The translations under genes and the position numbers were made by a program. 48,295 bases of DNA, taken from Wenjunlia vitaminophila DSM 41686. GTDB taxonomy: Bacteria; Actinomycetota; Actinomycetes; Streptomycetales; Streptomycetaceae. The stretch is taken from positions 315 to 48,609 of the forward strand of contig NZ_KB904681.1 of the NCBI RefSeq assembly GCF_000380165.1. The letters run 5' to 3'. The notes under the pieces were generated by a model. It saw only the letters and a program-made list of their open reading frames with translations, ran no database searches and was not told where the DNA came from. Shown piece by piece: positions 1 to 48,295 of the stretch. Position 1 is the first letter of the stretch. Every line of letters starts with the position of its first letter.

Positions 1-126
1 GAGGTGATCAAGACGGTTCCGGAGTCGAAGATCGTGGAGACGTTGATCGAGGAGGCGTTGAAGATCGCTGAGCAGATGGAACGTGAGGGTGTGGCGTCCG
101 GTGAGCCCAGCGTCTCGGTGAGCTGA
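1..126 (+). CDS. ispG: 4-hydroxy-3-methylbut-2-enyl diphosphate synthase, C-terminal end (partial)
   Basis: Frame 1 is open from the first base to TGA at 124-126, giving the last 41 residues of a protein whose 5' part lies outside the window. The tail ([19 protein letters not shown], ending SGEPSVSVS) matches, from memory of the family, the conserved C-terminus of actinobacterial IspG/GcpE, the [4Fe-4S] enzyme of the non-mevalonate (MEP) isoprenoid pathway. None of the cluster-binding cysteines fall in this fragment, so the call rests on the tail and on the neighbouring DUF4081-type GNAT gene, which commonly follows ispG in actinomycetes. Third codon positions are less GC-rich here (gtt, ttg, gct, gaa) than in the neighbours. 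Confidence 0.72.
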
Positions 127-170
127 TCCGCCTCCGACCCGCACCGACCGGGACGGTCGACGACCGCCCG

Positions 171-199
171 TTGGACGCCCGCGTCGGGCGCAGTACAGT
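171..199 (+). promoter_or_regulatory. sigma70-type promoter upstream of the GNAT gene
   Basis: TTGGAC (171-176), a 17-base spacer and TACAGT (194-199) fit the vegetative consensus well. Transcription would start near 206, about 80 bases before the GTG of the next gene. A second -10-like TAGGCT at 276-281 ends 6 bases before that GTG and could give a leaderless transcript instead; it lacks a convincing -35 box. Confidence 0.55.
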
Positions 200-208
200 G
201 CTAGGGCC

Positions 209-231
209 GTCTGGCGGCCGGGCCGCCAGAC
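209..231 (+). terminator. short strong hairpin between ispG and the GNAT gene
   Basis: GTCTGGCGG (209-217) pairs perfectly with CCGCCAGAC (223-231) around a 5-base loop. It could terminate ispG, but it lies just after the -10 box at 194-199, so it would also form the first bases of a transcript from that promoter. There is no U-tract. Confidence 0.5.
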
Positions 232-287
232 AGGACCAGGCCAATGGCCACACGATGACAGGGCGACGGCGCGGGTAGGCTCCCACA

Positions 288-1133
288 GTGTTGACCAAGG
301 CGACCACCAGGGCCCTGGGCCCGGGCGACCTCGACGACGTGCTCGAGGTGCTCGACCGCGACCCCGTGGCCAACGCGTTCGTGGCCTCCCGGATCCGCGT
401 CGCCGGACTCGACCCCTGGCGCCTCGGTGGGGAACTGTGGGGCTGGTACGACGCGGGTCGCCTGGAGTCGCTCTGCTACGCCGGGGCCAACCTCGTCCCC
501 ATCTGCGCCACCCCCGCCGCCGTCCGGGCGTTCGCCGAGCGGGCCCGCCGCAGTGGCCGGAACTGTTCGTCGATCGTGGGCCCCGCCGAGGCCACCGCGG
601 AGCTGTGGGCCCACCTCGAGCCGGCCTGGGGACCCGCCCGGGAGGTCCGCGCCCACCAGCCCCTGATGGTCGCCACCTCGCTCCCGGACGGCATACCCGC
701 GGACCCGTTGGTCCAACGGGTCCGCCGGGACCAGATGGACCTGCTGATGCCTGCCTGCGTGGCCATGTTCACCGAGGAGGTCGGGGTCTCCCCGTTGGCC
801 GGGGACGGCGGGCTGCTGTACCAGGCCAGGATCGCGGAACTGGTCACCACCGGAAGGGCGTTCGCCCGGTTCGAGGGCGGCCGGGTGGTGTTCAAGGCGG
901 AGATCGGCGCGGTCACCGACCGGGCCTGCCAGATCCAGGGGGTCTGGGTCGCGCCGGACCGCCGAGGGGAGGGCCTCTCCGTGACGGGGATGGCCGCCGT
1001 GATGAGGTACGCGCTGCTCGAGGTGGCGCCGGTGGTCAGCCTCTACGTCAACGACTACAACACCCCCGCCAGGGCGGCGTACCGCAGGGTGGGCTTCCAG
1101 CAGGTCGGCGCGTTCATGAGCGTGCTGTTCTGA
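288..1133 (+). CDS. GNAT family N-acetyltransferase with N-terminal DUF4081-like domain
   Basis: The product is 281 aa from GTG 288. The C-terminal half carries the acetyl-CoA-binding GNAT core: IQGVWVAPDRRGEGLSVTGM (beta4 and the pyrophosphate loop, around residues 214-233) followed by SLYVNDYNTPARAAYRRVGF, the usual last GNAT strand and helix. The N-terminal ~130 residues (DVLEVLDRDPVANAFVASRI onward) resemble DUF4081, which is often fused to GNAT domains in actinomycetes. The pyrophosphate loop reads RRGEGLS rather than the usual Q/RxxGxG/A, so binding may deviate. No clear Shine-Dalgarno precedes the start; a TAGGCT box 6 bases upstream allows leaderless expression. The substrate is unknown; position downstream of ispG is typical. 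Confidence 0.82.
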   Translation: MLTKATTRALGPGDLDDVLEVLDRDPVANAFVASRIRVAGLDPWRLGGELWGWYDAGRLESLCYAGANLVPICATPAAVRAFAERARRSGRNCSSIVGPAEATAELWAHLEPAWGPAREVRAHQPLMVATSLPDGIPADPLVQRVRRDQMDLLMPACVAMFTEEVGVSPLAGDGGLLYQARIAELVTTGRAFARFEGGRVVFKAEIGAVTDRACQIQGVWVAPDRRGEGLSVTGMAAVMRYALLEVAPVVSLYVNDYNTPARAAYRRVGFQQVGAFMSVLF

Positions 1134-1188
1134 ACCCGCGCCCGCGGCACGCCCCCGTACGGCGGCCGAGCGCCACCCGAGCGCCCGC

Positions 1189-1758
1189 TCACCCGGCGGT
1201 CGTGTCCCCCGGGAACGCGGGCCGCGGGCCGCGCAACGGCAACGGGGCGCCCATCACCACGTACAGCGTCGGCGCGCTGAGGAACCGCACCGAGTGGGCC
1301 AGGTCCACGTACCCCAGGGAGTGGTACAGCCGGCGGGCCCGGCTGGGCCCCTCCACCGCGGACAGGATGCTGCGGTGCTGGGGGACGCCGTCGGTCAACC
1401 GGGTGATCAGCGCCCGGCCCAGGCCCCGCCCCTGGAAGTCGGGACGCACGTGCAGCTCAGTGACGCCGAACGCGTCGTCCAGCCACTCGTCGTTCCCCGC
1501 CCGGACCAGATAGGGCTCGATCACCGAACTCCACCAGTGCTCCCGGCTGTTGGGCATGCCGTAGGTGAACCCGACGAGCTCACCGCCCGGCGGGAACGCG
1601 CCCAGGGCCCGCACCCCCGGATAGGCGGCGTGCCGCAGCACCACCTGGGTCCGGATCGCCACCTCGTCGTTGCTCAACCCGAAGGCGACCGCCTGCACGG
1701 CCAGCACCTCGTGCACCCTCGAGGCCAGGTCGATCGCCCGCACGGCCACTTCTTCCAT
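1189..1758 (-). CDS. GNAT family N-acetyltransferase
   Basis: Single-domain GNAT protein, 189 aa from ATG 1758. The motif VTELHVRPDFQGRGLGRALI is the canonical GNAT motif A with the QGRGLG acetyl-CoA pyrophosphate loop, and ARRLYHSLGYVDL is the motif B helix. The substrate cannot be inferred. An in-frame GTG at 1824 overlaps the upstream kinase stop by four bases (GTGA) and would add 22 residues of low GNAT character. I prefer ATG 1758 because the family domain begins just after it and a TAGGGT box (1767-1772 on this strand) stands 8 bases upstream, but neither start has a Shine-Dalgarno. It is the last gene of the minus-strand unit running from 3870. Confidence 0.78.
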   Translation of the reverse strand: MEEVAVRAIDLASRVHEVLAVQAVAFGLSNDEVAIRTQVVLRHAAYPGVRALGAFPPGGELVGFTYGMPNSREHWWSSVIEPYLVRAGNDEWLDDAFGVTELHVRPDFQGRGLGRALITRLTDGVPQHRSILSAVEGPSRARRLYHSLGYVDLAHSVRFLSAPTLYVVMGAPLPLRGPRPAFPGDTTAG

Positions 1759-1820
1759 GGTCGGGCACCCTACTTGGCTCCTCTCGCGAGTGGAGTCCAC
1801 GGGCCGGCCGACCCGCCGCG

Positions 1821-2795
1821 TCACAGCCAGGTGGCGAACTCCAGGAGCAGTTCGCCGGCGTCGCGGTCACCCACGGCCAGCGACCACAGCCCCGCCTCCA
1901 CGGCGCGGAACAGCGACCAGCCGCGCAGCCGCTCGCGATCCACCTCCAGGTCGTCCGCGAGCCGGTGGAGCCGCCGCCGGGTGGCCGCTGCCGGCCCCGG
2001 GGACGCCACGAGCGTGTCCAGCCGGTCCCGGACCAGCCAGGCGAGGTCGTAGGCGCGCTCCCCGACCAGCGGCTTGGGATCGATCGCCAGCCACGGCGGG
2101 CGCTCCCCGGAGCCGCCGCCCGGCACGTCGGCCCGGTCCGGCCCACGGGAGGGCGAGGGACCGGCGGCCAGCACGTTGCCGTGGTGGTAGTCGCCGTGCA
2201 GCAGCACCCGCTCGGGTTCGCTGGCCACCAGGTCCGCCCGGACCCGCAACGCCTCGTCGGCCAGGGGGCGCAGCTCGGCGGCCCACGGCTGGGCCGCCCG
2301 GGCACTCAACGTGTCGACCAGCCCGCCGGTGTACCCCGGGACGCCGCGGAACGGGTGGTCGTCGCCCGGGTGGACCCACAGCCGGCGGAGCACCCCCGTG
2401 GCCTCGAGCATCGCCTTGGACTCGGGCAGCGAGCGCAGGCTGACCTCGCCCTGGAGCCGTTCCAACAGCAGTGCGCCCTCGTCCGGCTCGGTCCGGAGCA
2501 GCCGTACCGCCCCCCTGCCGTCCCACCGGGCCAGCGCGGCGGGTTCCTGAGCCGTCTCGGGGGTCACCAGGCCGAGCTTCAACGTCGCCGGGGTGCCGTC
2601 CGCCTGGAGGACCAGGACCACCATGCTGATGTTCCCGCCGGGTTCCAGCACCCGTTCCGGTGTCAGCTCCCAGCGTTCGACGACCCGCCGCGCCCGCTCG
2701 GGCAGGCCGTGTGCCCAGCTCTGGCCCGGTTCCCCCTCCCAGGCGGAGACGGTGCGCACCAGTCGCGCGGGAGGCTGCAGCGGTACCTGGGGCAT
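1821..2795 (-). CDS. aminoglycoside/hydroxyurea phosphotransferase-like kinase
   Basis: The product is 324 aa from ATG 2795. LLHGDYHHGNVLAA (about residue 200) carries the phosphotransferase catalytic HGDxHxxN motif, and WLAIDPKPLVGERAYDLAWL holds the metal-binding Asp. The IDPK-GExAYD pattern is characteristic of the APH(6)/hydroxyurea kinase family (PF04655). Family members phosphorylate streptomycin or other small hydroxylated molecules; here the substrate is unknown and real resistance is not implied. ATG 2795 has a strong AGGAGG (2804-2809) 8 bases upstream. A farther ATG at 2828 overlaps the preceding stop (ATGA) but has no ribosome-binding site. Its 3' end abuts the GNAT gene at 1758. 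Confidence 0.82.
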   Translation of the reverse strand: MPQVPLQPPARLVRTVSAWEGEPGQSWAHGLPERARRVVERWELTPERVLEPGGNISMVVLVLQADGTPATLKLGLVTPETAQEPAALARWDGRGAVRLLRTEPDEGALLLERLQGEVSLRSLPESKAMLEATGVLRRLWVHPGDDHPFRGVPGYTGGLVDTLSARAAQPWAAELRPLADEALRVRADLVASEPERVLLHGDYHHGNVLAAGPSPSRGPDRADVPGGGSGERPPWLAIDPKPLVGERAYDLAWLVRDRLDTLVASPGPAAATRRRLHRLADDLEVDRERLRGWSLFRAVEAGLWSLAVGDRDAGELLLEFATWL

Positions 2796-2824
2796 GGATG
2801 GGGCCTCCTGCGGTCGGTGAACGG

Positions 2825-3370
2825 TCATCCGGAGCCCGGGGAAACGGCCCCTGGGGTGGTCGGCGCTCCGGACGCGGTGCCGGCCCGTTCCGGCAGCCCG
2901 GGGAAGGGCACGCCGCGGCCCCGCCAGCGCACCGCGCGCACCGCCGCCTCGCGCAGCGCCCGGGCCGCGTCGCGCCGCAGGTCGGCCTCCGCCCGGGCGA
3001 CGAGGTCCGCGTAGACCGCGGCCACCCGGTCCTCGAGCTCCGCGGCGAGTCGGATCGCCGCCTCCTGGTCGGGGACGGGGAACGGCAGGCCGTAGGCGGG
3101 GGCCGCGGCCTCCGGCTCACCTCCGAGGCCGCGCACGGAGCGGCGCAGTGCGTCCCGCTGGGAGCGGTGCGCCTGGTAGGCGTCCCGGGCCTGGTTGCGC
3201 CGTTCACCGGTGAGGCGGGCGCCAAGCACCCCGTAGCCGTAGATCGCGGCGTGCTCCGCGGCCAGTGCGGACTGGAGCGCGGGGAGCGCGGTGGGTGGCT
3301 GCGCGGCGGGGGCCCCGCGGCCCGCGGGCGCGTCCGGGCCGGCGGCGGGTGGGGTGGACGGGGAGGGCAC
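2825..3370 (-). CDS. ferritin-like domain protein (DUF4439)
   Basis: 181 aa from GTG 3370. A Pro/Ala-rich N-terminus of about 30 residues is followed by ALQSALAAEHAAIYGYGVLG and a helical body (EAAIRLAAELEDRVAAVYAD) typical of the actinobacterial DUF4439 ferritin-like four-helix fold; EH, H and E residues are spaced as in such bundles. Function in the family is uncharacterised. The gene starts 5 bases after the stop of the lipoprotein gene (3376-3870) and its stop overlaps an alternative ATG of the kinase gene, so the unit is probably co-transcribed. C-terminal residues are Gly/Pro-rich and disordered. Confidence 0.8.
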   Translation of the reverse strand: MPSPSTPPAAGPDAPAGRGAPAAQPPTALPALQSALAAEHAAIYGYGVLGARLTGERRNQARDAYQAHRSQRDALRRSVRGLGGEPEAAAPAYGLPFPVPDQEAAIRLAAELEDRVAAVYADLVARAEADLRRDAARALREAAVRAVRWRGRGVPFPGLPERAGTASGAPTTPGAVSPGSG

Positions 3371-3375
3371 GAGGA

Positions 3376-3870
3376 TCAGCTCCCGAGGAGCAGCACGTGG
3401 CCGGCGCGCGCCGCGGCGACGGAGGCGAGCAGCCTGGCCAGGTCGGGTGGGGCGGTCAGCAGGTCGGTGGCGGCCCGGTCGGCCGAGCGCCGGGTGGCGT
3501 CGGCCAGGGCGGCGCGGGCGGCGTCCGGCCGGGCGGGAACCCTGGCGGAGCCGGCTGGGGTGCGGGAGCCACCGAACGCGGTCAGGTGCCGGGCCAGGTC
3601 CGCGCGGATCGGGCGCAGCTCACCGGCGAGCCGGGGGTGGGTCGAGACGGTGGCGTCGTACGCGGCGAGCAGGGCCGCGGTGTCTTTCGCCGCCCGCTTC
3701 CGCAGCCGGTCGGAGTCGGCCGCCACGGCGGCCTCCTGCCGGTCGGTGGACGAGCAGGCGGTGAGGCCCCAGCCGCCGGCCAGCAGGCTGGTGCCGGCGA
3801 GGCCGGCGGTCAGCAGGGTCCTGCGGGAGGGGGGTCTGGTGAGGGGCTGGCGCTTGGTCCTGGACAGCAC
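3376..3870 (-). CDS. putative Tat-exported lipoprotein (DUF4439-associated)
   Basis: 164 aa from GTG 3870. The N-terminus has a twin-arginine signal (PPSRRTLLTAGLAGTSLLAG) ending in the lipobox LTAC, so the protein is probably exported folded and lipid-anchored at Cys39 or so. The mature part is Ala/Arg-rich and helical (AAKDTAALLAAYDATVSTHP) with no recognised catalytic motif. It is the first gene of the minus unit and lies directly upstream of the ferritin-like gene; both are helical and may act together, which is inference. A GAGG sequence just upstream could serve as ribosome-binding site. The role is unknown. Confidence 0.68.
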   Translation of the reverse strand: MLSRTKRQPLTRPPSRRTLLTAGLAGTSLLAGGWGLTACSSTDRQEAAVAADSDRLRKRAAKDTAALLAAYDATVSTHPRLAGELRPIRADLARHLTAFGGSRTPAGSARVPARPDAARAALADATRRSADRAATDLLTAPPDLARLLASVAAARAGHVLLLGS

Positions 3871-3893
3871 GTTCCTCGTCCTCTACGGGAGTG

Positions 3894-3905
3894 ATCACCG
3901 GTGAT
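3894..3905. promoter_or_regulatory. 12-bp perfect palindrome in the divergent promoter region
   Basis: ATCACCGGTGAT reads identically on both strands. It lies 24 bases upstream of the lipoprotein start and about 115 bases upstream of rimP, where an operator for the minus unit would be expected. No cognate regulator is encoded nearby. Confidence 0.35.
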
Positions 3906-3953
3906 GAGATTACCTGCCCGGAGCGAGGGAGCCGGCACGCGCTGCCGCGACCC

Positions 3954-3968
3954 GATAGGCTGGGCGGG
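3954..3968 (+). promoter_or_regulatory. -10 region of the rimP-nusA operon promoter
   Basis: GATAGGCTGGGCGGG contains the -10-like TAGGCT (3956-3961). The same 15 bases occur upstream of rpsO at 37360-37374. No good -35 hexamer is visible at 16-18 bases. Predicted start near 3968, leader about 50 bases. Confidence 0.5.
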
Positions 3969-4018
3969 CGCACCAGCGACCTTCCGACAACAGCACACGC
4001 GGCCGAGGAGTCACCCGG

Positions 4019-4630
4019 ATGAGGACCACCCAGACCGACAGGCTGCGTGAACTGCTGGATCCGCTCGTGGCCGGGGCCGGTGCGGAGCTGGAGGAGGTCA
4101 GCGTCACCACGGTCGGCAAGCGCCGTCAGCTCCTGGTGGTGGTGGACGCCGACGGAGGGGTCTCCCTCGACCTGATCGCCGAGCTGACCCGGGAGTTCTC
4201 CCGCGTCCTCGACGAGTCCGACGCGATGGGCTCCGCCCCTTACCTGCTCGAGGTCAGCTCGCCCGGGGTGGACCGCCCGCTGTCCGAACCCCGCCACTTC
4301 AGGCGCGCGCTCGGTCGGATGGTCAGGATCAAGCTGGTGGACGGCCAGGAGCTGACCGCGAGGATCACCGGGATCGACGACACCGGCCTCGACCTCCAGG
4401 TCCCGGGGGTCAAGGGACGCCGGCCCACCGCCCGCCGGGTCCCCCTGGAGCAGGTCGCCGGGGCGAGGGTCGAGGTGGAGTTCAGCCGCCCGACGTCCGA
4501 GCCTTCGGCGAGCGGCCCCGAAGCGGGCGGGAGTGGGTCCGGGGGCCAGGACGCCGAACCGACCGCGGCCGCCGACCACGACGACGACATGAACGCACCG
4601 CACCAGGACGAGGAGAAGGAGGAGGCGTAG
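4019..4630 (+). CDS. rimP: ribosome maturation factor RimP
   Basis: 203 aa from ATG 4019, with GAGGAG 8 bases upstream. RimP binds the free 30S subunit and assists its maturation. The sequence shows the two-domain RimP pattern: an alpha-beta N-terminal domain ([19 protein letters not shown] ... [19 protein letters not shown]), the signature [20 protein letters not shown] (around residues 78-97), and a C-terminal SH3-like barrel. The last ~40 residues are an acidic Gly/Ser-rich tail, which makes the protein longer than the usual 150-170 aa. nusA begins two bases after the stop, so the genes are translationally coupled, as in most bacteria. Confidence 0.96.
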
Positions 4631-4632
4631 CC

Positions 4633-5622
4633 GTGGACATCGACATGAGCGCTCTGCGCGGTCTTGTACGGGAGAAGGAGATCTCGTTCGACCTGCTGGT
4701 GGAGGCAATCGAGTCGGCCCTCCTCATCGCGTACCACCGCACCGAGGGCAGCCGTGACCGGGCACGGGTGGAGCTGGACCGGGCCACGGGCCATGTGACG
4801 GTCTGGGCGCGGGAGGACCCCGACGAGGTCGCCGAGGGTGCCGAGCCGCGGGAGTTCGACGACACCCCGTCCGGATTCGGCCGGATCGCCGCCACCACCG
4901 CCAAACAGGTCATCCTGCAACGCCTGCGGGACGCCGAGGAGGAGATCACCTTCGGCGAGTACGCCGGTCGAGAGGGCGACATCGTCGCCGGTGTGGTGCA
5001 GCAGGGCAAGGACCCCAGGAACGTCCTGGTCGACATCGGCAAGGTCGAGGCGATCCTGCCGGCGCAGGAGCAGGTGCCGGGCGAGCGGTACGAGCACGGT
5101 GCCCGGATCCGCACCTACGTGGTGAGGGTGGCCAAGGGGGTCCGCGGTCCGTCCATCACGCTGTCCCGCACCCACCCCAACCTGGTCAGGAAGCTCTTCG
5201 CCCTCGAGGTTCCGGAGATCGCCGACGGCTCGGTGGAGATCGCCGCGATCGCCCGGGAGGCCGGACACCGCACCAAGATCGCGGTCCGGTCCACCCGGCA
5301 GGGACTCAACGCCAAGGGGGCGTGCATCGGGCCGATGGGCGGTCGGGTGCGCAGCGTCATGGCCGAGCTGCACGGCGAGAAGATCGACATCGTGGACTGG
5401 TCGGACGACCCGGCCGACATGGTGGCCAACGCCCTGTCACCCGCCAGGGTGAGCAAGGTGGAGATCGTGGACATGGGCGCCCGGGCGGCCCGGGTCACCG
5501 TGCCCGACTACCAGCTCTCGCTGGCCATCGGCAAGGAAGGCCAAAACGCCCGTCTCGCCGCGAGGTTGACCGGGTGGCGCATCGACATCCGTCCGGACAC
5601 CGAGCAGCAGACGGCATCGTAG
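4633..5622 (+). CDS. nusA: transcription termination/antitermination factor NusA
   Basis: 329 aa from GTG 4633 with GAGGAGG just upstream. NusA binds RNA polymerase and nascent RNA to modulate pausing, termination and rRNA antitermination. Visible are the N-terminal polymerase-binding domain (residues ~1-125), the S1 domain ([20 protein letters not shown], around 116-135) and tandem KH domains ([40 protein letters not shown]). It lacks the C-terminal acidic repeats of gamma-proteobacteria, as usual in actinobacteria. A long hairpin stands between its stop and ylxR (5628-5669). The rRNA leader at the end of this window carries a boxA, the site through which NusA complexes act. Confidence 0.97.
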
Positions 5623-5627
5623 GAACG

Positions 5628-5669
5628 CGTGCCAACGCCGCCCTGACGCGTCGGGGCGGCGTTGGCACG
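5628..5669 (+). terminator. 16-bp perfect hairpin between nusA and ylxR
   Basis: 5628-5643 pairs perfectly with 5654-5669; the 10-base loop itself contains the palindrome GACGCGTC (5645-5652). It starts 6 bases after the nusA stop and its 3' arm runs straight into the ylxR ribosome-binding site (GGGAGG). There is no U-tract, so it may act as an attenuator, a NusA-sensitive pause or an RNase III site rather than a full terminator. Confidence 0.7.
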
Positions 5670-5686
5670 GGGAGGTAGACTTAATA

Positions 5687-6031
5687 GTGTCGAGTCGTAC
5701 GCGTGCCCGTGCCCGCCCTGAGCGCACCTGCGTGGGGTGCCGGGCCCGTGCGGCCAAGGACGATCTGCTGCGCACCACGCTGGTCGGGGATGAGTGTGTC
5801 CCCGACCCACGCGGTACGCTGCCCGGTCGGGGCGCCTACGTGCACCCCGACGAGGCATGTCTCGACCTGGCGGTCCGCCGCCGGTCACTCCCCCGGGCCC
5901 TGCGGGCACGGGGGCCGCTCACGATCGGGCGGCTTCGGGAGTGGGTCGAGCGGCACCAGGCCCCGCCCCAGAGTGAGGCCCCGCCCCCCAGAGCGAACGG
6001 GGCGGAAGAACAGCAAGAGGTCACGCGTTGA
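5687..6031 (+). CDS. ylxR: YlxR family RNA-binding protein (DUF448)
   Basis: 114 aa from GTG 5687, preceded by GGGAGG about 12 bases upstream. The N-terminal motif [17 protein letters not shown] is the YlxR/DUF448 signature (GRxxxR-type nucleic-acid-binding pocket). The family is encoded between nusA and infB throughout Gram-positives and is thought to influence transcription or RNase P. The conserved core ends near LREWVERH; the C-terminal 20 residues are Pro/Glu-rich. The gene has its start code embedded close to the 3' arm of the nusA-ylxR hairpin, so its translation may depend on that structure. Confidence 0.93.
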
Positions 6032-6080
6032 TGCGTGTGATCGTCAGGTACCTCGCGAGTCGGAAGTAGGTCGAGATTGC

Positions 6081-6113
6081 GATGAGCACTCGATGAGTAC
6101 GCGATGAGTACGC
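6081..6113 (+). repeat. three tandem 11-bp repeats upstream of infB
   Basis: GATGAGCACTC (6081-6091) is followed by two exact copies of GATGAGTACGC (6092-6102, 6103-6113). They sit in the 135-base ylxR-infB gap, about 54 bases before the infB start. Function is unknown; the array could have arisen by slippage. Confidence 0.8.
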
Positions 6114-6166
6114 CCGTGAAGTAGCGACGGTCCGGCGGACGACCACCCCGGACCAGAAGGAGCGAC

Positions 6167-9100
6167 GTGGCAAAGGTCCGGGTATACGAGCTCGCCAAGG
6201 AGTTCGGTGTGGAGAGCAAGGTCGTCATGGCCAAGCTCCAGGAACTGGGTGAGTTCGTCCGTTCGGCGTCATCGACGATCGAGGCGCCGGTTGTCCGCAA
6301 ACTGACAGATGCCTTCCAGCAGGGGAACGGCGGCGGTGGCCGCGGCCCCGCCAAGCCGGCGCCCCGCAAGGCGACGCCTGCCAAGCCCTCCGCGCCGGCC
6401 GCCACCGGCCGTCCGGGGGCTCGTCCCGCTGCGCCGGGCCCGAAGCCCGGCGCGGCCGTCCCGTCCCGTCCGGCGGCTCCCAAGCCGCCCGCGCCGGGCG
6501 CGACCCCCGGCCCGCGCCCCGGCGCGCCCCGCCCGGGTCCCCGCCCCGGTCCGGCCCAGCCGGTGGCCCCCGCCGCTGAGGCCCCCAAGGCCCCGGCGCC
6601 GGCCGAGTTCCAGGCGCCCCCGGCCCCGGCCGCGGACTCCACCCCGCAGCGGGCCCCGCGCCCCGGCGCCACCCCCGGCCCGCGGCCCGCGCCGCGTCCG
6701 GACCGTGGGCCGCGCCCCGGTGGCGGTGCCCCGCGCCCCGGTGGGGACCGTGGGCGTCCCGGCCAGGGCGGTGCCCGTCCGGGGGCCCCGCGTCCCGCGG
6801 GTCCCCGCCCCGGCAACAACCCCTTCACCTCGGGCAGCACCGGAATGCCGCGCCCCCAGGCGCCGCGCCCCGGTGGCGCCCCAGGTCCCCGTCCCGGTGC
6901 CCCGAGGCCCGGCGGCGCCCCGTCCGGCGGCCCCAGGCCCGGAGGGCCAAGGCCGAGCCCGGGCTCGATGCCGCGCCCGCAGGCGCCCGGCGGCCCCCGC
7001 CCCAACCCGGGCATGATGCCGCAGCGCCCCGCCGCGGGCGGCGGCGCTCCCCGTCCCGGTGGTGCTCCCGGTCGTCCCGGTCGTCCCGGCGGTGGCGGCG
7101 GCGGTCGTCCCGGTGGTGGCGGCGGCTTCGCCGGTCGTCCCGGCGGTGGCGGCGGCGGTCGTCCCGGTGGTGGCGGCGGCTTCGCCGGTCGTCCCGGTGG
7201 TGGCGGTGGCTTCGGTGGCCGTCCCGGCGGTGGCGGTGGCTTCGGCGGTCGTCCCGGCGGTCCCGGTGGCCGTGGCGGCACCCAGGGCGCGTTCGGTCGC
7301 CCCGGCGCCCGTCCCACCCGTGGGCGCAAGTCCAAGCGGCAGCGCCGCCAGGAGTACGAGGCCATGCAGGCCCCGTCCATCGGCGGGGTGATGCTGCCGC
7401 GCGGCAACGGCCAGACCGTACGGCTGTCCCGCGGCGCGTCACTGACCGACTTCGCGGAGAAGATCAACGCCAACCCGGCGTCCCTGGTCCAGGTGATGTT
7501 CAACCTGGGCGAGATGGTCACCGCGACCCAGTCGGTCTCCGACGAGACGCTCAAGCTGCTCGCCGACGAGATGAACTACGTCCTGGAGATCGTCAGCCCC
7601 GAGGAGGAGGACCGCGAGCTCCTGGAGTCCTTCGACATCGAGTTCGGCGAGGACGAGGGCGGCGAGGACGCGCTGGTCGCGCGTCCGCCGGTGGTGACCG
7701 TCATGGGTCACGTCGACCACGGCAAGACGCGTCTGCTGGACGCCATCCGCAAGACCAACGTCGCCGCGGACGAGGCCGGGGGCATCACCCAGCACATCGG
7801 TGCCTACCAGGTCACCACCGCGGTCAACGGCGAGGACCGGGCCATCACGTTCATCGACACCCCGGGCCACGAGGCGTTCACCGCCATGCGTGCCCGCGGT
7901 GCCAAGTCCACCGACATCGCCATCCTGGTGGTGGCTGCGAACGACGGCGTGATGCCCCAGACGGTCGAGGCGCTGAACCACGCCAAGGCCGCCGACGTGC
8001 CCATCGTGGTCGCGGTCAACAAGATCGACGTCGATGGTGCGGACCCGATGAAGGTCCGTGGCCAGTTGACCGAGTACGGCCTGTTGGCGGAGGAGTTCGG
8101 CGGCGACACCATGTTCGTCGACATCTCCGCCAAGGAGGGCATCAACATCGACGGGCTGCTCGAGGCCGTCATCCTCACCGCGGACGCCGCCCTGGACCTG
8201 CGGGCCAACCCGGACCAGGACGCCCAGGGCATCGCGATCGAGGCGCACCTCGACCGCGGGCGCGGCGCCGTGGCCACGGTCCTGGTGCAGCGCGGCACCC
8301 TGCGGGTCGGCGACACCATGGTCGCCGGGGACGCGTACGGCCGGGTCCGGGCGATGCTCGACGACAACGGCAACAACGTGGAGGAGGCCGGCCCCTCGGC
8401 CCCGGTGCTGGTGCTCGGCCTCACCTCGGTCCCCGGTGCCGGTGACAACTTCATCGTCGTCGACGAGGACCGCACCGCTCGGCAGATCGCCGAGAAGCGG
8501 GCCGCCCGCGAGCGCAACGCGGCGTTCGCCAAGAACCGCCGCCGGATCTCCCTCGAGGACCTGGACATGGTCCTCAAGGAAGGCCAGGTGCAGCAGCTCA
8601 ACCTCATCCTCAAGGGCGACGCTTCCGGTTCGGTCGAGGCACTGGAGAGCTCGCTGCTCCAGCTCGACGTGGGCGACGAGGTCGACCTGCGCATCCTGCA
8701 CCGCGGGGTGGGTGCCGTCACCGAGCACGACATCAACCTGGCGGCGGGCTCGGACGCGATCGTGATCGGCTTCAACGTCCGCGCCGAGGGCCGGGCGACC
8801 TCGCTGGCCGAGCGCGAGGGCGTGGACGTCCGCTACTACTCGGTCATCTACCAGGTGATCGAGGAGATCGAGGCGGCCCTGAAGGGCATGCTGAAGCCGG
8901 AGTACGAGGAGGTCCAACTCGGCACGGCGGAGATCCGCGAGGTGTTCCGCTCGTCCAAGTTCGGCAACATCGCCGGTTGCCTGGTCCGTACCGGTCTGGT
9001 CCGGCGGAACGCCAAGGCCCGCCTGGTCCGGGACGGCTCGGTGGTCGCGGAGAACCTCTCCATCGACACCCTGCGCCGGTTCAAGGACGACGCCACCGAG

Positions 9101-9205
9101 GTCCGCGAGGGCTTCGAGTGCGGCATCAAGCTCTCGAACTACAACGACATCAAGGTCGACGATGTCATCGAGACGTTCGAGATGCGCGAGAAGCCGCGGG
9201 TGTAG
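6167..9205 (+). CDS. infB: translation initiation factor IF-2
   Basis: 1012 aa from GTG 6167, with GAAGGAG upstream. IF-2 is the GTPase that brings fMet-tRNA to the 30S subunit and promotes subunit joining. The N-terminus ([20 protein letters not shown]) is the conserved IF2_N domain. Residues ~55-385 are a very long Pro/Gly/Arg-rich linker ending in GRPGGGGGF-type repeats. The G domain begins near residue 510 with [12 protein letters not shown] (G1), then DTPGHEAF (G3) and [10 protein letters not shown] (G4). Domains II-IV end at [12 protein letters not shown]. The long linker explains the size relative to about 740-890 aa in other bacteria. A strong hairpin follows at 9219-9258. Confidence 0.97.
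7055..7280 (+). repeat. GC-rich tandem repeats inside infB
   Basis: Degenerate repeats of about 24-48 bases with a GGTCGTCCCGG core and GGTGGTGGCGG spacers encode GRPGGGGG and [10 protein letters not shown] units. They are coding, in the IF-2 interdomain linker, and are prone to length change. Confidence 0.8.
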
Positions 9206-9218
9206 TCACCACAGCGGT

Positions 9219-9258
9219 CCGGGGCCGATCGGCGGGTGTTCCCGCCGATCGGCCCCGG
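9219..9258 (+). terminator. 18-bp perfect hairpin after infB
   Basis: 9219-9236 and 9241-9258 are perfect complements with a 4-base loop (TGTT). It lies 13 bases after the infB stop. No U-tract follows, as is common for actinobacterial terminators. Confidence 0.8.
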
Positions 9259-9384
9259 CCGTGGGCGTGTACCGTGCCGGCAGGACGCCGGGCACCGGCT
9301 TCGGAACCGCCCGGCCCACACATGTCAGCGCCTCCCCCCGGAGGCGTCACCACGAGGCCCACGGGTCGGCTTGACCCGCCACGC

Positions 9385-9678
9385 ATGTACGTAGGGACCC
9401 TGTCCTTCGACCTGCTTCTCGGCGACGTCCGTTCGCTGAAGGAGAAGCGTTCCGTCGTCCGGCCCATCGTCGCCGAGCTGCACCGCAAGTACGCGGTGAG
9501 CGTGGCCGAGGTGGGCGGCCAGAACTTGCACCGCCGGGCCGAGATAGGGCTCGCGGTGGTCTCCGGGGACCTCGGGCACTGCACGGACGTGCTCGACAGG
9601 TGCGAGCGGCTGGTGGCCGCCCGCCCGGAAGTGGAACTGCTGTCCGTGCGGCGGCGGCTCCACGGCGACGGCGACTGA
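9385..9678 (+). CDS. ylxP: DUF503 family protein YlxP
   Basis: 97 aa from ATG 9385. The sequence MYVGTLSFDLLLGDVRSLKE followed by KRSVVRPIVAELHRKYAVSV is the DUF503 signature; GQNLHRRAEIGLAVVSGDL follows the usual pattern. The small ferredoxin-like-fold family is encoded between infB and rbfA in Gram-positives, and its role is not established. There is no strong Shine-Dalgarno near the ATG. The open frame continues upstream, but the conserved domain starts exactly at this methionine. The infB terminator lies between it and infB, so it may have its own promoter. Confidence 0.92.
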   Translation: MYVGTLSFDLLLGDVRSLKEKRSVVRPIVAELHRKYAVSVAEVGGQNLHRRAEIGLAVVSGDLGHCTDVLDRCERLVAARPEVELLSVRRRLHGDGD

Positions 9679-9736
9679 CCGCCGCGCGATACAACACCAC
9701 GACAGGCGCCTCACCGGCGCACAGGCGAGTACGTTG

Positions 9737-9767
9737 GGGTGCCGTGCCGTGACGTGACACGGCACCC
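9737..9767 (+). terminator. hairpin upstream of rbfA
   Basis: GGGTGCCGTG (9737-9746) pairs perfectly with CACGGCACCC (9758-9767) around an 11-base loop. It stands in the 117-base ylxP-rbfA gap, 12 bases before AGGAGGAGG of rbfA. It could terminate ylxP or structure the rbfA leader. Confidence 0.6.
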
Positions 9768-9795
9768 GGGCTCGCAGTAGGAGGAGGGACCTCAA

Positions 9796-10350
9796 GTGAC
9801 CGACACCGCGCGGGCGCGCAAGCTGGCGGACCGCATCCGGGTGGTCGTGGCGGAGACCCTGGACCGGCGGATCAAGGACCCCCGGCTGGGCTTCGTGACC
9901 ATCACCGACACCCGGGTCACCGGTGACCTGCGGGAGGCCACCGTCTTCTACACGGTCTTCGGCGACGAGACCGAGCGCGAGGCCTCCGCCGCCGCCCTGG
10001 AGAGCGCCAAGGGAGTGCTGCGGTCCGAGGTCGGACGGCAGACCGGGGTGCGGTACACCCCCTCGCTGACGTTCGTCCTGGACGCCGTCCCGGACACCGC
10101 CCGGAACATCAACGACCTGCTGGCCAAGGCCAGGGCCGCCGACGAGCGGGTACGCAGCGCCGCCGCCGGGGCCAGCTACGCGGGGGAGGCGGACCCGTAC
10201 CGCTCGCCCGCCCAGGGCGACGAGGAGACCGAGGACGAGGACGAGGCGACCGCCCCGGCCGCCGCGGGGGACGAGGCGGGCCCCGGCGCGCAGCGGGACC
10301 CCGGCCCCGGCCGGGCGCCGTCGGACCCCGGAACCGACGAGGACGCCTGA
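9796..10350 (+). CDS. rbfA: 30S ribosome-binding factor RbfA
   Basis: 184 aa from GTG 9796, with AGGAGGAGG about 9 bases upstream. RbfA binds the immature 30S subunit and helps 16S 5'-end maturation. The KH-type core is clear: [40 protein letters not shown] and [20 protein letters not shown]. Residues ~118-184 form an acidic, Pro/Ala-rich tail beyond the normal 110-130 aa. The nrnA start lies three bases after its stop. Confidence 0.96.
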
Positions 10351-10352
10351 CC

Positions 10353-11552
10353 ATGCCGGGCCATGTCGTACCCAGGGCGGCGTCCGGCGGCACGGTGCTC
10401 CCCGCGCCCCGCCAGGCACCGGATGCCGCCCCCCCGATCCACGAGGACACCTGGGCGGCCGCGGTCAGGCTGGTGCGCCAGGCCAGGGCGGTCCACCTGG
10501 TGTGCCACGTGTGCCCGGACGGTGACGCCCTCGGCTCGGCGCTCGCCGCCGCGCTCGCGCTGCGCTCCCTCGGCATCGAGGCCCACGTCTCCTTCGGCGA
10601 CGACCCGCAGGTGGTGCCCACCTCGCTGACCTTCCTGCCGGGCCAGGACCTGCTGGTTCCCGCGGCCGCGGTGCCGGACCGCCCCGACCTCGTGGTCGTC
10701 TGCGACGTCGCCTCGGAGGACCGCCTGGGGCTGCTGCGCGACAAGGCCCTGGCCGCCCGCGCCCTGCTGGTGATCGACCACCACAGCTCCAACAACGGTT
10801 TCGGTGACTGCCGGCTGATCGACCCGACGGCCCCCGCCACCGCGATGCTCGTGGACGAACTGCTGCGGCGGCTGGGCGCCCCGCTCACCCGCGACGTCGC
10901 CACCTGCCTCTACACCGGCGTGGCCACCGACACCGGTTCGTTCAAGAACGCCGCCACCACCCCCGAGAGCCACCAGCTCGCCGCCCGGCTGCTGGGCACC
11001 GGGCTCCGCCCGGACCAGATCTCCCGCCAACTGTGGGACACCTCCTCGTTCGGCTGTCTGAAGGTGCTCGCCTCGGCGTTGCAGCGCGCCGAGCTCGACC
11101 TGACCGCCGCGGGTGGCCGCGGCCTGGTGTGGACGGTGGTCCCCCGGGCCGACCGCGCGGCACACCAAGTGCCCATGGACCAGATCGAGGGGTTCATCGA
11201 CGTCGTGCGCAGGACCGCGGAGGCCGAGGTGGCGCTGGTGCTCAAGGAGAACGACGACGGCTCCTACTACGGGTCGTCCCGCGGCAGGGGCGCGGTCAAC
11301 CTGGGCACGGTCTGCTCCGGGCTCGGCGGCGGCGGACACGCCTACGCCGCCGGGTTCACCTCCCACCAGGACGCCGCCACCACCGTGCGGCGGTTCCGCG
11401 CACTGCTGGAGGCGGCCTGCGCCGACACCCCCGCGGGCGCCTCGCCGCCGGCGCCGTCCGCTCCGCCCCCCTCGCCGGCGCCGTCCGACCACCAGACCCC
11501 GCCCCACGACACCCTTCCGGCCGCCACCGACGGCGTCCCCACGGACGCCTGA
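10353..11552 (+). CDS. nrnA: bifunctional oligoribonuclease/PAP phosphatase NrnA (DHH/DHHA1)
   Basis: 399 aa from ATG 10353. NrnA degrades very short RNAs and hydrolyses pAp to AMP. The DHH-family metal motifs are present: VCPDGDALGSALAAALALR near residue 52, CDVASEDRLG, and the hallmark IDHHSSNNGFGD (DHH at 142-144). The C-terminal DHHA1 domain ends in SGLGGGGHAYAAGF, the RNA-binding glycine motif. The last ~45 residues are Pro/Ser/Ala-rich. It lies between rbfA and truB with near-zero spacing, as in many actinobacteria, so it is co-expressed with ribosome-assembly factors. Confidence 0.93.
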   Translation: MPGHVVPRAASGGTVLPAPRQAPDAAPPIHEDTWAAAVRLVRQARAVHLVCHVCPDGDALGSALAAALALRSLGIEAHVSFGDDPQVVPTSLTFLPGQDLLVPAAAVPDRPDLVVVCDVASEDRLGLLRDKALAARALLVIDHHSSNNGFGDCRLIDPTAPATAMLVDELLRRLGAPLTRDVATCLYTGVATDTGSFKNAATTPESHQLAARLLGTGLRPDQISRQLWDTSSFGCLKVLASALQRAELDLTAAGGRGLVWTVVPRADRAAHQVPMDQIEGFIDVVRRTAEAEVALVLKENDDGSYYGSSRGRGAVNLGTVCSGLGGGGHAYAAGFTSHQDAATTVRRFRALLEAACADTPAGASPPAPSAPPPSPAPSDHQTPPHDTLPAATDGVPTDA

Positions 11553-11578
11553 CTCACAGATCACTGGTCCAACACCTG

Positions 11579-12499
11579 ATGAAACGCAAGGGAACCGGCC
11601 CCGACGGCCTGGTCATCGTCGACAAGCCGGCCGGGATCACCTCGCACGGCGTGGTGGGCAAGGTGCGCCGCCTGGCCGGCACCCGACGGGTCGGCCACGC
11701 CGGCACCCTCGACCCCATGGCCACCGGCGTCCTCATCCTGGGCGTGGAGAAGGCCACCCGGCTGCTCGGCCACCTCGCGCTCACCGACAAGGCCTACGAC
11801 GCGACGATCCGCCTCGGCCAGACCACGGTCACCGACGACGCCGAGGGGGAGGTCACCGCCACCGTCCCGGTCACCGGCGGCCCCGGGGGGCCAGGCCCGG
11901 CGACCCGGCAGGCCGTGGAGGCCGGACTGGCCGCCCTCACCGGGGACATCCTCCAGGTACCGTCCAAGGTCAGTGCCATCAAGGTCGACGGTAGGCGCTC
12001 CTACACCCGGGTCCGTTCGGGCGAGGACGTCGAACTCGCCGCCCGCCCGGTCACCGTCTCCTCGTTCAGCGTCCACGCGTGGCGACCGGTCACCCTGCCC
12101 GACGGCACCGAACTCCTCGACCTGGACGTCTCGGTCGTCTGCTCCTCCGGTACGTACGTCCGGGCGCTCGCCCGTGACCTCGGCGCCGGGCTCGGCGTGG
12201 GCGGCCACCTGACGGCACTGCGCCGCACCCGGGTCGGCCCGTACGGGCTGGACTCCGCCAGGACCCTGGAACAGTTGACGGAGTCGTTCTCCTACCTGCC
12301 CATCGGCGAGGCGGTGGTCGCCGCGTTCCCGCGCCGCGACGTGGACGAGGAGGAGGCCCGGCGCCTCGCCAACGGCGTGCGGCTGAAGGCCGCGGGCATG
12401 GGCGGGGGACCCATCGCGGTCTTCGGCCCCGGTGACCGCTTCGTCGCCCTTGTGGAGGAGCGCGGCGGCGAGGCACGCAGCATCGCCGTGTTCGTGTAA
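11579..12499 (+). CDS. truB: tRNA pseudouridine(55) synthase TruB
   Basis: 306 aa from ATG 11579. TruB makes pseudouridine 55 in the T-loop of tRNAs. GLVIVDKPAGITSHGVVGKV opens the catalytic domain; RRVGHAGTLDPMATGVL holds the catalytic aspartate (Asp45). IQVPSKVSAIKVDGRRSY-like and CSSGTYVRALARDLGAGLG motifs are those of the family. A C-terminal PUA-like region follows (VDEEEARRLANGVRLKAAGM). It begins 26 bases after nrnA. The frame is open far upstream, but the domain starts at this ATG. Confidence 0.96.
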   Translation: MKRKGTGPDGLVIVDKPAGITSHGVVGKVRRLAGTRRVGHAGTLDPMATGVLILGVEKATRLLGHLALTDKAYDATIRLGQTTVTDDAEGEVTATVPVTGGPGGPGPATRQAVEAGLAALTGDILQVPSKVSAIKVDGRRSYTRVRSGEDVELAARPVTVSSFSVHAWRPVTLPDGTELLDLDVSVVCSSGTYVRALARDLGAGLGVGGHLTALRRTRVGPYGLDSARTLEQLTESFSYLPIGEAVVAAFPRRDVDEEEARRLANGVRLKAAGMGGGPIAVFGPGDRFVALVEERGGEARSIAVFV

Positions 12500-12849
12500 C
12501 GGCACCCTGGTCGTCCGTCGCGGTCCCGTTCGCGGGGACCGTGGAGCCGCCCCGACGGCTTCGACGGGCGTCCAGCCCGACTCGCATCCGACTCAACCGG
12601 GTTCGCCCGTCTCGTCACTGTTTTCCGGTGTGCTCGTCCGGGGCCAGGAACCGGCACACCCGCTGCTGCCTGTGGGAACGTCCGGAGCACGGGTGCCGGA
12701 GCCTTCCGTCGAACCCCCCGGGAGGGACACGGACCGCCCCCGGCACCCCACCGCCCGTCCGTTTTTGCTGCCTGCCGGTGAGGTCGGAGAACCGCAGACA
12801 TGGCAGTCTTGTTCCTGCATGTTGTGGATTCACTGGAGGAGCGGTCACT
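12500..12849 (+). other. 350-base intergenic region between truB and ribF
   Basis: No gene is supported here. GGTCCC (12522-12527) and GGGACC (12535-12540) form a small hairpin 22 bases after the truB stop, a possible weak terminator. The remainder has no convincing promoter; the ribF ribosome-binding site GGAGGA is at 12835-12840. Confidence 0.5.
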
Positions 12850-13803
12850 GTGCAGCGCTGGCGGGGCTTGGCGGACGTTCCCGAGGACTGGGGACGCAGC
12901 GTCGTCACCATCGGCTCCTACGACGGCGTCCACCGGGGGCACCAACTCATCATCGGCAGGACCGTCGAACTGGCCGGGGAGCTCGGCGTGCCGTCCGTGG
13001 TGGTCACCTTCGACCCGCACCCCAGCGAGGTGGTGCGCCCCGGCAGCCACCCGCCGCTGCTCGCCCCGCACCACCGGCGCGCGGAGCTGCTGGGGGAGCT
13101 CGGCGTGGACGCGGTGTTGATCCTGCCGTTCACCATGGAGTTCTCCAAGCTGTCGCCGGACGAGTTCGTCCGTCAGGTGCTGGTGGACGGCCTGCACGCC
13201 CGGGCGGTGGTCGAGGGGCGCAACTTCAGGTTCGGTCACCGTGCGGCCGGAGATGTGGAACTGCTCGCCGAGTTGGGTGCCACCTACGACTACGAGGTGG
13301 AGATCGTGGAGCTCAACGTCCGGGGAGGGGCCGGCGACGGCACCCCGTTCTCCTCGACCCTGACCCGCACCCTTGTCGCCGAGGGCGACATGGAAGGGGC
13401 AGCCGAGGTACTGGGCCGCCCGCACCGGGTGGAGGGCGTCGTCGTCCGTGGCGACCAGCGCGGCCGCGAACTGGGCTTCCCCACCGCCAACGTGGACCCG
13501 CTGCCGCACTCAGCCATCCCTGTGGACGGCGTCTACGCCGGCTGGCTCGTGGCCGCGGGCGAGCGGATGCCGGCGGCCATCTCCGTGGGCACCAAGCCGA
13601 CCTTCGACGGCCGTTCCCGCACGGTGGAGGCGTACGCCATCGACCGGGTGGGCCTGGAACTCTACGGAACGCACGCCGCAGTGGAATTCCTCACGTTCCT
13701 GCGGGGCCAGGAGAAGTTCACCTCCATTGACGACCTCGTCGAACAGGTCGCGGCCGACATCAAGCGCTGCCGCGAGCTGTTGGACGCCCACGACAACGCG
13801 TAG
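12850..13803 (+). CDS. ribF: bifunctional riboflavin kinase/FAD synthetase
   Basis: 317 aa from GTG 12850, with GGAGGA 9 bases upstream. RibF phosphorylates riboflavin to FMN and adenylylates FMN to FAD. The N-terminal FAD synthetase nucleotidyltransferase domain has GSYDGVHRGHQLIIGR (HxGH-type motif near residue 30) and TFDPHPSEVV. The C-terminal flavokinase domain has VVRGDQRGRELGFPTANVD and DGVYAGWLV. The first motif has GSYDG where GNFDG is usual. An in-frame ATG upstream would add residues unlike the family. A perfect 32-base palindrome downstream ends the housekeeping block. Confidence 0.96.
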   Translation: MQRWRGLADVPEDWGRSVVTIGSYDGVHRGHQLIIGRTVELAGELGVPSVVVTFDPHPSEVVRPGSHPPLLAPHHRRAELLGELGVDAVLILPFTMEFSKLSPDEFVRQVLVDGLHARAVVEGRNFRFGHRAAGDVELLAELGATYDYEVEIVELNVRGGAGDGTPFSSTLTRTLVAEGDMEGAAEVLGRPHRVEGVVVRGDQRGRELGFPTANVDPLPHSAIPVDGVYAGWLVAAGERMPAAISVGTKPTFDGRSRTVEAYAIDRVGLELYGTHAAVEFLTFLRGQEKFTSIDDLVEQVAADIKRCRELLDAHDNA

Positions 13804-13874
13804 GACAGTCGTCCGGAATCACCCCCTCGACAAACCCCATAACGACCCTGGCCGACGAGTACCCTTGGGTTGTC

Positions 13875-13906
13875 GCCACCGGTCCCGGCGCGCCGGGACC
13901 GGTGGC
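13875..13906. terminator. 32-base perfect palindrome after ribF
   Basis: 13875-13890 is the exact reverse complement of 13891-13906, giving up to 14 paired bases with a minimal loop. It follows ribF by 71 bases and separates the housekeeping operon from the ESX module. An upstream GTG at 13902 of the next gene falls inside it, which supports the later start at 13941. Confidence 0.75.
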
Positions 13907-13940
13907 AGCGGACCACACACGGGAGTGGAGGGGGCCAGGG

Positions 13941-14414
13941 GTGGGGTTCGGTGAAGTCCGCGACCAGTTGGACGCGGGCAGTCAGGGAATCATGAACTTT
14001 CTAGCGGACTTACAGACGCTGGAAAGTTTCAAGAAGCGCATCGACAATGTCTTGTCCGACCTGGAGACTTCCGCGGCCGGACCGAACAATATTGGCCAGG
14101 ACGCCCTGTCCTCGAGCCACTTCGGGGTCGGCTTCAGCGAGGCGTCGGCGCTGTTCGGGGCCTACCGGACGGTTCACAGTGAACTGGAGAAGTTGTCCAA
14201 GGTCTTCGCCGACCAGATCGAAGCCATGAGCATGTTGGTCAACATGGCGAACAACGACTACCGGAACGTGGACGAGGAACAACGTCTGCGCCTGTGGGAG
14301 ATCAGGCGATCCACGAAGGCGTACGCCGAGACCCACCGCCAGGCCGCCGACGAGCACCCGAAGGACACGGGCAAGCCGACGCCGGAAGAGAGCACCGCGG
14401 GCGGCACGGCCTGA
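13941..14414 (+). CDS. putative ESX/type VII secretion substrate, EspC- or WXG-like
   Basis: 157 aa from GTG 13941, chosen because AGGGGG stands about 6 bases upstream. The body is helical (LQTLESFKKRIDNVLSDLET ... ASALFGAYRTVHSELEKLSK ... MLVNMANNDY), the hairpin architecture of small ESX substrates. Y-R-N-V-D at residues 107-111 matches the general mycobacterial secretion signal YxxxD/E, placed after the second helix. There is no WXG tripeptide. A charged, Pro-rich tail follows. It lies 51 bases upstream of a large WEG-containing protein, so the two may be a co-secreted pair. The call rests on motif and context, not on a recognised family. Confidence 0.58.
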   Translation: MGFGEVRDQLDAGSQGIMNFLADLQTLESFKKRIDNVLSDLETSAAGPNNIGQDALSSSHFGVGFSEASALFGAYRTVHSELEKLSKVFADQIEAMSMLVNMANNDYRNVDEEQRLRLWEIRRSTKAYAETHRQAADEHPKDTGKPTPEESTAGGTA

Positions 14415-14465
14415 CGGGCGCGCTCGTCCCGCTCCCAACGAGGAGAACGCGGAGAAGGGGGAGCC

Positions 14466-16028
14466 ATGGGTGATCCAGGTGCGAATGAGGCGCCGAGTTA
14501 CAGCGCAACAACGGACTTCGAGTCAAAATCACATGAGGAACTCCTGCGGATGGTGCGGGATGCGAACAGTGAACGCGTGTCCCAGTTAGGTCAGACGCTG
14601 GTCGATGCCGGGGCCGACCTGGACCAGATCGGCAGTGACCTGAAGAGGGACATGGGGGCATTGTTGTGGGAGGGCAAGGCGGGCGACGCCTTCCGGGCGT
14701 GGGGCCACAAAGTGGCCATCGCAGCCGAGTACCTCGCCGACTACAGCGACACCGCCGGGCGCTTCATGAAGGACGCTGGTGCGACCCTCGCCGACGTGAA
14801 GAGTGCCATGCCGGAAGTCCCCACGGAGTCCAAGCGCATCGCTGACGCGTACGCCCCGGGCATGTCCGAGGAAGAGAGCATGGCCAAGCTGGGGTACTGC
14901 CCGAGCCCGGAGGCGGTGACCAGGGCCAAGCAGGACACGACCGACGCCCATGCCGAGGCCGTCCGCCAGATGACCAAACTGGGCCAGGCGTACAACATGT
15001 CCAGGGAGATCATCAGCGACCTCGAGCCACCGGAGATCCCGCCACCACCGACCGAGCCAATGCCATCAGTCTATTCTGGAGGGGACGAGTATGCCTCTCA
15101 TGGTCAGGTGGCCTCCAGTGCGCGCGAATATTCTTCTGAATTTACTCGTTACGCGGGTGATAGCGGTGGAATTGTAGATAATTCACCGCACTCGCCTCGC
15201 AGTGGGGTCGGGGATGCGAGTGCTACCGCTGCTAGAATTATGCAGCCCGGTGGCGACGGAATTAATGGTGGGCTCCCTTTGTCTCCCAACACCGGTCTTC
15301 CACAGGTTCCTGAGCCAGCCACCCGTACGGACTCCGTTTCGGTACCAGCCGCGTTGTCAGATCCAGTGACCCATCAATCAGTGGCGAGAACGCCGGCACC
15401 GACTGACGTGCCAGGTGGACCAGTTGTTCCGCCGAATAGCACGTTTGCGCCCAGTCCCCCGAACCCGTCGCGAGGGATTCGCGCTGGAAGTATAGAAACC
15501 AGATCTCGTCGTGGCCTGGATGTTCCATTCATGTCGAGAAGCTCTGGGCCGGCTACCACACCGCGTCTCGGGCCCCGTACTGGCGTCTACGGAGGTCTTC
15601 CTGTATCCGAGTCGGGACCGCGAAACCAGATTCCACGTGGAACCGTAGTTGGATCGGAACAAGGAATGTCGCAGACCGGGGGGCGTCCACCGCTGGTTGG
15701 TGGAATGGGGAATGTGGTTGGCGGGCAACCTTCTGACAACTCGGCAAGTGGTCGTCGGCTGGCCAACGAGCCAGGGGGGGTGGTTGGCTCACCCCGGGGC
15801 TCTCAAAATTCGACCGGAAAGGTATTCACGCCTGGTGGGTCTGGGTTGGTGAGGCGTCAGAGTCAGCCCCACTCTTCTCGGGGAGCTGGGCAAAGTGGGC
15901 GAAGGTCAACAAGTGATGCCGGTGAAGAGAGACAGGAAAGTCGACACGCTTTGGGTGGTAATTCGGCGGAAGGTGATGGCAGTTGGATTGCAGCTAGGCA
16001 TAGGACTGCCCCGCCAGTGATTGAGTAA
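14466..16028 (+). CDS. large WXG100-like ESX protein with low-complexity, low-GC C-terminal half
   Basis: 520 aa from ATG 14466, preceded by GGAGAAGGGGGA. Residues ~20-180 are helical and carry W-E-G at 68-70 between helices (DLKRDMGALLWEGKAGDAF), as in WXG100/PPE-like type VII substrates. From residue ~195 the protein becomes Pro/Ser/Gly/Arg-rich without recognisable domains or a membrane anchor. The DNA changes with it: bases 15121-15180 contain 27 G/C of 60 (45%), far below the flanks. The frame overlaps only the extended, unlikely start of the following mycosin. I infer a secreted or surface protein processed or chaperoned by the adjacent genes; biochemical function is unknown. Confidence 0.62.
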   Translation: MGDPGANEAPSYSATTDFESKSHEELLRMVRDANSERVSQLGQTLVDAGADLDQIGSDLKRDMGALLWEGKAGDAFRAWGHKVAIAAEYLADYSDTAGRFMKDAGATLADVKSAMPEVPTESKRIADAYAPGMSEEESMAKLGYCPSPEAVTRAKQDTTDAHAEAVRQMTKLGQAYNMSREIISDLEPPEIPPPPTEPMPSVYSGGDEYASHGQVASSAREYSSEFTRYAGDSGGIVDNSPHSPRSGVGDASATAARIMQPGGDGINGGLPLSPNTGLPQVPEPATRTDSVSVPAALSDPVTHQSVARTPAPTDVPGGPVVPPNSTFAPSPPNPSRGIRAGSIETRSRRGLDVPFMSRSSGPATTPRLGPRTGVYGGLPVSESGPRNQIPRGTVVGSEQGMSQTGGRPPLVGGMGNVVGGQPSDNSASGRRLANEPGGVVGSPRGSQNSTGKVFTPGGSGLVRRQSQPHSSRGAGQSGRRSTSDAGEERQESRHALGGNSAEGDGSWIAARHRTAPPVIE

Positions 16029-16119
16029 GCAGTGCTTTCGACGATCTTCTACACCGGTGGCCTCGCAAGTTCTGACTGCGAGGCCACCGGCACATTACTT
16101 GAAGGGTGACAAGCAGTTA

Positions 16120-17406
16120 ATGGGGTACTGCAAGAACGGGTATTCAGGTAGTGGTTTTCTGCGTTTCCTGGGTGTGTGCGGTGCCTTGTTGGTCTGCGGT
16201 GGCATGTTAGCGCCACCAGCATACGCAGATTCTGTACGTGATCACCAGTGGCACCTTGATGCCATGAAGGCCGAAGAAATGTGGAAAACAAGCACTGGTG
16301 AAGGGGTCGTGATTGCTGTCATCGATAGCGGCGTCGACGCTGGGCGTTCGGAGCTGCGCGGTCAGGTCCTCGAAGGGAAGGATTTCACCTCTCTTCCAGG
16401 TGATGCCCGTGTAGACTCCCAAGGGCATGGAACCAAAATGGCAGAACTGATCGCGAGTACAGGAATTGGGGAAGGGCGTCAAGGTGGGTATGGCCTTGCC
16501 CCCGGCGCCAAGATTTTACCTCTTCGTGTGACATACGAAGGGCCAGACGCCTCGGCCGACTTCCGGTCCCAGGTTACTAAGGCAATTCGCCACGCGGCTG
16601 ACAGTGATGCTCGGATTATCAATATGTCTCTGGGTTTTGCTGTCGGGAGTCGAGAGCTTTCCGAAGCTGTTCGATATGCGATGTCCAAGGACGTGTTACT
16701 TTTTGCTGCTGCGGGCAATGCGGGGGAGTATGATGCTCCCGTCGATCACCCTGCGGCCACTATTGGGGTCGTCGCTGTGGCGGCTCTTGGGCGTGACGTT
16801 CGGGCGACCGCATCGTCCCAACATGGACCCGAGGTTGATCTCTCTGCGCCTGGTGAGGAGATTGTGACCTCCTGTGGTCACCGTAGCGGCTACTGCATTG
16901 GGGAAGGCACAAGCGACGCCACTGCTCTTGCCTCGGCTTCCGCTGCCCTCATCTGGTCCAAGCACCCGGACTGGACGGCGAACCAGGTCCTTCGGGTCAT
17001 GATCAATACTGCTGGTGGACCAACTGATGGTGTCGAGCGAAATTACTACATCGGTTACGGCGCCGTCCGTCCTCGGATCGCTCTGACCAATCCCGGTGAC
17101 CCGGGGCCGCCGGATGTCAGCCCCCTGCCCGAGGTTGTAGCCGCGCAGAAGGCGGAGGAGAAGGCGCAGGACAAGCGTGAGGCGTCGGCGAAGCCGGACG
17201 CCGACGGGCGCGGGCCGGCGGTGAAGGAGAGTGCTTCGGCGGTCGCGGTGCAAGGCGAGGACGACGGTGGTCCGGTGATGTGGGCGGCTGCCGGGGCCGG
17301 AGTGCTCGTGGTCGGCGCTGGACTCGGCTTCGTGTTGACGCGGCGGCGGAGGAGTGCGCAGCAGTCGGCCGCGGGGTTCGGGCCACCGCCGAGCTCATGG
17401 CGCTGA
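16120..17406 (+). CDS. mycP: mycosin-type S8 serine protease (first copy)
   Basis: 428 aa from ATG 16120. The start is followed by a signal peptide (FLRFLGVCGALLVCGGMLAP, cleavage after AYA near residue 36). Subtilase residues are Asp69 (VIDSGVD), His103 (GHGTK), oxyanion Asn200 (AAAGNAG) and Ser265 (EGTSDATALAS); the Pro usual in GTSxAAP is absent. A Pro/Lys/Glu-rich linker leads to a C-terminal membrane helix (MWAAAGAGVLVVGAGLGFVL) and a basic tail, giving the mycosin layout: protease outside, tail in cytosol. Mycosins are structural and processing parts of ESX systems. Most of the gene is lower in GC than its surroundings; the last ~100 codons return to high GC. Confidence 0.88.
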   Translation: MGYCKNGYSGSGFLRFLGVCGALLVCGGMLAPPAYADSVRDHQWHLDAMKAEEMWKTSTGEGVVIAVIDSGVDAGRSELRGQVLEGKDFTSLPGDARVDSQGHGTKMAELIASTGIGEGRQGGYGLAPGAKILPLRVTYEGPDASADFRSQVTKAIRHAADSDARIINMSLGFAVGSRELSEAVRYAMSKDVLLFAAAGNAGEYDAPVDHPAATIGVVAVAALGRDVRATASSQHGPEVDLSAPGEEIVTSCGHRSGYCIGEGTSDATALASASAALIWSKHPDWTANQVLRVMINTAGGPTDGVERNYYIGYGAVRPRIALTNPGDPGPPDVSPLPEVVAAQKAEEKAQDKREASAKPDADGRGPAVKESASAVAVQGEDDGGPVMWAAAGAGVLVVGAGLGFVLTRRRRSAQQSAAGFGPPPSSWR

Positions 17407-17445
17407 ACGTCAGCCATTGACCCTTGCCTGAGGCGGGGGCACGGT

Positions 17446-17475
17446 GAGCCCGGGAGGTTGCGATCTCCCGGGCTC
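17446..17475. terminator. bidirectional hairpin between mycosin and XRE genes
   Basis: GAGCCCGGGAG (17446-17456) pairs perfectly with CTCCCGGGCTC (17465-17475), 8-base loop, followed on the plus strand by TTGCGTTT. It lies between convergent genes. Confidence 0.82.
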
Positions 17476-17536
17476 TTGCGTTTCGGAGCGCCTCCCGTGT
17501 TCGTCGCGGCTCGGTCGCGCTGGGGAGCACCCGCGG

Positions 17537-17812
17537 TCACGCGGTGAGCGCCTGGTCGTCCTCGGTAGTGGGTTCCGCGCAGGCCGCGGCCAAGTGCTCC
17601 AGGGAGATCCCCAGCGCGGTGGCCAAGGCCGTGACGGTGAAGAAGGCCGGGGTGGGTGCACGTCCGGTCTCGATCTTCCGCAGGGTTTCGGCCGACACTC
17701 CGGCGGCCGCGGCCACCTCCACCATGCTGCGGTCGCCGCGGGCCTCTCGCAGCAGGGCGCCGAGGCGCTCACCGCGGCGCCTTTCCTCTGGGGTCAATGG
17801 GGTCCTCACCAT
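17537..17812 (-). CDS. XRE-family helix-turn-helix regulator
   Basis: 91 aa from ATG 17812. The segment RLGALLREARGDRSMVEVAA AAGVSAETLRKIETGRAPTP spells a Cro/C1-type helix-turn-helix (recognition helix around AETLRKIETG), and the C-terminal helices (TVTALATALGISLEHL) complete the XRE fold. It is divergent from the methionine aminopeptidase gene, and the 58-base gap between the starts holds the palindrome ATACCGGTAT, a likely autoregulatory operator. XRE/map divergent pairs occur in streptomycetes; the inducing signal is unknown. Longer in-frame starts would run into the map gene and are rejected. Confidence 0.85.
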   Translation of the reverse strand: MVRTPLTPEERRRGERLGALLREARGDRSMVEVAAAAGVSAETLRKIETGRAPTPAFFTVTALATALGISLEHLAAACAEPTTEDDQALTA

Positions 17813-17825
17813 ACCCGTGATACTA

Positions 17826-17835
17826 ATACCGGTAT
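17826..17835. promoter_or_regulatory. palindromic operator candidate between XRE gene and map
   Basis: ATACCGGTAT is a perfect 10-bp palindrome, 13 bases upstream of the XRE start and 35 bases upstream of map. It overlaps a TATAAG sequence (17833-17838) that could be a -10 box for map. This AT-containing island is unusual in the local high-GC context. Confidence 0.5.
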
Positions 17836-17870
17836 AAGAATTGGAGCCTAGCGGGCCGAGGAGTCGCGCC

Positions 17871-18638
17871 ATGGTGGAAATCAAGACAGACGTCGCCTTG
17901 CAGGCCATGCGGGAGGCCGGACGGGTGGTGGCTCGCGCGCTGGCCGCCGTCCGCGACGCGGCAGCCGTCGGGGTGTCACTCCGGGAGCTGGACGAGGTCG
18001 CTAGGTCCGTCCTGGACGAGGCAGGAGCCGGGTCGCCCTTCCTGGGCTACCGTCCCTCGTTCGCGCCGACACCCTTCCCGGCCGTCATCTGCACTTCCGT
18101 CAACGACGCGGTGGCCCACGGCATCCCCACGGACTACCGTCTGCGTGACGGCGACCTCGTCAGCATCGACTGCGGCGCGGAACTGGACGGGTGGACGGGC
18201 GACGCGGCCATAAGCTTCACCGTCGGCACGCCGCGCCCCGCGGACCTGGCGCTCATCGACGCCACTCAGCGTGCCCTCGACGCAGGCATCGCAGCGGCCG
18301 TCGTGGGCCAGCGCACCGGTGACATCTCCCACGCCGTCGACACGGTCGCTCGCGCCGCCCGCTGCGGCATGCCGAGGGACTTCGGCGGGCATGGCATCGG
18401 TCGCCGCATGCACGAGGATCCCCACCTGCCCAACCGTGGCCGGCCGGGACGCGGTTTCCCACTGCGCCACGGCCTGGTCCTGGCCATTGAGCCCATGCTG
18501 ATGGCGGGCGGGGACGACGCCTACACCACCGGCGCGGACGGCTGGACGCTGTTGACCACCGACGGCAGCCGGGCCGCGCACATCGAGCACACCGTCGCCG
18601 TCACCGACGAGGGCCCGTGCATCCTGACCGTGCCCTGA
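17871..18638 (+). CDS. map: type I methionine aminopeptidase
   Basis: 255 aa from ATG 17871, with GAGGAG 7 bases upstream. The enzyme removes N-terminal methionine from nascent proteins using two divalent metals. Family features: VNDAVAHGIP (substrate His), SIDCGAELDGWTGDAAISF (two metal Asp), GHGIGRRMHEDP (metal His), AIEPML (metal Glu) and AHIEHTVAV (metal Glu). It lacks an N-terminal zinc-finger or SH3-binding extension. This is probably an accessory copy, since actinomycete housekeeping map normally lies in the ribosomal-protein region, and it is paired with a divergent XRE regulator. Confidence 0.94.
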   Translation: MVEIKTDVALQAMREAGRVVARALAAVRDAAAVGVSLRELDEVARSVLDEAGAGSPFLGYRPSFAPTPFPAVICTSVNDAVAHGIPTDYRLRDGDLVSIDCGAELDGWTGDAAISFTVGTPRPADLALIDATQRALDAGIAAAVVGQRTGDISHAVDTVARAARCGMPRDFGGHGIGRRMHEDPHLPNRGRPGRGFPLRHGLVLAIEPMLMAGGDDAYTTGADGWTLLTTDGSRAAHIEHTVAVTDEGPCILTVP

Positions 18639-18725
18639 ACTCCCGCCACCTCTCGATGTGGCTGCTCGGGAGCCGTGGGCACACCGCGGTGGTGGACAGC
18701 CCCGGAGACGGGGGCGGACAGCCAC

Positions 18726-18767
18726 GGCCCCGGCGGGCGTGCTCGACGGCGAGCGCCTGCCGGGGCC
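18726..18767. terminator. hairpin between map and espI-like gene
   Basis: GGCCCCGGC (18726-18734) pairs perfectly with GCCGGGGCC (18759-18767), and pairing can extend inward for several bases. It lies between convergent genes and could end both transcripts. Confidence 0.7.
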
Positions 18768-18798
18768 TGGTCCGTGAGCCCGCCCGTGCGGGAAGCCG

Positions 18799-21390
18799 TT
18801 ACTGCTGGGCCGGGGGCTGAAGGGGGTAGCCGTAGCCCGACTGTGAGTGCTGGTCGGGCTGCTGGTGCCCGGGCTGGGGGTAGCCGTAGGCGCCGGGGGG
18901 CGGTGCCGGTTGGTTCCACGGTTGAGCGGGCTGAGGTCCGTGGGGGTGCTGCTGGGGATACTGCGGCGGCGCCTGGTGGGGTAGGCCGGTGCGTGGGTCC
19001 ACCGGGGCCTGTTGCTGTTGCGGATAAGGGGGAGCGACCTGTGGGGGCTGGGCTCCGCCCTCGCCGGTCCACAGCCCCTGCGCCTGCTGGGCGCGGGAGA
19101 AGTCCTCGGCGACCATGGCCGCGAGGTGGAAGTACGCTTCGCGGGTCTTCGGCCGCATCATGTTCAGGTCCAGCTCGGCTCCGGCCGACAGGTGCTCGTC
19201 GAACGGGACCACCACCACCCCGCGGCAACGGGTCTCGAAGTGCGCCACGATGTCCTCGACCTTGATGATCTTCCCGGTTTCCCGCACCCCGGAGATCACC
19301 GTGATGGAGCGCTGCACCAGGTCCGCGTACCCGTGCGCGGACAACCAGTCGAGGGTGGTGCTCGCGCTGCTCGCCCCGTCGACGCTCGGGGTGGAGATGA
19401 TGATGAGCTGGTCAGCGAGGTCCAGAACACCACGCATGGCGCTGTAGAGCAGCCCGGTGCCCGAGTCGGTGAGGATGATGGGGTACTGCCGTCCGAGGAC
19501 GTCGATGACGCGACGGTAGTCCTCGTCGTTGAACGTGGTGGACACCGCCGGGTCCACGTCGTTGGCCAGTATTTCCAAGCCGCTGGGCGCCTGGGAGGTG
19601 AAACGGCGGATGTCCATGTAGCTGTGCAGGTACGGGATGGCGGTGACGAGGTCGCGGATGGTGGCCCCGGTCTCCCGGCGCACCCGGCGGCCCAGGGTAC
19701 CCGCGTCAGGGTTGGCGTCGATGGCGATGACCTTGTCCTGTCGCTCCGTTGCCAGTGTGGCGCCGAGCGCGGTGGTCGTCGTGGTCTTGCCAACGCCTCC
19801 CTTGAGGCTGATCACGGCGATGCGGTAGCAGCTCAGGACAGGGGTGCGGATGAGATCCAGCTTGCGTCGGCGCTCCGCCTCCGCGGCCTTTCCGCCGATC
19901 TTGAACCGGGGCGTCGGGCTCTTCCTCACCTGCGGCTGCTTGCGCAGCAGGCGATCAGAGGACAGCTCCACGGCGGCCGTATAGCCCAGGGGCGCGCCTG
20001 GGGTGGGAGCCGCCGCCTGCGGCTGGGCGCCGGTGGACGGCGGCCAGCCGCCCTGTCGTGGGTCGACCGGTGCCTGTCCCTGGCCGGGCGGTGGCGCGGG
20101 CTGGTGAGCCTGTGGCGGCGGTGCCGTTGACTGTGGTTGCTGCGCCTGCTGTGGCGGTTGAGCGGCGGAAGGATGGGAGATCGACGGCGCCTGCGGGTGG
20201 GGTTGCTGCCCCCACGGGTCCGCGGGCTGCTGGGGGTAGCCGTAACCACCCGGAGGCTGGGACTGCTGGGACGCCTGGTAGTTCGGGGGCAGCGGGGGCA
20301 GGGGCATCCCGCCCGGTTGCGGTGCGGGGGCCTGCTGCTCGGGGGTTTGCGGTTGTGGCTGCTGGGCCTGCGGCTGTGCGTACGGCGCCGTCGGCTGCGC
20401 GGGGGCGGCCGTCGGCGGCACCTGTCCCTGGGCGTCCGCGGGCAAGGGGGCCGGGGCGGGTGACGCTTGGGCCTGCGAAGGGGGCCAGCCCACGGGCTGC
20501 TGGGGGTAGCCGTAGCCGCTGTTCGGTTGGGCCTGGGGGGTGGCCCACGGCTGGCCGGCCATCGGCTGGTGGGTGTGTGGCGGAGCCACGGGGCCAGGCG
20601 ACGGGTAAGGACCGTTGGGCGGCGCGCCCGGGTGCGGGGCCTGGCCGGCACCCGGCGAACCCGGCCAGGCGGGGCCCGGTCCGCCCGGAGCGGGCATGCC
20701 GGACTGAGGGTGGGCGTTGCCGCCACCAGGCTCCTCCGACGGTTCCGTCACCTGGGAGAACCGCATGGTGGCGTCGGGCGGCGGCGCCTTGCGGTCGGGC
20801 CTCGCGGCCTGGCCGTCGTCGCCGTCGGACGGCCGAGCGTCGGCGGGGGACGACCCCACCGCACCAGAGCCCGACCCACCAGAACCGGTGGTTCCCGAGT
20901 CCGGCACCCTGTCGCTGGGGTCCCCGGAGCCGGACTGGGTGGGGCCGGGAGGTTGCGGGGTGCCGCCCGCCGCGGGCCGCGGGGACGGAGCGGGGTCGCC
21001 GCCGACCGCCACGGACGGCGGCGACCCGTCGCCGGACGCACTGTCGCCGTCGTGGTTGTCGTTGTGACCGGGCGACACCTCGGGCGTCAGCACCGGGGAA
21101 CCCGTGGGCGGAGGAGGCGCGAACCGCTGGGTCGCGGGGGTCACCGTCCGTCGGGGGGCGGGTACCCGCACAGCGGCGGCGGGTTCTTCGGGCGCGGACT
21201 CGTCCTCCGGCACCGTAACCGCGGACGGAGCCGCCGAGGGCGGGTCAGGTGCCGCGGCGGGCGGTGCCGGCCTGGCTCCGACCGAACCCTGCATGTACCA
21301 GGCGGGAGGCGTGTAGTCGGCGCCGGACCACTCCTCGTCCTCCTCGGGGGCGTTCTCGCCCTCGTAGACGTCGTCCCGATCGCTGCTCAC
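18799..21390 (-). CDS. EspI-like protein: Pro/Gln-rich N-terminus and MinD/ParA-type ATPase
   Basis: 863 aa from GTG 21390, with AGGAGG 7 bases upstream. The first ~35 residues are acidic ([20 protein letters not shown]). Residues ~40-520 are Pro/Gln/Gly-rich and disordered, with recurring GYGYPQQP units. The ATPase domain follows: [20 protein letters not shown] (deviant Walker A KGGVGKT), [17 protein letters not shown], and [14 protein letters not shown] (Walker B-like). A second YPQQ-rich tail (~85 residues) ends in [11 protein letters not shown]. The plan matches mycobacterial EspI (Rv3876), an ESX-1-associated regulator. It is the distal minus gene of the cluster but separated from eccE's operon by 328 bases. 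Confidence 0.85.
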
Positions 21391-21718
21391 TGCTGCGCCT
21401 CCTGTGTTGCTTCCTCGCTCACCGACCCCAGGCCGGTGCCCCCTGTGCGCACGTGTCGCGGCTCCAGAGAGGCGACGCCCACGCGGTTCCCTTCCGTTCA
21501 CCTGGGTGGCCCGCCCGGCGTGATCCGCCGAACCCGGCCGGGAGCAGTCAAGGGCCTGCCTGTCTGTCCTTTGCCGCCGCAGGACACAGCCTAATCGTGC
21601 ACGTCGTCACGACGGCATGCCCACTGTTTGCCGGCTCTCCTGAGAAACCGGTGTCATGCCTCGTCAGTGCCTCGCGCCCAGCACACCGCGCCCAGACAAC
21701 GGGTGCGTAACGGTGGTG
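21391..21718 (-). other. 328-base gap upstream of the espI-like gene
   Basis: No gene is supported. On the minus strand TAGGCT (21593 to 21588) resembles the -10 boxes seen elsewhere in this window; no -35 is evident. Transcription would begin near 21581 with a leader of about 190 bases. CGTCG/CGACG (21602-21614) forms a small inverted repeat just upstream of that box. Confidence 0.4.
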
Positions 21719-22495
21719 TCAGTCCACCCGCCGTGGCGCCCCCAAGAGCGCCGTCTCCGCCTCCGTCGGCTGGGTCATGACGAGTTGCCGGTCGCGTCTG
21801 GTGCACCACAGGGTGACATTGTCACCGAGCGTTGACAGCGTCCGCACCTCTGCTTGCGGCAGCCGCAGCAGATCGCCGACCACGGCGGCCTCCTGCGGGG
21901 ACACCCGCTGCACACCGACCAACGCGGCGGAGGCGATCAGTCGGGGCGCCGTCGGACCCAGGTAGGGCAGGACCGTCAGCACCGACTGCCAGGGCCCGGC
22001 GGCCAGCCGACTCCGCGGTGGGCGGGCCCCACAGTCCCGCACGACCAGCACCGGATTGGACACCGAGGGGCCCTGCGGGGCCACCTGACCCACCGCGTGC
22101 ACCGACACGCACTGCATGCCGCCGCCGGCCGCCTGCGCCATGGGCTGCCACACCGGGCCGCGTCCGGTCTCCACCGCCACCCGCGCGCCCGTCGCCACGG
22201 CCCGCAACGCGAACACCTGCGCCGTCCACAACCCGCCGACCAGCAGCACGTCGAACTGCTCGGGGCGGAAGAGGCCCAGCACCGCCGGCTGCTCGTGGCG
22301 GTCGATGCCGATGACCACGCCGTCGTCGCTCACCGGGAGGGCGATCCCTGACGTCTGGTCAGCCGGCACCACGTGCCGGTTCCGCCGCGGCCCGAGGAGT
22401 CCGAAACCCCGTCTCGCCCGACGCGGACGGTCGCCCGGGCCCCCGGGAGAAGGGGCAGGACGGCGTACCGCGGGGGGGACGGTGGGGACAGCCAT
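21719..22495 (-). CDS. conserved type VII secretion cluster protein of unknown function
   Basis: 258 aa from ATG 22495. Its start shares one base with the eccE stop (TGATG), so translation is coupled to EccE. A basic Pro/Arg-rich N-terminus (~45 residues) precedes a globular part with alternating beta strands and helices (DGVVIGIDRHEQPAVLGLF, FDVLLVGGLWTAQVFALRAV, GARVAVETGRGPVWQPMAQA). There are no membrane helices, signal peptide or nucleotide-binding motif that I can see. Its position between eccE and espI suggests a cytosolic partner of the secretion machine, as in streptomycete clusters. Function is unassigned. Confidence 0.75.
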   Translation of the reverse strand: MAVPTVPPAVRRPAPSPGGPGDRPRRARRGFGLLGPRRNRHVVPADQTSGIALPVSDDGVVIGIDRHEQPAVLGLFRPEQFDVLLVGGLWTAQVFALRAVATGARVAVETGRGPVWQPMAQAAGGGMQCVSVHAVGQVAPQGPSVSNPVLVVRDCGARPPRSRLAAGPWQSVLTVLPYLGPTAPRLIASAALVGVQRVSPQEAAVVGDLLRLPQAEVRTLSTLGDNVTLWCTRRDRQLVMTQPTEAETALLGAPRRVD

Positions 22496-23784
22496 CAGCG
22501 GGTTCCTCCCAACGGCAGGGTGGCCAACAGGCCCGGGAGCTGCTCGCGGTCCAGCCGCACCAGGCCGACCCGCACCCCGTTGGCGTGCCGCTCCAACTGC
22601 CGTCGCGCGGTGACCAGTTCGGTGTCGCTTCGGGCGGTGAGCCGGACGTAGCCGGTGAGCGCGGGTGAGTGCCCCGTGCCCCTGGTCGCGATCAGGCTGA
22701 ATGTGCTGGCCAGGGTGGGGACGGAGGTCAAGAGGTTCACCAGGTCGGGACTGCGGCCGGCGGGGAGCTGCGGCCAGCGGCCTATCCAGTAGGTGGTGTG
22801 CCAGCGGTCATCACAGCGCCAGGTCCGTGACGTCTCCACGGTGCGGCGGGACGTCTGCTGGTCCCCGCGGTGGGTGCTGGCCCGGGGATTGGCGCAGGCC
22901 GAGGTGGAGAGGGCCGAGACCAGCTCCGGCTCGTCCAGCACCGTGGCCGTGAACCCGGCCGCGACGAGCCGGCTCGCCAGTTGGTCGGCTGCCCTGAGGA
23001 CTGCCCGCTGGACCCCGCCCAGGCCCCCGCCCCGTGCCTTCACCGCCTCCGGACACAGCTCAGGGTCCAGCTTCAGGGCGACCCAGGTCAGCCGCAGCCC
23101 GGGGGTGCCGGTCTGTGCCTGCAGCGGCGTGTAGGAACGGGCGGCGACCGACTGCTCCGGCAGGTGCGTGGCCGGCGCTGGCTGGGTGTGCTGCACCACC
23201 TGGACCGACGCCAGCACGATGTCGTCCACCTCCAGGGCGTCGTGCAGCACCTCCAGGGGGAGCGGGCGCTGACCCCGCAGCGGCCGGAGCGGGGCGTCCC
23301 TGCCCTGCACGAGCAGCACCACGGTGAGGAACGTGCCGTCGCCGACCATGCCCACCGAACGGTGGTCACGGTCGATGTAGGTGTAGGTGCGCAGCGCCGG
23401 GTCGCACTCGACGGCCGGCGCCAGACCGGGGTCGACCCCCACCGGCGGCGGCTCCGCGGCGGCGGCCCGGCGGCGGGACCGCAGCGCCAGGACCGTGCCC
23501 AACCACTCAGGCAGCGGCCGGCGGTGCCTGCTCACCACGGCCAGGACCACCAGCACCGCGGCGACCGCGGCGAGTGGCACCAGCACCACGGAGCCCCCCG
23601 CCATGCCCACCAGCACCAGCGCGGCAGCCACCTCGACCAGCACCACCTGCTGGAGCCGCAACGGACCCAGGGTGCCCGGCCGGGGATGCGGTCGGGGCAC
23701 CGCGGACGGGCGTGGACGCCGCGCGGGGGGATGCCCGCCCGACCGCGGCGCGGTCGCCCGCCGTGCCCTGGTAGCGCTGCCCAT
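22495..23784 (-). CDS. eccE: type VII secretion protein EccE
   Basis: 429 aa from ATG 23784, with GAGGGGG upstream. EccE is a peripheral component of the ESX inner-membrane complex. After a basic, Pro-rich N-terminus come two adjacent membrane helices (QQVVLVEVAAALVLVGMAGG and VVLVPLAAVAAVLVVLAVV, around residues 50-90) followed by RHRRPLPEWLGTVLALR and a large soluble domain. YTYIDRDHRSVGMVGDGTFL and WVALKLDPELCPEAVKARGG match the EccE pattern. It is divergent from eccB across a 292-base promoter region. Longer upstream frames are not supported. Confidence 0.87.
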   Translation of the reverse strand: MGSATRARRATAPRSGGHPPARRPRPSAVPRPHPRPGTLGPLRLQQVVLVEVAAALVLVGMAGGSVVLVPLAAVAAVLVVLAVVSRHRRPLPEWLGTVLALRSRRRAAAAEPPPVGVDPGLAPAVECDPALRTYTYIDRDHRSVGMVGDGTFLTVVLLVQGRDAPLRPLRGQRPLPLEVLHDALEVDDIVLASVQVVQHTQPAPATHLPEQSVAARSYTPLQAQTGTPGLRLTWVALKLDPELCPEAVKARGGGLGGVQRAVLRAADQLASRLVAAGFTATVLDEPELVSALSTSACANPRASTHRGDQQTSRRTVETSRTWRCDDRWHTTYWIGRWPQLPAGRSPDLVNLLTSVPTLASTFSLIATRGTGHSPALTGYVRLTARSDTELVTARRQLERHANGVRVGLVRLDREQLPGLLATLPLGGTR

Positions 23785-23815
23785 GCCGGTCCGCCCCCTC
23801 GGCTGCGATGAACTT

Positions 23816-23844
23816 GCTGTAACGTCTCCGAACCGTACCGTCAC
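23816..23844 (-). promoter_or_regulatory. candidate eccE promoter
   Basis: On the minus strand GTGACG (23844-23839) and TACAGC (23821-23816) are separated by 17 bases. Start would be near 23810, 26 bases before the eccE ATG. The -10 lacks its final T, so support is moderate. Confidence 0.35.
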
Positions 23845-23877
23845 CGCGCCCCGCCGCGACAGCCGACACCGACCGCC

Positions 23878-23929
23878 TGTGGACAACCACCAAGTCGTGC
23901 GTGATCCCACGACAACGCCCTGTGGACAA
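23878..23929 (+). promoter_or_regulatory. pair of DnaA-box-like sites in the eccE/eccB intergenic region
   Basis: TGTGGACAA occurs at 23878-23886 and 23921-23929, each preceded by CC and followed by C. It is the exact reverse complement of TTGTCCACA, the actinobacterial DnaA-box consensus. The copies are direct repeats with a 43-base period (about four helical turns) and flank a small inverted repeat (GTCGTG/CACGAC, 23894-23913). The second copy lies where the -35 of a possible eccB -10 (TAAGCT, 23943-23948) would be. Confidence 0.6.
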
Positions 23930-24076
23930 CTCGGTTGCCCGGTAAGCTCGTTGATCTTCGTCAGGCCCACCGGCCCGTCCGGTACCCGGGTCCGCGGCCC
24001 CTGACGGCCGCCCGACGGCGGGCGGCATGGTGAGTGCCCACGCCCCGAGCCCGACCGACCACGGGAGACGGCATCC

Positions 24077-25633
24077 ATGGCTTCGCGCAAGGACAAGCTC
24101 AACGCCTACACGTTCGCCAGGCGGCGCACCGTTGCGGCGTTCCTCCAACCGACCCCCTCGGGCTCGGAAGAGGGAGCCCCCCGCCCGCTGCGGGCGGTGT
24201 TGCCGAGTGTCGTGGTGGGAGCCCTGGTGCTGGCCGGGTTCGGAGCCTGGGGCATCATCCGCCCCGCCGCCCCCAAGGGCTGGGACACGCCCGGCGAGTA
24301 CATCATCGTGGGCAGCGAGTCCACCACCCGCTACGTCGTCCTCGAGGACCGGGACGAGAACGGCAAGAAACTGCCCAAGCAACTGCACCCGGTGCTCAAC
24401 TTCGCCTCCGCCAAACTCCTCCTCGACCAGGGCAAGGGCAAAGTCATCAAGGTCAAGGAGTCCGAGATCGACAAACTGCCGCACGGAGCGACCATCGGCA
24501 TCCCCTACGCTCCGGACCGCTTGCCCAAGGCGGACGACGCCGGCAGCACCAAGAAGTGGGCGGCCTGCGTGCGCCCGGTCGCGGGGAGGGACCGGGCGAC
24601 CGACACCGCGGTGTTCGTCCTCGGCGGCAAGGACTCCTCCAAGGTCGAGGGTGAGCGGCGGCTCAGCGGAGCCCAGGCGCTCTACGTGACGGGTCCGGAC
24701 GGCGCCACCTACCTGGTGGACCCCGACGGCACCAGGTTCCTGCTCGGGGGCGAGCACTGGAGGTCCCAACCCGGGGAGACCATGGACCTGCTGCGCCGCG
24801 CCCTGTTCGGCGAGGAGGCCCGTCCGCAGCAGGTGACCGAGGCGTGGCTGGACTCGCTCAACGACGGCGGCGCCATCTTCTTCCCGCAGGTCCCGGGCCT
24901 GGGCGAGACGTCGACAGCGCAGGGGCTGGACGAGGACCACAACACGGTCGGCATGGTGTTGAAGGCGTCGCCCGGGGGACGGGTGCAGTACTACGCGGTG
25001 CTGCGCGACCGGGTGGAGCTCGTCTCCGACTTCACCGCCAACCTGCTGCTGAAGGACGAGCGCACGCTGGACGCCTACGACGGCGCCGCACCCCGGGCGC
25101 GCGAGGTGGCGCTGGCGTCGATCCATCCGGACCGCACCCCGTTCCCCGGCGGCATGGACTGGCCGGAGGAGATCCCGGACCCGGTCAACACCGAGGAGTC
25201 AAGGGACGGCAGGCGCACCGTCGCATGCAGCGTGTACCGGGGCTCGGTGAACAGCAAGGGGCGCCCCGGCCTCAGTGTGTGGGCGGGCACCGACTACCCC
25301 ACCACGATCGTGGAGGGCGCCACCAGCGCCTACGTCACGCCCGGCACCGGGCTCCTGTACCGCGAGGTCACCGGCGACCCGAAGAGTGGTCCCCTCTACC
25401 TGGTCACCGACACCGGCCTGCGCTACTCGGTGTCGAACAACGACGACAGCGAGGCGGAACGACCAGTCACCGGCGACCGCGACGAGCAGCAGGCGGGCGA
25501 ACGTGCGGCGCAGATCCGACTGGGCTACGACAAGGTTGACCCCTTGCCGCGGGTTCCGTTGAACTGGTCGGAGTTCCTGTCCAAAGGACCGGCCCTGAAC
25601 ACCCGCAGCGCCGCCCAGCCGCAGGGGTCCTGA
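24077..25633 (+). CDS. eccB: type VII secretion protein EccB
   Basis: 518 aa from ATG 24077, with GGGAGA 8 bases upstream. EccB is the single-pass, largely periplasm-side ATP-binding or structural subunit of the ESX core complex. The N-terminus (MASRKDKLNAYTFARRRTVA) is the EccB signature, followed by one membrane helix (VLPSVVVGALVLAGFGAWGI, residues ~41-60). The long extracytoplasmic domain contains repeated beta-rich units (EYIIVGSESTTRYVVLEDRD; ALYVTGPDGATYLVDPDGTR) and two cysteines, Cys at CVRPVAG and CSVYRG, that could form the family's disulfide. It is followed after 198 bases by the second mycosin. Confidence 0.94.
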   Translation: MASRKDKLNAYTFARRRTVAAFLQPTPSGSEEGAPRPLRAVLPSVVVGALVLAGFGAWGIIRPAAPKGWDTPGEYIIVGSESTTRYVVLEDRDENGKKLPKQLHPVLNFASAKLLLDQGKGKVIKVKESEIDKLPHGATIGIPYAPDRLPKADDAGSTKKWAACVRPVAGRDRATDTAVFVLGGKDSSKVEGERRLSGAQALYVTGPDGATYLVDPDGTRFLLGGEHWRSQPGETMDLLRRALFGEEARPQQVTEAWLDSLNDGGAIFFPQVPGLGETSTAQGLDEDHNTVGMVLKASPGGRVQYYAVLRDRVELVSDFTANLLLKDERTLDAYDGAAPRAREVALASIHPDRTPFPGGMDWPEEIPDPVNTEESRDGRRTVACSVYRGSVNSKGRPGLSVWAGTDYPTTIVEGATSAYVTPGTGLLYREVTGDPKSGPLYLVTDTGLRYSVSNNDDSEAERPVTGDRDEQQAGERAAQIRLGYDKVDPLPRVPLNWSEFLSKGPALNTRSAAQPQGS

Positions 25634-25724
25634 CGGTGCGGCCTGGTTCAACCCCCGGACCGCCGGGGACCGAGCCCGCCTGGCCGGGAACGTCATGGCC
25701 AGGTAACCGTTGGGACGCTCGGCT

Positions 25725-25753
25725 TTGGGCGGTCAGACACGGGTGGCTAGGGT
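25725..25753 (+). promoter_or_regulatory. promoter of the second mycosin
   Basis: TTGGGC (25725-25730), 17 bases, TAGGGT (25748-25753). The predicted start is near 25760, about 70 bases before the coding region. The pattern closely matches the esx-pair promoter at 27109-27137. Confidence 0.6.
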
Positions 25754-25831
25754 GCCACCGGGGGCAGCCGGCGCGGGTGCCGTCGGCCGGCCGGTTGGCC
25801 TGCCGGGTACCGGGGAGGGAAACGAGTCCAC

Positions 25832-27073
25832 TTGGGAACCCACGTCGTAAGCGGTCGGGTCGGCCATGTGCTCGCGAGCACGGGCGCGGCAGCCGCCCTG
25901 GTGCTGGCAGCGGGTTCGGCCGCCCCTGATGCCGCCGCCGGTGCGGGATCACCCAACGGTGCGGGCACCCGGACGACCGGCAACGAGCAGTGCACGTTTC
26001 CGGCCAAACCCATAAGGGGGACTCCGTGGGCACTGCAGCGGGTGCTGCTCGACCAGCTCTGGCAGGACACCAGGGGCCGCGGTGTCACCGTGGCGGTCAT
26101 CGACACCGGTGTGGACGACAGCAACGACCAACTGCGCGACGCCGTTGACCCCGACCACGGACTGGACCTCATCGAGAAGAAGGGCGACGGCACCAACGAC
26201 CTGGTCGGCCACGGCACCAAGGTCGCCGGCATCATCGCCGCCAGGGAGGCCGAGGGCACCGGCTTCGTGGGGCTCGCCCCGGAGGCCACGATCATGCCGA
26301 TCAGGCAGAACGACGGTCAGCGCAACGGCACCGCGTCCAACATGGCGACAGCCATCCGACACGCCGTGGACGAGGGCGCCGGCGTCATCAACATCTCCCA
26401 GGACACCACCAAACCGCTGCGCAACGACTCCGTGCTGGCACAGGCCGTGCAGTACGCGGTCCAGAAGGACGTCGTGGTGGTGGCCTCCGCGGGGAACGAC
26501 GGGGCCGACGGGAAGGCGCGGAACACGTACCCGGCCGCGCTGCCCGGTGTCCTTGCGGTGGGTGCCTCGGACCGCAACAACGAGCGGGCCACCTTCTCCC
26601 AGGCCGGTGAGTTCGTCGGCGTGACCGCGCCCGGCGTGGACATGGTCTCCACCGTGCCGCTCGGCGGTCACTGCGTGGACAACGGCACCAGCTTCTCCGC
26701 CCCCTATGTGGCCGGGGTCGCCGCCCTGCTCAGGGCCAAGCACCCCGACTGGAAGAACAACGAGGTCATCGCGCAGATCCAGCAGACCGCCCAGCGCACC
26801 GCGCTGGGGCACGACCGGTTCGTGGGCTGGGGTGTGGTGGATCCGGTCAAGGCCCTCACCGAAGACGACCGGCCCCTCCCGGAGCCGGTGCCCGACACCG
26901 GCCTGGTCAAGAGCTCGCACGAGGTGGTCCCGCGACCGCTGACCCTCGGGGAGACCCCCCAGGAACGCAAGGAACGGATCGCCGTCTACACCGTTGCCGC
27001 GGGCGGAGCCGGAGTTGCCCTCCTGGTGGGGGGCAGCGTGGCGCTGCGGGACTGGCGCAGAAGAAAACAGTGA
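25832..27073 (+). CDS. mycP: mycosin-type S8 serine protease (second copy, in the core cluster)
   Basis: 413 aa from TTG 25832; the start is uncertain (GGGGAGGG lies about 13 bases upstream and GTG 25868 is an alternative). An N-terminal hydrophobic signal (STGAAAALVLAAGSAAPDAA) precedes the N-terminal extension typical of mycosins. The triad is complete and canonical: Asp91 (VIDTGVD), His127 (GHGTK), Asn222 (SAGND) and Ser287 (GTSFSAPYVAG). A Pro-rich linker leads to a C-terminal membrane helix ([18 protein letters not shown]) and RDWRRRKQ in the cytosol. It sits between eccB and the esx pair, the usual position for the mycosin that stabilises the ESX complex. Confidence 0.92.
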   Translation: MGTHVVSGRVGHVLASTGAAAALVLAAGSAAPDAAAGAGSPNGAGTRTTGNEQCTFPAKPIRGTPWALQRVLLDQLWQDTRGRGVTVAVIDTGVDDSNDQLRDAVDPDHGLDLIEKKGDGTNDLVGHGTKVAGIIAAREAEGTGFVGLAPEATIMPIRQNDGQRNGTASNMATAIRHAVDEGAGVINISQDTTKPLRNDSVLAQAVQYAVQKDVVVVASAGNDGADGKARNTYPAALPGVLAVGASDRNNERATFSQAGEFVGVTAPGVDMVSTVPLGGHCVDNGTSFSAPYVAGVAALLRAKHPDWKNNEVIAQIQQTAQRTALGHDRFVGWGVVDPVKALTEDDRPLPEPVPDTGLVKSSHEVVPRPLTLGETPQERKERIAVYTVAAGGAGVALLVGGSVALRDWRRRKQ

Positions 27074-27081
27074 GCTGTTTT
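27064..27081 (+). terminator. short hairpin overlapping the mycosin stop codon
   Basis: AAAACAG (27064-27070) pairs with CTGTTTT (27075-27081) around TGAG; the stop codon TGA lies in the loop. The stem is short but ends in a T run, which is rare in this window. Confidence 0.5.
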
Positions 27082-27108
27082 CGGCCAATTATCGCGGTCA
27101 ACGGTGAG

Positions 27109-27137
27109 TTGGGTATGGGGTCCCCGATGACTAGAGT
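27109..27137 (+). promoter_or_regulatory. promoter of the esx pair
   Basis: TTGGGT (27109-27114), a 17-base spacer and TAGAGT (27132-27137). The start would be near 27144, 48 bases before the first esx ATG. This is one of the best promoter matches in the window, consistent with strong expression of abundant small substrates. Confidence 0.65.
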
Positions 27138-27191
27138 AAGCAGAACGAGGCGCACCGGAAACGGCGTGCCGCGGACTCCAGGGGGTGGACC

Positions 27192-27530
27192 ATGGCAGGA
27201 ACCCAGAAGGTCACATACGACGAACTGCGGACGCTGGAAAACGAGATCGACAGTGTCAGCGTCTCGATGACCAACCAGCTTCAGAAACTCGCTAATGTCA
27301 TCACCCAGCTCGAAGCGGATTGGCGCGGCATCGCGGCCAACACCTTTCGTAGCCAGCAAATGCAGCTCAACGACGACCACGACGCGCTCCGCCGGATTCT
27401 GGACGGTATCAAGCAGGCCGTTCACGACACCAACCTGAGCAGCCAGGCGAACGAGTCCGACGTGTTGCAGAGCCTGCGTTCCATCGACATCAACGGCAGC
27501 GCCTCCGGCAGCGGAATCGCCGGACTGTGA
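27192..27530 (+). CDS. WXG100 family protein, EsxA-like
   Basis: 112 aa from ATG 27192. It has the helix-turn-helix hairpin of WXG100 proteins with W-R-G at residues 44-46 (QLEADWRGIAANTFRSQQMQ), between a first helix (LRTLENEIDSVSVSMTNQL) and a second (HDALRRILDGIKQAVHDTNL). It lacks a YxxxD/E signal, so it is probably the EsxA-like partner that travels with the following protein as a heterodimer. A short Gly/Ser-rich C-terminal tail is present. The two genes are 73 bases apart, behind a strong promoter and before a strong terminator. Confidence 0.93.
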   Translation: MAGTQKVTYDELRTLENEIDSVSVSMTNQLQKLANVITQLEADWRGIAANTFRSQQMQLNDDHDALRRILDGIKQAVHDTNLSSQANESDVLQSLRSIDINGSASGSGIAGL

Positions 27531-27603
27531 GGGCGCCGGTGGGGGCGTGCGTTCGACGCGCTGCTCACCGGCACCGTTCGAACTTCTTCACCGAGGGGGA
27601 GTC

Positions 27604-27900
27604 ATGTCCGAACTCAAAGTCACCTACGCGTCCCTGGACACGGCGGCTGCCGACATCCGTGCCGCCGCGAGTGACCTGCGCCGACAGCTCGACGACCTGC
27701 TGAGCAAGGTGAGGAGGGTCGCCAACACCTGGGAGGGCGACACCTTCCAGGCTTTCCAGGCCACGCAGAACGAGTGGAACCGGCGGGCCGAGCACATGCA
27801 GCAGGTACTCAACGACGTCGCCACCCGGGTCCAGAACGCCAGTGGCAGTTACGCGGCGACCGACCGAAAGACCTCGACGTACTTCGACGGCGGGTACTGA
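27604..27900 (+). CDS. WXG100 family protein, EsxB-like
   Basis: 98 aa from ATG 27604, with GAGGGGGA upstream. W-E-G at residues 43-45 (RRVANTWEGDTFQAFQATQN) marks the turn between two long helices. Y-A-A-T-D at 83-87, after the second helix, is the YxxxD/E secretion signal of EsxB/CFP-10, recognised by the EccC ATPase. The size and layout are typical of the ~100-residue family. Together with the preceding gene it forms the signature substrate pair of the secretion system. A GC-rich hairpin follows the stop by 14 bases. Confidence 0.95.
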   Translation: MSELKVTYASLDTAAADIRAAASDLRRQLDDLLSKVRRVANTWEGDTFQAFQATQNEWNRRAEHMQQVLNDVATRVQNASGSYAATDRKTSTYFDGGY

Positions 27901-27914
27901 TTGGTCCACCCGCG

Positions 27915-27950
27915 GGAGCGGGTGCTTCCCTCACGGGGGGCACCCGCTCC
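27915..27950 (+). terminator. terminator after the esx pair
   Basis: GGAGCGGGTGC (27915-27925) pairs perfectly with GCACCCGCTCC (27940-27950), 14-base loop. It separates the esx pair from the converging minus-strand operon. Confidence 0.85.
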
Positions 27951-27989
27951 TTGCTGACCGCCCCAGCCGTTCATCCGGGTAGTGCCGTC

Positions 27990-28694
27990 TCAACGGACGT
28001 CTTTGAGTACTTCCTCGACGGAAATGGGGCGGAGGTCGGGACTGGCCGGGAGGTTGGCGTCGGAGCACTTCAGTGCGGCGGCCAGCCGGCGGGACACGGA
28101 GTGGAGGATGAGCATCTGGTCCTTGGCCTGCGCCTCGGGGTCGGCGTGGCGGTATGCGACGGTGAGATGGGCTTCGATCCATTTCGCGCCTGTTTCCGGC
28201 TGTTTCGGACCCTCGCACGCGAACTCGAGACGGGCGCCGTAGCGGCGTGACGACTCTGCGCGAACCCCGATCCGATAATATGTGAGTTCGGGTTTCAAGC
28301 CTCGTTCCGGCGACATTTTGCGAGGATCGACATCGGACCAGCGGAACTCGATGACAAGCGCCGGATAGATGCTGTCGGTATCCTCGAGTAGGCAAAGCGT
28401 GGCGTACTCGGCGTACTGGCGGGGATTGTTCCGTTTCCACAGCCTGGACAACTCACGAACGACTCCGTTCAATGTGCGTGGTGTGGACTCATGGAACCCT
28501 TCATCCTCCGCGAGTCGTTCCAGGGCTGCCGACGCGGGGGGGCTGAGTGTGCCATCACACACCTCTCGCGCGGACAGTCTGTCCTCGGTGTCGCCATCTG
28601 AGCACGCGCTCGCGACCAGAACGGCGAGCATGGTGAGAAGTGTCACCAAGATGCGGATGCCCTTAACACTTTCATGCTCACGCCGCTTCATCAC
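27990..28694 (-). CDS. putative lipoprotein downstream of the DUF6571-like gene
   Basis: 234 aa from GTG 28694 (or ATG 28691), overlapping the preceding gene's stop (GTGA). The N-terminus is a signal sequence (IRILVTLLTMLAVLVASAC) with a lipobox-like ASAC; Ala at -3 is slightly atypical. The mature part has two cysteines or more (REVCDGT, TLCLLED, FACEGP, LKCSD) that could form disulfides, and a predicted alpha/beta body with no family I recognise. GC is lower than average: bases 28261-28320 have 31 G/C of 60. Coupling to the large upstream gene suggests a partner, perhaps a surface receptor or immunity-like protein; this is inference. Confidence 0.7.
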   Translation of the reverse strand: MMKRREHESVKGIRILVTLLTMLAVLVASACSDGDTEDRLSAREVCDGTLSPPASAALERLAEDEGFHESTPRTLNGVVRELSRLWKRNNPRQYAEYATLCLLEDTDSIYPALVIEFRWSDVDPRKMSPERGLKPELTYYRIGVRAESSRRYGARLEFACEGPKQPETGAKWIEAHLTVAYRHADPEAQAKDQMLILHSVSRRLAAALKCSDANLPASPDLRPISVEEVLKDVR

Positions 28695-31027
28695 TCGTCC
28701 TCATGAGGATTGTTGATCGGTGCGTCATTCCATGCTGCACGGCCGTCGAGCATCTCTCCGAGGAACTTGCTGTGAAGCTCTTTCCTCTGTTTATCGGTCC
28801 ACTCCGTGTCACCCCAGTAACTGATGCTCGCCGCAGTAGTCGCGCCATGCCCCTCTAGCAAGATCTTCCTCTGGAGTGTCTCGACGGTGTCGCCGCTGTC
28901 AGCCTCGTGCTTACTTGCCCCGTCGTCGATCTGTTGGCCGATAAACGTGGTGAAGACGGAACCGACGGTGTCCGCTGCCACCGGGACGGCGACCGCGCCG
29001 GCGGCACCGCCGGAGTACACGGTCACGCCCGTGCCGACCGCCGCGCCCACCACCCACTTGCCCCACTCGCCGAGCCGGCCCAGTTCCTTCTTCTGCTGCT
29101 CGTCGTCGCCGGCGTAGTCCTGGGTGATCTGCTCCATGCGTGCGTGGTCGAGGATTGCGTGCGTCTGCGCGCCCACGCGGACCGCTGTCAACGAGTCCGT
29201 GAGGTCCATGTCCGACACCGGCCCCGGTGTGCCGGGTGGTGGGGCCTTGGCGTCCAGGACGCTCACCGTGTAGATCTGCTGGGCCGCGGACAGCGCCTCG
29301 TGCCCGGCCTTGCTCTGCCCCACAGTGGAGAGGAACTGCGCCGAGTCCTCATAGCTGAAGAGCGGCACCCCGTTTCCGAACTTCTTGGCGAAGGGAGAAG
29401 GAGGAACATCGATCTCGTCGTTTCCCTCGGCGATCCGCGTGGCGCCCCCGTAGTCGTCGAGCCCCCGGTTGAGCTCGTCGATCCACGCTCCGCCGATGCG
29501 GCCGAGGTTGTCCCCGATGCCCGGCAGCCGGTGCATCAGGTCGTTGTCCCCGCCGAACGCGCTGACGACCCGCTTCATGATGTCCGCGTTCTCCCGCGTG
29601 CGGTTGTCGACGTGGTCGTCCAGCAGTGCGTCGGGGTGGCCGGGGTCGCTCTGGTGGCCCGTTGTCGCGGCCTCCAGGGCGCTGCCGAGATAGTTGTGCC
29701 CCTGGACCTTGTCGGGGTTGCCACCCTCAGCGGGGTCCGGCTGCCAGTTGCGTTCCTCCACCAGGTAGTCGAAATGGTCGAGCGCGTCGTCGTCCTTCGG
29801 TTTCCTGAAGAACTCGGCGGCTGCGTCGGGGTTGTGCCCCAGGGCAGCCAGGAACCCGTTCACCGGGTCCCGGCCCCGGTCGTTCTTGTCGGTGAAGTTC
29901 AGGTACGAGGTGTTGGCGCCGCTCGTCCAGACCGAGTGGGAGCCGCTCGTGCGACGCTGGTCGTGCTCCAGCAGGGCGTGACCGTAGGTGTTGAGGAATC
30001 CGTTGTCGTACTTCCCGTACCGCATGAGGTTGCTCATGACCTGGAAGTAGCTGGGCTTACCCGCGAAGTCGGCCTCGAGGGTCCTGGGGCCGAGTCTGAC
30101 GATCTCCTTCTCCCAGGTGTCCATCGCCGGGCTGTCGTACCGTGTGGCGGCTGCCAGGGCGGTGCCGAGGTTCCTCTGGAAGGTGCCGAGCAGCGCCATC
30201 CGGCTGTCGTCGGGACGGGTACCGGGCCGCTGCGGATCAGCGAGTTCCGCCCAGAACTCCAGGGTTCCCTTCGATCCCAGCGCAGTGGCGACGTGCTGCC
30301 CGAACACCGGGTCGTTGCGGTGGGTCGCCGTGAGCTCGTTGAGCTCGGTGAGTTGCTCGTCGGACACGCGGTGGCCCTCGCCGGTCAGCTCGACGAACCT
30401 CCTGGCGTCCCTGAGCACGGCGGCGCGGCCCTTGCGGGCGCCGGCGATGCTGTTGTAGGCGTTCGGGTTGAATCCCGGGTCCGCATCGCCGTTGGGGTCC
30501 TGCGACAGCGCCCAGTACAGCGCGTCGTCGGCGTCGGTCGCGGTGCGCAGCGCCCGTCGGATCCGGTCGTTCCACCCCGCGATGGCCTCGGCGTAACCCC
30601 GTGAGTACTCGTCGTACTGCGGGTCACTGCTCGGGATGGCCAGCGAGACGACGCCTGTGGCGTCGATCTTCAGCACGTCGCTGCCGGCGCTGCGCCGATG
30701 GTCGGCGTTCCAGCCCTCGACCTCGTCCAGGGTGTCCAGGAGCGTTTTCTGGGCGCCGCGGAACACGTGGTAGGCGTTGCTGAGCAGTCGGTGGACGTCG
30801 GCCGCCTCGTCGGCCGCGGCGGTGATCTCCTGCTTCACCAGTCGGAGCCGCGGCCACGCCGCGGTGGCCGTCCAGCCTTCGAACTCCACGTCCTGGAGCC
30901 GTTTGAGGACGGTGGACTGGTAGCTGTCCGCTATGCCGTGGAACTTTCCGGGCAGTGTCTTCCAGTCGTCGAGCGCTGCCTTGAGCGGACCTAACTTCGC
31001 GTTCTTGACGGTGTCGAACCCGAGCAT
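28691..31027 (-). CDS. large WXG-like/DUF6571-type protein, candidate ESX substrate or accessory
   Basis: 778 aa from ATG 31027. The N-terminal ~110 residues are a helical hairpin resembling WXG proteins (DVEFEGWTATAAWPRLRLVK near residue 50; no exact WXG tripeptide). The middle is a long helical region (DARRFVELTGEGHRVSDEQL ... LGTFQRNLGTALAAATRY) like DUF6571 proteins of actinomycete ESX loci. Near residues 655-700 a Gly/Ala/Val-rich hydrophobic segment (KWVVGAAVGTGVTVYSGGAA) could insert in membranes. There is no signal peptide or catalytic motif I can identify. It lies 22 bases after the WXG-like gene and overlaps the lipoprotein gene, all downstream of eccC. Confidence 0.72.
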   Translation of the reverse strand: MLGFDTVKNAKLGPLKAALDDWKTLPGKFHGIADSYQSTVLKRLQDVEFEGWTATAAWPRLRLVKQEITAAADEAADVHRLLSNAYHVFRGAQKTLLDTLDEVEGWNADHRRSAGSDVLKIDATGVVSLAIPSSDPQYDEYSRGYAEAIAGWNDRIRRALRTATDADDALYWALSQDPNGDADPGFNPNAYNSIAGARKGRAAVLRDARRFVELTGEGHRVSDEQLTELNELTATHRNDPVFGQHVATALGSKGTLEFWAELADPQRPGTRPDDSRMALLGTFQRNLGTALAAATRYDSPAMDTWEKEIVRLGPRTLEADFAGKPSYFQVMSNLMRYGKYDNGFLNTYGHALLEHDQRRTSGSHSVWTSGANTSYLNFTDKNDRGRDPVNGFLAALGHNPDAAAEFFRKPKDDDALDHFDYLVEERNWQPDPAEGGNPDKVQGHNYLGSALEAATTGHQSDPGHPDALLDDHVDNRTRENADIMKRVVSAFGGDNDLMHRLPGIGDNLGRIGGAWIDELNRGLDDYGGATRIAEGNDEIDVPPSPFAKKFGNGVPLFSYEDSAQFLSTVGQSKAGHEALSAAQQIYTVSVLDAKAPPPGTPGPVSDMDLTDSLTAVRVGAQTHAILDHARMEQITQDYAGDDEQQKKELGRLGEWGKWVVGAAVGTGVTVYSGGAAGAVAVPVAADTVGSVFTTFIGQQIDDGASKHEADSGDTVETLQRKILLEGHGATTAASISYWGDTEWTDKQRKELHSKFLGEMLDGRAAWNDAPINNPHEDE

Positions 31028-31049
31028 GCCGGTGAGCCTCCCCTGTGCT

Positions 31050-31493
31050 TCAGTTCCCCTGGGTTCGTTGACCGAACTGGCTGCTCTGCTCGGTGTCGTG
31101 GGCCTCGTGGTCGAGAGCGGTGTTCTTCAACGGACTGGCGATGTTGTGTTTCAGCATCCGGCTGACGTGGGCGACCTGCACCTTCCAACGCTCCTGGAAC
31201 TCGGCGAACGCGTCTGCCGAACGCCAGCCGCCGAGCCCGGAGGCGATCCGGCGGGTCGCCTTCTCCGCGGCGTCGTCGGCTTCCTCGAAGTCGGACTTGA
31301 CCTTCTCAGCCGCCCTGCCGACGGCGCGGAGTTCAGCCGGGCTCAGGTGCAGCTTGGGCCCCGTGGGGCGTTTCCCGTCGATGCTGTTCAACCGCATCCG
31401 CGTGTCCTGCTCCCGGGCGGCTCGGGTGAGGTTGCCGTCCTCGTCATACCGGAACGGGTTGAGCAGTCGGTCCCAGTCCTTCTCCGGGGTCAT
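31050..31493 (-). CDS. WXG-like helical protein downstream of eccC
   Basis: 147 aa from ATG 31493. Residues ~50-125 form two helices around G-W-R-S (Trp90; LGGWRSADAFAEFQERWKVQ), a variant of the WXG turn. An N-terminal extension of about 45 residues (EKDWDRLLNPFRYDEDGNLT) is charged. No YxxxD/E signal is seen. It begins 48 bases after the eccC stop and precedes the 778-aa protein by 22 bases, so it is a good candidate for that protein's dedicated partner or chaperone. Family unassigned; the WXG-like fold is inferred. Confidence 0.68.
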   Translation of the reverse strand: MTPEKDWDRLLNPFRYDEDGNLTRAAREQDTRMRLNSIDGKRPTGPKLHLSPAELRAVGRAAEKVKSDFEEADDAAEKATRRIASGLGGWRSADAFAEFQERWKVQVAHVSRMLKHNIASPLKNTALDHEAHDTEQSSQFGQRTQGN

Positions 31494-31541
31494 GGTCGGG
31501 TTGTCCCTTCTGTCCTGCGCGGCATCGGTGGGGGGCGTCGC

Positions 31542-34500
31542 TCACCGGTCGGGCAGCCAACCGAGCTGGACCAGTGGTGTGCCGCGGCGCCGGGAGACGA
31601 ACAGACCACGGCCCGGGGGCATCGGCCGGGGGCGGGCCGAGCCCAGCAGCTCGCCCTCGGCCGGGTCGCCGGACAACAGCACCCCCTGGGCGCCGAGTTC
31701 CCTGACCCGTTGCAGGAACGGTTCGTACATGGCCCGCCCGGCGCCTCCCGAGCTCCGCGCGATGACGAAGCGCAGCCCCACGTCCCGGGCGAACGGCAGG
31801 TTGTCGGCAAGCTGGGCCATGGGGTTGCTGCCGGACGCGACCAGCTCGTAGTCGTCCACCAGTACGAACACCTGCGGGCCCGACCACCAGTCACGGGCCC
31901 GGAGCTGTGCGGGCGTCACGTCGGGGCCGGGCGCACGGCGGCCGATCAGCCGGTTGAGCTCGGTCATGTGGACCTCCATCGAGGAGGCCGTCGCCGCGTA
32001 CTCCAGCAGGTGGCTCTCCGGTACCGAACCCAGCAGGGAGCGCCGGTAGTCACCGACGACGATCAGGGCTTCCTCCCGGGTGTACCGCTCGGCGATCTGT
32101 TTGGCGACCAACCGCAGCAGCGCCGTCTTGCCGGACTCGCTGTCGCCGAAGACGACGAAGAACGGGTCGGTCTCGAAGTTGACGAAGACCGGAGCCAGCT
32201 CGGTCTCGTCCACACCGATCGCCACGCCCCGGTCCGGTTGCTCGAAACCCTTGGGCAGTGCGTCGACGCGCAACAGCGTGGGCAGCGTCCGCACCCTGGG
32301 CGCGGGCGGACCCGCCCAGCTCTCCTCCACCGCCCGGACCAGCGCCGCGGTGCCGTCCGGCAGGTCGTCCGGGTCCGAGGAGCCGTCGATCCGCGGAAGC
32401 GCCGTCAGGAAGTGCAGTCGGTCCGGTGTCAGGCCACGACCGGGCACGTTGACCGGCACGTTCGCCGCCAACCTGCGGTCCACCTCGGAGTCCATCGTGT
32501 CGCCCAGGCGCAGCTCGAGGCGGTTGAGCAGCAGGTCCTTCAGCGCCGGCCGGACCTCCATGTAACGTGCCGCGGAGACCACCACGTGCACGCCGTAGTT
32601 GAGGCCACGGGTCGCGATGTCGGTGATGACGGGCTCCAGCAGCTCGTAGTCCTGCCGGAACGAACCCCAGCCGTCGATCACCAGGAACACGTCGCCCCAC
32701 GGCTCGTCGGGCAGTTGTCCGGCGGCCCGGCGCTGCCGGTAGGTGGCGATGGAGTCGATGCCGGCGGTGCGGAAGAACTCCTCACGGCGGTTGAGGACCC
32801 CGGCGACCTCGGCCACGGTGCGCCGCACCCGTTCTGCGTCCAGCCGGCTGGCAACCCCGCCGACGTGGGGCAGGCCGGCGACGGCCAACATCGAGCCGCC
32901 GCCGAAGTCGAGGCAGTAGAACTGCACCTCGGCCGGGGTGTGGGTGACCGAGAACGCCGCGATCAGGGTCCGCAGCAGGGTGGACTTCCCCGATCGCGGG
33001 CCGCCGACCACAAGGCCGTGCCCCGCCGCCCCGGAGAAGTCCCGGTACAGCAGGTCACGACGCTGCTCGAACGGCTTGTCCACGATGCCGAGCGGCACCA
33101 CGAGCCTGCCGAGGCCGGGGTACTCCGGAGCGGTCAGTCCGCGTTCCGGGGCCACGGACAGCGGCGGCAGCACCTGGTCAACGGACGGCGGTTCGTTCAG
33201 CGGGGGCAGCCACACCTGGTGCGCCGGCGCGCCCTGGTTCTCCAGGCGCCGGACGATGACGTCGAGGACGGTGTCGGCCAGCGCGTCGTCGGGACGCGGC
33301 TGCGGCTGCGGCTGCGGCTGCGGCTCTGGGTCGGGATCGGGGAGGGACGGGGGCAGGGCCACCGGAGCCGCGGTGAACACCACCGGCCGGCGGCTGACGG
33401 AGCGGCGTGGCCCGCCTTCCCCGGGCACACCGGTCCGGTACGGCCCGGAGACGTAGGCGGCCTTGAACCGCACCAGTGACTCGGTGCCGGCCTTGAGGTA
33501 TCCCGATCCGGGCACCGACGGCAGGTGGTAGGCGTCGGGCACGCCGAGCGCCGCCCTGGACTCGGCGGCGGAGAACGTCCGCAGCCCGATCCGGTAGGAC
33601 AGATAGGTGTCGAGCCCCCGGAGCCGTCCCTCCTCGAGCCGCTGGGACGCCAACAGCAGGTGCACCCCGAGCGACCGCCCGATCCGCCCGATCTGCACGA
33701 ACATGTCGATGAACTCGGGTTTGGCGGTCAGCAGCTCGCTGAACTCGTCCAGCACCATCACCAGGGTGGCCAGCGGCTCCAGTGGCGCACCGGCCGCCCG
33801 TGCCTTCTCGTAGTCGTGGATGTTGGCGTAGTTGCCCGCCGCCCGCAGCAGTTCCTGGCGGCGCTGCAGTTCCCCGGTGATCGCGTCCCGCATCCGGTCG
33901 ACCAGCGCCAGGTCGTCCGCGAGGTTGGTGATCACCGCAGCCACGTGCGGGAGCTGCGACATCCCGGCGAAGGTCGCACCGCCCTTGAAGTCGGCCAGGA
34001 CGAAGTTCAACGTCTCGGAGGAGTGGGTCACCGCGAGACCGAGCACCAGGGTGCGCAGCAGCTCCGACTTCCCCGAGCCGGTGGCCCCCACGCACAGGCC
34101 GTGCGGGCCCATGCCCTCCTGCGCGGCCTCCTTCAGGTCAAGCACCACCGGGTCGCCGCCCTCGCCGACGCCGATCGGCACCCGCAGTCGGTCGTGCAGG
34201 GAACGCGGACGCCAGGTGCGGGTGACGTCCACCGCGTCGGCGTCACCGATCGCCATGAGGTCGGTGAAGTCGAGGTTGGCCAGCAGCGGCTCGTCGCGGT
34301 CAGCGCCGCTGCCCAGGCGCAGCGGGGCCAACTGCCGGGCCAGCGCCTCCGCCTGCACCGCGCCGAGGACGTCCGGACTGCCGGTGTAGCGCCCGGTACC
34401 CGACACCAGCTCCAGCCTGTCCGGCCTCACCTGCACGCAGAGGCCGCCGCGCAGTTCGTCCAGGTCGCCGGGGATCACCTCGAGGACGGTCACCCCCTGC

Positions 34501-35504
34501 AGCCCCTCAGCGGCGGCGAACGCCGAGTCCGGGGGGACCACCCCGCCGTCCAGGACCACCACCAGGTGCGCCTGGTCCACCAGTGGCGGGCCCTCGCGGT
34601 GGAACCGCGGGCGCCCCTCGAGCTCGGTGGCGAGCAGCGCCTCGAGCTCGGCGAGGTCGCCGCTGACCAGGCGCACCGCTCCCGCGCCGTCCGTCCGCTC
34701 CGGGTGCTGGGTGTGCGGCAGCCACTTGACCCACTCCCACTCCGCCGCCGAGCCCGGCGCGGCAACCACCGCGACGACCAGGTCCTCGGGCGAGTGGAGG
34801 GTCACCAGCTGGGCCAGCATCGCCCGGGACACCCCGTAGACGGTGTCCGGGGCCCCCGAGATCGTCAGGTGGTAGAACGCCCGCAGTGAGACCGCGAGCG
34901 GCAGCCCGTCCAGGGTGCCGTGCGCGGTGAGGAACTGGCGCATCGCGTTGGCGCTCAGCGGCTCCAGCTCGTCCAGCGGCGCGGTCTGCGGCGCCACCAG
35001 GGCGGTGGCTAACTGCTGGGGGCCGAGGCCGAGCCGGACCTGACCGAAGTCCGCGTCGCCGGGCCGCCGCTCCCACACCCTGCGGCCCTCGGCAACCACC
35101 GACCACAGCTGGTCCGGCGCCGGATGGATGTAGAACTGCGCCGCGCGCTGCTGGTGCGCGGTGCGGCGCACCTGCCGGCGCACCTGGGCCAGGTACTTCA
35201 GGTAGTCACGCCGGATGTCCGCCATCTGGCCGGCCGTGCCCTGGCGGGCCCGCACGATCTGCGCGATGACCATGGCCAGGGTGGAGACGATCATGATGCC
35301 GCCCATCACCTTCATGAACGGCGCCGAGTTCGGCATGAAGAAGAACGCCGCGGACCCGCCCATTCCCAGCAGGGGCAGCAGGTTCATCAGCCAGCCCTGG
35401 TCCTGGTTGCGCGGGATCTGCGGCGGTGGCTCCAGGTGGATCTCCTCGCTGGGAACCGCGGGGGGCAGCGCCCGCGCCGGCCGCTTGACGATGACCACGC
35501 TCAC
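31542..35504 (-). CDS. eccC: type VII secretion ATPase EccC (FtsK/SpoIIIE family)
   Basis: 1320 aa from GTG/ATG at 35504; single polypeptide, not split into EccCa/EccCb. EccC is the motor that recognises EsxB-type signals and drives secretion. Two membrane helices lie near residues 40-85 (LMNLLPLLGMGGSAAFFFMP; FMKVMGGIMIVSTLAMVIAQ). Three FtsK-like modules follow with Walker A motifs GATGSGKS (~470), GGPRSGKS (~833) and GDSESGKT (~1116). The first has a proper Walker B (VMVLDEFSELL); the second (VFLVIDGWGSF) and third (VFVLVDDYELV) are degenerate at Glu, as is common. A (PQ)n linker is encoded around 33297-33326. It heads the operon ending in the lipoprotein gene. Confidence 0.96.
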   Translation of the reverse strand: MSVVIVKRPARALPPAVPSEEIHLEPPPQIPRNQDQGWLMNLLPLLGMGGSAAFFFMPNSAPFMKVMGGIMIVSTLAMVIAQIVRARQGTAGQMADIRRDYLKYLAQVRRQVRRTAHQQRAAQFYIHPAPDQLWSVVAEGRRVWERRPGDADFGQVRLGLGPQQLATALVAPQTAPLDELEPLSANAMRQFLTAHGTLDGLPLAVSLRAFYHLTISGAPDTVYGVSRAMLAQLVTLHSPEDLVVAVVAAPGSAAEWEWVKWLPHTQHPERTDGAGAVRLVSGDLAELEALLATELEGRPRFHREGPPLVDQAHLVVVLDGGVVPPDSAFAAAEGLQGVTVLEVIPGDLDELRGGLCVQVRPDRLELVSGTGRYTGSPDVLGAVQAEALARQLAPLRLGSGADRDEPLLANLDFTDLMAIGDADAVDVTRTWRPRSLHDRLRVPIGVGEGGDPVVLDLKEAAQEGMGPHGLCVGATGSGKSELLRTLVLGLAVTHSSETLNFVLADFKGGATFAGMSQLPHVAAVITNLADDLALVDRMRDAITGELQRRQELLRAAGNYANIHDYEKARAAGAPLEPLATLVMVLDEFSELLTAKPEFIDMFVQIGRIGRSLGVHLLLASQRLEEGRLRGLDTYLSYRIGLRTFSAAESRAALGVPDAYHLPSVPGSGYLKAGTESLVRFKAAYVSGPYRTGVPGEGGPRRSVSRRPVVFTAAPVALPPSLPDPDPEPQPQPQPQPRPDDALADTVLDVIVRRLENQGAPAHQVWLPPLNEPPSVDQVLPPLSVAPERGLTAPEYPGLGRLVVPLGIVDKPFEQRRDLLYRDFSGAAGHGLVVGGPRSGKSTLLRTLIAAFSVTHTPAEVQFYCLDFGGGSMLAVAGLPHVGGVASRLDAERVRRTVAEVAGVLNRREEFFRTAGIDSIATYRQRRAAGQLPDEPWGDVFLVIDGWGSFRQDYELLEPVITDIATRGLNYGVHVVVSAARYMEVRPALKDLLLNRLELRLGDTMDSEVDRRLAANVPVNVPGRGLTPDRLHFLTALPRIDGSSDPDDLPDGTAALVRAVEESWAGPPAPRVRTLPTLLRVDALPKGFEQPDRGVAIGVDETELAPVFVNFETDPFFVVFGDSESGKTALLRLVAKQIAERYTREEALIVVGDYRRSLLGSVPESHLLEYAATASSMEVHMTELNRLIGRRAPGPDVTPAQLRARDWWSGPQVFVLVDDYELVASGSNPMAQLADNLPFARDVGLRFVIARSSGGAGRAMYEPFLQRVRELGAQGVLLSGDPAEGELLGSARPRPMPPGRGLFVSRRRGTPLVQLGWLPDR
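33297..33326 (-). repeat. hexanucleotide repeat inside eccC
   Basis: Five near-perfect CGGCTG units in a row (plus strand) encode the PQPQPQPQ linker between the first and second ATPase modules. Length variation here would stay in frame. Confidence 0.8.
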
Positions 35505-35894
35505 CTTCGCACCAGCCCTGTCGCTCGTCGCCGTGGCCGTCCCACCGCCCGGGGGACGGGAACCGCCGTACGTGTCTGGGTGCGCACCGGATCACCGAAC
35601 CGGGTGGTTCCGGCCGGCTCGCCGTGCGGGAGACCAGGGAGGGCGGACCTTCCGCGGCACCTCCACCGCACCCTCCCGCCGACCCCCCGGTGACGCTGCG
35701 CGAACCACGATCCTACTGTGCGTGTGCGCACCCGTGCCGGTCGCCTCACGGACGCGGCCCCCCACCAACGAGCCTGGCTGGAACGTGACCTGTCGGCCCG
35801 TCAGCGCGGGACACTGCCGGCTCGGGCGGTGGGCGCAGCGGTAGGGTGGCGCACCGCCGAGCACCACCCGTTGTGACCGAGGGGATCAGAACCG
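35505..35894. other. 390-base divergent region between eccC and eccD
   Basis: No gene is supported. On the minus strand TAGGAT (35715 to 35710) is a -10 candidate for eccC, just beside the inverted repeat GTGCG-TGTG-CGCAC (35718-35731). On the plus strand TAGGGT (35842-35847) is a -10 candidate for eccD, start near 35854. Neither has a good -35. The eccD site GAGGGG lies about 11 bases before its GTG. Confidence 0.45.
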
Positions 35895-37361
35895 GTGAGC
35901 ATCACCGCAGCGACCGGCTACTGCCGGGTCACCGTCGTCGCCCCCGACAGCCGGATCGACGTCGCGCTCCCGGAGGACGTGCCGCTCGCCGACGTCTACC
36001 CGGAGATCCTGCGTCTGTCCGGGCAGACCCAGGCCACCGGCGAGCCCACCGGCTTCCACCTGGTGCGCCGGGACGGCACCGTGCTCGACGCCGGGATGAC
36101 CCTGGCCGCGCAGCGGGTGCTCGACGGCGAGCTGCTCGCGCTGCGGCCCTTCGCCGACTCCCTGCCCCCCGCGGTCTACGACGACGTGGCGGACGCCATC
36201 GCCTCCGCCGTGGACCGGGACCGCAGTCGCTGGAGCGACGACCTGATGCGGGTCGCCGGGCTGGTCGGCGGGGTGCTGCTGCTGGTCATGATGGGCCTGG
36301 TGCTGTGGTACGGCGACCCGGTGGGCCACGACATGCACGGCCTGCCCGGCATCGTCGCCGGGAGCACCGGGGTGGTGTTGGTCGCCCTGTCCGGGGTGCG
36401 GGCCCGGGTGTACGACGACCGTGCCTCCGCGCTGGCGCTCGGCCTCGGCGCGCTGCCGCACCTGCTGCTCGCCGGCTCCGGCGTCCTCGCCCCGGACGCC
36501 GGCGAGGGCCCCGGACGCCTCCAGTTCCTGACCGGCTGCGTCGCGGTTCTGGTCGCCTCGGTGCTGTTGATCGCGCTGACGCCGCGGGGGGACTCGGCCT
36601 TCGTCGCGGCGGCCTTCGTGTCCACCGCCGGCACCCTCGCCACGTTCGGTGCGATCGTCACGGACTCCCGGCCCAGCGACGCCGCCGCGGTGACCGCCGT
36701 CACCGCCATCGCCTTCGTGGCGTTCCTCCCCGGCTGGTCGGCCCGGTTCGCCCGGCTGCCGATCGGGTTCCGCTCGCCCGAGGAGCTGGCCCGTGAGGAG
36801 GAACACGGCACCGACCCCCGCACCGACGACGAGCCGATCGACTTTCAGCGGATCGCCGCCCAGGCCAGGCGCGGTCACGAGCTGCTGCTCGGCCTGGTGG
36901 GCGGCTGTTCCGCGGTGGTGGTCGGCAGCGGCACGGTCCTCGGGTTCAGCGAGAGCACCCTGCCGGAGCTGCTGGCGCTGGCCGTCGGGGTCGCGGCGCT
37001 GCTGCGCGCCCGGCTGTTCCGGTACACCGTCCAGGTCGCGTGCCTCCTGGTCTCCGGTATCGTGACGATCTCCCTGCTGCTGCTGGGCCTGGCGCTGAAC
37101 CCCCCGTACGAGGTGGTCCGGGCGATCACGCAGGACACCGGTTCGGCGGCGGACATCCGCCTCCTGTGGCTGTCCGGCTGTGTCGCCGCCGGCGCCGCGG
37201 TACTGGTGGCCGTTGCGCTGATCGTGCCCCGCCGCGGGGTGTCCCCGTTCTGGGGGAGGGCGCTGGACCTCGCCGACGCGCTGGTGCTCCTCAGCCTGGT
37301 CCCGCTGTGCCTGGCCGTGCTCGACGTGTACGCCGAGGCCCGGGGCATGACCAGCGGCTGA
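35895..37361 (+). CDS. eccD: type VII secretion integral membrane protein EccD
   Basis: 488 aa from GTG 35895. EccD forms the membrane vestibule of ESX complexes. The first ~95 residues are the ubiquitin-like (YukD) domain (RVTVVAPDSRIDVALPEDVP ... RRDGTVLDAGMTLAAQRVL). From residue ~115 there are about eleven hydrophobic helices, e.g. VAGLVGGVLLLVMMGLVLWY, VALSGVRARVYDDR-adjacent helices, and VLLSLVPLCLAVLDVYAEA at the end. The length is normal for the family. It is divergent from eccC and its stop (TGA 37359-37361) overlaps the -10 region that probably drives rpsO. Confidence 0.95.
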   Translation: MSITAATGYCRVTVVAPDSRIDVALPEDVPLADVYPEILRLSGQTQATGEPTGFHLVRRDGTVLDAGMTLAAQRVLDGELLALRPFADSLPPAVYDDVADAIASAVDRDRSRWSDDLMRVAGLVGGVLLLVMMGLVLWYGDPVGHDMHGLPGIVAGSTGVVLVALSGVRARVYDDRASALALGLGALPHLLLAGSGVLAPDAGEGPGRLQFLTGCVAVLVASVLLIALTPRGDSAFVAAAFVSTAGTLATFGAIVTDSRPSDAAAVTAVTAIAFVAFLPGWSARFARLPIGFRSPEELAREEEHGTDPRTDDEPIDFQRIAAQARRGHELLLGLVGGCSAVVVGSGTVLGFSESTLPELLALAVGVAALLRARLFRYTVQVACLLVSGIVTISLLLLGLALNPPYEVVRAITQDTGSAADIRLLWLSGCVAAGAAVLVAVALIVPRRGVSPFWGRALDLADALVLLSLVPLCLAVLDVYAEARGMTSG

Positions 37362-37390
37362 TAGGCTGGGCGGGATCCGTTTCGGGATCC
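37360..37390 (+). promoter_or_regulatory. rpsO promoter -10 and 5' hairpin
   Basis: GATAGGCTGGGCGGG (37360-37374) repeats the sequence upstream of rimP and includes TAGGCT (37362-37367). GGATCC at 37373-37378 and again at 37385-37390 can pair around GTTTCG, forming a hairpin at the predicted 5' end of the transcript (start near 37374). Confidence 0.5.
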
Positions 37391-37517
37391 TCCCTCGGCA
37401 GAGTGACCGAAGGGGCTCCCGAACGACGGACCGTGCCACACGCCGCGCGAGTCACCGAAGCATTCCTGTGAAGAAGACCAGGAGCACTCACGCGTGCGGG
37501 AACCCCAAGGAGCCGCA

Positions 37518-37805
37518 GTGTCCCTCGATGTTGCCACCAAGAAGCAGATCATCGCCGAGTACGCCACCAAGGAGGGCGACACCGGCTCCCCCGAGGTCCA
37601 GGTCGCGCTGCTCACCCGGCGCATCAGCGACCTCACCGAGCACCTGAAGACCCACAAGCACGACCACCACAGCCGTCGTGGTCTGCTGCTGCTGGTCGGC
37701 CAGCGCCGCCGTCTGCTGCAGTACCTGGCCAAGAAGGACATCCAGCGGTTCAGGTCCCTGGTCGAGCGACTGGGCATCCGCCGCGGCGCCGCGGGCGCCA
37801 AGTAG
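37518..37805 (+). CDS. rpsO: 30S ribosomal protein S15
   Basis: 95 aa from GTG 37518, with AAGGAG 5 bases upstream. S15 binds the central domain of 16S rRNA early in 30S assembly. [60 protein letters not shown] and [20 protein letters not shown] are the S15 signature and cover the full length. A longer in-frame start at 37494 adds eight residues not found in S15. Two hairpins separate it from pnp, the common rpsO-pnp arrangement in which the intergenic structure is an RNase III target (known in Escherichia coli and Streptomyces). Confidence 0.98.
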
Positions 37806-37816
37806 TACGGCGCGCC

Positions 37817-37847
37817 AGGGAGCGGTTCCCCACCGGGGCCGCTCCCT
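37817..37847 (+). terminator. first hairpin after rpsO
   Basis: AGGGAGCGG (37817-37825) pairs with CCGCTCCCT (37839-37847); inner CCCC/GGGG pairs extend it. TTTCG follows. It is a probable attenuating terminator. Confidence 0.82.
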
Positions 37848-37852
37848 TTCGC

Positions 37853-37883
37853 GTGTGTGCCGGACGGGACGCCCGGCACACAC
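37853..37883 (+). terminator. second hairpin in the rpsO-pnp gap
   Basis: GTGTGTGCCGG (37853-37863) pairs perfectly with CCGGCACACAC (37873-37883) around 9 bases. It stands five bases after the first hairpin. Together they could form the processing site between rpsO and pnp. Confidence 0.72.
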
Positions 37884-38000
37884 CGGGACACCCCCAGCGT
37901 CCCGCAGTCCCCGCCCGGCCACCGGTCGGTTCCCGTGCGACACGGGTCCGTACCGGTGGAGACGGACCTGGCGGGAGCACCCGCTCGGATCTTGCCGTCG

Positions 38001-38034
38001 TGCGGTCCGCCGAAGCTTTGTAGTCTGGACCGCA
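38001..38034 (+). promoter_or_regulatory. pnp promoter candidate inside an inverted repeat
   Basis: TGCGGTCC (38001-38008) and GGACCGCA (38027-38034) are perfect complements flanking TAGTCT (38021-38026), a -10-like box. A TTGCCG at 37992-37997 is 23 bases away, too far for a normal -35. It could be an operator, or an RNA hairpin in the readthrough message. Confidence 0.42.
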
Positions 38035-38267
38035 AACACGTCACATGTGAACACCAGGAGCGACCCACCATCCCGGCGTCGGCGCCAGGAGGCGCCGGTC
38101 CTCGGTAGTGGCCGCCGGGAACGGACCGCACCCACCGGTGCGCGAGGTCCCGGGGGCTTCGATCGATGACCGGCCCGGCCGGCGTCACCACCGGCGAGAA
38201 GGGGAAGCTCCGCATGGATCCGGCCGACGCCCAGGCACCGGCCGGAGGAGAAAGAGGAGAACTCCCT

Positions 38268-40523
38268 GTGGAGAACGAGACCCACTACGCCGAAGCCGTG
38301 ATCGACAACGGTTCCTTCGGCACCCGCACCATCCGCTTCGAGACCGGTCGCCTCGCCCGCCAGGCCGCCGGGTCCGCGGTGGCCTACCTGGACGACGAGA
38401 CGATGGTGCTCTCCGCCACCACCGCCTCCAAGCACCCCAAGGAGCAGCTCGACTTCTTCCCGCTGACGGTGGACGTCGAGGAGCGGATGTACGCCGCCGG
38501 GCGCATCCCCGGCTCCTTCTTCCGTCGTGAGGGACGGCCGTCCGAGGACGCCATCCTCACGTGTCGGCTGATCGACCGACCGCTGCGCCCGTCGTTCGCC
38601 AAGGGGCTGCGCAACGAGATCCAGATCGTGGCCACCGTGATGGCGCTCAACCCGGAGCACCTCTACGACGTCGTCGCGATCAACGCCGCCTCGGCCTCCA
38701 CCCAGCTCGCCGGGCTGCCCTTCTCCGGGCCCATCGGTGGCGTCCGGGTGGCCCTGATCCGCGGCCAGTGGGTGGCGTTCCCGACCCACACCGAGCTCAA
38801 CGAGGCCGTGTTCGACATGGTCGTCGCCGGCCGTACCCTGCCCGACGGCGACGTCGCGATCATGATGGTCGAGGCCGAGGCCACCGAGCGGACGATCAAG
38901 CTGGTGGCGGGTGGCGCCGAGGCCCCGACCGAGGAGGTCGTCGCCGCGGGTCTGGACGCCGCCAAGCCGTTCATCAAGGTGCTGTGCAAGGCCCAGAGCG
39001 ACCTCGCGGCCAAGGCAGCCCAGGTCCAGGGCGAGAAGGCACTGCCCGAGTTCCCGCGCTTCCTCGACTACCAGGACGACGTCTACGAGGCGCTGAGCAC
39101 CGCCGTCACCGACGAGCTCAAGAACGCCCTGACCATCGCCGGCAAGCAGGCCAGGGAGACCGAGCTGGACCGGGTCAAGGCGCTGGCCGCGGAGAAGCTG
39201 CTGCCCCAGTTCGAGGGCCGGGAGAAGGAGATCTCCGCGGCCTACCGCGCGCTGACCAAGAAGCTGGTCCGCGAGCGCGTGATCACCGAGCGGGTGCGCA
39301 TCGACGGCCGTGGCGTCACCGACATCCGCACCCTCGCGGCCGAGGTCGAGGTCGTCCCGCGGGTGCACGGCTCGGCCCTGTTCGAGCGTGGCGAGACCCA
39401 GATCCTCGGTGTCACCACCCTCAACATGCTGCGGATGGAGCAGCTGCTCGACACGCTGTCCCCGGAGACCCGCAAGCGCTACATGCACAACTACAACTTC
39501 CCGCCCTACTCCACCGGTGAGACCGGCCGGGTGGGTTCGCCCAAGCGGCGGGAGATCGGCCACGGTGCGCTGGCCGAGCGGGCGCTGCTGCCGGTGCTGC
39601 CCAGCCGCGAGGAGTTCCCCTACGCCATCCGCCAGGTCTCCGAGGCCCTGGGCTCCAACGGCTCCACGTCGATGGGCTCGGTCTGCGCCTCCACCATGTC
39701 CCTGCTGAACGCCGGTGTGCCGTTGAAGGCACCGGTCGCCGGCATCGCGATGGGCCTGATCTCCCAGGAGGTCGACGGCGAGACGCACTACGTGACCCTC
39801 ACCGACATCCTGGGTGCCGAGGACGCGTTCGGTGACATGGACTTCAAGGTGGCCGGCACCAAGGAGTTCGTCACCGCCCTCCAGCTCGACACCAAGCTCG
39901 ACGGCATCCCCGCGTCGGTGCTGGCCGCGGCCCTCAAGCAGGCCAGGGACGCCCGCCTGCACATCCTCGACGTGATGATGGAGGCCATCGACACCCCGGA
40001 CGAGATGTCCCCGAACGCCCCCCGGATCATCACCGTCAAGATCCCGGTGGACAAGATCGGCGAGGTCATCGGCCCCAAGGGCAAGATGATCAACCAGATC
40101 CAGGAGGACACCGGCGCGGACATCACCATCGAGGACGACGGCACCATCTACATCGGCGCCGTCGACGGCCCGTCCGCCGAGGCGGCCCGCGCCACCATCA
40201 ACGGCATCGCCAACCCGCAGATGCCCGAGGTCGGCGAGCGGTACCTGGGCACCGTGGTGAAGACCACCACCTTCGGGGCCTTCGTCTCGCTGCTGCCCGG
40301 CAAGGACGGTCTGCTGCACATCTCGCAGCTCCGCAAGCTCGCCGGTGGCAAGCGGGTGGAGAACGTCGAGGACGTGGTCAGCGTCGGCCACAAGGTGCAG
40401 GTCGAGATCGCCGAGATCGACCAGCGCGGCAAGCTCTCGCTGATCCCGGTGATCGAGGAGGAGGCGGCACCCGAGCCTGCGGACGCCGCTCCCGCCGCGG
40501 GCAAGGGCGGCAGCGCCAAGTGA
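38268..40523 (+). CDS. pnp: polyribonucleotide nucleotidyltransferase (PNPase)
   Basis: 751 aa from GTG 38268, with GAGGAGA 7-8 bases upstream. PNPase is a phosphorolytic 3'-5' exoribonuclease and, in actinomycetes, also a poly(A) polymerase. Two RNase PH domains are present: the first with [40 protein letters not shown] and RPLRPSF; the second with [20 protein letters not shown] and [22 protein letters not shown] ([20 protein letters not shown]) and S1 ([20 protein letters not shown]) domains follow. An ATG at 38214 would add 18 residues without homology. The GTG of the M16 peptidase overlaps its stop. Confidence 0.97.
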
Positions 40524-41992
40524 CCACCGGTTCCACCCGCGGGACGGCCCGCTCCTCCTGGGAGGGGCGGGCCGTCCCGCGGCACCGGGCCCCGTCCCGA
40601 CACGGGGACCAGACCACCGGTGCCACGCCGCGCTCCGCCACCGGTCCCGTACCCGCCGTCCGCCCCCTGGACAGCGGGCGCGGCCTGGTGGCCAGCCGCC
40701 ACGCCACCGGCACCGTCCGCCGCACCGTGCTCCCGGGGGGCCTGCGCGTGGTGACCGAGTCCCTGCCCACGGTGCGCTCGGCCACGTTCGGCATCTGGGT
40801 CGGCGTCGGCTCCAGGGACGAGACGCCGGAGCTCAACGGGGCCACCCACTACCTGGAGCACCTGCTCTTCAAGGGCACGGCACGGCGCAGCGCCCTGGAG
40901 ATCTCCGCGGCGCTCGACGCGGTCGGCGGCGAGATGAACGCCTTCACCGCCAAGGAGTACACCTGCTACTACGCCCGGGTGCTGGACAGCGACCTGCCGC
41001 TCGCCGTCGATGTCGTCTCCGACATGCTCACCGGTTCGCTGATCCGCGCCGAGGACGTGGACTCCGAACGCGGGGTGGTGCTCGAGGAGATCGCGATGAC
41101 CGAGGACGACCCCGGTGACCAGGTCCACGACCTGTTCGCCTCGGTCATGTTCGGTGACGCCCCGCTGGGCCGGCCGGTACTGGGCACCGTGGAGACGATC
41201 AACGCACTCACCCGGGACCGCATCGCCGACTTCTACCGCACCCGGTACCGCCCGGACCACCTGGTCGTGGCCGTCGCCGGCAACGTCGACCACGACGACG
41301 TGGTCCACCGGGTGGAGCAGGCGTTCAACGACGCGGGGGCGCTCGGTGCGGGGGACACCGCGCCCGCGCCGCCACGCGGGGGCGAGAGCCCGCTGCACAC
41401 CGCGGGCAGGGTCGGGCTGCTGGACCGTTCCACCGAGCAGGCCCACCTGATCCTCGGACTCCCGGGGGTCTCCAGGACCGACGAGCGCCGCTGGGCGCTG
41501 AGCCTGCTGACCACCGCCCTCGGCGGGGGGATGAGCTCCCGGCTCTTCCAGGAGATCCGGGAGAAGCGCGGCCTGGCCTACTCGGTGTACGCGTACACCT
41601 CCAGCTACGCCGACCTCGGCCTGTTCGGCATCTACGCGGGCTGCCAGCCCGACCGGGCGGGCGAGGTCCTCAAGATCTGCAGGGACGAGCTGCACCGGGT
41701 CGTCGAGCACGGGCTGCCCGAGGAGGAGCTGCGCAGGGCGGTCGGCCAGCTCGCCGGCTCCACCGTCCTGGGCCTGGAGGACACCGGCTCGCTGATGAGC
41801 CGGATCGGCAAGGGGGAGCTGTGCTGGGGCGAACAGCTTTCCGTGGACGACCTGCTGACCAGGCTCGCCGCGGTCACCCAGGACGAGCTCAGGGAGGTCG
41901 CCGCGACGGTGCTGGGCCAGCGCCCGTCACTGGCCGCCATCGGCCCGTTCGACGACCGCCAGGCCGCCGCCCTGCACGAGGCCGTGTCATGA
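40520..41992 (+). CDS. M16 family zinc metallopeptidase
   Basis: 490 aa from GTG 40520, which overlaps the pnp stop as GTGA; 490 aa is longer than usual because of a ~65-residue basic, Ser/Pro/Arg-rich N-terminus. The inverted zinc motif HxxEH is present ([14 protein letters not shown], near residue 115), with the downstream Glu in [15 protein letters not shown]. The second, inactive M16 domain contains [20 protein letters not shown] and [10 protein letters not shown], the R/Y motif of M16 peptidases. It is a processing-peptidase-like enzyme commonly encoded beside pnp and dapB in actinomycetes; its substrates are unknown. An in-frame GTG at 40688, after the large hairpin, is an alternative start. 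Confidence 0.9.
40537..40582 (+). terminator. 16-bp perfect hairpin in the pnp/M16 junction
   Basis: 40537-40552 pairs perfectly with 40567-40582, and TCCTCC/GGAGGG inside the loop can extend the stem. It begins 14 bases after the pnp stop but lies within the first 21 codons of the M16 gene if GTG 40520 is used. It may terminate pnp or be a coding-region structure. Confidence 0.7.
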
Positions 41993-42054
41993 CCGGGGCG
42001 TGCGGGTACCGCCCTCCGGCGCGGCGTCCGGCCGTCGGGCGGGCGGACCACTGA

Positions 42055-42891
<837 letters not shown>

Positions 42892-42894
42892 GCC

Positions 42895-43359
42895 ATGAGC
42901 CAGGGCACGAAGGGCCGTACCACGTTCGTCGTCATGGCGACGGCGCTGGTGTTCTACTTCGTCCTCGCCGGCAGTCGAGGGGTGCTGCTGATCCGCGACG
43001 GACGGCTGGTCACCGTGGCCTTCGGAGTGGCGGTGCTGGTGCTACCGCTGATCGGCTGCTGGTTCCTGTGGCAGGCGTTCCGCTTCGTCCGCCGCAGCCA
43101 GCGCCTCGCCGAGGAGCTGGAGGCCGAAGGCGGCCTGCCCCCTGACGAGCTGGTGCGCACCGCTGGCGGACGGATCGACCGGGACTCGGCGGACGCGGTG
43201 TTCAAGCGGTACAAGGCCGAGACGGAGGCCGCGCCGGGGGACTGGCGCTCGTGGTTCCGCCTGGCCGTGGCCTACCACGACGCGCGGGACACTCCCCGGG
43301 CCCGCAAGGCCATGCAGCGGGCCATCGCCCTGCACGAGGCCGAGCGTTCCGGGACCTGA
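42895..43359 (+). CDS. membrane protein with C-terminal TPR-like repeat
   Basis: 154 aa from ATG 42895, three bases after dapB, so probably co-translated. Two membrane helices occupy residues ~10-30 (TTFVVMATALVFYFVLAGSR) and ~40-62 (VTVAFGVAVLVLPLIGCWFL). The C-terminal ~50 residues (WRSWFRLAVAYHDARDTPRA, KAMQRAIALHEAE) look like one tetratricopeptide repeat facing the cytosol. Similar small proteins lie between dapB and thyX/dapA in actinomycetes; function is unknown. It converges with the PH-domain gene, 13 bases away. Confidence 0.82.
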   Translation: MSQGTKGRTTFVVMATALVFYFVLAGSRGVLLIRDGRLVTVAFGVAVLVLPLIGCWFLWQAFRFVRRSQRLAEELEAEGGLPPDELVRTAGGRIDRDSADAVFKRYKAETEAAPGDWRSWFRLAVAYHDARDTPRARKAMQRAIALHEAERSGT

Positions 43360-43372
43360 CGCGGGGGGTGAC

Positions 43373-43948
43373 TCACGACCGGCTCGCGGGGTTTGCCCAG
43401 TCCTCGATAGCGTCCGCGGCCCGGTCGAACGCCGATGGGCGTCCCAGGAAGTCCACGTTGTGGTCGGTGAGCACCATCGGCAGGACACGCCCGTCCGCCC
43501 GGGTGACCACCAGCGCCTGGCCGTTCACGGTGCGGGGCAGGCCCAGCACCCGCACCGGCTGCTGGGACGTGCGCACGTGACCGATCCGTTGCCAGCTCAG
43601 CGTGGTGGTGCGGAAGAGCCTCACCTGCCGCAGACCGCGGGTGCTGACCCAGATCCCCGTCCGGAGCGTGCGCAGGGTCAGCGCGATCAGCGCCACCGCG
43701 CTGCCCAGGATGACGAGCGCTCCGGTCAGGTCTCCGGACATTGCGGTGATCAACGCTCCGAACAGCAGGAACGAGGCGAGCATCAGCATCAGGGCCGCGG
43801 CCACCACCCGGTAGGGACCGGGCCGGTACGGGCGGACCCACCCCTCCTGGGGGGTGTGCGGGAGTGCTCTGTCCTGGTGCTGTCCGTCCTGGTCGCGGTC
43901 TGCGGAGAGGATGGAGAGGGTCACGGCTGCTGCACCACTGCTTTCCAC
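43373..43948 (-). CDS. bacterial PH-domain membrane protein
   Basis: 191 aa from GTG 43948; the start is uncertain because no Shine-Dalgarno is visible and GTG 43924 is an alternative. After a hydrophilic N-terminus, two membrane helices (YRVVAAALMLMLASFLLFGA and GALVILGSAVALIALTLRTL) are followed by a beta-rich domain (TGIWVSTRGLRQVRLFRTTT LSWQRIGHVR), the bPH_6-type pleckstrin-like fold. Such proteins are widespread in actinomycetes with no defined role. It is convergent with the preceding gene and divergent from thyX. Confidence 0.78.
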   Translation of the reverse strand: MESSGAAAVTLSILSADRDQDGQHQDRALPHTPQEGWVRPYRPGPYRVVAAALMLMLASFLLFGALITAMSGDLTGALVILGSAVALIALTLRTLRTGIWVSTRGLRQVRLFRTTTLSWQRIGHVRTSQQPVRVLGLPRTVNGQALVVTRADGRVLPMVLTDHNVDFLGRPSAFDRAADAIEDWANPASRS

Positions 43949-44102
43949 TGCGACGCCTGAATGGTTGTGGCGGTGAGGCTATCGGCCTGCCCCCGGTGGA
44001 GCCACATCGGACTGGTCAGGGTGGCCCAGCCGGCTCCGTTGTCGGAGCGCCTCATTAGTCTGGTCGGCGGCCCCTGAATCGTCCGGCGAGAGGAACGCGC
44101 AG

Positions 44103-44861
44103 GTGACCACGCCCCCCAAGGAACCGTCCAGCCCCACTGAGCCGCCCACCCCCCGCTTCCGCAGTGAGGTCACCGTCGAGCTGGTCAAGCACAGCGCGTC
44201 CGATCGGGACGTGCTGTGGGCCGCGCGGGTGTCCACGGCCGGCGAGCAGTCCCTGGACGAGCTGACCAAGGACCCGGAGCGCTCCAAGGGTCTGATCAAC
44301 TTCCTGATGCGGGACCGGCACGGCACCCCGTTCGAGCACAACTCGATGACCTTCTTCGTGAGCGCCCCGATCTTCGTCTTCCGGGAGTTCATGCGGCACC
44401 GGGTGGGCTGGTCGTACAACGAGGAGTCCGGCAGGTACCGGGAGCTCCAGCCGGTGTTCTACGTGCCGGGTCCGGACCGGAAGCTGGTGCAGCGCGGGCG
44501 TCCCGGCAAGTACGAGTTCGTGGACGGCACCCCCGAGCAGTTCAAGCTCGCCGACGAGGCCATGCGCGAGTCCTACCAGCGTTCGTACGCGGCCTACCAG
44601 GAGATGCTGGAGGCCGGGGTGGCCCGCGAGGTGGCTCGATCGGTCCTGCCGGTGGGCCTGTACTCGTCGATGTACGCGACCTGCAACGCACGGTCACTGA
44701 TGAGCTTCCTGTCGTTGCGCACCAAGGACCCGAGGGCCACCGTTCCCACGTTCCCCCAGCGGGAGATCGAGATGGTCGGCGAGCAGATGGAAGGGCTGTG
44801 GGCGGGGCTGATGCCGCTGACCCACGCGGCGTTCAACGCCAACGGTCGGGTGGGCCCCTGA
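44103..44861 (+). CDS. thyX: FAD-dependent thymidylate synthase ThyX
   Basis: 252 aa from GTG 44103. ThyX methylates dUMP to dTMP using methylene-THF and FADH2. The diagnostic motif RHRVGWSYNEESGRY (RHRx7S, near residues 98-112) is complete, and MRDRHGTPFEHNSMTFFV and SLRTKDPRATVPTFPQREIE match the family's other conserved blocks. The first ~18 residues are Pro-rich. A TAGTCT box at 44056-44061, like that upstream of pnp, could be its -10 but has no -35 partner. No thyA is visible in the window. A terminator hairpin overlaps its last codons. Confidence 0.97.
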   Translation: MTTPPKEPSSPTEPPTPRFRSEVTVELVKHSASDRDVLWAARVSTAGEQSLDELTKDPERSKGLINFLMRDRHGTPFEHNSMTFFVSAPIFVFREFMRHRVGWSYNEESGRYRELQPVFYVPGPDRKLVQRGRPGKYEFVDGTPEQFKLADEAMRESYQRSYAAYQEMLEAGVAREVARSVLPVGLYSSMYATCNARSLMSFLSLRTKDPRATVPTFPQREIEMVGEQMEGLWAGLMPLTHAAFNANGRVGP

Positions 44862-44880
44862 TCGACAGCCCCACCCGACC
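44844..44880 (+). terminator. hairpin overlapping the end of thyX
   Basis: GGTCGGGTGGG (44844-44854) pairs perfectly with CCCACCCGACC (44870-44880). The thyX stop (44859-44861) sits in the loop. Confidence 0.75.
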
Positions 44881-44890
44881 GATGCCCGAA

Positions 44891-44920
44891 TTGCGCGTTT
44901 TGAGGGGATTCATCTAGGGT
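44891..44920 (+). promoter_or_regulatory. dapA promoter
   Basis: TTGCGC (44891-44896), 18 bases, TAGGGT (44915-44920). The start would be near 44927, giving a leader of about 145 bases that opens with the hairpin at 44928-44971. Confidence 0.6.
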
Positions 44921-44927
44921 GGGCAGT

Positions 44928-44971
44928 GATTCCGGTACTGCTTGGACCCCCGAGCAGGCAGTGCCGGAATC
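44928..44971 (+). promoter_or_regulatory. long hairpin at the predicted 5' end of the dapA leader
   Basis: GATTCCGGTACTGC (44928-44941) pairs with GCAGTGCCGGAATC (44958-44971) with one G-U pair, and two or three inner pairs can be added. It would be the first thing transcribed from the dapA promoter. It is not followed by a U-tract, so a 5' stabiliser or regulatory leader is more likely than a terminator. Confidence 0.6.
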
Positions 44972-45071
44972 CCCGACTCCGCCTCGGTGCCCCCACTCCG
45001 ACCAGCGACGATCGAAGATCACGCGGCCCCTGGGAGGCGCCGTGTGCCCTGCTGCGAGTAGCGTGGGAACC

Positions 45072-45971
45072 ATGGCTCCGACCTCCACACCGCAAACCCC
45101 CTTCGGGCGGGTGCTGACCGCGATGGTCACGCCGTTCACCGCGGACGGCGCTGTAGACGTCGACGGCGCCCAGCGCCTCGCCGCCCACCTGGTGGACGCC
45201 GGCAATGACGGACTGGTCCTCAGCGGCACCACCGGCGAGTCCCCCACCACCAGCGATGTCGAGAAAACGGAGCTGATCCGGGCGGTCCTCGAGGCCGTCG
45301 GCGACCGTGCTTTCGTGCTCGCCGGAGTAGGGACCAACGACACCGCCCACACCATCGAACTCGCCCGCCGGGCCGAAGCCGCGGGCGCCCACGGGTTGCT
45401 CGCGGTCACGCCCTACTACAACAGGCCGCCGCAAGAAGGGCTCTACCGGCACTTCACCGCGGTCGCCGACGCCACCGACCTGCCGGTCATGCTGTACGAC
45501 ATCCCCGGCCGCAGTGGTGTCCCCATCGAGACCGAAACCCTGGTGCGGCTCGCCGAACACCCCCGGATCGTCGCCAACAAGGACGCCAAGGGCGACCTCG
45601 GGGCCGCCAGTTGGGTCATCGCCCGCTCGGGCCTCGCCTGGTACTCCGGTGACGACATGCTCAACCTGCCGCTGCTCTCCATCGGCGCGGTCGGCTTCGT
45701 CTCCGTGGTGGGCCACGTGGTCACCCCCGAGCTGCGCCTGTTGGTGGACGCGTTCACCAGCGGGGACGTCAGCAAGGCGGCCGAGATCCACCAGCGTCTG
45801 CTCCCGGTCTACACCGGTGTGTTCCGTACCCAGGGCGTCATCACCTGCAAGGCGGCACTCGACCTGCTGGGCCTGCCCGCGGGCCCCCTGCGACTTCCGT
45901 TGGTCGCCCTGACCGACGACGAGACCGTCCAGCTCAAGAAGGATCTGGCAGCAGGCGGGGTAGAGCTCTAG
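45072..45971 (+). CDS. dapA: 4-hydroxy-tetrahydrodipicolinate synthase
   Basis: 299 aa from ATG 45072. DapA condenses pyruvate with aspartate semialdehyde, the first committed step toward diaminopimelate and lysine. FGRVLTAMVTPFTADGAVDV opens the TIM barrel; LSGTTGESPTTSDVEK, VTPYYNRPPQEGLYRHF (catalytic Tyr), DIPGRSGV and VANKDAKGD (Schiff-base Lys170) are the active-site motifs. GTG 45042, in frame, has a better ribosome-binding site (GGGAGG, 4 bases upstream) and would add ten residues, so the exact start is uncertain. dapB lies 2.2 kb upstream, so the two steps are encoded near each other but not in one operon. Confidence 0.95.
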   Translation: MAPTSTPQTPFGRVLTAMVTPFTADGAVDVDGAQRLAAHLVDAGNDGLVLSGTTGESPTTSDVEKTELIRAVLEAVGDRAFVLAGVGTNDTAHTIELARRAEAAGAHGLLAVTPYYNRPPQEGLYRHFTAVADATDLPVMLYDIPGRSGVPIETETLVRLAEHPRIVANKDAKGDLGAASWVIARSGLAWYSGDDMLNLPLLSIGAVGFVSVVGHVVTPELRLLVDAFTSGDVSKAAEIHQRLLPVYTGVFRTQGVITCKAALDLLGLPAGPLRLPLVALTDDETVQLKKDLAAGGVEL

Positions 45972-46115
45972 CAGACCCCCGTCGCTCCCACCCCCACAGA
46001 CGTGCGCGCGCCGACGGCCAGGGGAGGCACCGCCTCATTCGCCGTCATGGCTCGCGAGGGCAAGGAAAGCAACAACCCGTACACAGCACCCATGCAGAGC
46101 AAGTGCAACGAAGGT

Positions 46116-46163
46116 CATGCGCGCCACGTGCACTCGGGGACCCCGGGGCATGTGGCGCGTGTG
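46116..46163 (+). promoter_or_regulatory. long hairpin immediately before the rnj ribosome-binding site
   Basis: CATGCGCGCCAC (46116-46127) pairs with GTGGCGCGTGTG (46152-46163), two G-U pairs; CGGGG/CCCCG and GTGC/GCAT extend it inside. The 3' arm ends two bases before GAGGAG (46166-46171) of rnj, so it could modulate its translation or decay. Confidence 0.6.
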
Positions 46164-46177
46164 GTGAGGAGAGTCTT

Positions 46178-47863
46178 TTGAGTCATCCGCATCCTGAACT
46201 CGGCCCACCGCCGCCCCTGCCCGAGGGTGGCCTGCGCATCACCCCGTTGGGTGGGCTCGGAGAGATCGGGCGCAACATGACCGTCTTCGAGTACGGCGGT
46301 CGCCTGCTGATCGTCGACTGCGGTGTGCTCTTCCCGGAGGAAGAGCAGCCCGGGGTCGATCTGATCCTTCCCGACTTCACCTCCATCAGGGACCGCCTCG
46401 ATGAGGTTGACGGGATCGTGCTCACCCACGGGCACGAGGACCACATCGGGGCGGTGCCCTTCCTGCTCCGGGAGAAGCCGGACATTCCCCTGATCGGCTC
46501 CAAGCTGACCCTGGCCCTGATCGAGGCCAAGCTGGCGGAGCACCGCATCCGCCCCTACTCACTGGAGGTCACCGAGGGCCAGCGGGAGCGCATCGGCCCG
46601 TTCGAGTGCGAGTTCATCGCCGTCAACCACTCGATCCCGGACGCCCTGGCCGTGGCCGTCCGCACCCCGGCCGGCCTGGTCGTGCACACCGGTGACTTCA
46701 AGATGGACCAGCTCCCCCTGGACCGCCGCATCACCGACCTGAGGACGTTCGCCAGGCTCGGAGAGGAGGGCATCGACCTCCTGCTCGCCGACTCGACCAA
46801 CGCCGAGGTGCCCGGGTTCGTCACCCCCGAGCGTGACATCACCCCGGTGCTGAGGCAGGTCTTCGCCCGGGCCGAGCGCCGGATCATCGTGGCGAGCTTC
46901 GCCAGCCACGTGCACCGCATCCAGCAGGTCATGGACACCGCCCACGAGTACGGCCGCAAGGTCGCCCTGGTCGGCCGGTCGATGGTCCGCAACATGGGGA
47001 TCGCCCGCGACCTCGGGTACCTGCACGTGCCGGGGGGTCTGGTGGTCGACGTCAAGTCCCTGGACGACCTGCCGGACGAGGACGTGGTCCTGGTCTGTAC
47101 CGGCTCCCAGGGCGAGCCGATGGCCGCCCTGTCCCGGATGGCCAACCGCGACCACCAGATCAGGATCGTCGAAGGCGACACCGTGATCCTCGCCTCCTCG
47201 CTGATCCCGGGGAACGAGACCGCGGTGTACCGCGTGATCAACGGGCTGACCCGGTGGGGCGCCAACGTGGTGCACAAGGGGAACGCCAAGGTCCACGTCT
47301 CCGGGCACGCGTCGTCCGGGGAGCTGCTGTACCTGTACAACATCTGCAGGCCGCGCAACGTCATGCCCGTGCACGGGGAGTGGCGGCACCTGCGCGCCAA
47401 CGCCGACCTGGCCGTCCTCACCGGCGTCCCCAGGGAGCGCGCCGTCATCGCCGAGGACGGAGTGGTGGTGGACCTGGTGGACGGTGTCGCCAAGATCAGC
47501 GGCAAGGTCCAGGCCGGCTACGTCTACGTGGACGGCCTCTCGGTCGGTGACGTCACCGAGGCCTCGCTGAAGGATCGGCGCATCCTCGGGGAGGAGGGCA
47601 TCGTCTCCGTCTTCGTCGTGGTCGACTCCACCACCGGAAAGGTCGTCGGCGGCCCGCACGTGCAGGCCCGCGGCTCCGGGATCGACGACGAGGCGTTCGG
47701 CGCGGTGATCCCGAAGATCGAGGAGGCGCTGGCCACGGCGGCCTCGAACGCCGTCGCCGAACCGCACCAGCTCCAGCAGATGATGCGGCGGGCCATCGGC
47801 AAGTGGGTGTCCGACACCTACCGGCGCCGCCCCATGATCCTTCCGGTGGTCGTGGAGGTCTGA
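46178..47863 (+). CDS. rnj: ribonuclease J
   Basis: 561 aa from TTG 46178, with GAGGAG 6 bases upstream. RNase J is a metallo-beta-lactamase/beta-CASP nuclease with 5'-3' exo- and endonuclease activity on RNA. The metal motif LTHGHEDHIGAVPFLLREKP (His84, His86, Asp88, His89), NHSIPDALAVAV, HTGDFKMD, ADSTNAEVPG, and the beta-CASP motifs VLVCTGSQGEPMAAL and HVSGHASSGEL are all present. A C-terminal domain (KISGKVQAGYVYVDGLSVGD ... RRPMILPVVVEV) completes the normal length. A longer frame from 46103 runs through the leader hairpin and is less likely. Confidence 0.97.
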   Translation: MSHPHPELGPPPPLPEGGLRITPLGGLGEIGRNMTVFEYGGRLLIVDCGVLFPEEEQPGVDLILPDFTSIRDRLDEVDGIVLTHGHEDHIGAVPFLLREKPDIPLIGSKLTLALIEAKLAEHRIRPYSLEVTEGQRERIGPFECEFIAVNHSIPDALAVAVRTPAGLVVHTGDFKMDQLPLDRRITDLRTFARLGEEGIDLLLADSTNAEVPGFVTPERDITPVLRQVFARAERRIIVASFASHVHRIQQVMDTAHEYGRKVALVGRSMVRNMGIARDLGYLHVPGGLVVDVKSLDDLPDEDVVLVCTGSQGEPMAALSRMANRDHQIRIVEGDTVILASSLIPGNETAVYRVINGLTRWGANVVHKGNAKVHVSGHASSGELLYLYNICRPRNVMPVHGEWRHLRANADLAVLTGVPRERAVIAEDGVVVDLVDGVAKISGKVQAGYVYVDGLSVGDVTEASLKDRRILGEEGIVSVFVVVDSTTGKVVGGPHVQARGSGIDDEAFGAVIPKIEEALATAASNAVAEPHQLQQMMRRAIGKWVSDTYRRRPMILPVVVEV

Positions 47864-47879
47864 GCCGACGCGGGAGTGG

Positions 47880-47920
47880 ATCCGCCCCGGCCCCGCGTTC
47901 CAGCCCGGGCCGGGGCGGAT
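47880..47920 (+). terminator. terminator after rnj
   Basis: 47880-47893 (ATCCGCCCCGGCCC) pairs perfectly with 47907-47920 (GGGCCGGGGCGGAT), 13-base loop, followed by TTGCTTCCCC. It separates rnj from the rRNA promoters. Confidence 0.87.
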
Positions 47921-47949
47921 TTGCTTCCCCGTGAGCGTGCCAGTATGTT
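47921..47949 (+). promoter_or_regulatory. rRNA operon promoter, upstream copy
   Basis: TTGCTT (47921-47926), 17 bases, TATGTT (47944-47949). It begins right after the rnj terminator stem. Actinomycete rrn operons typically have several promoters in tandem. Confidence 0.5.
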
Positions 47950-48003
47950 TGCGGCACCGCAGAGGGAGTGCACGGGGTTCCGTGCGCCCCAAGCGGAGGG
48001 AAA

Positions 48004-48030
48004 TTCAGACCTCAGGAGATCTGATAGAGT
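48004..48030 (+). promoter_or_regulatory. rRNA operon promoter, downstream copy
   Basis: TAGAGT (48025-48030) within CTGATAGAGTCTGG resembles the -10 of streptomycete rRNA promoters. The -35 is less clear: TTCAGA (48004-48009, 15-base spacer) or AATTCA (48002-48007, 17-base spacer). Confidence 0.6.
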
Positions 48031-48295
48031 CTGGATCACCGAACGGAAAGCGCCCGGAGAGACCGGTGAAAGGGTCTTGAAGGAAGCGTTCGTTCCTTGA
48101 GAACTCAACAGCGTACCAAAAATCAACGCCAGATTAGTTGATACCCCCGGATGGGTGGGTTCTGGCCCGCGTGGTGTGGGCTGGGGCTGCCTGTCGGGTG
48201 GTTCCTTTGAAACAACATATGCAGGGACGCTGGTGGTGGTCGCCGATTTTTCCCGGTGACGGACCGCCGCTCTGCCGCGTATGTGACCTCCGAGG
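48031..48295 (+). ncRNA. rRNA operon leader with boxA (16S gene begins beyond the window)
   Basis: TTCCTTGAGAACTCAACAGC (48093 onward) is the actinobacterial rrn boxA region, where Nus factors load for antitermination. It overlaps a small hairpin (AAGGAA 48080-48085 / TTCCTT 48093-48098). ACCAAAAATCAACGCCAGAT and GTTGATACCCC after it are conserved parts of streptomycete-type 16S leaders. The start of mature 16S rRNA (AGAGTTTGATCCTGG-type sequence) is not reached before 48295. Confidence 0.78.

What the first reader, a model, noticed from the sequence alone, without database searches (positions are those of the whole stretch)
15050..17100. Low-GC block that starts and ends inside two open ESX-module genes
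G+C falls sharply near 15050, inside the WEG-containing gene, and recovers near 17100, inside the first mycosin. One 60-base line (15121-15180) has 27 G/C (45%); another (16441-16500) has 35 (58%). Both genes stay open through the borders, and the border in the first gene coincides with the change from a helical domain to a low-complexity tail. This suggests either in-frame recombination of a foreign cassette spanning a tail and its cognate protease, or relaxed selection on a fast-evolving surface protein.
Basis: partly seen in the sequence, partly recalled or inferred. Interest (0 to 1): 0.66.

Follow-up and report, generated by a model that had tools for sequence, protein, structure and literature searches.

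The report
Swappable secreted tail and protease block
The odd low-GC stretch is the tail of a probably secreted protein plus the working part of the neighbouring protease, and in related Streptomyces this stretch is exchanged between strains inside otherwise conserved genes, like a replaceable cassette; what the exchange is for is not yet known.

Summary
Third-position GC falls at nt 15,042 (15,021-15,063), nine residues after the last predicted helix of a PPE-like type VII protein (g2), and recovers near 17,098 (16,930-17,140) inside a mycosin; none of 500 permutations comes near it.

It is not a one-off insertion. In 187 distinct relative modules (g1-g2-mycosin) of Streptomycetaceae, GC3 is lower in the g2 tail than in the g2 N-domain in 183, and in the mycosin catalytic part in 184; the window is the lowest of all.

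In relatives the block is exchanged by recombination: flank and protease trees reject each other's groupings (AU p 0.001 and 3e-6, groups named post hoc), and two loci 92-99% identical in g1/g2N drop to 40-76% in the block and return to 94-97% downstream. Tail and protease usually, not always, change together. A second mycosin nearby behaves normally.

Relaxed amino-acid constraint fails: invariant codons are affected too. Function, and the cause of low GC3, are inferred. The swap is not shown for the window itself: its one available congener lacks g2.

The parts
13902..14414 (+). g1: 170-aa helical protein, conserved partner gene upstream of g2; left flank of the cassette
   Evidence: No Pfam or NCBIfam family; found upstream of g2 in 178 of 202 modules; GC3 normal in relatives; AlphaFold model helical, pLDDT 79.5
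14466..15041 (+). g2 N-terminal domain: PPE-like helical domain with W-E-G at residues 68-70; left flank of the cassette
   Evidence: Model pLDDT 93.4; six best solved matches are PPE proteins, Z 11.7-12.8; W68 and G70 nearly invariant/invariant in 38 sequences
15042..16028 (+). g2 tail: low-complexity, low GC3, with short motifs shared by relatives; first part of the swapped block
   Evidence: Change point; family consensus motifs; exchange in relatives
16054..16090 (.). 14-nt perfect inverted repeat with 9-nt loop, between g2 and the mycosin
16120..17406 (+). first mycosin (subtilisin-like, S8); the open frame begins at a TTG at 16021, the start at 16120 is my choice
   Evidence: TIGR03921 282.1 bits against cut-off 278.75; Peptidase_S8; D69, H103, S265 invariant in 28 sequences
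15042..17097 (+). the low-GC3 block (tail + spacer + most of the catalytic domain), the proposed allele cassette
   Evidence: Two-border fit, lnL gain 48.4, 500 permutations at most 11.7
17098..17403 (+). mycosin C-terminal part, normal GC3; right flank (in relatives GC3 recovers earlier, about residues 211-280)
21719..37361 (.). ESX core of the locus: EccE 22495-24102 (-), EccB 24077-25633, second mycosin 25832-27073, WXG100 pair 27192-27900, EccC 31542-35504 (-), EccD 35895-37361

Best explanation
g1, g2 and the first mycosin form an accessory module of a Streptomycetaceae type VII (ESX) system. g2 is a PPE-like protein with a long, probably disordered tail; the mycosin is the subtilisin encoded beside it. 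The low-GC3 block (tail + spacer + catalytic domain) is an allele cassette: divergent versions circulate, and strains exchange them by homologous recombination through conserved flanks (g1 and g2 N-domain on one side, the end of the catalytic domain and beyond on the other), which keeps the frames open. SHOWN in relatives: the same block with the same first border, exchange, and usual but not obligatory joint change of tail and protease. INFERRED for this window: that its block arrived in the same way. INFERRED: the mycosin cuts the tail, as MycP1 cuts the PPE-like EspB, so the two are kept matched; and diversity is favoured by rare-allele advantage (phage or neighbour recognition of an exposed protein). 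INFERRED for low GC3: alleles too different to pair internally escape the force that keeps GC3 near 0.92 elsewhere (GC-biased gene conversion, or codon selection at full population size).
For: GC3 obs-exp medians over 189 relative rows: g1 -0.03, g2 N-domain -0.03, tail -0.22, catalytic -0.19, mycosin 281-335 -0.06; without two repeats, tail below N-domain in 183 of 187, catalytic below N-domain in 184, catalytic below 281-335 in 176. 33 disjoint close pairs: fourfold divergence of the catalytic part exceeds the flanks in 33, of the tail in 32. Reciprocal AU rejections. Identity profile of L035 against L065 and L034. Nearest neighbours by g2 N-domain agree with those by mycosin 281-335 in 47 of 80 loci, those by the adjacent catalytic part in 29 of 80, p 0.005. 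Control: second mycosin less diverged than this catalytic part in 42 of 42 pairs, EccB 31 of 31, EccE 9 of 9. MycP1 cleaves EspB (passages of PMC5156307).
Against: No swap can be shown in the window's own genus. Tail and protease do not always change together: of 92 close pairs 20 alike in both, 54 in neither, 12 in tail only, 6 in protease only. The second GC3 border of relatives is diffuse and earlier (median residue 241) than in the window (327); 15 of 189 rows lack the pattern. Part of the excess fourfold divergence follows from weaker codon bias alone. The AU groups were named after seeing distances. No cleavage, secretion or selection test was made; the cause of low GC3 was not tested.
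Confidence: 0.72

Rival explanations
1. A single in-frame import of low-GC foreign DNA into this strain.
For: The window is the most extreme of all modules compared, and nothing close to its block was found (best mycosin match 53% identity; 51-61% best segments in the top).
Against: The same low-GC3 block with the same first border is in 174 of 189 relative rows; its g2 N-domain is equally isolated (29% identity to L035); the tail shares the family motifs.
Confidence: 0.08
2. Relaxed or diversifying selection on a fast-evolving surface protein and its protease, without recombination; low GC3 is a by-product.
For: Tail and catalytic part are the most divergent segments; two of the pair's orthologues are listed as unusually divergent core genes in S. 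pratensis (PMC4239341).
Against: Three pairs have a block less diverged than the flanks and trees conflict; invariant mycosin codons are depressed as well, and the variable g2 N-domain is not.
Confidence: 0.08
3. Selection for AT-ending codons or an overlapping element (slow translation, RNA structure, antisense gene) in the block.
For: The low GC3 spans a gene border and has a sharp start; a perfect 14-nt inverted repeat lies between the genes.
Against: Fourfold sites in the block are the most diverged, median 0.52-0.56 against 0.25-0.33 in the flanks, so they are not conserved; A and T both rise; the second mycosin has normal GC3.
Confidence: 0.04
4. A polymorphic toxin: the tail is a swapped toxin end and the protease releases it.
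For: WXG-headed polymorphic toxins exist, and a table row of PMC3482391 (passages seen) lists a mycosin-like protease in the neighbourhood of the predicted toxin Ntox38.
Against: No toxin family in g2 by Pfam or NCBIfam; the tails read keep one low-complexity style and shared motifs; no immunity gene recognised beside it (inspection, not a dedicated search).
Confidence: 0.08

Closest known systems
EspB and MycP1 of mycobacterial ESX-1
   Same: PPE-like secreted protein with a long tail and a membrane subtilisin of the same system that cuts it (PMC5156307 passages); g2 N-domain aligns with EspB at Z 8.7-9.3
   Different: EspB is a fused PE-PPE protein; g2 has one PPE-like domain and a separate upstream gene g1. 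No joint allele exchange of tail and protease domain is described in the passages seen. Cleavage here is untested.
Sfla_1620/Sfla_1621 of Streptomyces pratensis (PMC4239341, section 11 read)
   Same: A mycosin and its neighbour among 59 highly divergent core genes within one species; most likely orthologues of this pair (inferred from the description, not aligned here)
   Different: That paper gives no cassette, borders, linkage or GC signal for them
esaG and tipC immunity genes of Firmicute T7SS (PMC9484751, abstract seen)
   Same: T7SS accessory genes that diversify by homologous recombination through conserved blocks
   Different: Recombination between tandem paralogues of immunity genes, not exchange between strains of a substrate tail with a protease domain
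PE/PPE proteins of mycobacteria
   Same: PPE fold of the N-domain, variable low-complexity C-terminus
   Different: No Pfam PPE match for g2; no PE family match in the window's genome

Membership tests
T7SS mycosin (TIGR03921), first mycosin | Score above the curated cut-off | tested here: met
   282.1 bits against 278.75, narrowly above; the second mycosin scores 358.7
T7SS mycosin (TIGR03921), first mycosin | Asp-His-Ser catalytic residues | tested here: met
   D69, H103, S265 invariant in 28 sequences; S8 profile and subtilisin alignment cover them
T7SS mycosin (TIGR03921), first mycosin | Signal peptide and C-terminal membrane anchor | not tested
   Both look present by eye in the translation; no predictor run
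PPE / EspB-like T7SS substrates, g2 | PPE-like helical fold | tested here: met
   Six best rows are PPE proteins, Z 11.7-12.8 over 157-169 residues; unrelated BAR domains reach 10.6, and the tool warns that helical bundles under about 13 may share only a common arrangement; Foldseek best E 0.0035
PPE / EspB-like T7SS substrates, g2 | Pfam PPE sequence family | tested here: not met
   Only WXG100_2 below its cut-off was listed
PPE / EspB-like T7SS substrates, g2 | W-x-G motif in the helical hairpin turn | tested here: met
   W68-E-G70 between helices 35-64 and 71-114
PPE / EspB-like T7SS substrates, g2 | Export by the ESX system and cleavage by the mycosin | not testable with these tools
   needs experiment
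PE-like partner, g1 | PE family or fold | tested here: inconclusive
   No Pfam family for g1, no PE match in the genome; model of middling confidence, best matches Z 7.5, unrelated
Polymorphic toxin, g2 | C-terminal toxin domain and adjacent immunity gene | tested here: inconclusive
   No toxin family by Pfam or NCBIfam; immunity genes not searched for specifically

The most novel reading that the evidence does not exclude
The cassette is a substrate-protease recognition locus of Streptomyces: tail and mycosin are a matched lock and key kept diverse by rare-allele advantage (recognition by neighbours or phage), and the GC3 step at its borders measures how much of the high GC of Streptomyces genes depends on recombination between alleles (GC-biased gene conversion), because it is lost exactly where alleles are too different to pair.
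Probability: 0.3. Interest if true: 0.85.

Novelty: new variant of a known kind. Interest (0 to 1): 0.7.

Why it matters
The role of type VII systems in Streptomyces is poorly settled (general knowledge). A block that lineages keep exchanging points to the part that meets something outside the cell and names the pair to test: one substrate tail and one protease. The GC3 step at a recombination border, inside one gene, also offers a setting for the open question of what keeps bacterial GC high: gene and transcript are held constant while the chance to recombine changes. The gene-conversion idea for bacteria is that of Lassalle et al. 2015 (PMC4450053, abstract seen).

Tried and rejected
Baseline error found and mended: the first amino-acid-corrected GC3 expectation (95 relatives) pooled ORFs 30933-33479 and 33525-34889, which overlap EccC on the other strand (31542-35504) and are probably not genes. 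It made the expected GC3 too low and the effect too small. One search repeats the work with clean controls and 189 relative rows. The column test still uses the old expectation; its contrasts between column classes rest on the same table for each.

Repeats: one search dropped 12 of 202 modules as repeats, but two more (L156 of L006, L160 of L013) stayed among the 190 rows (189 relatives and the window); one search recounts without them. Identical pairs are left out (100 pairs) counts six L006 pairs whose twins with L156 are also in it, so the table given is the 92-pair recount. One search uses 92 of 102 close pairs (two identical pairs and eight without g1 dropped). Pairs share loci; the 33 disjoint pairs are the fairer count. 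The AU groups and the 18 loci were chosen after seeing the distances, so these p-values are post hoc. In one search three of five flank clades reappear in the protease tree; the clade of L034, L035, L056, L065 and L067 does not, but is not rejected either (p 0.13), and L042+L044 is not recovered.

Considered and rejected: exchange as a strict unit (L064-L070: tail 85%, protease 75%; L060-L204: tail 46%, protease 84%). Overlapping constraint, because fourfold sites in the block are the most diverged. A fold for g1: best matches Z 7.5, unrelated helical proteins. By sequence, g2 N-domains matched no PPE or EspB chain in the PDB list; best were two EsxA entries, E 0.0004. Nine paper searches were made; those sought reports of mycosin allele exchange in Streptomyces, and among the rows listed I judged only PMC4239341 relevant; the library lacks most subscription journals. 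PMC5030687 (one passage) names a mycosin in a Myxococcus compatibility region; not followed.
Full report
WHERE IT IS. The window lies in a 6.43 Mb, 111-contig genome. Its family appears to be Streptomycetaceae: 79 of the 80 loci brought in by the mycosin are Streptomyces; the family name is inferred. The order is infB, rbfA, truB, ribF (names by recall from the translations), then g1 (13902-14414), g2 (14466-16028), first mycosin (16120-17406), a helix-turn-helix protein on the other strand (17537-17908), an M24 peptidase gene, a ParA-like gene, and the ESX core with EccE, EccB, second mycosin, two WXG100 proteins, EccC and EccD.

GC3 is 0.83 before nt 15,042, 0.51 up to 17,097 and 0.84 after; the fit gains 48.4 lnL over a flat line, against at most 11.7 in 500 permutations. 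With expected GC3 from 5,227 codons of neighbouring genes, the tail is 0.45 and the catalytic part (residues 38-276) 0.41 below expectation, residues 281-335 0.29, g2 N-domain and mycosin C-terminus 0.09 each. The stated line counts are right.

WHAT THE GENES ARE. The mycosin passes the TIGR03921 cut-off and keeps the catalytic residues. g2 has no family above cut-off by sequence, but its first 200 residues fold with high confidence (pLDDT 93.4) into a helical domain whose six best solved matches are PPE proteins (Z 11.7-12.8; unrelated BAR domains reach 10.6; EspB 8.7-9.3). The last helix ends at residue 184; the GC3 border is residue 193. The tail has shared short motifs in 96 aligned sequences, among them PRGTV, GRR.A...GGVVG, FTPGG.GLVR, RPDYL.EDEETW and a VPPVID end. 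The window keeps most of these; its EDEETW stretch is not recognisable.

THE MODULE IS WIDESPREAD. A search with the g2 N-domain of L035 met 231 of 394 family genomes, 13 of 17 genera; a profile of 38 g2 N-domains met 47 of 394 genomes drawn from the class, 35 of them in the family. In the nine of 20 ribF regions where g2 was found it lies downstream of EccB (in L160 on the other strand); in the window it lies between ribF and the M24 peptidase gene, before the core. In G001, the only other genome held of the genus, no tested ESX gene lies between ribF and the pnp-like gene, and no g2 was found.

THE LOW-GC3 BLOCK IS A FAMILY FEATURE. Over 189 relative rows, observed minus expected GC3 has medians g1 -0.03, g2 N-domain -0.03, tail -0.22 (quarters -0.20 to -0.24), catalytic part -0.19, mycosin 281-335 -0.06, C-terminus -0.12; tail and catalytic depression correlate (Spearman 0.58, tail with N-domain 0.48). 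Without two repeats, tail is below N-domain in 183 of 187, catalytic below N-domain in 184, catalytic below 281-335 in 176; the window is lowest in tail and in catalytic part. Fitted one by one, 174 of 189 rows show high-low-high; the first border lies in g2 in 167 of these, median window residue 196, IQR 189-202; the second lies in the mycosin in 136, median 241, IQR 211-266, so it is diffuse and earlier than the window's 327 (for borders past index 194 in g2 an unmapped index was used, which adds noise).

NOT RELAXED CONSTRAINT ON AMINO ACIDS. In mycosin 41-280 the depression is present in columns conserved at 95% or more (-0.08; window -0.35), though in relatives somewhat weaker than in other columns (-0.12 to -0.13; window -0.31 to -0.35). 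The g2 N-domain, where 103 of 164 counted columns are under 50% conserved, is normal. Expression cannot explain a step inside one gene. Third positions in the block are the most diverged, so they are not under extra constraint.

THE BLOCK IS EXCHANGED. Among 92 close pairs (74 loci) median fourfold divergence is g1 0.26, g2 N-domain 0.25, tail 0.52, catalytic 0.56, mycosin 281-335 0.33. In 33 disjoint pairs catalytic exceeds flank in 33 and tail in 32. Weaker codon bias alone would raise divergence, so the following matter more. Three pairs have tail and catalytic part less diverged than the flanks (L034-L035, L056-L065, L058-L061). L035 and L065 are 92-99% identical through g1 and the g2 N-domain, 40-76% through tail and catalytic domain, 80-90% in the mycosin C-terminus and 94-97% downstream; L035 and L034 are 90-97% identical through the block but differ downstream of it. 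The g1+g2N tree has L035+L065 (99/99) and rejects L034+L035 (p 0.0013) and L056+L065 (p 0.0009); the catalytic tree has both of these (100/99, 100/100) and rejects L035+L065 (p 3e-6) (groups named post hoc). Nearest neighbours by g2 N-domain agree with those by mycosin 281-335, beyond the block, in 47 of 80 loci, while those by the adjacent catalytic part agree in 29 of 80 (28 against 10 discordant, p 0.005). The second mycosin of these loci behaves like the flanks: the catalytic part of the first is more diverged in 42 of 42 pairs, EccB in 31 of 31, EccE in 9 of 9 (pairs share loci).

UNIT OR NOT. Of 92 close pairs, 20 are alike in tail and protease, 54 in neither, 12 in tail only, 6 in protease only (tail 70%, protease 82% identity as limits; odds ratio 15). 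They usually change together, and sometimes apart.

HOW IT PROBABLY WORKS. MycP1 cuts the PPE-like EspB (passages of PMC5156307). By analogy this mycosin cuts the g2 tail, and one cassette keeps the two matched; this is inferred. Why diversity is favoured is unknown; recognition by phage or neighbours is a common cause of such swapping elsewhere (general knowledge). In the 18-locus trees three of five flank clades reappear among catalytic alleles, so exchange is at least partly within clades and low GC3 belongs to the circulating alleles rather than to one low-GC donor. I propose that divergent alleles cannot pair, so GC-biased gene conversion (Lassalle et al. 2015, abstract) or full-strength codon selection does not act inside the cassette. 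This fits the sharp first border, the near independence from amino-acid conservation and the rise of both A and T, but was not tested.

WHAT IS KNOWN. In S. pratensis, Sfla_1620 (mycosin) and Sfla_1621 are among 59 unusually divergent core genes (PMC4239341, section 11 read), most likely this pair; no cassette, borders or GC signal are given in what I read. T7SS immunity genes recombine in Firmicutes (PMC9484751, abstract). The searches listed no report that I recognised as a joint exchange of substrate tail and mycosin domain; the library is open-access only.

VERDICT. Real, sharp and family-wide; in relatives caused, or at least accompanied, by exchange of an allele cassette; very likely the same in the window. 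Known parts, new behaviour. Confidence and interest are as first written; the mended counts changed neither.

Noticed in passing
window 16054-16090: Perfect 14-nt inverted repeat with 9-nt loop between the g2 stop and the mycosin start; not listed as terminator-like by the scan.
   Followed up: partly
window 17446-17908: Terminator-like hairpin at 17446-17475 and a helix-turn-helix (HTH_31) ORF on the minus strand at 17537-17908 just after the mycosin.
   Followed up: no
L142 (G001) and L149 (G008): Between ribF and the pnp-like gene none of the tested ESX genes was found: the ESX locus at this site looks absent in some relatives, including the window's congener.
   Followed up: partly
L040, L050, L151: More than one mycosin related to this one in the same locus; a possible local store of alleles.
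   Followed up: no
window 28691-31027 (-): A 778-aa ORF with sub-threshold DUF6571 and PPE matches near EccC; possibly a second PPE-like gene of the locus.
   Followed up: no
window 16207, 16516, 16696: Three TTA codons in the first mycosin, one each in g1 and g2, none in the second mycosin; TTA is rare in Streptomyces and read by bldA (recalled).
   Followed up: no
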